Source of the DNA: Bacteroidota bacterium
GTDB lineage: Bacteria; Bacteroidota; Bacteroidia; B-17B0; Aurantibacillaceae
NCBI GenBank assembly: GCA_025363015.1
Contig: JANYEQ010000050.1
Location: 1-37,971 of the forward strand
Direction of reading: 5' to 3'
DNA: 37,971 nucleotides
The notes under the pieces are model-generated. The model did no database searches. It was not told the DNA's origin and saw nothing but the letters and a program-made list of their open reading frames with translations. This document shows positions 1 to 37,971 of the stretch, in pieces (the first letter of the stretch is position 1; every line of letters starts with the position of its first letter). Position numbers and translations under genes: made by a program.

Positions 1-1539
1 TTCTTCTTTTGCCTCAAGTGCTATTAAACAAATGTATTTTACAATGTCTAATTTCTTTTCGTTGCCGTTATAATCACTACAAACTTTAACTAAAAATTCA
101 AAATTTAGTTTTGCATCATTTAATTCAATTAATTTTTTTGCAATTAAATATTCAAACAGTTTTTCGTGCCCAAACTTTACTAAACCAACATAGCTTTTGT
201 ATTTATTAAGCACCTTGTATTCTTTTAATATGCCAAACGACACTAATTCCTTATAAGGTTTTTTATATTTTAAAATAATAGGTTCAACTTTTTGGCGTTT
301 AATGTTTGATGTTTCTTTACCATATTTTGAATTTGCTAACAGGGCGTTAAACAACTCATTTTTTTCAAACCCATTCTTACCCTTGTAAACTCTAAACTTT
401 ATAAATTCTTCTAACAACTCAACTTCCGAACAAATTAATTTTTGATTAACCGAAACACTTTGTAAATACAATTGCAACAAGTACGGTTGTTTTATTAATT
501 CTTTTATAGTGGGTTGTATTTGAGCAAACACAGGCATTAAACCTGCTAATTTATTTTCAGAAAAATACTTTTTTATAATTAAACAAATTTCATCATCATT
601 TAATAAAGGTATATTCGAGTACTCTTCATCTATCGAATTAAACGATACATTGTAAAATTGTTTTTCAATGCCATCATACTCTGCAAACACTGATAATAAA
701 CGTTGCCAAGTGGCCGAGCGTGTAGATAGAATAACTTTAAAAAAATTATATTTTTTACTGCTTGCAATTAATTCTAATAGTTTACGAAATATACTTTCCA
801 ATTCATGCGATTGTATTACTAACTCGTCTAACGCATCAATAATTAAATAAATGTTTCCCTTTCTTTCTTTTTCGTTTTTAAAAAAATACTCTCTATAATT
901 AATTTCTTTGCTTAACGAAAACATATCCATAAACCAACTTTCTAAATCAAAATGTTTACTAAAAAGCCCACGTAAATTACTACCCGAAATAAACCAAATA
1001 ATATCATTTTTATTTACGGTGTTTTCACCTAGCCACCTGTGTTCAACTTCTTGCAGTAGCATAGTAGATTTGCCCATACCGCCATCAGCAATAATAGCCA
1101 TTGCGGTGTAATGTGAATTAATAAATGTTTTAAATACTGATTTTGTATATTCTCTATAAACTAAAACATTGGCCTCAAATCCCGAATTGTTTTTTAAAAC
1201 ATCCAATGTGTAATTACTTACTATAGTTGCACTCTCTTTTAAATCTTCCCAATTACTTTTTTCAATTTTTTTAATTGAACCTTTTTGTTTTTCAAATTCG
1301 CTCCAGTTGTTAAAACCAACAAATTCACTTAAAGCATTTAGTGTATATTCTGATGGATTGGTATCAGATTTAGTGAATCCAAAAATCCGTTTTAAAGTTG
1401 TAGCACTTATGATGTGATTTGTTTTTTCTTTTATAGCTATTGAAAGATTATCACAGTCTTTCATATATGCAATAGCAAAGGGATACGAACCTCTTGTAAG
1501 TTGTATTAGTTTTTCAATCAATTTTACAGAAACCTTCAT
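1..1539 (-). CDS. STAND/NACHT-like P-loop NTPase with N-terminal HTH-like domain (3' part beyond window)
   Basis: An ATG at 1539-1537 opens a frame that stays open for 513 codons to the left edge, so the C-terminus is missing. Residues 1-85 resemble a small helical domain common at the N-terminus of Bacteroidota regulatory proteins (ISATTLKRIFGF, then TLNALSEFVGF). A P-loop NTPase follows: Walker A ADGGMGKST at 151-159, Walker B YLIIDALDEL at 231-240, and a sensor-like ILSTRS around 270-275. The D-A-L-D-E Walker B form and the helical region after it fit STAND/NACHT ATPases, which act as signal-dependent switches, often in defence or signalling. No effector domain can be seen here; it may lie in the missing part. 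The gene is divergent from the secreted-protein set at 1667. NTPase class is fairly sure; the biological role is unknown. Confidence 0.8.
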   Translation of the reverse strand, partial: MKVSVKLIEKLIQLTRGSYPFAIAYMKDCDNLSIAIKEKTNHIISATTLKRIFGFTKSDTNPSEYTLNALSEFVGFNNWSEFEKQKGSIKKIEKSNWEDLKESATIVSNYTLDVLKNNSGFEANVLVYREYTKSVFKTFINSHYTAMAIIADGGMGKSTMLLQEVEHRWLGENTVNKNDIIWFISGSNLRGLFSKHFDLESWFMDMFSLSKEINYREYFFKNEKERKGNIYLIIDALDELVIQSHELESIFRKLLELIASSKKYNFFKVILSTRSATWQRLLSVFAEYDGIEKQFYNVSFNSIDEEYSNIPLLNDDEICLIIKKYFSENKLAGLMPVFAQIQPTIKELIKQPYLLQLYLQSVSVNQKLICSEVELLEEFIKFRVYKGKNGFEKNELFNALLANSKYGKETSNIKRQKVEPIILKYKKPYKELVSFGILKEYKVLNKYKSYVGLVKFGHEKLFEYLIAKKLIELNDAKLNFEFLVKVCSDYNGNEKKLDIVKYICLIALEAKEE

Positions 1540-1557
1540 TGTAGTTAATTATACTAA

Positions 1558-1594
1558 CAAAGGTAAAAGCCTTTGTAAAAGTTATAGCCAAAAT
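1558..1594 (-). promoter_or_regulatory. Bacteroidota-type promoter for the NTPase gene
   Basis: On the minus strand a TACCTTTG (-7 type TAnnTTTG) lies at 1565-1558, with a TTG at 1591-1589 and 23 bp between them. That fits the TTG-N17-23-TAnnTTTG consensus known from Flavobacterium. The box ends about 18 nt before the ATG at 1539, so the leader would be short. Confidence 0.5.
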
Positions 1595-1666
1595 ACAAAA
1601 AATGGACGAATTGTATTTAGGTTAATTTAATTTGAAGGAATATGTTTGCTATAAAATATTTATAAG

Positions 1667-2131
1667 ATGAGAAAAATAATTTTTATACTTTTTGTTTCAC
1701 AATTTTCTCTTTACTATAGCCAAACAGTTGAGAAAATTACTTTATCAAGTAACGGAGCAAACTATAGTAATGCTTCACTTCAACTATCATTTACATTTGG
1801 CGAAACATTTACATCCTATTATAATCAACCAACATTTAATGTTTCGTTAGGATTTCAAGATCAATTTAGTCAAGTTACAACCGCAATTTTTGAAACTAAT
1901 AATGATTATGATTTAAAAATTTATCCTAACCCCACTTCTAATTATATTAAAATAGAAAATGAAAACACCTCTATTTTAAAAATTAGCTTATATAACGCAT
2001 TAGGGCAATTATTATTTGAGAGTAACCAATATGTTTCTATTATTAATATGCTACCCTACATACAAGGAGCGTACTACCTTACTATTACAACTAAACAAAA
2101 AACTATAACCCAAAAAATAATCAAAATATGA
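1667..2131 (+). CDS. Short secreted protein with T9SS type A sorting domain
   Basis: 154 residues. An N-terminal signal peptide ([19 protein letters not shown]) is followed by about 60 residues of beta-rich sequence and then a C-terminal type A sorting domain starting at [14 protein letters not shown]. Hallmarks of that domain seen here are [14 protein letters not shown] and a Lys-rich end (TITQKIIKI). Such domains direct export by the type IX system and anchoring at the cell surface. Its TGA overlaps the ATG of the next gene (ATGA at 2128-2131), so the two are probably translationally coupled. The small N-terminal part has no recognisable function; it matches the usual short Bacteroidota proteins with a conserved SNGANYSN-type start. 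Confidence 0.85.
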
Positions 2132-3249
2132 AAAATAACAAACACATCCATCTTTTTGTAATTGCCTTTTTAATGGCCGTTAATTTATTTAGCCAAGCGC
2201 CACAAGGCATTAAGTACCAAGGTGCTGCTCGTAACAGTTTAGGTGCTATTTTATCTAACCAAACAATATCTGTACGCTTAACAGTATTAAGCGGTTCGCC
2301 AGCAGGTACTATACAGTACCAAGAAACGCACACCACTACAACAAACATAAATGGTGTGTTTGATTTAGTTGTTGGGCAAGGCATACCTACAATTGGTACC
2401 TTTACAGCTATTAGTTGGGCTACGGGTTTAAAGTTTTTAAAAACAGAAATTGACCCTGCTGGCGGAACCACTTACGTTGTTATGGGTACTACCCAAATGC
2501 AAAGTGTACCTTATGCTTTGTATGCAGAAAATGCAGGAAGTAGTGTTGCAGGGCCACAAGGACCAATTGGATTGACAGGTGCAACTGGAGCTGCAGGAGC
2601 AACAGGAGCTCAAGGCCCAGTTGGCTTAACGGGTGTAACTGGCTCTGTTGGTGCAACTGGTGCGCAAGGGATTCAAGGCGTTGCAGGAATGAATGGTAAT
2701 AGCGAGAGCTTGATATACCCTGATGGTTTTACAAATATTCAAAGTGTTGTATTGGACAACTTGTTAACTACCCCTTATATAGTACCAGCCACTAAATCAC
2801 TTTATCTCGTATGGAATAATGATAATATTAATGGGGGTGGTGTAATATATTTTAATGGGTATGTGGTTCCTTGTAATCCAGCGGGTGCCACTGGTGATAT
2901 AGGACAAAATAATTTTATATTACCGTTATTGGCACCAAATGGCACTACTGTTAGCTCTAACAATAACAGTAATGTAGTTTATGGATTTACTGTTGATAAA
3001 AATCCTTTAATTACACCACTAATAATATTAATAAATTCGAGTTCACCTTACACTGTTCCACCAGGCAAGATATTAGTTGTTTTCAAAGCTCATCAAAATA
3101 GTAATGGTATACTAATTAACGGGAAATTATTTAATGGTTTAGGAGGAGCTAATGTCCAAAAGTATTTTATACCAGTTATTTTTTCAGCAGGTACTGTTAT
3201 AACTACCATTAGTCCAAGTACTACAATAATTAACGGTTATTTAAAATAA
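2128..3249 (+). CDS. Secreted collagen-like repeat protein
   Basis: 373 residues with a signal peptide ending near FSQ (residue 23). Residues 24-135 form a domain common at the start of Bacteroidota surface proteins ([17 protein letters not shown] ... [14 protein letters not shown]). Residues about 140-190 are collagen-like Gly-X-Y triplets ([16 protein letters not shown] and on), which predict a triple-helical stalk. The remaining 180 residues are beta-rich and unassigned, possibly a trimeric head. No T9SS C-terminal domain is visible. The start overlaps the stop of the preceding T9SS gene and the next gene follows after 6 bp, so all three are likely one transcript. A trimeric surface fibre is likely by family; its ligand is unknown. 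Confidence 0.8.
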
Positions 3250-3255
3250 AAACAA

Positions 3256-3987
3256 ATGAAGATTTTTTTAAGCCTTCTTACATGTTCAATTCTATTTTTA
3301 AATAGTGTTGCACAAATAAGTAATAATAAAGTTGATAGTTTACCAATAATAAAATCTAAAGCAATTGGCAGTAAATATATAAACTGGTTTAATCAACCTA
3401 AAAGTACAAGTCCTATGGATGGATGGACTTGGAGAGCGATGTGCGAGGGGCCATTAGTGGAGATTATAAAGGCATCTAGTAATTTAGCTCCACAAGGCAA
3501 ATATAATTACGCTATAAATAACATTTGTGATGACGACCCAAGAACGGCTTGGGTAGAGGGTAAAGAAGATTATGGAATTGGAGAATATTTAGAATTTAAA
3601 GATTGGAGTATAATGGGCGGTGGAGAAATTAGCATACTAAATGGTTATCAATCCTCTAAATTGGCTTGGGAAAATAATAGCAGGGTTAAAAGGTTTAAAA
3701 TATCTCTAAATAATAAAGATGTATGTTATTTGGATCTTTCTGATGCAATGGGTATTCAAACTTTTAATTTACCGGAAGTTGCTTTAAAGATTATTAGAGG
3801 GGAAGAAAAAGCCGTAAAAACTAAAGAAGAAATTCCTAACGGTATTGAATATAATGCAATTATGGACGGTATGTATTATTATACATTAGGTGGCGGAGGT
3901 GTTCTACGTTTTACGATTGTAGAAGTTTATGAAGGCTTAAAATTTAAAGATACTGCTATTAGTGGCATCTTTAGTTGTGGGGGTTAA
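3256..3987 (+). CDS. Secreted protein with NADase-type glycan-binding (discoidin-like) domain
   Basis: 243 residues with signal peptide MKIFLSLLTCSILFLNSVAQ. The core (about residues 75-225) carries the pattern of the NADase-type glycan-binding domain: SNLAPQGKYNYAINNICDDD, then RTAWVEGKEDYGIGEYLEF, NGYQSSKLAWENNSRVKRF, and a final strand with LRFTIVEVYEG. The fold is F5/8C-like and is thought to bind carbohydrate. No NADase catalytic domain is present, so binding alone is expected. It sits 6 bp after the collagen-like gene and 109 bp before the WG-repeat lipoprotein. The Cys pair near the end (FSCGG) and C63/C90 could form disulfides. Confidence 0.75.
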   Translation: MKIFLSLLTCSILFLNSVAQISNNKVDSLPIIKSKAIGSKYINWFNQPKSTSPMDGWTWRAMCEGPLVEIIKASSNLAPQGKYNYAINNICDDDPRTAWVEGKEDYGIGEYLEFKDWSIMGGGEISILNGYQSSKLAWENNSRVKRFKISLNNKDVCYLDLSDAMGIQTFNLPEVALKIIRGEEKAVKTKEEIPNGIEYNAIMDGMYYYTLGGGGVLRFTIVEVYEGLKFKDTAISGIFSCGG

Positions 3988-4044
3988 CATATCAAATTTA
4001 TTTAATCCTATAACAAATATTTAATATTATAATAAATAATAAAA

Positions 4045-4083
4045 CGGCGTAACCCGAAAAGCCTCACGAGTAAGGATAAACGT
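4045..4083 (+). other. GC-richer patch upstream of the WG-repeat gene, possible leader element
   Basis: Between 3988 and 4096 the DNA is almost pure A/T except for this 39-bp patch (starting CGGCGTAACCCG, containing GCCTCACGAG and ending GATAAACG). Only short pairings can be drawn (CGG with CCG; CCT with AGG; CTC with GAG), and I do not recognise a known riboswitch. It ends 14 bp before the ATG at 4097, so it would lie in the mRNA leader. Confidence 0.2.
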
Positions 4084-4096
4084 AAAAATAAAAACT

Positions 4097-5662
4097 ATGA
4101 AAAAATTAAAACAAACTTTTAAATTAATGTTAGCTGCTATTGCCACAATGCTGGCCTCTTGTGGAGGTGGTGATAAAAACATTGCTTCAGTAAAACTTAT
4201 TCCTGTTAAAATGGGTGAACAGTTTCAGTATGTAGATATTGAAGGAAAAATTGTTATTAACCCACAATTTAAAGAGGCTTCCATTTTTAGAAATGGATTA
4301 GCATTAGTGCAAACATCGGGCGAAAACCCAAAGTGGGGTTTTATTGGCGAAGATGGCAAATTTACAATTGCAGCAAGTTATGTTTCGGCAACTGTTTTTG
4401 AAGAAGATTTAGCCTGGGTTGTAAGCGAAAACGCTGCACCAACGTGTATTAATACAAAAGGAGAAATTAAATTTATTTTAAAAAATGCAAAAGTAGTACA
4501 TACATTCTCTGATGGATTAGCAGGCTTTAAAGAGGTAAATAAAGAAGGCGAAGTAAAATGGGGCTTTGTAGATAAAACAGGCAAAGTTATTATAAACACT
4601 CAATTTGCGAGTATTGGAACATTTGTAAATGGTAAATGCCCAGTTAGTAATAAAGAAGGTAAGTGGGGCTTTATTGATAAACAAGGGAAAATATTAATCA
4701 ATTATCAATTTGATAATGCCAATTCTTTTTTTGATGGCTTTGCTGTAGTAAAATCGGATAACAAAGCTGGTGTAATTGACGAAAGCGGTAAATACAAAAT
4801 AAATCCTCAGTTTTCAGGCATTCAAAACGACGGTAATTTGTTTTTAATTAATCAAGATAATAAATACGGTTGGGCAGATAAAGAAGGCAAAATTATTATT
4901 AATCCTCAATTTGAAAGTGCATTTCCTTTCACAAATAATAATTTAGCGGCAGTGCAATCTGGTAACTCTTTTGGCTACATTGATAAAGAAGGGAAAATAG
5001 TTATTAATCCTCAATTTGATATGGCACTACCATTTAATGGTAAACTGGCAGTTGTTGTTAGTTCTGATAAAATTGGGTTTATTGATAATGAAGGAAAATA
5101 CGTTATAAACCCTCAATTTGATGGTGTTTCTAAAGATCTTATAGAATATTTTAAATCGGGAAATTCTTATTACAATAGCGTTAGTAGTTATTATGTAGAA
5201 ACAGTAGATACGAGTGCAATTACTAATGAAATTAATAATGCCGTTAAACAGGCAGAAAATACTTTAGGTACCGCTAATCAAACCAGTAATTTCTCTCCTA
5301 AAGATTTATTGCTAGGTACTTGGACAGGTGAAATGGGTGGTAAAAAAATTACGATTGTTATTAATAATATAAGTGGTAATATAATTACAGGATATAATCA
5401 AGTTGGTAGTAATAAGCGCGATCTTAAAGGAAGTTTTACTGAAATTGATGGCGGCTATCCTTGTTCAAAAACTTTTGAAACTACCCTAAAAGAACCCGGT
5501 GATGATAAGTGGGATGGTGTATTTACTATAAACTTTATGGGCTTTAATGGGGGTGCAGATTCGGATTGCTCAGGACCATTTAACGCAACAGAATCTACAG
5601 GTGTATGGTTAGCCAACAACGGTAAATCTACTAAACAGCTTAGTTTAACCAAACAGAAATAA
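4097..5662 (+). CDS. WG-repeat lipoprotein
   Basis: 521 residues. The start is a lipoprotein signal (lipobox LASC, Cys22) followed by GGG. From about residue 40 to 345 there are roughly eight WG/KWG-type repeats, each shaped like WGFIDKQGKILINYQF (variants begin FGYID, YGWAD, IGFID). These build a beta-propeller-like surface fold. A linker with coiled character (residues about 370-400) leads to a C-terminal domain starting at LLGTWTGEMGGKKITI, which resembles a small lipocalin-like barrel. WG proteins are often found next to mobile or variable genes, but their partners are rarely known. It follows the glycan-binding gene on the same strand. Its stop is 9 bp before the start of homology to the recombinase remnant, so the two touch at a rearrangement point. 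Confidence 0.85.
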   Translation: MKKLKQTFKLMLAAIATMLASCGGGDKNIASVKLIPVKMGEQFQYVDIEGKIVINPQFKEASIFRNGLALVQTSGENPKWGFIGEDGKFTIAASYVSATVFEEDLAWVVSENAAPTCINTKGEIKFILKNAKVVHTFSDGLAGFKEVNKEGEVKWGFVDKTGKVIINTQFASIGTFVNGKCPVSNKEGKWGFIDKQGKILINYQFDNANSFFDGFAVVKSDNKAGVIDESGKYKINPQFSGIQNDGNLFLINQDNKYGWADKEGKIIINPQFESAFPFTNNNLAAVQSGNSFGYIDKEGKIVINPQFDMALPFNGKLAVVVSSDKIGFIDNEGKYVINPQFDGVSKDLIEYFKSGNSYYNSVSSYYVETVDTSAITNEINNAVKQAENTLGTANQTSNFSPKDLLLGTWTGEMGGKKITIVINNISGNIITGYNQVGSNKRDLKGSFTEIDGGYPCSKTFETTLKEPGDDKWDGVFTINFMGFNGGADSDCSGPFNATESTGVWLANNGKSTKQLSLTKQK

Positions 5663-5671
5663 TAAATTAAA

Positions 5672-6748
5672 CATCAGCGGAAAGAACGTTGCATGGCAGG
5701 AACAAAAGAGGCTTTGATGCGGGGAGTTTGGTGCGCGCACAAACCAATAGGCTACGATAAAATTGTAATCAATGGCGAAACAAAATTGGTTGTCAATAAT
5801 GAAGGCAAACTTTTACGAAAGGCTTTTTACTGGAAGGTAAATGAAAACCTGAATAGCGAACAATGCGTTGCACGGCTTGCGAATATGGGCTTAAAAGTAT
5901 CCCACCAAAAAATGTCAACCATTTTCAGAAATCCTTTTTATTGCGGAATGATTTCTCACAATCTTTTGGAAGGCAAGTTGGTTGAAGGGAAACATGAGAA
6001 GCTGATTTCAAAGGAAATATTTTTGAAAGTAAATGAAATCCAAAACAAGAATTCATTTGGCTACAAACAAACACCCGAACAAATTAATATTCCTTTAAAG
6101 GTTTTTGTAAAATGCGCTAAATGTGGAACCGGATTAACCGGCTACGTTGTAAAACGTAAAAACCTTTGGTATTACAAATGCAGGAGTAAAGGTTGTTGCG
6201 TAAATAAATCTTCCGAAGCGTTAAACGGTTTATTTGAAAACGTTTTGACGGATTTTACTCTCGATATGCAGAACGCCGACCTGATGGTAGAACTGCTGAA
6301 AACGGAGTTTGATGACCGAAGCAGGGATAATGCGGAGACCGTTATGTTGCTTAAAGAGCAGTATCAGGAAATAAACCGCAAATTAGAGCGTTTGGAGGAG
6401 CGTTTTATGAGCGAGGAAATCACTAAGGAACTGTATTTAAAATACGCTGAAAAACATAAGGAGGAACAAGTGAAAATTCAACGGGATTTGCAACAGTTCG
6501 AACTAGGGACTTCGAACTCGGAAGATTGCGCTAGATTAATTGTCGGGTACGCCCAAGACCTTCGTAAAACGTGGCTTTCCGGCGATTATGTAGATCGTCA
6601 AAAACTTCAAAATTACCTGTTTCCGAAGGGGATTCCGTATTGTAAAGATTCAGGGCTTGTTCGAACCGAGGATTTCAATTCGGTGTTTCTTTGGATCACC
6701 CGTAAACAGGGAGATTTGGGGCAAAAAAATGCGGCATCCCAAGTTTGA
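5672..6748 (+). pseudogene. Large serine recombinase, N-terminal catalytic domain lost
   Basis: The readable frame from the ATG at 5693 gives 351 residues matching the second half of a large serine recombinase: recombinase domain (residues 5-120), zinc ribbon with CAKC then a C-x5-CC group (residues 139-166), long coiled coil (210-265) and C-terminal tail. Homology starts upstream of the ATG, since in-frame codons from 5672 read HQRKERC before MAGTKEAL, as in complete enzymes. An in-frame stop lies just before that. The whole resolvase domain with the catalytic Ser is absent, so the protein cannot recombine DNA. It aligns with residues about 175-530 of the intact enzyme at 24228. Codon use is richer in G and C than its neighbours, a sign of transfer. 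Best read as the remnant of an excised or rearranged element. Confidence 0.85.
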
Positions 6749-7282
6749 ATCTTGATGATGCCGCTTTGGTAGACTTACCCCCTCTAATATCGAACTTTTT
6801 TATTGATTTTGAAAGAATTAAAAATTATAAAAACTGTATATTTTAAATATTTAATTTTTGCATATAAATTAGTGTTTTTTTATGCTTTTAATCCTTCAAA
6901 TTTAGTTGAAAATGTTTTTTATAAGTAAGCGTAATTTCTATTGGATATTAGGTAGATAAAAATAAAAAACATAATAATTTTAGTACTAGGTGCTACGACA
7001 AAATAACAACCTTACTCGACTATAAGTTTCACAAATGTATAAGGTTTAATTGTACAACGTAGTCGAGAATTTTTTGTTTCAGGTGGGGTTTCTCTATAAT
7101 ATTTTTTTATTATCTTCAATTAAAGGATTAATTGCCTATACTTCTAATATGAAATGATAAATCATTTTTGGCAAAAAAATGATTTTTAATACAAATAATA
7201 TTTACTAATATTTTCATATTAATTTTTTTATCTTTTAATACACAATATAAATATTTTCAACATGATAAATCTTTAATTTTTA
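6749..7282. other. Gene-free stretch between recombinase remnant and response regulator
   Basis: 534 bp without a convincing gene on either strand. It is very A/T-rich apart from the pseudoknot-like segment at 7008-7075. An A/T hairpin (AAATCATTTTT, 3-base loop, then complementary bases) around 7162-7187 may help end transcription of the leftward response regulator. No att-like repeat shared with the 25.8-kb tRNA locus was seen. Confidence 0.5.
7008..7075 (+). ncRNA. Possible pseudoknotted RNA followed by a T-run
   Basis: Two perfect complementary pairs interleave. AACCTTA (7008-7014) pairs with TAAGGTT (7040-7046). CTCGACTA (7015-7022), directly next to it, pairs with TAGTCGAG (7060-7067). 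The order A-B-A'-B' is that of an H-type pseudoknot. Six T residues at 7070-7075 could serve as a transcript end. No plus-strand gene lies directly downstream, so it would be a free small RNA, or the 3' end of the recombinase remnant transcript. The pairing is seen; its function is a guess. Confidence 0.3.
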
Positions 7283-7954
7283 CTATGGTTGTATACTAAA
7301 ACAATAACCTATACTATGAATTGTTTGAATATAATCAGCGCACCCTTTTTTTAATAATTTTTTACGAAGATTTTTTACGTGTGTATAAATAAAGTTGTAG
7401 TTATCAAACTGAATAGTACGTTCTTCTCCTAAAAAATGTTTAGCTATCTGACTTTTAGAGAGTATATTGTTTTTATTATTAACAAAATATAAAAGTAACT
7501 CATACTCTTTTGTAGTTAAAAACACTTCCTGGTCATTTACTTTAACGTTACGATTTTCAACATTTATTAATATTTCGTTTATAGTTATAGTTTTATTAGA
7601 CTCTAAGTTTCGTCTTCGTATTATAGCCTTTATTCGAGCTTTCAGTTCGTCTAAATGAATCGGTTTTAGTAAATAATCGTCTGCTCCTGCATCTAATCCT
7701 TTAATTTTATTGCTTAATGAATTCTCTTCTGAAATTATAATTATTCCTATTTTGGGAAACTTTTCATTTATTTGCTCTATTCCACTCAACCAATTTGAAG
7801 ATTGCACCTCTACTATTACACAATCGTATTCGCTATTAGAAATTTTTTCAAAAGCATCCAAAAAATTATTTACAGATATGACTTTATAACCCTCACTACT
7901 CAGAAAGAACTGTATTGATTTATTAAATTCTTCTTCTATTAGTAATATATTCAT
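7283..7954 (-). CDS. OmpR/PhoB-family response regulator with Glu at the phosphorylation site
   Basis: 223 residues: receiver domain (1-120) and C-terminal winged helix (about 125-220; FLTTKEYELLLYFVNN and YTHVKNLRKKL are typical of trans_reg_C). The acidic pocket (E7-E9), switch Ser75 and Lys97 (LLKP) are present. The position that normally holds the phospho-acceptor Asp is Glu49 (CVIVEVQS instead of the usual LLLD-type strand), and the following Pro-Gly is lost. Glu at this site can mimic phosphorylation, so the protein may be always active or respond without a kinase. No histidine kinase gene is nearby. PhoB-type winged helices bind direct repeats at 11-bp spacing, which is the spacing in several promoters further along this block. 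Family assignment is firm; its targets are inference. Confidence 0.9.
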   Translation of the reverse strand: MNILLIEEEFNKSIQFFLSSEGYKVISVNNFLDAFEKISNSEYDCVIVEVQSSNWLSGIEQINEKFPKIGIIIISEENSLSNKIKGLDAGADDYLLKPIHLDELKARIKAIIRRRNLESNKTITINEILINVENRNVKVNDQEVFLTTKEYELLLYFVNNKNNILSKSQIAKHFLGEERTIQFDNYNFIYTHVKNLRKKLLKKGCADYIQTIHSIGYCFSIQP

Positions 7955-7963
7955 AAAAAAATT

Positions 7964-8013
7964 AAAAAAGTGTATGACTTACATGAAAAAGATATGAATA
8001 AACACACTTTTTT
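7964..8013 (-). terminator. A/T-rich hairpin between PepSY-like gene and response regulator
   Basis: AAAAAAGTGT at 7964-7973 pairs with ACACTTTTTT at 8004-8013 around a 30-base loop. Read leftwards it lies just after the PepSY-like gene and ends in a T-run, so it may end that transcript or act in the leader of the response regulator. The stem is weak in G/C. Confidence 0.35.
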
Positions 8014-8027
8014 TTTATTATATATAA

Positions 8028-8483
8028 TTAATCCTTGGCGGTTGTAGGTTCCGATTTTTTTGCAAAATTTCCTTTGTCATCAAAAACCGCATCAAAATGT
8101 TCTTTTCCTTTTGTCATTTCTGCTTCATACATTACCTTTCCGGTTCCGTCCGTAATTTTAGCGGCTTCTGAAATTTTATACCCAGTAAAGTTCTTTATAC
8201 AATAATTAGATGCAATTTTCGGAAGTTCACTTATCTTAATTTCTTGCTCTAATTCTTTAAATGTACCATCGGCACTAAAAACAGCCGATGACTCGACCTT
8301 GTTTAAATCAAATTCTGCTTCATAATCTACACCTTCTTTTTCCCATACTTTTACTTTTGATGTAGCGTATTTTATAGCAAAACTGGCCTTTACATTGGCA
8401 GGAACTTCTGCTTCTTTTAAATGTTGAGCTGTGGCTGTATTTATTACTAATAAACACCCTGCCATTAAAATGATTTGTTTCAT
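8028..8483 (-). CDS. Periplasmic PepSY-like (DUF2874) domain protein
   Basis: 151 residues with a signal peptide ending near TATAQ (residue 20). Two repeats of the PepSY-like pattern are seen: VPANVKASFAIKYATSKVKVWEKEG with DYEAEFDLN, then KIASNYCIKNFTGYKISEA with MYEAEMTKG. Paired repeats of this type form cystatin-like folds in small exported Bacteroidota proteins. Family members are often induced with envelope two-component systems, and here the gene sits directly upstream of a response regulator on the same strand. No enzyme motif is present. Function beyond an exported binding or stress role cannot be given. Confidence 0.8.
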   Translation of the reverse strand: MKQIILMAGCLLVINTATAQHLKEAEVPANVKASFAIKYATSKVKVWEKEGVDYEAEFDLNKVESSAVFSADGTFKELEQEIKISELPKIASNYCIKNFTGYKISEAAKITDGTGKVMYEAEMTKGKEHFDAVFDDKGNFAKKSEPTTAKD

Positions 8484-8573
8484 GTTTTATTTGATTATTA
8501 ATTTATACTTCGAAAGTACAATTCGATTCTAAAGAGATTTTGAAGTAAAATTTGAATAGTATTTTTTCGTTTT

Positions 8574-9101
8574 TTATTCAGGATAAACAAACACCAAAGA
8601 ATCAGAAACAACAGCCGAACCAAACACACCAATACAACCCTCAATTTTAGTTTTTAAAAATACTGGCTCTACAAATGGATTTAATTGGGCTAATTTTTGC
8701 TTATCAATATTATCATAAAAATCTGCTGTGTTTTTATCTAACGATTGCACATAAACATAAGCCGTATCATCTTTTTTATGTTTAAATGCAGGTTCAACAA
8801 CAAATTGAATAGCTTGTCCATCCAATCCTTTATCAAAATATATAGAGCGACCAAATTCACTAATTTTAAAAAATGCGCCGTTGGTGCAGGCACTGTGAAC
8901 TAATCCTAAGTTCGAAGCACCATAAACCGAACTATCAATTGTTCTATTCATTTGAAAGCGATAAAAGTTTTCGCTTCCGCCAATATCATTAAAATTAATA
9001 ATTACGCCTTCATGGTCGCCATACATATCGTGAAACTAATGTACAAACGGAATTGATGTGATACTTACTTTGGGTGAAAAATATATTTTATTCGTTTTCA
9101 T
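8574..9101 (-). pseudogene. DUF4249-type protein, C-terminal remnant with in-frame stop
   Basis: The open part (ATG at 9026) gives 150 residues with the DUF4249 C-terminal pattern: VIINFNDIGGSENFYRFQM in the first third and GCIGVFGSAVVSDSLVFVYPE at the end. The same frame continues upstream to about 9101 (KVSITSIPFVH), but a TAG at 9038-9036 cuts it; a TGG to TAG change would explain this. The normal N-terminus with its lipoprotein signal (about 250 residues) is missing. DUF4249 genes usually follow a TonB receptor gene, and this one lies downstream of the receptor at 9255-12158. So the pair was probably once an intact uptake unit whose second member has decayed. Confidence 0.65.
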
Positions 9102-9254
9102 ATATTTTAGAAAAAGTGTATCTACAAATATATTGGGCAAATCTATCACAATTCTGTTTTAAGTGGTTTTTTTAAAAATTGTAAAGAGTTTACATTAATA
9201 TTAAAATAACATTTTTTAATTTCCTTTTTTATACAAAGCCAATTTTAAATATTT

Positions 9255-12158
9255 TTAAAAAGGAGTGAAGATAATTTGAAAATAATAAGTAGGTTTAAAA
9301 GCGGATATTTGCCATATTAATAAATCGTCGTTTTTATCATATTTACCATTCGCTTTTTTGTCCATATAATAAGTTTGATTTTGCGCTAAAATATCTTTTA
9401 CAGAAAATTTAAATTCTAATTTATTTTTAAAAAATGATTTTGTAACTTGAGCATCTATAACCGTTCGCCCGTTTTCCCATATAGTAGGTTCAAGTATATT
9501 ACCCACCAAATATATTTTTTGTCCACTACGATTAGCAAAACAACTTAAACTATATCCTAATTTTTTATCAAAAAAAGTTAACCCACTATTAATTATATAG
9601 GGTGACTGCCCTTGTAATGGTCTATAGGTAATATCGTTTCCGCTGTTGCTTACAACTTGAGTTGAAGAACGAATATACGAGTAGTTTGAAGTAAATAAAA
9701 AATGGCTAAAAAATTTTGAAATTTTACTAGTATCCTTTTTAAAAAATGTGCCAAGCATTAATTTATATTCAGCTTCAATACCATAACAATTTGCATGCGA
9801 GGTATTGTTGTAAGATATTTCATCATCGCCTAAGGTTAAGCTCTGCTCGATAGGATTTATAAGACTTTTGTAAAATCCCGAAACTGATACTAGTTGTCCA
9901 ACGCCAGCATAAATTTCGTATCTGATATCATAGTTTTTTATTACTGCCCTTTGTAAATGTGGATTTCCAGCAATGTGTCTTTCGGTATAAATATCATAAA
10001 ATCGAAATGGTGCTAATTCTCTATACTCTGGCCGATTTAGCGTTTTAGAATAGCTTAATCTTATATTTTGATTTTTGAACGGTGAAAAAATTAAATTAAT
10101 TGATGGTAAAACATCCATTACGGTTGTATCAACAGTATGAACAGTTTGATTATAAAAAAAACGAAAATCTCTGTATTCCAACATTTGATTGTACTTTTCA
10201 ACCCTAACACCTGTAACTATTTTTAGCCAATCATTACATTTAAGGTCTATCATACTATATGCTGCTTTAAGATAGGATGAAGCTGTATAAGTATCAACAG
10301 GATTTGTAAAATCTATTAATTTAAAGCCCCCAGTTCCATTTGCTAAAAGCCCCATATTTTGTTGCGAAAATATTTGACTTTGATTGAGGTACGATAAACT
10401 ATCATTAAAATAAAAATTACCAACAACTTGGTATTTGTTATAAGCTAATTGCCTTGTATCAAACGTTCGAGCTCTTTTTTGTAACATTGTTCCAATCTTA
10501 ATGTCCACGCTTAATGATTTATATAGTTTAATTGATTTTAAAATATCGAGCTTAGCACTTTTCGAGGTTTCATACAAATTAGACCAATATCGTCCACCTG
10601 CTTTATCAGGATTATAGCCCGAAGCCATAATGTTAGCTTGCCATACAGTATCTTTTGGGTTTGGATATGAGGGATTACTAATCTCAGTAAATTTAGAATA
10701 AGACATACGTCTCAAATTTGGAACTTCTCTTTGCAATGTATTATATGCTGCCAACCAATTTACCGTTAATTTTATTTTTTCAAAGTAATGATCTCCATTT
10801 AATTGTGAGGTTTTTATTTTATTAGAGGTAAACCAAAACACATCATATTTATTTATAATTGGATTGGCTACAAAAGCTTCGTGACCACCAGTTCCATGAA
10901 TTACCTTGTCATCAGAGTTAATGCAATATAGATTTTTAAGGCTAATGATGTGATTTTTTGTGATTTTACAACTTAAATTTAACAAAGCACTTGTAAGTAT
11001 TTGCGATGAAAATGTCTCATCAATTCGATTTTCGGCAAGCACTAATGGGCTTTGCTGTTGGAAATTATAAGTGTCGTATGTTTTAGTAGACCTTTTAAAA
11101 TAATTGTTTGTTTTGTTATATGAAACAGAGGCAGTTGCACCAAAAAAATCTCGCCCTTTAATTACAAATTTGTGTCCCGCACTTACTTGAAAATTATAAT
11201 TAGATGAAAACTTTTTTGTGTATATTGACCAATCACTAGCAGGAATTGTTTGTGATAAAATACCCTGTTCTTTTAGTGTTATCGGATAATTTCCTATACT
11301 AGGCAATTCATTAGGTATTGCCCTTGTACCATCGTCTGTGCCTAACCAATCTTTTTTTCCACCTTTGTAATACAATTGATTTTTACCAGTAGTATTAGAA
11401 CTATATGCACCCAATGTAGAAACAGATATAAAATTTTTTTCAGGAATACCTTTTGTATTTATCTCAATAATACCTCCTGCGAAATCGGCAGGTAGGTCGG
11501 GGCGAGCTGTTTTGGTAACAATTATATTATCTATCATACTTGTTGGAATTATATCAAATGAAAATGCCTTTCTATCAGATTCCGTGCTAGGTAGGGGTGC
11601 TCCATTTAAATAATTGGAATTATATCGGTCATTCAACCCTCTTATAACAATATACTTATCATCTTCAATACTTACACCATTAATTCGCTTTACAATTTGC
11701 CCCGTATTTAAATCAGGGGTTCGTTTTATGGTCTCGGCAGATACGCCGTCGCTAACGCTCAAATTGTTTTTTTGTAACAATACAATTGCAACATTATTAT
11801 TTTTTGCAAGTTCTGCTGAAACAATAACTTCATTAAGATTTTTTAAATCATTGTCGAGCTTTATATCAACATTCAAGGAATCATTATTTAAAACTTTTAT
11901 TTTTAAGGTTTCTATTTTGTAAGAAATATAATTTGCAACAATATAAACCTCACCAACGGGAACATCTTTAATAATAAATTTACCTTCAAAATTAGAAATT
12001 GAAACACACTTAGTGTTTTTGACAAAAACAGTAACACCAGTTAATAATTCGCCTGTTTGTTTGTCTTTAATCGTACCAGAAATTATCCCTGTTTGAGAAA
12101 ATATTAAAATAGGTATAACAGTAAAAATTAAAAAAAAATATTTCATATAAAATATCAA
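9255..12158 (-). CDS. TonB-dependent outer-membrane receptor
   Basis: 967 residues. The signal peptide ends near IFSQ; M5 (MKYFFLIF) is an equally good start. Residues about 25-105 form a carboxypeptidase-like regulatory domain (GIISGTIKDKQTGELLTGVTVFV). The plug domain follows (TPDLNTGQIVKRINGVSIEDDKYI, VIRGLNDRYNSNYLNGAPLP, IIVTKTARPDLPADFAGGIIEI), then a 22-strand-type barrel with a terminal aromatic residue (TYYFQIIFTPF). It should import a large or scarce ligand across the outer membrane using TonB energy; the substrate cannot be inferred. The partner DUF4249 gene downstream is broken. Its promoter carries the 11-bp direct-repeat operator at 12295-12325. Confidence 0.92.
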   Translation of the reverse strand: MIFYMKYFFLIFTVIPILIFSQTGIISGTIKDKQTGELLTGVTVFVKNTKCVSISNFEGKFIIKDVPVGEVYIVANYISYKIETLKIKVLNNDSLNVDIKLDNDLKNLNEVIVSAELAKNNNVAIVLLQKNNLSVSDGVSAETIKRTPDLNTGQIVKRINGVSIEDDKYIVIRGLNDRYNSNYLNGAPLPSTESDRKAFSFDIIPTSMIDNIIVTKTARPDLPADFAGGIIEINTKGIPEKNFISVSTLGAYSSNTTGKNQLYYKGGKKDWLGTDDGTRAIPNELPSIGNYPITLKEQGILSQTIPASDWSIYTKKFSSNYNFQVSAGHKFVIKGRDFFGATASVSYNKTNNYFKRSTKTYDTYNFQQQSPLVLAENRIDETFSSQILTSALLNLSCKITKNHIISLKNLYCINSDDKVIHGTGGHEAFVANPIINKYDVFWFTSNKIKTSQLNGDHYFEKIKLTVNWLAAYNTLQREVPNLRRMSYSKFTEISNPSYPNPKDTVWQANIMASGYNPDKAGGRYWSNLYETSKSAKLDILKSIKLYKSLSVDIKIGTMLQKRARTFDTRQLAYNKYQVVGNFYFNDSLSYLNQSQIFSQQNMGLLANGTGGFKLIDFTNPVDTYTASSYLKAAYSMIDLKCNDWLKIVTGVRVEKYNQMLEYRDFRFFYNQTVHTVDTTVMDVLPSINLIFSPFKNQNIRLSYSKTLNRPEYRELAPFRFYDIYTERHIAGNPHLQRAVIKNYDIRYEIYAGVGQLVSVSGFYKSLINPIEQSLTLGDDEISYNNTSHANCYGIEAEYKLMLGTFFKKDTSKISKFFSHFLFTSNYSYIRSSTQVVSNSGNDITYRPLQGQSPYIINSGLTFFDKKLGYSLSCFANRSGQKIYLVGNILEPTIWENGRTVIDAQVTKSFFKNKLEFKFSVKDILAQNQTYYMDKKANGKYDKNDDLLIWQISAFKPTYYFQIIFTPF

Positions 12159-12239
12159 TAATCAAATAGCTTATGAGTGTCTAATTATAATTCCAACAAT
12201 TTATTTATTATTACAAATTCTATAAAATTGATTGTAGCA

Positions 12240-12325
12240 CAAAAATATAATACTACACGAAGAAAATTATTAAGGCTGTGTTACCAAATTATTACTACAA
12301 AATGGACACAGAATTGCTACAGAAT
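12240..12325 (-). promoter_or_regulatory. Promoter with three 11-bp-spaced direct repeats, TonB receptor gene
   Basis: A -7 box TATTTTTG lies at 12247-12240 (minus). Three 9-bp repeats written on the plus strand follow at exact 11-bp steps: CTACAAAAT at 12295, ACACAGAAT at 12306, CTACAGAAT at 12317. The first repeat begins 55 bp from the start of the box. The same arrangement occurs at 17681-17767 and 21649-21734. No clear -33 TTG is present, which suits a promoter that needs an activator. The operator reading is inferred from spacing and recurrence. Confidence 0.6.
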
Positions 12326-12346
12326 ATTTAAAAAATGTGTAGTTTT

Positions 12347-15300
12347 TTATTTTATTATACTCACATGCCCTACGTAGCTGTGTTCTTTATGGTAAATATC
12401 TTTTAAATATACTTTCCAAATATACGTATCGTCTTGTACCTTATCGCCACCACGTCCTTTAAATGTACCATCCCAACCTTCGAAGGGGTTGTTGGTACTA
12501 AATATTTGTGCACCCCATCTATCAAAAATTTGCATTTTAAAGGTATTGCTATCCCAGCCCATTCCCTTTGGTAAAAAGGTGTTATTTAAATTATCGTCAT
12601 TGGGTGTAAAACAATTAGGGGCATAAAATGTAAACTCAGAGTTTATTTTAATAATTTTAATAGCGGTATCGGCACAGCCCATACTGTTAGAAGCTACCAA
12701 CATAACAGGATACAAGCCTATATCGCCAAAAGTGGCAGTTACGTTATTGCCATATACTGGCGTGTTGTTAGATAAATACCAAGTAACAGTACTATAATTA
12801 GTAGAAGCATTTGTAAATAAAAAAGTAGAATTATACTCGGTACTTTCAAAACCAATGTTTGATGTAAAATCGGCTTGCGGTTTTGTTAGGGCAGTAATGC
12901 CAGTAATATCTGCTAATTTATAAGCACAACCATTGGTGGTAATAACATTTAATACACCACTATAAGTACCTGCACTTGTAAAACAAATTATAGGGCTGTT
13001 GGAGTTGCTAATTGTACCGTTACTAAAATTCCACTCCCAATTCATAATTACTCCTGTTTTTATTAAAACACTATCACTAAAGTTTACGCATAAAGGGGTA
13101 CAGCCCGTTACAGTATTAAACGGTTTAATGGCGGGTTTTGGAGTAACTGTTACACTAATTGTTTTTATGACTGAACTACAACCATCGTTTACACTTACCG
13201 AGTATAATTGATTGTTAGATGCTGTAAACGTTATACTACTTGTATTGGCATTGCTCGGTGTCCAATTATATTGATAATTTCCACTTCCACCAAAGGCACT
13301 AGCCGTTAAAGTAGTTAGCGCACTGTTACAAACGTTTACATTACTATTTACCGTTAGCGATACTGACGCAGCTACCGACACAGTAATAATAGCAGGCAAG
13401 CTAGCGCAACCATTATTGTCGGTAGCTATTACCGAATAAGTGGTTGTAATAGTTGGCGTAACTGTAACATTAGTACCATAACTATTTATAGGTTGCCAAT
13501 TTATAGTATAAGCAGGTGTACCACCATTAATGTTGGCAGATAGTACTGCCGATTGACCTTTACAAATATTTTGATTGTTTAACGGACTTACGTTTAATAT
13601 AGCTGGCTGAGAAATAGTTGCAAAAGTAGTTTTTGTACAACCATTGGCATCGGTTACAATTACTGTATATACGCCAGCACCCAAGCCCGTAACATTAGAA
13701 TTTGTTGACGCACTTGGTTGCCAATTGTAGGTAAAACCACCTGCACCACCACTTGCTGTTACTGATACAGAGCCAGTAGTTTGCCCATTGCACATAACAT
13801 TATTTGAAATAGCATTTGTAGTTATTGCGGTTGGCTGACCAATTATAAACGCAGTAATTTTAGTGCAACCTTTGCTATCAGTAACAACAGCACTATAATT
13901 TCCAGTAGATAAATTAATGGCACTTGTACTATTTCCGCCACTTGGCAACCAATTATAAGTATATCCTCCATTGCTACCACTTGCAATAACCGTACTCGAA
14001 CCATTGTTTGCGCCGTTACAAGTAATATTAGTTACCATTACCGAAGCCGTTAACATTGAAGGTTGTGTAATATTTACAGTAGATGTAGCTGTGCAATTTT
14101 TTGTATCGGTTACGGTTACGCTATATACATTAGTAGAAAGTGTATTGGCAGATGACCCAGTGCCACCGCTTGGCAACCAATTATATGTATATCCTGCCGT
14201 GCCACCACTTGCGTTTACCGATGCCAAGCCGTTAGCTAAACCATTACATGTTATGTTAGTTGAGGATACAACTGCTGTTACAGGGGCTAAGGGCTGAGTA
14301 ATAACAATAGCTGCAGAGCCAACGCAACCGCTGGCATCGGTAGCTATTATATTATAATTGCCCGCCACCAAGCCCGAAGCTGTTATAGCCGTTCCACCTG
14401 TTGGAGACCAACTATAAGTATAAGGTGATATACCTCCTACGGCATTTGCAGTAGCAATGCCAGTAGCACCGCCAAAGCAAGCTACGTTAGTACTTGTAAG
14501 CGTAATAGTTGGCCCACCACTTGATGAAATAGTTGTTGTAATAAAATTTGCACATGCGTGGCTATCTGTTACTGTTACCGAATAAGCCCCTGCCGCTAAA
14601 GCTGTTGCAACGCTTGATGTTCCTGCACCAGAAGTCCAACTATAAGTATAGTTTGGTGTACCGCCTGTTGCGGTTACGGTTGCCGAACCCACAGCGCTAC
14701 CACAAGTAGTGTTATTTGAATTAATACTTAGATTTAAAACAGGAGGTTGCGTAATAGTTACAGTTGATGTTTTTTTACAACCCACAGCATCTGTTACTGT
14801 TACCGAAAAAATCCCTGCCGTTAAAGCAGTACCTGTAGCCCCTGTGCCCCCAGTAGGCAACCAAGCATAAGTGTATGGCGCAGTACCATTAGTTGGCGTA
14901 ACTGCAGCACTACCGTTGTTTCCGCCAAAACACGTAACATTAGTTGAAGCGGTAATAGCACTATTCATAATAAGTATTGTATGAGTTATAACACCTGGAG
15001 GGTTACAAGGACCACCTGTTTGCGTTAAGCTTATAGTATAAATGCCCGGTGTGGTATAGGTGTGCGAAGGATTTGAAGTTGCCGATGTATTAGCAGCACC
15101 CGAAGCAGGGTCGCCAAAATTCCAAGCTAAAGTTGTGGTTGTAGGATTAGGGCAAGAAGGTAATATACTTGTAAGATTTATTTGCCCTGCTGCAGCACCG
15201 CAAGCCGTAGAAAAGTTAGGCGCATTTGCCATTCCGTCCGAAATTAAAATATCGTCAAAAGCTAAACCATCATAGTAGTTACATACAAAACCTGCTCCAA

Positions 15301-15964
15301 AGGTAAATCGAAACTTTACATTAGGTTGGCCAGCTAAACCTGTTAAACAATGCTTTGCAACTACCCATCCGTTTGAACCTGATCCTAAAAAGCAAGTAGC
15401 TGTTCCGCTTGGCACTGTTCCAAATGCATAATGATTTCCACCCCAACCTGTAGTAGCAGGATCTAAGGTAACTAATTTAGAAATATTATTTGTGTTGTAC
15501 CAATTTGCATTCATACAATCAATAGGGTCACCTAAATTACCTACTCTTATCCATGTAGTTCCTCCATTTAAAGAGTATTGTAGATTACCACCATCCCATT
15601 TTCGTTCAGTTTCCCAAAAAAGTTTAAACGAAATCCAAGGGTAAGATAAAGATGAAAAATTAAACACGGGACTTGTAACGTAAGATACCTCATTATTGTT
15701 ATACCCTACACCTGATAAGGTTAATCCTCCATTAATCCAACATTTTGCGCCACCACCCGCGGCTGTAATAGTGGGTTTTGAGGGAGTGCCCCATACCCAA
15801 TCGCTAAATGTACCGCCAGCAGCCCAACCACCGTTTGTGGTTTCAAAATCTTGAAAGTAAGGAAAGGTTGAAATTTGTGCATTTATATTAATTGTAAAAA
15901 TGCATGCTAACACTACAATTATTTTAGTAATGTTTGCTTTGCAAAATGTAGTTAGTGTTTCCAT
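12347..15964 (-). CDS. Giant T9SS-exported SprB-repeat/PKD protein with gliding-motility C-terminal domain
   Basis: 1205 residues with a signal peptide ending near ININAQ (residue 30). Residues about 30-245 form a jelly-roll-like domain (FPYFQDFETTNGGW start). A PKD domain follows (LAWNFGDPASGA ... HTYTTPGIYTISLTQT). Six SprB-type repeats come next, each about 75 residues, with the pattern TCNGxxNGxAxVxAxGGxxxYTYNWLPSGG and ending SVTVTD..GC. Two Ig-like repeats and two PKD-like domains lead to the gliding-motility-associated (type B sorting) C-terminal domain: FYAPNCFTPNDDNLNNTF, MQIFDRWGAQIFST, NPFEGWDGTFKG. The type B domain needs PorP/SprF-type help for export. SprB-like proteins act as surface adhesins. 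Its promoter has two copies of the 11-bp-spaced motif (16161-16180). Confidence 0.92.
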   Translation of the reverse strand: METLTTFCKANITKIIVVLACIFTININAQISTFPYFQDFETTNGGWAAGGTFSDWVWGTPSKPTITAAGGGAKCWINGGLTLSGVGYNNNEVSYVTSPVFNFSSLSYPWISFKLFWETERKWDGGNLQYSLNGGTTWIRVGNLGDPIDCMNANWYNTNNISKLVTLDPATTGWGGNHYAFGTVPSGTATCFLGSGSNGWVVAKHCLTGLAGQPNVKFRFTFGAGFVCNYYDGLAFDDILISDGMANAPNFSTACGAAAGQINLTSILPSCPNPTTTTLAWNFGDPASGAANTSATSNPSHTYTTPGIYTISLTQTGGPCNPPGVITHTILIMNSAITASTNVTCFGGNNGSAAVTPTNGTAPYTYAWLPTGGTGATGTALTAGIFSVTVTDAVGCKKTSTVTITQPPVLNLSINSNNTTCGSAVGSATVTATGGTPNYTYSWTSGAGTSSVATALAAGAYSVTVTDSHACANFITTTISSSGGPTITLTSTNVACFGGATGIATANAVGGISPYTYSWSPTGGTAITASGLVAGNYNIIATDASGCVGSAAIVITQPLAPVTAVVSSTNITCNGLANGLASVNASGGTAGYTYNWLPSGGTGSSANTLSTNVYSVTVTDTKNCTATSTVNITQPSMLTASVMVTNITCNGANNGSSTVIASGSNGGYTYNWLPSGGNSTSAINLSTGNYSAVVTDSKGCTKITAFIIGQPTAITTNAISNNVMCNGQTTGSVSVTASGGAGGFTYNWQPSASTNSNVTGLGAGVYTVIVTDANGCTKTTFATISQPAILNVSPLNNQNICKGQSAVLSANINGGTPAYTINWQPINSYGTNVTVTPTITTTYSVIATDNNGCASLPAIITVSVAASVSLTVNSNVNVCNSALTTLTASAFGGSGNYQYNWTPSNANTSSITFTASNNQLYSVSVNDGCSSVIKTISVTVTPKPAIKPFNTVTGCTPLCVNFSDSVLIKTGVIMNWEWNFSNGTISNSNSPIICFTSAGTYSGVLNVITTNGCAYKLADITGITALTKPQADFTSNIGFESTEYNSTFLFTNASTNYSTVTWYLSNNTPVYGNNVTATFGDIGLYPVMLVASNSMGCADTAIKIIKINSEFTFYAPNCFTPNDDNLNNTFLPKGMGWDSNTFKMQIFDRWGAQIFSTNNPFEGWDGTFKGRGGDKVQDDTYIWKVYLKDIYHKEHSYVGHVSIIK

Positions 15965-16747
15965 CTTTAAAAATTTTTAAATATTTTTAAAGTGGTTAAA
16001 GAGTTATTATTTTAATTAAAATTTAAAATAATTCTTTTAGGATGTTCACTTTTTTATAGGTTACGAAAATACATTGTATTAATAATAAAATCAATATAAT
16101 TGTGTTAAGGCTTTATTAATAAATACGGCATATTTAACGGTTTTATTAACATTTTATTTACTACAGAATTGCTACAAAATTTAATTTAAACTACTAAGTG
16201 TTTAGTTTACTCATTTAAAAAACAGTTTCGCTCATTTACATTCTAAAGAAGTTGATTTTATAATTTTTTATAAAAAAAATAAGCTGTTAATGTTAAATTA
16301 TTTGAATGGAAAATAATAATGTTGGGTGGTTAAACAAATAATTACTAATTAGCTGAAGTATCGTAAAATTTATCATTAACCAAATTTATTAATTGAGATT
16401 TAAATACTATTTAGTAACAATAAAAAGTATCATTTTGAACCTGTTACAACTTTGAGCGATAATTAATAACTAAGTGTTAAATAATTGGCTAAATAGTATA
16501 TATAATTAAAAATAACTGCTTTTATAATAACTACAGTAATAAATTACAATATTACTCAAGTTACTAATAATTTTGGTTAATAAATGTGAGTTACAACTGT
16601 TATTAAAGCAACATCAATTGATAAATGTGAGTTTTAAGTGTTGTTACCATACCATCAATTAAAAAATATAAGTATTACTTAATGTTGGGATAATAACACT
16701 CAAAAATTGTTACTATCACTCATTATTACTTTAATATTATTCAAAAA
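15965..16747. promoter_or_regulatory. Long leader and upstream region of the SprB-repeat gene, with two operator repeats
   Basis: 783 bp without a gene. On the minus strand a -7-like TATTTTCG lies at 16071-16064 and a leader element (plus strand TTCTTTTAGGATGTTCACTT, 16032-16051) just after it. Both are shared with the genes starting at 17584 and 21561. Two repeats, CTACAGAAT at 16161 and CTACAAAAT at 16172, sit 11 bp apart. They begin 97 bp from the -7 box, 42 bp (four helical turns) further than in the sister promoters. At 16580-16660 an imperfect 41-bp tandem duplication is seen (ATAAATGTGAGTT at 16580 and 16621, CATCAATT at 16612 and 16653). The rest is featureless A/T-rich DNA. Confidence 0.5.
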
Positions 16748-17584
16748 TTAAAAATGTAAATCGTGTATTGGATGCATTTCCCAAGATGTATTTGCCCTTA
16801 AACCAGTTGGACCTATTGAACCAGGAGAATGGTCAATATCATAAAACAAACTACCCTTTAAAACTGTTATATGGATTGGGGTTGAGAATTTGGTGTATCC
16901 TGATTGGTTACAAAAGTCAGTTCCAAAATAACTTTTAATATAAGCGCGTAAATTATTAATAGTAGTATAAGCTGGCGAAGAAGTTGAAGATGGTAAGCCA
17001 CCACATTCGCAATTTAATAAAGTAGATGGAGTATGACTTGCATCGCCAATTATCATGTGGTAATCATTATCACTTTCTCTAGAAATAGCATATAAATATG
17101 CCGATGTAATATTTACATTTCTTTTTTCTTCTGTTATACGAGGCGAAGAACTTCCAAGACCTTTTGTGTGCATATTAGCATCTGTTTGTAAACTTAATCG
17201 TAATGCCGAAATATTGGCATACGTAACTGCTGCTGGTAAAGCATAAGATGTTTTAGCAGCTGCTCTTGCACTACCTGCAAATATATTGCTACAACCCGAT
17301 GTGATTTTATGACCTTCATTTTCTTCATTTTCTTCCTCATCAGTAGAGTTTTCGTGTGTAACCATAACATACTCATTATCATGTTTCCAAATAACGGTAT
17401 CTTTTACCATTTGCTCCAATGATGTTATTGTATCGTATTTTGCTACTTGCTGAATTGAATTTATAGATTTATTTTTTGGGCTATCTGCAATAGGCTTTTT
17501 CATACACCCATAAACTATTATACCTATAATAATACTTACTAAAAAAATGATTGAGGATTTGTTTGTAGTTTTCATTAGTTTCAA
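16748..17584 (-). CDS. Lipoprotein of unknown function with a WExHP C-terminal motif
   Basis: 278 residues. A membrane-spanning lipoprotein signal ends at the lipobox IVYGC (Cys27). A charged linker (DEEENEENEG, residues about 82-91) leads to a soluble domain from about residue 110. The C-terminal part reads PIHITVLKGSLFYDIDHSPG, then TSWEMHPIHDLHF at the very end. The combination of a Leu/Phe-Asp strand with a final W-E-x-H-P-I is found in many uncharacterised bacterial exported proteins, sometimes annotated as nuclease-like. No catalytic set can be proved here. Five Cys residues occur in the soluble part. The gene lies between the two giant secreted proteins and has the repeat-bearing promoter at 17681-17767, so it probably belongs to the same regulon. 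Confidence 0.7.
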   Translation of the reverse strand: MKLMKTTNKSSIIFLVSIIIGIIVYGCMKKPIADSPKNKSINSIQQVAKYDTITSLEQMVKDTVIWKHDNEYVMVTHENSTDEEENEENEGHKITSGCSNIFAGSARAAAKTSYALPAAVTYANISALRLSLQTDANMHTKGLGSSSPRITEEKRNVNITSAYLYAISRESDNDYHMIIGDASHTPSTLLNCECGGLPSSTSSPAYTTINNLRAYIKSYFGTDFCNQSGYTKFSTPIHITVLKGSLFYDIDHSPGSIGPTGLRANTSWEMHPIHDLHF

Positions 17585-17680
17585 AATTTTAAGATTTTAC
17601 AATTATTAATTTTGAAAGCGGTTTCGGATAATTTAATAAGAACTATTAAATTCCTGTAAGGTGTTCACTTTCTGTTATAA

Positions 17681-17767
17681 CAAATATAGTAGTTGAAAGA
17701 GGCTATGTTAAGCCCGTTCATCACATAAATTACAAAAAACAGAATTGCTACAAAATCACTACAGAAT
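17681..17767 (-). promoter_or_regulatory. Promoter with three 11-bp-spaced direct repeats, lipoprotein gene
   Basis: The -7 box TATATTTG is at 17688-17681 (minus). Repeats on the plus strand begin at 17737 (AAACAGAAT), 17748 (CTACAAAAT) and 17759 (CTACAGAAT), with a weak fourth at 17770. The first starts 56 bp from the box. The segment between box and repeats contains CCGTTCATCACATAAAT, which is also found at the same place in the promoter at 21649. A shared leader element TTCACTT lies at 17664-17670. Confidence 0.6.
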
Positions 17768-17794
17768 TACTAATACAATTGTTATGCTTCAATC

Positions 17795-20700
17795 TTAATA
17801 CTTAATTATTTTTTGAATTTCAGTTTTATTATTACAAATTATTTTTAATAAATAAATTCCGTTTTCAAAATCCATTAAGTTTAATTTTATAGTGTTAGTA
17901 ATTGTGGTTAAATTAATTAAAACCTTTCCTAATCCATCTATTAATTGAATTTTTGTTTCACTTACTTCGGCTAAACCTAAATTAATATTTAAAATACCGT
18001 AGGTTGGATTAGGATATACTTTAATTAAAGTTTGAGAATTGCCGGCAACATTATTTATTCCTGTACACACGGTTACATGTTCAATTATAGTGGCACTGCT
18101 TTTACAACCAGCTGTATTTAATCCCATTAGGGTGTAAGTAGTTGTTGAGGCAGGATTAACAATTATTGAAGATGTATTTGCTCCAGTACTCCAAGAATAG
18201 GTGGAAGCTGATCCATTTGCTGTTAGCGTGGCTGTTTGTCCAACACAAATAGTAGCACTACTGCTATTAATAAATACTATTGGCAAATTATTTACGGCCA
18301 CATAAGTAGTTATTGAATTACTACAGCCTGCGGTTGTGCCTGTTACTGTATATTGTGATGTAATGGTAGGCGTAACAATTATATTAGATGTTGTAGCTCC
18401 GTTACTCCAACTATATGTGGCGGCCCCATTTGAAATTAGTGTAGCCGTTTGCCCGGCACATATAGTGGTAGGGTTAGAAACTGTTACTATTGGACTTGGG
18501 TTTACTAATACAGTGGTTGAAGTAGTTTTACTACAACCTCCTACCGAACCTGTTACTGAATAAACTGTAGTTGAAGGTGGTGATACACTAAGTGAGCTAC
18601 CTGTTGCACCTGTATTCCAACTATAGGTTGTAGCACCCGATACGTTTAAAACTGCTGTTTGGCCATTACAAATAGTTGCCGATGTTGTTGTAACCGTTGG
18701 CATATTGCTAACCACTACTGAAGTAGTAGCCGTGTTGTTACCACATCCAGATACTGATCCCGTTACAGAATAAATAGTAGTTGAAGAAGGGGATACAGAA
18801 ATTGTATTGCCATTTGCTCCGCTGCTCCAAGTATAGGTTGTAGCTCCCGAAGCATTTAAAATAGCTGTTTGACCATTACAAATACTTGCCGATGTGGCAA
18901 CTATGGGAGTAATTGATGTAACAGTTACAGAGGTGGTAACAGTATTAACACATCCGCTGGTTGCCCCAGTAACCGTATAAATAGATGAAGAGGTAGGCGA
19001 AACGGATATGGAAGTACCAGTTCCCCCAGTACTCCAAGTATAAGTTGTAGCACCTGATACGTTTAAAACTGCTGTTTGGCCACTACATATACTTACCGAT
19101 GTTGCTGTTACAGATGGTCCTGCACTCACCACAACAGATGTGGTATTTGTTTTACTGCAATTTCCAACAGTTCCTGTAACGGTATAAATAGTAGTAGCAA
19201 TGGGCGAAACGGATACAGAAGTAGCGTTAGATCCTGTACTCCAAGTATAAGTTGTAGCACCCGATACGTTTAAAACTGCTGTTTGTCCACTACAAATAGT
19301 TGCCGATGTTGTTGTTACGGGTGGCCCTGCACCCACCACCACAGATGTGGTATTTGTTTTGCTACAGCTTCCAACAGTTCCTGTAACGGTATAAATAGTA
19401 GTGGATGCTGGTGTAATAGTTATAGAAGATATTGTAGCACCTGTGTTCCAACTATACGTTGTAGCCCCAGTAGCAGCAATAGTTGCTGTTTGACCGCTAC
19501 AAATACTAGCTGATGAAACAACAATAGTTGGCGAACTCACAATGCTTATAGTTTGTGTTAAAGGTAAACCACCGCCAGTTGTATTTGTAGGATATGCCGT
19601 TATGCTGTAAACTCCAGGTGCAGTATAAGTAAAGCTTGGATTTTGTATGGATGACGAATTGGTTGTAGCTCCTATAGCAGTCCAGTTCCATGCATTAGGG
19701 CTAAAGGTAGATAAATCGGTTACGCTAATAGGTATACCCACACAATGATTGCCACTCGAAATAGAAAAATTTGTAACTGGTGCATTAGCTGTGTATCCAT
19801 TATTATAGGTATACCAAATTGGGCTTGTCCAAATAATATCTCCATCGGGTTGAGTAATTTCTAAATAATAATAATAAGTGGTATTATTGGCTATAACATG
19901 ATTATATAGTAAAGATGCAGAGCTGGTGTTTGATGTTAAAACGGTAGGTAAAGATCCGCTTCCGGGCACACCATAATATACTTTTATAGAAGATACCGAC
20001 TCTCCGTCTTGGTCTGTTACAGTAACATTTAAAGTAGGTGTGGTAGAGTGCGTATAAATACTGCCCATTGGTTGATTGTTAATATTAAAATTAACTTTTA
20101 CATTCCAATCGTCAGAACTATACATGTGCATTTTACGAATAGCATATAACGTATTTGCTCGAGTTAAGGCAGGAGCAAGTACTACCAACCTTCCTGCGGT
20201 TTGTCTTCCAAAAACCGAGTTATGAGTGTCATGGTCTAAACCTACACCTATATGGTAACCAAGAGAAAGCGCTTCTTGATAACGGGCAACATAATCACTT
20301 GTTGAAGGGTTTGAATAGGTATTATTAGTAGAAAAAGCCGGCCCACTTCTAGCAGCCATTCCAACTATAGCATTATCGGCAGATGCGTTAACGGCGGTTA
20401 TAAATAAATTATTGTAATCGGTACTTTGAGGGTGTGCCATATAACCAAAAGCTCCTACTTTAGCATTTATTTTAGCCCATAAGCCAGCATAATTAGTTTG
20501 CCCCACAAATACATCATAATCACTAGCATCCCAGCCCATCAAGCTATCATAACCGTAAACAATAACGTGCCCCCCGCTTGAAATTGCGCCCCATTCCTGC
20601 CCATACATTGCTACAAAACTGCCATCCATATTTGCAGTATTGGCGTGTGCTAAGCCTGTATGAAAATGTAATGGAGAGTTCATACCAGCACTTAAATGGT

Positions 20701-20917
20701 TGTGATCCGAGATGCCATAAAAATCGATATGTTGAGATAGTTTGGCATAGTTAAAATCTTGCAAAGGCGTGGTTATTAAAGATGTTGCACTATCCTTATT
20801 ACCATCTGAGAATGAAGATTGGCTATGAATGTTGCCATAATAATAATTAAATGACTGTGATAGACAATTGTTCAATAAAAAAGCTGAACAAAAAAAGGCT
20901 AATGCGAATGTTTTCAT
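17795..20917 (-). CDS. PHP-like metallohydrolase domain fused to Ig-like repeats and T9SS type A domain
   Basis: 1040 residues, signal peptide to about residue 20. Residues 25-300 look like a CehA/McbA-type PHP domain. Metal-ligand motifs are seen in order: NIHSQSSFSDG, FYGISDHNHL, MYGQEWGAISSGGHVIVYG, MAHPQ, and GVGLDHDTHNS. The usual first-strand HxHS is reduced to one His followed by Ser (NIHSQSS). A PKD-like domain (about 385-465) is followed by seven Ig-like repeats of about 66 residues, each with SICSGQTAVLNVSGATTYTW-like sequence. The end is a type A sorting domain (KVYPNPTYGILNINL ... IQKIIKY). It should be surface-displayed and may hydrolyse a phosphoester or similar bond; the substrate is unknown. 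It begins 11 bp after the TPR gene, so both form an operon. Confidence 0.88.
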   Translation of the reverse strand: MKTFALAFFCSAFLLNNCLSQSFNYYYGNIHSQSSFSDGNKDSATSLITTPLQDFNYAKLSQHIDFYGISDHNHLSAGMNSPLHFHTGLAHANTANMDGSFVAMYGQEWGAISSGGHVIVYGYDSLMGWDASDYDVFVGQTNYAGLWAKINAKVGAFGYMAHPQSTDYNNLFITAVNASADNAIVGMAARSGPAFSTNNTYSNPSTSDYVARYQEALSLGYHIGVGLDHDTHNSVFGRQTAGRLVVLAPALTRANTLYAIRKMHMYSSDDWNVKVNFNINNQPMGSIYTHSTTPTLNVTVTDQDGESVSSIKVYYGVPGSGSLPTVLTSNTSSASLLYNHVIANNTTYYYYLEITQPDGDIIWTSPIWYTYNNGYTANAPVTNFSISSGNHCVGIPISVTDLSTFSPNAWNWTAIGATTNSSSIQNPSFTYTAPGVYSITAYPTNTTGGGLPLTQTISIVSSPTIVVSSASICSGQTATIAATGATTYSWNTGATISSITITPASTTIYTVTGTVGSCSKTNTTSVVVGAGPPVTTTSATICSGQTAVLNVSGATTYTWSTGSNATSVSVSPIATTIYTVTGTVGNCSKTNTTSVVVSAGPSVTATSVSICSGQTAVLNVSGATTYTWSTGGTGTSISVSPTSSSIYTVTGATSGCVNTVTTSVTVTSITPIVATSASICNGQTAILNASGATTYTWSSGANGNTISVSPSSTTIYSVTGSVSGCGNNTATTSVVVSNMPTVTTTSATICNGQTAVLNVSGATTYSWNTGATGSSLSVSPPSTTVYSVTGSVGGCSKTTSTTVLVNPSPIVTVSNPTTICAGQTATLISNGAATYSWSNGATTSNIIVTPTITSQYTVTGTTAGCSNSITTYVAVNNLPIVFINSSSATICVGQTATLTANGSASTYSWSTGANTSSIIVNPASTTTYTLMGLNTAGCKSSATIIEHVTVCTGINNVAGNSQTLIKVYPNPTYGILNINLGLAEVSETKIQLIDGLGKVLINLTTITNTIKLNLMDFENGIYLLKIICNNKTEIQKIIKY
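18130..19510 (-). repeat. About 205-bp tandem coding repeats (Ig-like units)
   Basis: Seven coding units of roughly 200-212 bp. The plus-strand string GTTGTAGCACCCGATACG recurs almost unchanged at about 18628, 19042 and 19252, with close variants near 18835 and 19455. Near-identity at DNA level in the middle units suggests recent duplication or gene conversion, so copy number may vary between strains and assemblies may collapse here. Confidence 0.75.
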
Positions 20918-20928
20918 ATTATTTACGT

Positions 20929-21561
20929 TTAATGGGTGTTACAAATAGTTTCTATTTTTTTATAGTCTTCAAAATCATCTAACTCTGTAATTTTTTTCCA
21001 GGTGTTGCAGGCTTGAATAGTATCTTTTAAATTCAAATAACAAAATCCAATTTTATAATGTGCTAATTCTAAATTCTTACGTATTGTTAAAGCTTTATTA
21101 TAATCAATAATAGCTGCACTATATTTTTTTTGCTCATAGTTTAGGTTTCCTTTTTCAAAATAGGCAATAAAGTAGGTGCTATCTATATTCAATATTTTAT
21201 TTATATCGTTTAACGCATTTTTATACTTACCTAAATACTTTTCAGATTCGGCTTTTTTAATATAAGCGTTAAAGTTTTTAGTATTAATTATTATTTCTTT
21301 TTTAAAATATGTTATTGCTTTATTGTATTTTTTTAAATTAAAATAACTCATGGCTATTAAATAATCTATATCCTTCTCTTTTGATTTATTGGCTTTTAAA
21401 AACTGTTTTATAGAAATAGTATAGTTGCCAGCATAAAAAGAATCTTTGCCTTTAGCGTAATAATTAACATCCTGACCATATAAAATAGAGGTAAACAGAT
21501 ACGTTAGCAACACAATTTTTTTTGTGATTTTTAAACTATTAAAAAATGCTATTGTCTTCAC
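20929..21561 (-). CDS. Exported TPR-repeat protein
   Basis: 210 residues. A signal peptide or N-terminal membrane segment (IVLLTYLFTSILYG, residues about 17-30) precedes four to five tetratricopeptide repeats, for example YNKAITYFKKEIIINTKNFN, YKNALNDINKILNIDSTYF and YSAAIIDYNKALTIRKNLE. TPRs bind protein partners; Bacteroidota T9SS and gliding assemblies include many such proteins. It is the first gene of a two-gene operon with the PHP/Ig-repeat protein (11 bp gap), so it may assist that protein's export or anchoring. It is driven by the repeat-bearing promoter at 21649-21734. Confidence 0.8.
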   Translation of the reverse strand: MKTIAFFNSLKITKKIVLLTYLFTSILYGQDVNYYAKGKDSFYAGNYTISIKQFLKANKSKEKDIDYLIAMSYFNLKKYNKAITYFKKEIIINTKNFNAYIKKAESEKYLGKYKNALNDINKILNIDSTYFIAYFEKGNLNYEQKKYSAAIIDYNKALTIRKNLELAHYKIGFCYLNLKDTIQACNTWKKITELDDFEDYKKIETICNTH

Positions 21562-21648
21562 TTTAAAAAAATTATATATATATATTAAAAGCGGTTAAAG
21601 AATCTTGTTTAAAACAATTCTTTTAGGATATTCACTTTATAACTATAA

Positions 21649-21734
21649 CAAACCTACTTTAAAATGGATGTGGTATCTAGTCCGTTCATCACATAAATAG
21701 AAAAAACAGAATTGCTACAGAATCACTACAGAAA
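21649..21734 (-). promoter_or_regulatory. Promoter with three 11-bp-spaced direct repeats, TPR operon
   Basis: The -7 box TAGGTTTG is at 21656-21649 (minus). Plus-strand repeats begin at 21704 (AAACAGAAT), 21715 (CTACAGAAT) and 21726 (CTACAGAAA), exactly 11 bp apart, the first 55 bp from the box. CCGTTCATCACATAAAT between box and repeats matches the promoter at 17681. A leader element reading TTCTTTTAGGATATTCACTT lies at 21618-21637 and matches the leader of the SprB-repeat gene. This is the clearest copy of the module. Confidence 0.65.
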
Positions 21735-21941
21735 TGTTTAGTTAGAGCTCTTATTAAAAGTTGTTTTATACAAATCCAAACCGTCTTTATTAAACTAAAA
21801 TTTGATTTTTTTATAAAAAAAGTTGTTTTTACTTGTTTCAATTGGTATTAAACCTATTTTAATATAGATTTAACCGGATTTATTTGCTTTAAATCTTTTA
21901 TTACTTGTTCAATAGTTGTACTTTAAACAATTATCCGCTAA

Positions 21942-22025
21942 ATATGCTATAAATATTACGGAAATATTTGGAAAATATTACGCTGATATTACGAAAATAT
22001 TACGCTGATATTACTGAAATATTAC
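21942..22025. repeat. Eight-copy 11-bp-period array with ATATTAC core
   Basis: ATATTAC or a close variant starts at 21942 (ATATGCT), 21953, 21964 (ATATTTG), 21975, 21986, 21997, 22008 and 22019, each exactly 11 bp from the last. An exact 22-bp tandem duplication (21971-21992 and 21993-22014) lies inside it. It sits about 300 bp upstream of the TPR operon promoter and just beyond the 3' end of the HARE-like gene. It may be a multi-site operator, a protein-bound upstream element or an iteron-like array; no replication gene is near. Confidence 0.7.
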
Positions 22026-22069
22026 AAGTTTATTTACTCCGCAGTTACTCCCTAAACGCTCCTTAACTT

Positions 22070-22645
22070 TTATTTACTGTTTTTAACTGCTCCGCAATTA
22101 CTCCTTAGATACTCTGTATCGTCCTGTGTATCGGCCAAGCTAAATAAGTAACCATTTTGTCCTTTTTGTTTTGTGCCAATTATTCGTCCGTATTTTAAAG
22201 CTTTGGTTAGGTGGGTAGATAATCCTTTTTGTTTATTTGTGATAGTTCTGAACGAAATATCATTTTTTAGTAATACTTCAATAATATCCGAAGAACGTAA
22301 AGGTCTACCTGCTTCCTTTAATACAAAAACAATTTTATCAACCCAAGTAGCATTTGCGTTAAAGGTATTGCCCAATTTTAAATCTGCTACTTTTTTGTAT
22401 CGCTCTTTATGCACTTGTTCACTAGCAACTTTTTCAAATAGCTCTTCAATTTTTTTGTTTAAAAAATCAATCTCTTCTTTGTGCTTTGTGGTATCTTCCT
22501 TTTTAGAATGGTACAATTTAAAATAATCATCAAACGATTTTTTGTGAGCTTCTTGCAATTCAATAACTTTAACGACTAATTCTTGCTTAGTTAAATTTAT
22601 CAATACTAATTTCTCTAAATACAATTGTAAATTTTCTAATGCCAT
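22070..22645 (-). CDS. Coiled-coil protein with HARE-HTH-like winged helix
   Basis: 191 residues. Residues about 15-100 are strongly coiled-coil (heptads through KEEIDFLNKKIEELFEKV). Residues about 105-175 match the HARE-HTH winged-helix pattern: WVDKIVFVLKEAGRPLRSSD, IIEVLLKNDISFRTITNKQK, then LSTHLTKALKYGRII and a wing ending NGYLFSL. Such domains bind DNA and occur in restriction, chromatin-like and regulatory proteins. It is divergent from the MerR-recombinase operon across a 360-bp gap that holds an 11-bp-period array close to its start. The last codons overlap a direct repeat (TCCGCAATTACTCC at 22091, again with one change at 22038). It may belong to the integrated element or mark its left side; this is unproven. 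Confidence 0.7.
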   Translation of the reverse strand: MALENLQLYLEKLVLINLTKQELVVKVIELQEAHKKSFDDYFKLYHSKKEDTTKHKEEIDFLNKKIEELFEKVASEQVHKERYKKVADLKLGNTFNANATWVDKIVFVLKEAGRPLRSSDIIEVLLKNDISFRTITNKQKGLSTHLTKALKYGRIIGTKQKGQNGYLFSLADTQDDTEYLRSNCGAVKNSK

Positions 22646-23005
22646 TGTGTGTTTTTGTATCTGAATGCAAATTTGAGTATTAATTCTTATACTTTTCTTA
22701 TATCTGTATGATATAGTTCTTATAATAGTCTTATAAAGTTCTTATATATGTTTTAATAACTCCAATATCAACTCCATCATAAAACCTCAATGAATTCAAT
22801 TATTTATATCAATAGCTTAAATTTTATATTATAAAACAATTTATAATATTTTATATTCATATATAATAATGCTTTTAGACATACTATTTACTAACTTAAT
22901 ATTTGTTTGATAATGAATTTGTTAAAACTTTACTGATAAGTATCTATTTATTAGATTTGGATATAAAAATTATTTATCTTACATTTGTGTAATAAGTAAA
23001 TAAAT
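22646..23005. promoter_or_regulatory. Divergent intergenic region with TTCTTATA 11-bp array
   Basis: 360 bp between the HARE-like gene and the MerR-like gene. Plus-strand TTCTTATA or a variant starts at 22684, 22695, 22706 (GTATGATA, weak), 22717, 22728 (GTCTTATA) and 22739, each exactly 11 bp apart. A palindromic CAAATTTG at 22668-22675 differs by one base from a -7 box on the minus strand. If used, the array would cover the -20 to -75 region of the HARE-like gene, which suits repression or autoregulation. The rest, to 22950, is A/T-rich without visible structure. Confidence 0.55.
22956..22987 (+). promoter_or_regulatory. Consensus promoter of the MerR-like/recombinase operon
   Basis: TTTG at 22956-22959, 20 bp spacer, then TACATTTG at 22980-22987. 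This is a full match to the Bacteroidota TTTG-N19-21-TAnnTTTG form. The ATG at 23006 follows after 18 bp. Confidence 0.65.
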
Positions 23006-23977
23006 ATGCTTTCATTAGAATTAGAACAATTTATTGATACCCGAAGCCTTGCCTCTTTGGGTGAATTAATGGCTACAATAAGCCAACAAAACCTTTCAGC
23101 AAAAACAATTGGTGTAAGTTACCGAACTATTTGCCATTGGGATGAGAAAGGAATTATTCGCTTTGGTAGAGAAAATGCAGATGCGAATCGCAAATATAGT
23201 TTTGTGGATTATATATGGATTAAAGTAATTGAGGAACTTCGTTCTTTTGGTGTTGAACTGCCTATCATACAAAAAATTGTAAAAGAAATTTACGAGCCAA
23301 TTCCCATTAAGGATATTTTTGGTGTGATTGCTGAAAATAATTTAGATGCTTCTGTATTATCACATATTAAAGACGATGATGAGAAAAAAGAGTTTTTAAA
23401 ATTTTTAAAATCAGGCGAGTATCAAAATGCAGACTTTTCGAGTTTGGAGAAACAATTTAATTACTTACACATTTTAGTAGCCGAAATTATTTCTACGAAA
23501 AAACCTGTATCCATTATTGTATTTAAAAATGGCGATTGGTTTCCTTACATTAAAGAAAACGAGCATTTGTATAGCGAAGATTTGTTGTATAAAAAAGAAT
23601 ACGAATCGCAAGTTTGCGTGAGTTTAACCAATTTGGTATTTAATTTTATGTTAGAAGAAAATATGGCTACTTTTTCTAAAGAAGTTAATTTGCTTTCTAT
23701 GCAAGAAATTAAAGTCTTGGATATAGTCGTTAAAGGTAATTATCAAAAACTCACCGTTTTATACAAATCAAAAAAAGCAGAACCACTCGAGGTTTTGAAA
23801 TCAGAAACGGCAGTTACGGAATTACAAAAAGTGTTTCGTAAAAAAAATTACAGAGAATTTATTGTAACGGATAATGATGGCAAGGAATACAGAATACGAG
23901 AAGAAAAACAAAACTTAGATTTAAGTAAAGGGGTTAAAGAATTATTAGTGGGTGATAGCGATGCGGATTTAGATTAG
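23006..23977 (+). CDS. MerR-like regulator of the serine-recombinase cassette
   Basis: 323 residues. Residues about 30-100 form a MerR-type winged helix: SAKTIGVSYRTICHWDEKGI, then RKYSFVDYIWIKVIEELRSF and a following helix GVELPIIQKIVKEI. The rest (about 120-320) is unassigned, with alternating strands and a charged end. It leads an operon with a 72-residue gene (8 bp gap) and a large serine recombinase. Genes in this place often control integrase expression or act as directionality factors that switch integration to excision, and MerR-type folds are frequent among excisionases. No metal-binding Cys set is present. The regulator class is fairly sure; the directionality role is inference from context. 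Confidence 0.8.
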   Translation: MLSLELEQFIDTRSLASLGELMATISQQNLSAKTIGVSYRTICHWDEKGIIRFGRENADANRKYSFVDYIWIKVIEELRSFGVELPIIQKIVKEIYEPIPIKDIFGVIAENNLDASVLSHIKDDDEKKEFLKFLKSGEYQNADFSSLEKQFNYLHILVAEIISTKKPVSIIVFKNGDWFPYIKENEHLYSEDLLYKKEYESQVCVSLTNLVFNFMLEENMATFSKEVNLLSMQEIKVLDIVVKGNYQKLTVLYKSKKAEPLEVLKSETAVTELQKVFRKKNYREFIVTDNDGKEYRIREEKQNLDLSKGVKELLVGDSDADLD

Positions 23978-23985
23978 TAGATAGA

Positions 23986-24204
23986 ATGAGAGAGGACTTG
24001 GAAAATAAATCAGCGCCACTAAAAAAACAAAAGCGTTTAACAGTTTCAGAGTTACGAAACTTTAAAGGCTTAGATCATTTGTCGGAAGATGAGGCGGAGA
24101 GTACAATTTCTACTTTAGAAAAATTTTCGATATTGATGTTTGAAATGTATAAAAAAGAAAAAGCACTAAAAGAAAGTTTAAAAACGATTGATAATAAGGA
24201 CTAA
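23986..24204 (+). CDS. Small charged protein between MerR-like gene and recombinase
   Basis: 72 residues, no recognised domain. The sequence is highly charged and mostly helical (LTVSELRNFKGLDHLSEDEA, then a helix ending in KKEKALKESLKTIDNKD). The gene is packed 8 bp after the MerR-like gene and 23 bp before the recombinase, so it is cotranscribed. The size and place fit an accessory protein of a serine integrase, such as a recombination directionality factor or an integrase partner. No direct evidence for this exists in the sequence. Confidence 0.65.
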   Translation: MREDLENKSAPLKKQKRLTVSELRNFKGLDHLSEDEAESTISTLEKFSILMFEMYKKEKALKESLKTIDNKD

Positions 24205-24227
24205 TAAATTAACACCAAAGGAAAAAG

Positions 24228-25875
<1,648 letters not shown>

Positions 25876-25966
25876 CTATATTTTGAGGTTAATATTTTTT
25901 AAATAGGAGCGCAAATATATAATTTGTTTCTTTGTTATCCAAATTAATCTTATTAACATATAAAAA

Positions 25967-26842
25967 ATGACGCATAAAGCAGGTTTTGTAAATATTATAG
26001 GTTGCCCAAATGTTGGTAAATCCACTCTTATGAATGCCCTAGTGGGCGAACGTTTAAGTATTATTACCTCTAAAGCCCAAACTACCCGCCACCGCATTAT
26101 GGGCATTGTAAGTGGCGATGATTACCAAATTGTGTTTAGCGATACCCCAGGCATTATGAAGCCCGTTTACAAACTGCAAGAAAAAATGATGCAATTTGTA
26201 ATTACTGCTTTAAGCGATGCGGATGTTTTTTTATTAATTACCGATATTTTTGAAGATATTAAACTGGAGGAATCGTATTTACTTAAGCTTCAAAAAACTA
26301 CAACGCCTATTTTATTATTATTAAATAAAATAGATGTGGCCACCCAAGAAAAAATTGAACAAAAGGTTCAAGAATGGAAAGTGAAAATACCAAATGCCGA
26401 AATTTTACCCATATCTGCCCTACTAAAATTTAATATTGAAAGTATTATGAATCGAATAATTGCTTTGTTGCCAGAGGGAAATGCCTTTTACGACAAAGCA
26501 GAATATACTGATAAACCCGAACGTTTTTTTGTGTGCGAAATTATTCGCGAAAAAATATTATTAAATTACAAAAAAGAAATACCGTATAGTGTTGAAATTG
26601 TTGTAAACTCATTTAAAGAAGAAGAAAAAATTATTAAAATTCAAGCCGATATTTTAGTAGAGCGTGATAGCCAAAAAGGCATTATAATTGGCGATAAGGG
26701 GTCGGCTCTAAAAAAAGTAGGTACGCAAGCGCGTAAAGACTTAGAGGTTTTTTTTAAGAAACAAATTTATATAGAGCTGTTTGTAAAAGTAGATAAAGAC
26801 TGGCGCAGTAACGATAACAGATTAAAGAATTTTGGCTATTAA
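25967..26842 (+). CDS. era: GTPase Era
   Basis: 291 residues, normal Era length. The GTPase motifs are all present: G1 GCPNVGKST (12-20), the Era-typical switch I KAQTTRHRI (36-44), G3 DTPG (59-62), G4 NKID (120-123) and ISA near 149-151. The C-terminal KH domain has GIIIGDKGSALKKVG (about 238-252), which binds the 3' end of 16S rRNA. Era assists 30S subunit maturation at the membrane side of the cytoplasm and is nearly universal and usually essential. Its place just beyond the tRNA marks the start of ordinary chromosome on the right side of the recombinase. It converges with the amidohydrolase gene at 26886. Confidence 0.97.
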   Translation: MTHKAGFVNIIGCPNVGKSTLMNALVGERLSIITSKAQTTRHRIMGIVSGDDYQIVFSDTPGIMKPVYKLQEKMMQFVITALSDADVFLLITDIFEDIKLEESYLLKLQKTTTPILLLLNKIDVATQEKIEQKVQEWKVKIPNAEILPISALLKFNIESIMNRIIALLPEGNAFYDKAEYTDKPERFFVCEIIREKILLNYKKEIPYSVEIVVNSFKEEEKIIKIQADILVERDSQKGIIIGDKGSALKKVGTQARKDLEVFFKKQIYIELFVKVDKDWRSNDNRLKNFGY

Positions 26843-26852
26843 TTACTTTTTA

Positions 26853-26870
26853 GACCTATTTTTTTAGGTC
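26853..26870. terminator. Possible bidirectional terminator between era and amidohydrolase genes
   Basis: GACCTA (26853-26858) and TAGGTC (26865-26870) form a short hairpin with a T-rich loop in the 43-bp convergent gap. The stem is short, so efficiency is uncertain. Confidence 0.35.
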
Positions 26871-26885
26871 CTCCAAACAAAAAAA

Positions 26886-28229
26886 TTATTTAATACCGTA
26901 TTTATTTTTGTATTTTATATATAACTCTGTTTGTTTGTTTTTAAGCGTTACTGGTTTGCCAGCTATGTAAGCCAAGATTATATTATTAGTTTTTATATCT
27001 AAAACATCGCCATCGCTCACTATAATAGATGCCATTTTGCCTTCTTCTAAAGTGCCAATTTGTTTTTCTACTCCCAAAATTTTAGCGGCGTTGTAACTAA
27101 TACTTGCTAAAGCTTGTTCTTTTGTTAAACCATAGGCAACAGCAACACCTGCATTAAAAGCCAAATTACGGCTTTGTGGCGCTTCCATATCGCCCTCTAA
27201 TTGTAAACAAAATAACACCGAATCTTTTTGTAATAAATAGGGTGTTTTAAAAACAATATCAATAGCATCGTCGTTATTATCGGGCAAATCGTTTACACGG
27301 TTTAGCATAACGGGTATTTTATTTTTTTTAAGTTCAGAGGTTATTTTATAGCTTTCTTTTCCACCAACAATAACAGCTTTAGCAATATTATATTTTTTTG
27401 AAAAATTTATAGCCGTTATAATATCTTTAACATTATCGGCATGTAAATACAAATTTGCTTTGCCATTAAAAATAGGCTTCATTGCTTCAAAACGAATATT
27501 TTTTTCTGTTACCGTTTGCTCTTTTGAATAACTTAAAGCATCAGCAAAAAATTTGTTTAGGTAATTTAATTCATCAACGTATTTTTTATTAGCAGAAGAG
27601 GTTACCCCTTCTTCATCGTTCCATTTTTTTTCAACTGCTTTTGGAAAGTTAAGATGAATACCATCATCCGCTTTTAATACAGCGTCTTCCCAATTCCAAC
27701 CCTCCAAGGCCATAATGCTTGATGAGCCACTAATTAAACCACCCCGCGGCGTAGCTTGTGTATATAAAATACCATTTGTTTTTACGGTAGGCACAACTAT
27801 ATTATCTGTATTATATGCTATTAAAGTGCGTATGTGTGGGTTAATATTACCTACTTCGGCAAAATCGCGGGTGGCTCTAATGGACTCTGCATCTACTAAT
27901 CCTAACACATTATTTGTATTTATTAACGCTGGATAAACGTGTTTACTACCAATATCAATAATCGTATCATATGCTTGAGGATTAATTTTTATGCCCTTAG
28001 CATCCATTACGGCTTCAATTAAATTATTTTTAATAACTATTAAACTAGATTCAATTATTTTGCCATTGCCAATGTGTGCAATGCCTCCAAATAAAGCAAT
28101 GTGTGTGTATGTTTTTTGTGCAAATAGAAATGTATTTGTTAAAACAATTAGTAAACAAAGTACAGTTTTTTGTACTTTTCCCGCTTGGCAAAGGGGGTTA
28201 GGGAAATTGTAAGCTTTAGTTGTTTTCAT
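26886..28229 (-). CDS. Exported amidohydrolase-superfamily protein with degenerate metal site
   Basis: 447 residues. A signal peptide (VLCLLIVLTNTFLFAQ) is preceded by about 20 residues (PNPLCQAGKVQ) that look like repeat-derived sequence, so the original start may have been closer to residue 20; the only upstream ATG is at 28229. The fold is that of imidazolonepropionase-like amidohydrolases (SLIVIKNNLIEAV, then the tail LGVEKQIGTLEEGKMASIIV). Where active enzymes have HxH after the first strand, this one has NTN (residues 104-106, YPALINTNN), so metal binding and catalysis may be lost. It follows the larger amidohydrolase gene in the same direction, an arrangement common in Bacteroidota, but a dead DUF559 gene separates the two. 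Role likely periplasmic; substrate unknown. Confidence 0.85.
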   Translation of the reverse strand: MKTTKAYNFPNPLCQAGKVQKTVLCLLIVLTNTFLFAQKTYTHIALFGGIAHIGNGKIIESSLIVIKNNLIEAVMDAKGIKINPQAYDTIIDIGSKHVYPALINTNNVLGLVDAESIRATRDFAEVGNINPHIRTLIAYNTDNIVVPTVKTNGILYTQATPRGGLISGSSSIMALEGWNWEDAVLKADDGIHLNFPKAVEKKWNDEEGVTSSANKKYVDELNYLNKFFADALSYSKEQTVTEKNIRFEAMKPIFNGKANLYLHADNVKDIITAINFSKKYNIAKAVIVGGKESYKITSELKKNKIPVMLNRVNDLPDNNDDAIDIVFKTPYLLQKDSVLFCLQLEGDMEAPQSRNLAFNAGVAVAYGLTKEQALASISYNAAKILGVEKQIGTLEEGKMASIIVSDGDVLDIKTNNIILAYIAGKPVTLKNKQTELYIKYKNKYGIK

Positions 28230-28602
28230 TATTTATATTTTATTTTTAATTCTTCAACCTTATTGATAATAATTGGCTCAATATTTTCAAATTTGTATTT
28301 TATATCCTATCCTGTTCGCTAATTCTTAAAGTATCGCAACCTGATGTTTTTAATTTAGTATCTCTCAAATTATCTTCTTCTTGTTTAAAATTATGTGAGT
28401 ATCCATCTAATTCTACCATTAATTTTAACTTTCTACAAATGAAATCAACTGTATAATTTTCATATGGAAATTGTCTGTTAAATTGAAACCCTAATTTTTA
28501 TTTATTTAATGCATTTTTCCATAATATAATTTCACCAAAAGTTCAATTATTCCTTTTCTCTCGTGCTAAATATTTTAAATTTTTATTATAATTACTTTGC
28601 AT
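28229..28602 (-). pseudogene. DUF559 endonuclease-like gene, two stops and a 5-base duplication
   Basis: From the ATG at 28602 the frame reads like a DUF559 (Vsr-like) protein, with LGFQFNRQFPYENYTVDFIC, KLMVELDGYSHNFKQEED and DTLRISEQ. It is broken by TGA at codon 20 and TAA at codon 35. A tandem GGATA duplication (plus strand TATCCTATCC near 28302-28311) then shifts the frame; removing one copy restores EQDIKYKFENIEP and a frame ending in TAA at 28231-28229. That TAA overlaps the ATG of the amidohydrolase gene. DUF559 genes are often spread as small insertable units in Bacteroidota, so this one probably entered the amidohydrolase operon and decayed. Confidence 0.8.
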
Positions 28603-28644
28603 TTTAATCACTCTAACCCTCTTTAAAAATTAGGAATTGGCCTC

Positions 28645-31600
28645 CTATCTGTGTCCAGTTTCTTCCTCACCCACTCCTTCAATTGTATTACAGTGATATA
28701 AGCGCTGTTGTTTGGTTTGATGTTTTTGTGTTTTGCTGCCTTTTTGTTTTTCGGCTAACAATTTTGCGATAATACGAGCACGTTCGGTTTTAATATAGTC
28801 TTGTAGTTTTACATCTTCGTCTCTATCAAAATAAATTTGCCCATCAATAATTGTTTTATCAGCTTTTGCATAAACGCTTAAAGGGTTATCTGTCCATAAC
28901 ACAACATCGGCTATTTTACCCACTTTAATGCTTCCTACTTTGTCGTCAATGTGCAACATTTTTGCAGGATTAAGGGTAACTAATTTTAAGGCTTCTATTT
29001 CGGTTAAGGCACCATATTTTATTGATTTAGCAGCCTCTTGATTTAATCGACGCGCCATTTCGGCATCATCACTATTAATAGCAGTATTTACCCCCATTTT
29101 TGTAAGTATAGTGGCATTGTATGGTATGGCATCTAGTACTTCGTTTTTATAAGCCCACCAATCGGCAAATGTACTGGCACTCACACCGTGTGCTTTCATT
29201 TTATCGGCTACTTTATATCCTTCTAAAATATGTGTAAAGGTATTTACTTTAAAGCCAAAGGTATCGGCAATGTGCATTAACATATTAATTTCGCTTTGTA
29301 CATAACTGTGGCAGGTTATAAAACGTTTTTTATTTAAAATTTCGGCAAGGGCATCTAATTCTAAATCTTTACGAGGTGCAATTTTATTTTTGTCTTTTCC
29401 AGTTAAAAAAGTAGTCATGGCCTTATCATATTCTTTGGCTCTGGTAAAAAAATCGTTATACACTTGCTCTACACCCATGCGACTTTGTGGAAAACGTATG
29501 GTATTAAAATCGCCCCAATTGCTTTGTTTTACGTTTTCGCCCAATGCAAATTTTATAAAACCATCGGCTTTTTCGTATTTCATATCTTCGGCATTATGCC
29601 CCCAACGTAGTTTTATAAGTGCACTTTGCCCACCAATAGCATTAGCAGAACCATGTAACAATTGCGCACACGTAACCCCACCAGCCAATTGACGATAAAT
29701 ATTTATGTCATCGGGGTTAATAACATCGCCCATTCTAACTTCGGCGCTACTAGATTGCGTCCCTTCGTTAACGCCTGATGTAAGGGCAATATGACTGTGT
29801 TCATCAATAATTCCTGGTGTTAAATGTTTGCCTTTAGCATCAATTGTTAAAGCAAAGGCTAATTTTGGTGCATCAATATTTGGGGCAATGCGAACAATTT
29901 TTCCCTCCACAATATATACATCATAATTTTTTAAAAGGCTGTCGCCATCGTTTGTCCAAACGGTGGCGTTTTTAATTAAAATGGCTGAATAGCGATTTTT
30001 AAATTTGTTCCAACTGTCTTTAAAAAAGCCGTTTTCTTCTGGTAAAGCTTGGCCAAATGCATTAAATGGATAAATAACTTTACCAAGGTTTAATAATTTT
30101 TTAGTAATAGGTGGAGTAGGTTTTTTTGTTGTATCAACTATCGATTCGAAAGTAAGTGTAAAACTTTGCCAATTACCATTTGCCAATTGTAAATTCCCTT
30201 CAAAACTTTTTTGTATAGCATTGTAATTACCCGAAGCCCTCACCACATCAATGGTATCTGGCATAAACGAAAAGGTAATTATATTATTTGTAAACGAATA
30301 GTTTAAACTTTTTTTAGTGGTATCAATTGTAATTTGTGCTTTTGATTTTATAGCGTCTTCAAAAAATTTTATTTTATATGTTTTATTATTACTAGCTAAA
30401 ATATAATTACCTCTAATGTCTATCGGATTAATATCTGCATATATGCTTGGTTCGCCTTTTACCCATTGCTGAAGGATTTGAGAATCATCATCAAAAATAG
30501 CTTTGTTACTGATAAAAAAATTAGCAATAAAATCTTTTTTTAAAGCGCCAATTTTATCATAAGCATTAATAAATAAAGCGGGGTTTGCCGTTAATGCTTT
30601 TAAAGCTGTTTTTTCGCTCAACCCATATTGTATGGCTTTACGAATGTTTTTTAAAAAATCACTTTTGTTTTTTAAATCATTACTTGTAAAACAAAAGGGG
30701 ATATAATTTTTCTCTAAAACCGCAGGGTTTGTAGGTGCTAATTCCCAATGTTTTAAATCGGTTAACGTAATAGCTTCTGCATCATAAGGATCCTCTACAT
30801 CATAAGCCTCTGGAAAATTTACAGGAATAATAAATTTTAAAAATGCATTTTGAATATCGTTAATGCGTTGGTATTCGTTACCACCACCTTTTACAATGTA
30901 TTTTACATTAAACTCTTTACCAATTTTTGCTACACGTAAGTCGTTAAATTTATCGTTACCATCAATAATACTTGGTAATAGCTGTAATTTATTAAAGGCA
31001 TCTAAACTAATGTTATACTCCGCTTTAGTTGGTATACCTGAGTTTGCCAAAGCATACCATTGGGCATCGTAATAGGTTTGGCGAAGCAAAGCAATACAAC
31101 CAGTTAATGAGCTAGGGTAATCTTGTGTGGAGCTACCTTTGTTTAAAGCATAATACCCTGCCACTTTATCAGTTAAAATACTTTCGTTTTCTTTTGTGTT
31201 GTTTAATAATACTAATGCGCCACTGCCTCTAACAATACCATCTTTAGGGCAAGTTACTACTGCGCCAAAGCCTATTTTTTTTAATTCTTCGGCTTTATCT
31301 TTATTATGCAAAAAAAGTTTGTGCGCTTCTAAATCGGCTTTAATGGCTTGATTCCAGCCATAAGCTCCTTTTACATTACTTTCTGGTTGTGGGCCAGTAA
31401 AACCATTACGCATATGCGGTTTAGCTTCGGGCATACCATAATCATTATAAATATCAATAAACGAGGGGTAAATAAATTTACCTTTTAAATCATAAACAAT
31501 GGCGTTTTTTGGAATTTCTAATTTTTCGCCCACATTTAAAATTTTACCATTTTGCACTATTAATACCGCATTTTTTAAAGTAGTTTCAAAATCTACAATA

Positions 31601-31731
31601 ATAGTAGCATTAGTAAAAGCATAAATACTATGGGTATTAAATGGTGCGCCATTTGTAGGAAATGTGCTTTGCGAAACGATTTTACTGATACTAAAAATTA
31701 AAAATAAAATGCTAAAATATAGTTTTTTCAT
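28645..31731 (-). CDS. Exported double-domain amidohydrolase
   Basis: 1028 residues with signal peptide (to about residue 20). The N-terminal half (about 30-440) is amidohydrolase-like, but the metal motif is replaced: YPSFIDIYNDYG at 89-100 has no HxH. After a linker with beta-rich sequence (450-560) a second amidohydrolase domain begins (about 580). It carries the intact site: GIIDEHSHIAL (His645, His647), a CHSYVQSE His, THILEGYKV, and NSDDAE. So one inactive and one active copy share a chain. Similar proteins are commonly paired with a 430-residue amidohydrolase, as here. They probably act in the periplasm on imidazolone, dipeptide or cyclic amide-type bonds; the exact substrate cannot be told. 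The tail (EGVGEEETGHR) may have been altered by the DUF559 insertion. Confidence 0.87.
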   Translation of the reverse strand: MKKLYFSILFLIFSISKIVSQSTFPTNGAPFNTHSIYAFTNATIIVDFETTLKNAVLIVQNGKILNVGEKLEIPKNAIVYDLKGKFIYPSFIDIYNDYGMPEAKPHMRNGFTGPQPESNVKGAYGWNQAIKADLEAHKLFLHNKDKAEELKKIGFGAVVTCPKDGIVRGSGALVLLNNTKENESILTDKVAGYYALNKGSSTQDYPSSLTGCIALLRQTYYDAQWYALANSGIPTKAEYNISLDAFNKLQLLPSIIDGNDKFNDLRVAKIGKEFNVKYIVKGGGNEYQRINDIQNAFLKFIIPVNFPEAYDVEDPYDAEAITLTDLKHWELAPTNPAVLEKNYIPFCFTSNDLKNKSDFLKNIRKAIQYGLSEKTALKALTANPALFINAYDKIGALKKDFIANFFISNKAIFDDDSQILQQWVKGEPSIYADINPIDIRGNYILASNNKTYKIKFFEDAIKSKAQITIDTTKKSLNYSFTNNIITFSFMPDTIDVVRASGNYNAIQKSFEGNLQLANGNWQSFTLTFESIVDTTKKPTPPITKKLLNLGKVIYPFNAFGQALPEENGFFKDSWNKFKNRYSAILIKNATVWTNDGDSLLKNYDVYIVEGKIVRIAPNIDAPKLAFALTIDAKGKHLTPGIIDEHSHIALTSGVNEGTQSSSAEVRMGDVINPDDINIYRQLAGGVTCAQLLHGSANAIGGQSALIKLRWGHNAEDMKYEKADGFIKFALGENVKQSNWGDFNTIRFPQSRMGVEQVYNDFFTRAKEYDKAMTTFLTGKDKNKIAPRKDLELDALAEILNKKRFITCHSYVQSEINMLMHIADTFGFKVNTFTHILEGYKVADKMKAHGVSASTFADWWAYKNEVLDAIPYNATILTKMGVNTAINSDDAEMARRLNQEAAKSIKYGALTEIEALKLVTLNPAKMLHIDDKVGSIKVGKIADVVLWTDNPLSVYAKADKTIIDGQIYFDRDEDVKLQDYIKTERARIIAKLLAEKQKGSKTQKHQTKQQRLYHCNTIEGVGEEETGHR

Positions 31732-31831
31732 ACAAAGCCAAAGTTAATGAGATATTGTAAAAAAGCTAATTTGATTTATATTTTAATTGTGACATTTATT
31801 ATTAATTTTACACATAAAAATTATAATATTT

Positions 31832-32452
31832 ATGTATAAAGGCATTTTACACACCCATTATTTAGTTGTTACATTATTTTTATTAATTTATGCTATAAAA
31901 ACAGTTTTACTGTTGAGCAATAAAAACGATTTACTTACCACCTTTAGTAAAAAAACAAAACTGTTTGAAATAATTGTAAGTTTTTTATTTTTAGGCACAG
32001 GCATTTATTTAACTACGCAATTACCTTTAGGGGGCAAGTTTGATTATTTATTTTGGATAAAATTAATGATGGTATTTGGCTCAATACCTATTGCCGTTAT
32101 TGGCTTTAGAAAACATAACAAACTACTAGCAGCAATAAGTTTATTATTAATTACTGGGGCATTTGGTTTGGCTGAAGTTTATCATAAACGTAAAGCTATC
32201 CCAAAAGATACTATTGAAATAGCAAGTAACGATGGTAAAACCTTGTACGAAAACAATTGTAAATTATGCCATGGAAGCGATGGCAAGTTAGGCATGGCAG
32301 GCGCAAAAGATATAAGCGTTACAGTTTTAGATGTGGAAGCTATAAAAACAATAATTATGCATGGTAAAAATGCAATGCCTGCTGCTGCTGTTAATGATGT
32401 ACAAGCCAATGCCATAGCGGAGTATGTAAATACCAATATAAAAGGGCATTAA
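31832..32452 (+). CDS. SirB2-like membrane domain fused to cytochrome c
   Basis: 206 residues. Four membrane segments are visible at about 10-29, 44-61, 73-91 and 98-116 in a SirB2-like arrangement, with His residues near the first (HTHY). A c-type cytochrome domain follows: haem site CKLCH at 143-147, likely Met ligand in NAMPAAA (Met182) and a final helix ANAIAEYVNTNI. The haem domain should lie in the periplasm and pass electrons to or from a membrane partner. Fusions of this kind are seen in Bacteroidota. It is divergent from the amidohydrolase gene and 9 bp upstream of the potassium channel gene, so those two share a transcript. Confidence 0.85.
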   Translation: MYKGILHTHYLVVTLFLLIYAIKTVLLLSNKNDLLTTFSKKTKLFEIIVSFLFLGTGIYLTTQLPLGGKFDYLFWIKLMMVFGSIPIAVIGFRKHNKLLAAISLLLITGAFGLAEVYHKRKAIPKDTIEIASNDGKTLYENNCKLCHGSDGKLGMAGAKDISVTVLDVEAIKTIIMHGKNAMPAAAVNDVQANAIAEYVNTNIKGH

Positions 32453-32461
32453 TTATTTTAA

Positions 32462-33478
32462 GTGATAAATTTTTTTAAAGGATATTACCGATTTTTAATC
32501 CCATTATTTGTTTTAATGGGCTTACTAATTATTGGTACTATTGGCTACATAATTATTGATAATTATAAGCCTGTTAACGCTTTTTACATGACCGTTATAA
32601 CCATTGCTACCGTAGGTTATGGTGAAGTTGAGCCTTTAAGCACTGCCGGAAAAATTTTTACATCCTTTTTAATTATAACAAGTTTTGGTACATTTGCTTA
32701 TGCCGTTAGTGCTATTACTAAATTTGTAATTGACGGGGAATTTAACCAATTTTATAAAAATAAAAAGTTGACATCAGCAATAGATAAATTAAGCGACCAT
32801 GTAATAATTTGTGGCTACGGACGTAACGGACGCCAAGCCGCACAAATATTAAAAAAACACGACAAACGTTTTGTTGTAGTTGAAAATAACGATAAAATTA
32901 CCACCACCGTTAGTCATAAATTTGCTGATTTAGTTTTAAACGGTGATGGCACACAAGACGAAACCCTTTTAAAAGCTGGCATATTAAGAGCTAAAGCCTT
33001 AATTACCACTTTACCCATTGATGCCGATAATTTATTTATTGTATTAACCGCTCGTAATTTAAATTCTAAACTAACAATAATATCGCGCGCTAGTGACGAT
33101 GGTAGCGATGCAAAATTAAAAATTGCTGGCGCTAATAATGTAATAATGCCCGATAAAGTTGGTGGCGCTCACATGGCAAGCCTTGTAATGAAACCCGACG
33201 TGATGGAGTTTGTAGATTATATTACAGCCCAAGGAGGCGACAATAATAATTTAGAAGAAATTACCTTTGATAGAATTAACGATGTATTAAAAAATAAAAC
33301 CCTAAAAGAATTAGAAATAAGAAATAAAAGTGGTGCTAATATTATTGGCTTTAAAACGGCTACGGGCGAATATATTGTAAACCCTAGTGCCGATACAAAA
33401 ATAATTCCCCACTCAAAAATATTTGTATTAGGCACACCCGAACAAATACGTAAATTAAATTTAATTTTAGCAGAGTAG
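32462..33478 (+). CDS. Two-TM potassium channel with RCK (TrkA-N/TrkA-C) domains
   Basis: 338 residues. The start is GTG at 32462. TM1 (about 12-32), pore helix and selectivity filter TVGYG (50-54), and TM2 (about 66-86) form a KcsA/MthK-like pore. The RCK N-domain begins HVIICGYGRNGRQAA (about 112-126) with the Rossmann GxGxxG for nucleotide, and VVENND follows. A TrkA-C domain (about 255-335) ends the protein. It should be a tetrameric, ligand-gated K+ channel in the inner membrane. Co-directional with the cytochrome fusion 9 bp upstream. Confidence 0.93.
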   Translation: MINFFKGYYRFLIPLFVLMGLLIIGTIGYIIIDNYKPVNAFYMTVITIATVGYGEVEPLSTAGKIFTSFLIITSFGTFAYAVSAITKFVIDGEFNQFYKNKKLTSAIDKLSDHVIICGYGRNGRQAAQILKKHDKRFVVVENNDKITTTVSHKFADLVLNGDGTQDETLLKAGILRAKALITTLPIDADNLFIVLTARNLNSKLTIISRASDDGSDAKLKIAGANNVIMPDKVGGAHMASLVMKPDVMEFVDYITAQGGDNNNLEEITFDRINDVLKNKTLKELEIRNKSGANIIGFKTATGEYIVNPSADTKIIPHSKIFVLGTPEQIRKLNLILAE

Positions 33479-33533
33479 GTGAAACACTTAACGCAATTAT
33501 TTACTCATATTTATTAAAATTATTAATCGCTAT

Positions 33534-35177
33534 ATGTTTCAAAAAAAAATAATTTGTTTATTAATATTAATTTATAATACGCTACTATTTTCTCAAACAA
33601 AAACAACTGTTGTAAGCACAAAACCAAAATTAGTAGTTGGCATTGTAGTTGACCAAATGCGTAACGACTATATTTACCGTTATTGGAATCGATACGGTAA
33701 TGGTGGTTTTAAACGTTTAGTAAACGATGGTTATTATTTTAAAAATGCGCATTTTAATTACATTCCCACTTATACTGGCCCAGGGCATAGTAGTATTTAC
33801 ACGGGCACTACACCTCGCACACATGGTATCATTGCTAACGATTGGTTTGTAAAAATAAATGGCACTGAAACCTATTGTGTGCAAGACACAACTGTAAAAA
33901 CTGTGGGTAGCCCAACTAAAGCAGGTTTAATGTCGCCCAAAAATCAACTAACAAGTACCATTGGCGACGAATTAAAAATGAGTTCTAATAACCTTGCAAA
34001 AGTTTTTGGAATAGCTTTAAAAGATAGAAGCTCTATTTTACCGGCTGGGCACGCTGCCAATGCTGCTTTTTGGTTTGATGAACAAAGTGGTAATTTTATT
34101 TCATCATCATGGTATATTAGTGAATTGCCCAAATGGTTGAGTGATTTTAACGATAAAAAAATATCTAATCAATATTTACAAAAAGGTTGGAATACCTTAT
34201 ACCCCACAGAGAGTTATATCAATTCAATTGCTGATGATAACCGTTACGAAAGTGTACCTAATAAAAAAGAAAAGCCAGTTTTTCCGTACGATTATAAAAC
34301 GTATTTAAATAAAAACAATGTAAGTATTATTCGCGCCACACCTTATGGCAATAGTATTACAAAGGATGTAGCCATTGAATGTTTAGTAAACGAACAGTTG
34401 GGTAAAGGCGAAGTGTGCGATTTATTTTGCATTAGTTTTTCGAGTACTGATATTGTAGCCCATAGTTATGGCCCTCGTGCTGTTGAAATAGAAGATGTTT
34501 ATTTGCGTTTAGATAAAGATTTAGAAGAATTATTAAACGTCTTAGATAAACAAGTTGGTAAAAATAATTACACCGTTTTTTTAACAGCCGACCATGGCGG
34601 AGCCGATGTACCCAATCATCTAAAAGATAATAAAATACCCGCGGGTTATTTAAAAGAAGATACTTTAATACAAAATGTAAAAAAATACTTTCAAAACAAT
34701 TATAACGATAGCAGTTTATTTGTTAATATGAGTAATATGCAACTATTTTTAAACGATAAAAAAATAGAAAACTTAAAACTAAATAAAAACGATGTTGAAC
34801 AAAAATTAGCTAATTACTTAACTACTATTATAGGCATTTCCGAGGCTTATCCTTCAGAAATAATGAAATACAATGCCTTTGAAAATAATGATTATAAGGC
34901 ACTTTTGCAAAATGGGTACAATCATAAATTAAGTGGCAATGTGTGTTTTATTTTAAATGCTGCATGGATGGATTATGCCGAAAAAGGCACCACACACGGC
35001 GCAGGTTATAATTACGATACACATGTGCCCGTGCTATTTTATGGTAATGGTATTAAAAAAGGTAGTTCATTTAATTATATAACTATTACACAAATTGCAC
35101 CCACCATTTGCGAGCTATTGCAAATCAATCAGCCAAACGGTTGTGTGAGTAATCCATTAAATGATTTTTTTAAATAA
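33534..35177 (+). CDS. PafA-like periplasmic alkaline phosphatase
   Basis: 547 residues with signal peptide (to about LLFSQ, residue 21). The active-site pattern matches PafA-type phosphomonoesterases: metal ligand Asp40 (GIVVDQMRNDY), nucleophile Thr81 (TYTGPGHSS), Asn102 (IIANDWF), Lys163 and Arg165 (LKDRSS), Asp/His of STDIVAHSYGP, TADHGG, and the late His of TTHGAGYNYDTHVP. The spacing follows the known PafA residues with an offset of one or two. It should release phosphate from many monoesters in the periplasm using two zinc ions. The next gene follows directly after its stop, so they were one operon. Confidence 0.92.
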   Translation: MFQKKIICLLILIYNTLLFSQTKTTVVSTKPKLVVGIVVDQMRNDYIYRYWNRYGNGGFKRLVNDGYYFKNAHFNYIPTYTGPGHSSIYTGTTPRTHGIIANDWFVKINGTETYCVQDTTVKTVGSPTKAGLMSPKNQLTSTIGDELKMSSNNLAKVFGIALKDRSSILPAGHAANAAFWFDEQSGNFISSSWYISELPKWLSDFNDKKISNQYLQKGWNTLYPTESYINSIADDNRYESVPNKKEKPVFPYDYKTYLNKNNVSIIRATPYGNSITKDVAIECLVNEQLGKGEVCDLFCISFSSTDIVAHSYGPRAVEIEDVYLRLDKDLEELLNVLDKQVGKNNYTVFLTADHGGADVPNHLKDNKIPAGYLKEDTLIQNVKKYFQNNYNDSSLFVNMSNMQLFLNDKKIENLKLNKNDVEQKLANYLTTIIGISEAYPSEIMKYNAFENNDYKALLQNGYNHKLSGNVCFILNAAWMDYAEKGTTHGAGYNYDTHVPVLFYGNGIKKGSSFNYITITQIAPTICELLQINQPNGCVSNPLNDFFK

Positions 35178-35178
35178 A

Positions 35179-35739
35179 ATGAAGAAATTACTTTTTATAG
35201 TGTTATTAGCTATCGTATGGCAATCGTGCCATGTGGGGCGTTTTTTTATTTATAATTTTGCTGACATAAACGATTATAAAAAATTTCCAAAAAAAGACTT
35301 AATAAAATCTACTCAACCATTTTATTTTTTTGATGGAGAAAAATCTTCTTCAGTATTAAGACTCCCAAAAACATTTACTAAAAAGGCAAAAGAATATACT
35401 TTTGAGGAAGCTTTAAAAAATACGGGCACAGTGGCGTTTTTAGCCATTCGTAACGATAGTATTTTATATCAATGGTATGCTCCAAAATACAATACATCCT
35501 CTATTGTACCTTCTTTTTCTATGGCTAAATCATACATTTCGGCATTAATGGGTATTGCTATTAACGAAGGATTTATTAAAAACACAAACGAGCCAATTAC
35601 AACTTATTTACCCGATTTAGATAAAACAAAATTTGGAAACATTACCATTCAACATTTGTTAGATATGCGCTCGGGTCTTAAATCTGTTGAAAATTACTTT
35701 AACCCCTTTGGCGATATAGCAAAATATTATTATGTATAA
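35179..35739 (+). pseudogene. Beta-lactamase-fold serine hydrolase lipoprotein, cut by a mobile-element end
   Basis: The start is best placed at 35179, one base after the stop of the phosphatase gene; this gives a lipoprotein signal (MKKLLFIVLLAIVWQSC). The frame then shows the class C beta-lactamase/penicillin-binding fold start, with SMAKS holding the catalytic Ser-x-x-Lys, and ITIQHLLDMRSGLKSVENYF. The protein stops about 187 residues in, shortly after FGDIAKYYY, where family members continue for about 200 more residues with the YxN and HTG-type motifs. The break falls at 35733, where a TG-starting repeat-bearing end begins, so the gene was disrupted by insertion. Product inactive as an enzyme. 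Confidence 0.85.
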
Positions 35740-35854
35740 TCGTCAATTAGAATAGTATCAAAAGTTATTTAGAATAGTATCAATTGTTAAAAAAGTTATT
35801 TAGAATAGTACTCGAAATTAAAATAAATTTTAACAAAAGTTACATAGAATAGTA
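35733..35854. mobile_element. Mobile-element terminus with four TAGAATAGTA repeats (IS21-like or transposable-phage end)
   Basis: The sequence begins TGTATAATCG at the break in the serine hydrolase. It contains TAGAATAGTA at 35748, 35770, 35801 and 35845, three of them in a longer GTTAttTAGAATAGTA context. A TG start and several transposase-binding repeats near the tip are features of IS21-family elements and of Mu-like phages. No transposase gene follows; the next genes are phage tail genes. The other end and any target duplication lie outside the window, so the choice between the two is open. Confidence 0.6.
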
Positions 35855-35880
35855 CAAATTATAAATTTATACATTTTTGT

Positions 35881-35914
35881 AAAAAAAGCCCTAAATTTTA
35901 GTTTAGGGCTTTTT
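35881..35914. terminator. Strong bidirectional terminator
   Basis: AAAAAAGCCCTAAA (35881-35894) and TTTAGGGCTTTTTT (35901-35914) form a perfect 14-bp stem with a 6-base loop and T-runs on both strands. It ends the leftward tail gene transcript next to the element tip. Confidence 0.85.
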
Positions 35915-35939
35915 TTAAAGAATAGGTTGAAAAATGATT

Positions 35940-37667
35940 TTATTCGTTGGTTAAACTTAATTCTGCTCCATTTACAGCTCGCAATAAATAATCTTCAATA
36001 GTTCGAACCACATCGCTACCAGCTTCTTTCGTTGTTGTGGTTTTTACTTCAAATTTTTCTACTAAACTTTTTATATTAACAGTTACGTTGCGCACCGTTT
36101 TGCCACCCCCACTAATACTATCAATGCCACTTTTTAAATGGGAATTGTGGTGTGCGCCTTTTTTATCGTTTGGATTTTTAAATGCGTCTTTTACCTTATT
36201 TAAAGATTCATCGATTTTGCCTTTAGGATTAAGAATTGCATTAATAAAAGCATCAAATTCAGCTTTTTTACTTTTCGCCTCTTGATTTTTTAAAACAGGG
36301 TCAAATATTTCAGCATACATTAAACTGCCTCCATATTTTTTACTCATATACTTATGAGCTCTATTTACTGCATCCTCTTGTTTATTTTTTTTAGAAGATT
36401 CTTCTATAATTTGATTATCACTAAGTCCGCCACTTTCTAAAAAACTTCGTTTAAATATATTTCCGTTAAAAGTATTACTAATACTTTTGCCAACAACATC
36501 CAATGTGTTCATTAACCCATCAAGTGCTGGTAAAATAAAATCGCCTATGGCTAGACCCCAGCTCTTGAGTTGGTCGCCAAGGTCGCCCCAAGCTCGAGAG
36601 CGGCTTGCTGCTAAAGCAAATTGCTTATCTGTTTCGCCAAACGAATTATTTATTTCTTTTAGTACATCCTTAAATTTAGTTGCATCTTTTAACATAACAC
36701 CAAATGCAGATTTAGCTTGAGCATCGTGTAAACCAATAGCATCAAAAAAGGCACTTTTAGATTCGGAAGACATATTTCCAATTTTATTACTTAACTCACC
36801 AAATACTACATCCATAGCTTTAAGTTCGCCATTAGGATTAAATATTTTAATACCTGCGTTGCTTAACCCTTTTTGAATGTCAGTTTTGCCAAAGGCGGTA
36901 AACATATTTTGCATTAACATAGCACTATCTGCTGCGCTTTGTCCCTTGCCCGTCATATATGCAAAAGTGCCAGCAACTTGTTCAAAACCTATATTTAAGT
37001 TTGAAGCAGCAGCTGTTAACATAGGCAAATAATTTGCAAAATCTTTAAATTCGCCTGCACCAACCGCTTTTGCTTTTAACAAAACATCCATAATGTGTTC
37101 TGCCTTTGCATTTGAACCAACAATACTCATAGTTTGAGCCAAAGCTCCAGCTGCTAAATCAATATCTACAAAGCCTGCTTGTGCGCCTTTGTTGGCTACT
37201 TTTAGTATTTCCATTGATTTATTAGTGTTATTTATTTGAGAGTTAATTTTTTCAAACGCATCAGGAATTCTTGAGAAATTACCACCACTATGCTCGCCAA
37301 TTTCAATAAGACTAAACTTTAATTTCTCAAGAGCTGGTGAGGTAAGTTGTGATGTAGTATTAATTTTAGCCATACCCTTTTCGTAGTCTAATGCAATTTC
37401 TGCGCTTTTATATAAAGCAGCGCCTACAGCTGTTACCCCTGCACCTAAAAGCATACCACCGCTACCCATAAGTTGCATACCACGAGACATTATAGGAATT
37501 TCGTTTGAAAAATCTTTAGAAAACTGTGCGAATTTAGGTGAGGCTAATTTGTTTTGAAGATTAGTAAATTTATTAGAAAGTTTATCAGCACCATTGCTAT
37601 ATTTAGCAATAATTGAATCAACGTTTCCAGTCATTTTTAACCGCCATTCAGTTATTTTTGTATTCAT
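35940..37667 (-). CDS. Phage tail tape measure protein (TP901 type)
   Basis: 575 residues. The N-terminal coiled region is followed by a hydrophobic Gly-rich segment (MQLMGSGGMLLGAGVTAVGA) and the TP901 core: DIDLAAGALAQTMSIVGS, NYLPMLTAAASNLNIGFEQV, and AYMTGKGQSAADSAMLMQN. A charged linker and a short C-terminal domain follow. Tape measure proteins set tail length and lie inside the tail tube; 575 residues suggests a short tail or a tail-like particle. The gene reads leftwards and ends just before the terminator at 35881, about 200 bp from the element tip at 35733. No baseplate genes lie between, which is unusual for a complete prophage. Confidence 0.85.
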   Translation of the reverse strand: MNTKITEWRLKMTGNVDSIIAKYSNGADKLSNKFTNLQNKLASPKFAQFSKDFSNEIPIMSRGMQLMGSGGMLLGAGVTAVGAALYKSAEIALDYEKGMAKINTTSQLTSPALEKLKFSLIEIGEHSGGNFSRIPDAFEKINSQINNTNKSMEILKVANKGAQAGFVDIDLAAGALAQTMSIVGSNAKAEHIMDVLLKAKAVGAGEFKDFANYLPMLTAAASNLNIGFEQVAGTFAYMTGKGQSAADSAMLMQNMFTAFGKTDIQKGLSNAGIKIFNPNGELKAMDVVFGELSNKIGNMSSESKSAFFDAIGLHDAQAKSAFGVMLKDATKFKDVLKEINNSFGETDKQFALAASRSRAWGDLGDQLKSWGLAIGDFILPALDGLMNTLDVVGKSISNTFNGNIFKRSFLESGGLSDNQIIEESSKKNKQEDAVNRAHKYMSKKYGGSLMYAEIFDPVLKNQEAKSKKAEFDAFINAILNPKGKIDESLNKVKDAFKNPNDKKGAHHNSHLKSGIDSISGGGKTVRNVTVNIKSLVEKFEVKTTTTKEAGSDVVRTIEDYLLRAVNGAELSLTNE

Positions 37668-37696
37668 TTTTTTATTTTTTAATTATAGTCTAAATT

Positions 37697-37971
37697 CTAT
37701 TTTAAACGATTTTCAGGCTTAACCATATTCCAAATTTGTGAATAGATTCCAAATATCATATTGTTATTTTTATTAATTAAAGGATCACACTCCAACATAC
37801 AATTATTGAAAATATATGTATTAAAAGAACCTTTAAGCACATCTTCAGCCTGCAAAGCTTTTTTAATATCCATTAATGTAGGCTGCTTAAAATAAGCAAA
37901 ATGTTCTGTTTTATTTTTAGGATGAATAACTTTTAATTCAAATATTCCATCAGGATATTTTAACTTCCAAT
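37697..37971 (-). CDS. Phage protein upstream of tape measure, C-terminal 90 residues (start beyond window)
   Basis: An open frame enters from the right edge and ends at TAG 37699-37697. It reads WKLKYPDGIFELKVIHPKNK at the start of the visible part and ends QIWNMVKPENRLK. The place directly before a tape measure gene fits a tail assembly chaperone, which is usually a small protein there, but the sequence alone does not prove it. The gap to the tape measure start is 29 bp, so both are one late transcript. Confidence 0.6.
   Translation of the reverse strand, partial: WKLKYPDGIFELKVIHPKNKTEHFAYFKQPTLMDIKKALQAEDVLKGSFNTYIFNNCMLECDPLINKNNNMIFGIYSQIWNMVKPENRLK

Follow-up and report, generated by a model that had tools for sequence, protein, structure and literature searches.

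In the Pho box, the site of PhoB, 11-bp direct repeats follow a 7+4 layout. The PmrA box, as given in the cited section of PMC3973317, consists of a first half CTTAAG and a second half XTTAAT that are five bp apart. For Salmonella PhoP, the cited part of PMC3335776 describes both direct boxes near the -10 element and reversed boxes at 27-58 nt, those at 27, 37 and 48 nt serving for activation. In Porphyromonas gingivalis, according to the excerpts drawn on here, the kinase PorY pairs with PorX, a protein of CheY-like plus PglZ architecture that is unlinked to porY, has the proposed site ATT-N8-AAT and is disputed in its DNA binding. At the RNA level, the cited section of PMC9723704 reports structured 5' mRNA regions without Rfam matches in Flavobacterium psychrophilum. 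Here we describe a Bacteroidota gene cluster within a contiguous stretch of 37,971 nucleotides (hereafter referred to as the window), in which 11-bp repeats precede genes for surface and secreted proteins.

Results

All features of the cluster lie on the minus strand unless stated otherwise. Four transcription units are preceded by repeat arrays, namely a TonB-dependent receptor gene (9255-12158; family match), a gene for an SprB-repeat protein with a T9SS type B sorting domain (12347-15964; family matches), a lipoprotein-like gene (16748-17584; no family match, and no relatives confirmed in a search of genome contigs) and a putative operon of a TPR protein gene (20929-21561; family match) followed by a T9SS type A cargo gene (17795-20917), whose CehA/McbA-like part scores below that model's cut-off. 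The cluster also contains a gene for a PepSY-like protein (8028-8483; PF11396), by synteny the usual companion of a response regulator (RR)-kinase pair, and a DUF4249 gene (8574-9026; 150 aa), the product of which shares 84% identity with a portion of a 298-aa protein from locus L086. As judged by eye, the genes given TTG starts at 12158 and 17584 probably begin at an ATG a few codons further downstream, and serine-recombinase-like genes flank the cluster on both sides.

The original prediction had placed three arrays on the minus strand, and all three were confirmed in the sequence: before the TPR/T9SS-cargo operon (21701-21733; TTCTGTAGTGATTCTGTAGCAATTCTGT at 21733-21706), before the lipoprotein gene (17734-17766; TTCTGTAGTGATTTTGTAGCAATTCTGT at 17766-17739) and, with two weaker units, before the TonB receptor gene (12292-12324; TTCTGTAGCAATTCTGTGTCCATTTTGT at 12324-12297), each comprising three 11-mers. 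The count of promoters rises to four, as an array of two units before the SprB-type gene (16162-16179; TTTTGTAGCAATTCTGTA at 16179-16162) had been overlooked. The spacer is conserved as well, giving the unit TTYTGTAGYRA in clear copies. The -7 boxes predicted from sequence are TAGGTTTG for the TPR/T9SS-cargo operon (21649-21656), TATATTTG for the lipoprotein gene (17681-17688) and TATTTTTG for the TonB receptor gene (12240-12247), and the gap from three full 11-mers to the box is 44, 45 and 44 bp, respectively. The earlier spacing of 55, 56 and 55 bp corresponds to 77, 78 and 77 bp from the first base of the array to the first base of the box, the two counts using different ends. For the SprB-type gene, a putative box with one mismatch (TATTTTCG, 16064-16071) was picked by its distance to the leader RNA described below, and the array stands 108 bp from it, that is 31 bp or about three helical turns more. 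This box is imperfect, and its spacing from the array is unlike that of the other three promoters.

By eye, the lipoprotein (17.6 kb) and TPR (21.6 kb) promoters are also alike in the stretch that separates the repeats from the box and thus look like copies of one promoter, while the SprB and TonB promoters, as far as seen, have little beyond the repeats in common with these two. The proposal of a shared promoter module is supported. On the plus strand, inspection by eye found no exact TAnnTTTG 7-8 bp past the operator ends that could mark antisense promoters served by the arrays; a one-mismatch box occurs there at 6 bp after 17767.

We further compared the window with the rest of its 3.3 Mb genome and with related genomes. 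Pattern TTYTGTAGYRATTYTGT has exactly six copies in the genome, all within the four window promoters, and with all six exact two-unit copies inside the window the expectation of a genome-wide regulon fails. Three units with at most two mismatches were matched four times genome-wide, always in the window (two of them cover the TonB-gene array in overlapping registers); the reversed pattern gave 0 matches in the whole genome at the same threshold, and 20 Markov-1 resamples of the window gave 0 array matches with up to three mismatches. Among 60 genomes, this one included, three had a match; in G014 and G020, the two besides this one, it was a single match with two mismatches. Allowing at most one mismatch, the two-unit pattern TTYTGTAGYRATTYTGTA was found six times in this genome and 15 times in 13 of the other 39 genomes of the genus. 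Given that its reversed control yielded 17 matches over the 40 genus genomes at the same threshold, TTYTGTAGYRATTYTGTA is at background outside the genome studied.

In Bacteroidota, the genes of one RR family lie next to the gene of a PorY-family histidine kinase, a kinase group linked to protein secretion, and PepSY-like and TonB genes are often found with them. From 32 promoters of this RR family (19 of RR genes and 13 of PepSY genes), we derived the EM motif CTTcAGAATTtCTTcAGAaT; it includes no window sequence, although one row comes from contig C98 of the same genome and two promoters are identical in sequence. The seven best matches of this motif in the window (22.6-15.8 bits; eighth, 9.7 bits) are the four arrays and the window PepSY promoter. 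Array scores are 22.6 bits for the SprB gene, 20.0 bits at 21704 and 17.1 bits at 21715 for the TPR operon, 16.5 bits at 17737 and 17.7 bits at 17748 for the lipoprotein gene, and 15.8 bits at 12306 for the TonB gene, the last and weakest being equal to the highest of 20 shuffle maxima. The operator before the PepSY gene (8526-8545; 22.6 bits, joint best in the window) has the usual direct orientation and lies 7 bp from TACTTTCG (8511-8518). Since a motif built without the window finds the arrays best, we regard them as operators of this OmpR/PhoB-type RR family. Judged by sequence, the repeats fit the operator of that family and occur in their own genome only in this cluster. The head-to-tail half-sites with an 11-bp period agree with the predicted OmpR/PhoB-type layout, and the proposal of one regulator type for the TonB receptor, lipoprotein and T9SS proteins is supported. 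The statement that no described operator has this sequence is incomplete: literature listings showed no study of this operator or of an OmpR-type PorY partner, but kin exist in the Bacteroidota RR-family operator, and the PmrA box, as described in the cited section, is similar in layout.

Across 40 genus genomes, the exact family pattern had 39 matches, 31 of them sharing a contig with the RR locus, versus five for reversed controls. No exact site was found in the genome studied, the window sites carrying one mismatch. With one mismatch allowed, this genome had seven matches (reversed control, 1), four in the window; the other three (one on C19 and two on C116) look by eye like coding sequence, and a genome-wide regulon on this basis was rejected. 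In named relatives from other families, the operator stands before the RR gene or behind the RR and kinase genes. In a scan of 55 named loci, several family members had a weak operator or none, and a locus of another phylum (L247) matched at 23.2 bits on the opposite strand. The best sites of all 32 motif promoters have a single orientation, and 24 of 33 family promoters carry the operator in direct orientation 7-8 bp from the box. The arrays, by contrast, are inverted and farther away, at 44-45 bp and in one case 75 bp above TAnnTTTG-like boxes, and activation from them is therefore argued by analogy.

The candidate regulator in the window is an OmpR-type RR (7283-7954) with a receiver (PF00072, Response_reg, 58 bits) and a C-terminal winged helix (PF00486, Trans_reg_C, 64.7 bits). 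In an alignment of 19 homologs, one of them N-terminally cut, it has Glu at the phospho-acceptor position versus Asp in all 18 homologs covering the site, so that it belongs to the family by its domains but not as a phosphorylation-controlled member. No kinase gene was found among the listed window frames of at least 140 aa, and the RR stands without the adjacent kinase that marks a PorY-family two-component system. Its canonical sister on contig C98 has the Asp as well as a T-type helix and adjoins the only PorY-family kinase above cut-off in this genome. Of 11 kinases tested beside RR homologs, 10, including that on C98, exceed the cut-off of the PorY model NF052314 and one reaches 348.8 of 350; this is a subfamily-level model that does not imply orthology to P. 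gingivalis PorY itself. Scores against the NCBIfam PmrA equivalog (114.7 of 330 bits) and PhoB models (128 of 296.2 and 113.3 of 270 bits) led us to reject membership of the window RR in either group.

A candidate recognition rule links the regulators to their sites. The key half-site base was C in 25 of 26 half-sites of RRs with T or A at the recognition position, which corresponds to Val197 of PhoB, versus four of 40 for V-type RRs. The window RR has T there, and C occupies the key base in the arrays; the window PepSY operator is mixed, with one C and one T half-site. The count left out 12 of 39 loci that deviate from the helix pattern (L198, L202-L205, L207-L211, L213 and L219) and four more without a site over threshold (L082, L085, L201 and L206); in the dropped loci with a good site (L198, L203, L204, L209 and L219), the key bases are C except for one T in L198. 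Because one change on the tree suffices to explain the pattern, we keep the rule only as consistent evidence.

Three of the four array promoters are followed by a conserved leader RNA element whose start is 17-19 bp from that of the box and which consists of AAGUGAACACCCUAnAGGA, a variable stem and UCCnnAACCGCUU, sometimes in tandem. The original prediction had noted neither this leader nor the candidate regulator, nor the inverted orientation of the arrays. The copies lie before the TPR operon (21585-21640; 68.3 and 60 bits in two models), the lipoprotein gene (17612-17673; 73.3 and 64.2 bits) and the SprB-type gene (15986-16054; 76.2 and 63.7 bits), all of them part of the models' input. Among 50 leader sequences, which are related and whose alignment was fitted to the structure, 94.4% of helix cells are paired, with 39.5-55.0% in slid versions, and 33 cells changed on both sides versus 10.6 in shuffles, which amounts to covariation in the proposed helices. 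Several Bacteroidia families have the leader, in most cases ahead of T9SS-cargo genes. Rfam 15 found only tRNA in the window at gathering scores and, in six leader loci at E-values up to 5, three weak matches, none over the leader; the papers listed by our literature search included none that described such an element. In one class-level match (L289, E = 0.0075), probably a false one, visual inspection showed no conserved core.

Discussion

We give a probability of about 0.7 to the reading that the arrays are operators of the RR family, that the window RR activates the four promoters and that the leader opens three of the transcripts. The kinase-less Asp-to-Glu RR would bind the half-sites head-to-tail without phosphorylation, and these sites may also be used by the canonical C98 sister under the control of its neighbouring PorY-family kinase. 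Inverted binding upstream of the boxes, at 44-45 bp or, for the SprB-type gene, 75 bp, would then activate four TAnnTTTG-type promoters for the TonB receptor, the lipoprotein, the SprB-type protein and the TPR/T9SS-cargo operon. Three of the four transcripts would begin with the separate conserved stem-loop leader, which probably sets mRNA stability or translation for genes of exported proteins. We rate as an even chance the broader idea that this is a new structured RNA opening exported (mostly T9SS-cargo) transcripts in several Bacteroidia families and exerting common post-transcriptional control of surface-protein output, combined in the window with a PorY-partner RR operator captured by a phosphorylation-independent RR copy.

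Which RR binds the arrays, and activation by that RR, are points that we infer. The C98 RR and its PorY-family kinase might be the real array regulator and the window RR a decaying copy or a site-occupying competitor, which we consider unlikely. The C98 pair unites the genome's sole above-cut-off PorY-family kinase with an RR that has both Asp and T-type helix, and the window RR may be decaying given its long branch (1.04 versus 0.088 for the C98 sister) and its lack of the phospho-acceptor Asp; however, it is the window RR to which the arrays are linked, and this RR retains an open frame and, at 57% identity, the recognition helix. The inverted arrays could also be repressor sites of the same RR family, as their orientation and distance differ from the direct layout at 7-8 bp, but they lie upstream of the boxes rather than over them, and the Salmonella PhoP precedent of activation from reversed boxes, as described in the cited part of PMC3335776, makes this quite improbable. 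It is very improbable that the repeats are functionless remnants of mobile or duplicated promoter sequence: although the resemblance of the lipoprotein and TPR promoters beyond the repeats and the recombinase-like genes on both cluster sides would suit such an origin, the SprB and TonB promoters, as far as seen, show little of that resemblance, and all four arrays are picked out by a motif that contains no window sequence.

Where PorY-family kinases have an OmpR-type partner next to them, as in several Bacteroidota families, the defined operator and candidate recognition rule allow the targets of these kinases, and the DNA sites used to reach them, to be tested. The window offers an example of circuit change, with an unlinked Asp-less RR copy, operators at other surface genes and a different geometry. 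Should it prove real, the leader RNA would serve as a shared handle on T9SS-cargo expression.

The PhoB system resembles this one in layout class, with its 7+4 arrangement of 11-bp direct repeats, but the window cluster contains no phosphate genes. Enterobacterial PmrA (BasR) is like the family operator, CTTnAGAwT-n2-CTTnAGAwT, in its head-to-tail half-sites and 11-bp period, as far as the cited description goes, and the window RR has BasR among its nearer PDB matches; the half-sites here, however, end in -AGAWT, the kinase is of the PorY family, the promoters have the Bacteroidota -7 box, and the window arrays have up to three units and are inverted and distal. Salmonella PhoP, in the part of PMC3335776 cited, is likewise an OmpR/PhoB-family activator with reversed distal boxes, but differs in box sequence, promoter type and regulator family member. 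The leader, found before secreted-protein genes, is unlike the F. psychrophilum elements named in the cited section of PMC9723704 (pheA, hisG, ftsY, acsA, alaS and rimP), which do not precede such genes. With PorX/PorY of P. gingivalis, the RR family shares kinases that match the PorY-family model and T9SS cargo among the putative target genes; in contrast to PorX, the kinase partner here is a linked OmpR-type RR whose operator consists of 11-bp direct repeats.

Repeat arrays and their operator family

The three direct-repeat arrays that the original prediction had located on the minus strand were confirmed: their repeats keep the 11-bp period without deviation, and a -7 promoter element of TAnnTTTG type (box) begins 77, 78 and 77 bp from the first base of the array. 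The SprB-type gene is preceded by a fourth array, of two units (16179-16162, minus strand), whose distance to an imperfect box, TATTTTCG, is 108 bp. In the organism's own genome (3,325,576 bases, 143 contigs, the window being contig C64), exact TTYTGTAGYRATTYTGT occurs six times, on one strand and always within these four promoters, with two copies elsewhere at one mismatch; the three-unit pattern at up to two mismatches gave four matches, all inside the window, and its reversed form none. The three-unit pattern matched in 3 of 60 genomes, own included, with one two-mismatch match in each of the other two, and the two-unit pattern at one mismatch matched 15 times among the 39 other genus genomes, in 13 of them (reversed control: 17 over all 40), which is background level. 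Because both patterns concentrate in the window, the arrays are regarded as a local module of this genome.

An EM motif was learned from 200-bp upstream regions of 32 response regulator (RR) and PepSY genes, window excluded; the input holds two identical PepSY sequences (L070, L075), one sequence from the own genome (L067) and one region partly within its gene (L084). The resulting motif, CTTcAGAATTtCTTcAGAaT, lies in one orientation at 32/32 best sites, with both orientations permitted, 18-21 bp before the start codon in 14/19 RR genes and 39-50 bp before it in 13/13 PepSY genes. Scanning both strands of the window placed the top seven matches (22.6 to 15.8 bits) in the PepSY promoter and the four arrays; the eighth reached 9.7 bits, and the maxima of 20 mononucleotide shuffles ranged from 8.1 to 15.8 bits. 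Exact CTNNAGAWTNNCTNNAGAWT had 39 matches in 18/40 genus genomes (reversed control 5), 31 of them on the RR-locus contig, 30 within ~11 kb and one ~20 kb away; the own genome has no exact match and seven at one mismatch, four in the window. The original guess at the regulator class was right, as the repeats fit OmpR/PhoB-type RR operators. Judged by sequence, the arrays are putative operators, sited in four promoters of surface genes, for the RR family whose partners are PorY-family kinases.

Some RR match (E <=0.001) was present in 40/40 genus genomes, and matches above 160 bits in 19/40, own included. The RR is followed by a ~390-430-aa frame in 20 fetched regions, a histidine kinase where tested, and a PepSY homolog is present in 13 of the 20. 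Ten of eleven kinases tested passed the 350-bit NCBIfam cut-off (444.7 for L070; 348.8, just under, for L212) of NF052314, a subfamily-level model that defines PorY-family membership here, as distinct from orthology to P. gingivalis PorY. Beyond the genus, 55 of at least 80 named loci were scanned with the operator motif. Good sites directly before the RR or behind RR and kinase were found in Dyadobacter fermentans, two Pedobacter species, an Ekhidna MAG, Paenimyroides aquimaris and Phocaeicola sartorii, and in MAGs labelled Lishizhenia, Flavobacteriaceae, Chitinophagaceae and KSB1; sites were weaker in Hymenobacter pini, L206 and L210, and no convincing site was found in scanned loci L201, L205, L207, L208, L211 and L213. 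RRs of other phyla among the 55 mostly lacked the operator, with two exceptions: L244 is preceded by a site of 13.0 bits, and a match of 23.2 bits lies on the opposite strand, 2.1 kb from L247.

A divergent response regulator in the window

An OmpR-type RR is encoded at 7283-7954; the window lacks the kinase gene and retains the PepSY gene together with a 150-aa DUF4249 gene (the L086 counterpart has 298 aa). The only kinase of the own genome over the PorY-family cut-off adjoins the canonical sister RR (C98:2485-4439), where the operator, AAACAGAATTTATCCAGATT, is degenerate. The phospho-acceptor position is Asp in 18/18 aligned homologs covering the site and Glu in the window RR, which is also without the conserved LP that follows, has EE in place of ED in the acid pocket and retains the recognition helix FIYTHVKNLRKKL. 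The window RR groups in the tree as sister of the C98 RR (97/92) inside a clade of 13 rows (100/99); its branch measures 1.04, that of the sister 0.088. These features would fit either a kinase-independent regulator or a decaying one; because the open frame is kept at 57 % identity, we favour kinase independence.

With the recognition position aligned by eye to PhoB Val197, and PhoB contacts taken from the literature, C stood at the key operator base in 4/40 half-sites of V-type RRs, 25/26 of T- or A-type and 4/4 of N- or Q-type (27/39 loci parsed, 23 with sites). Both the window and C98 RRs carry T at this position, and the arrays carry C at the key base; the window PepSY operator is mixed, with C in one half-site and T in the other. 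Since the tree needs only a single change, this rule is consistent evidence and not independent proof.

Between the PepSY and RR genes (7955-8027), an inverted repeat, AAAAAGTGTG...CATACACTTTTTT, resembles a terminator by eye, and the RR may therefore depend on a separate promoter; the interval showed no family operator. By eye, serine-recombinase-like genes flank the cluster (5693-6748, its catalytic N-terminus seemingly absent, and 24228-25844, plus strand), hinting at a mobile or recombined region, and the protein at 35940-37667 (minus strand) presumably resembles a phage tail tape measure protein.

A conserved candidate leader RNA before exported-protein genes

Three of the four array promoters share a putative leader RNA, AAGTGAAYAYCYTAMARGAATT plus a variable stem plus AACCRCTTT, with its first base pair 17-19 bp from the box start (21585-21640, 17612-17673 and 15986-16054, minus strand); the TonB promoter had no model match. 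Further copies lie in the own genome (C121:665-736, C12:9988-10041, C60:56340-56403) and at other loci (L276-L288, L291-L302), with tandem double copies at three loci from two genomes (L281, L291, L299). A model of four sequences, three from the window and one from C121, matched in 28/40 genus genomes at E <=1 and 19/40 at E <=0.01. A 24-sequence model with stricter filters matched (E <=0.01) in 16 of 247 class genomes and 7 of 135 genera. L289, among these 16, is probably a false match; the remainder span five families, own included.

Among 50 aligned leaders, 94.4 % of cells are paired (slid versions 39.5-55.0 %) and 33 cells change on both sides versus 10.6 in shuffles, in an alignment of related sequences fitted to the structure. 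Compared with mononucleotide shuffles, folding energy was lower by a moderate margin only (mean z -1.39; 31/50 below -1); the leader is therefore marked by conserved sequence and short covarying helices, not by a strong hairpin. Searches of the window and of six leader loci against Rfam gave no match over the leader.

Exact TAnnTTTG copies precede 28/50 leaders at 15-30 bp, compared with 25/2000 random positions. Counting tandem copies before one gene separately, a same-strand frame of at least 100 aa begins within 250 nt after 49/50 leaders (mirrored side 21), with a hydrophobic N-terminus in 47/50 (mirrored side 18). Twenty downstream proteins were tested, one being left out as cut by a contig end; a T9SS sorting domain exceeded the cut-off in 13/19, three had a weaker match only and three none. 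The leader also precedes a ~850-aa family with a signal peptide followed by ...NIPIFSTSGADADSD... (G013 C4, G014 C24, G036 C69, G009 C259 and own C12; L195, L178, L184, L185, L301), two members of which matched neither a T9SS sorting domain nor any other NCBIfam model. The leader is a separate element of the transcripts from these promoters, and possibly the more novel one.

The more novel reading, in which exported, mostly T9SS-cargo transcripts would carry a new structured leader and the operator would have been captured by a phosphorylation-independent RR copy, is given roughly even odds (about 0.5), somewhat lowered because the leader counts include model-input sequences and the folding signal is moderate.

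Comparison with known systems

The arrays are inverted relative to family operators and lie 44, 45, 44 and 75 bp from the box (33-bp frame) versus 7-8 bp in family promoters, 24/33 of which have a box with at least 5/6 fixed bases 7 or 8 bp after the operator. In Salmonella, direct PhoP boxes were active 12 nt from the -10, reversed ones were active at distances of 27, 37 and 48 nt, and natural promoters carry them, reversed, 30-58 nt away (PMC3335776). Because such reversed distal boxes work, and because the SprB array is displaced by 31 bp, close to three helical turns, activation through the inverted distal arrays seems the likelier mode by analogy. The array layout is like that of the PmrA box, and the arrays with their kinase-less RR copy are a variant of a known regulatory kind.
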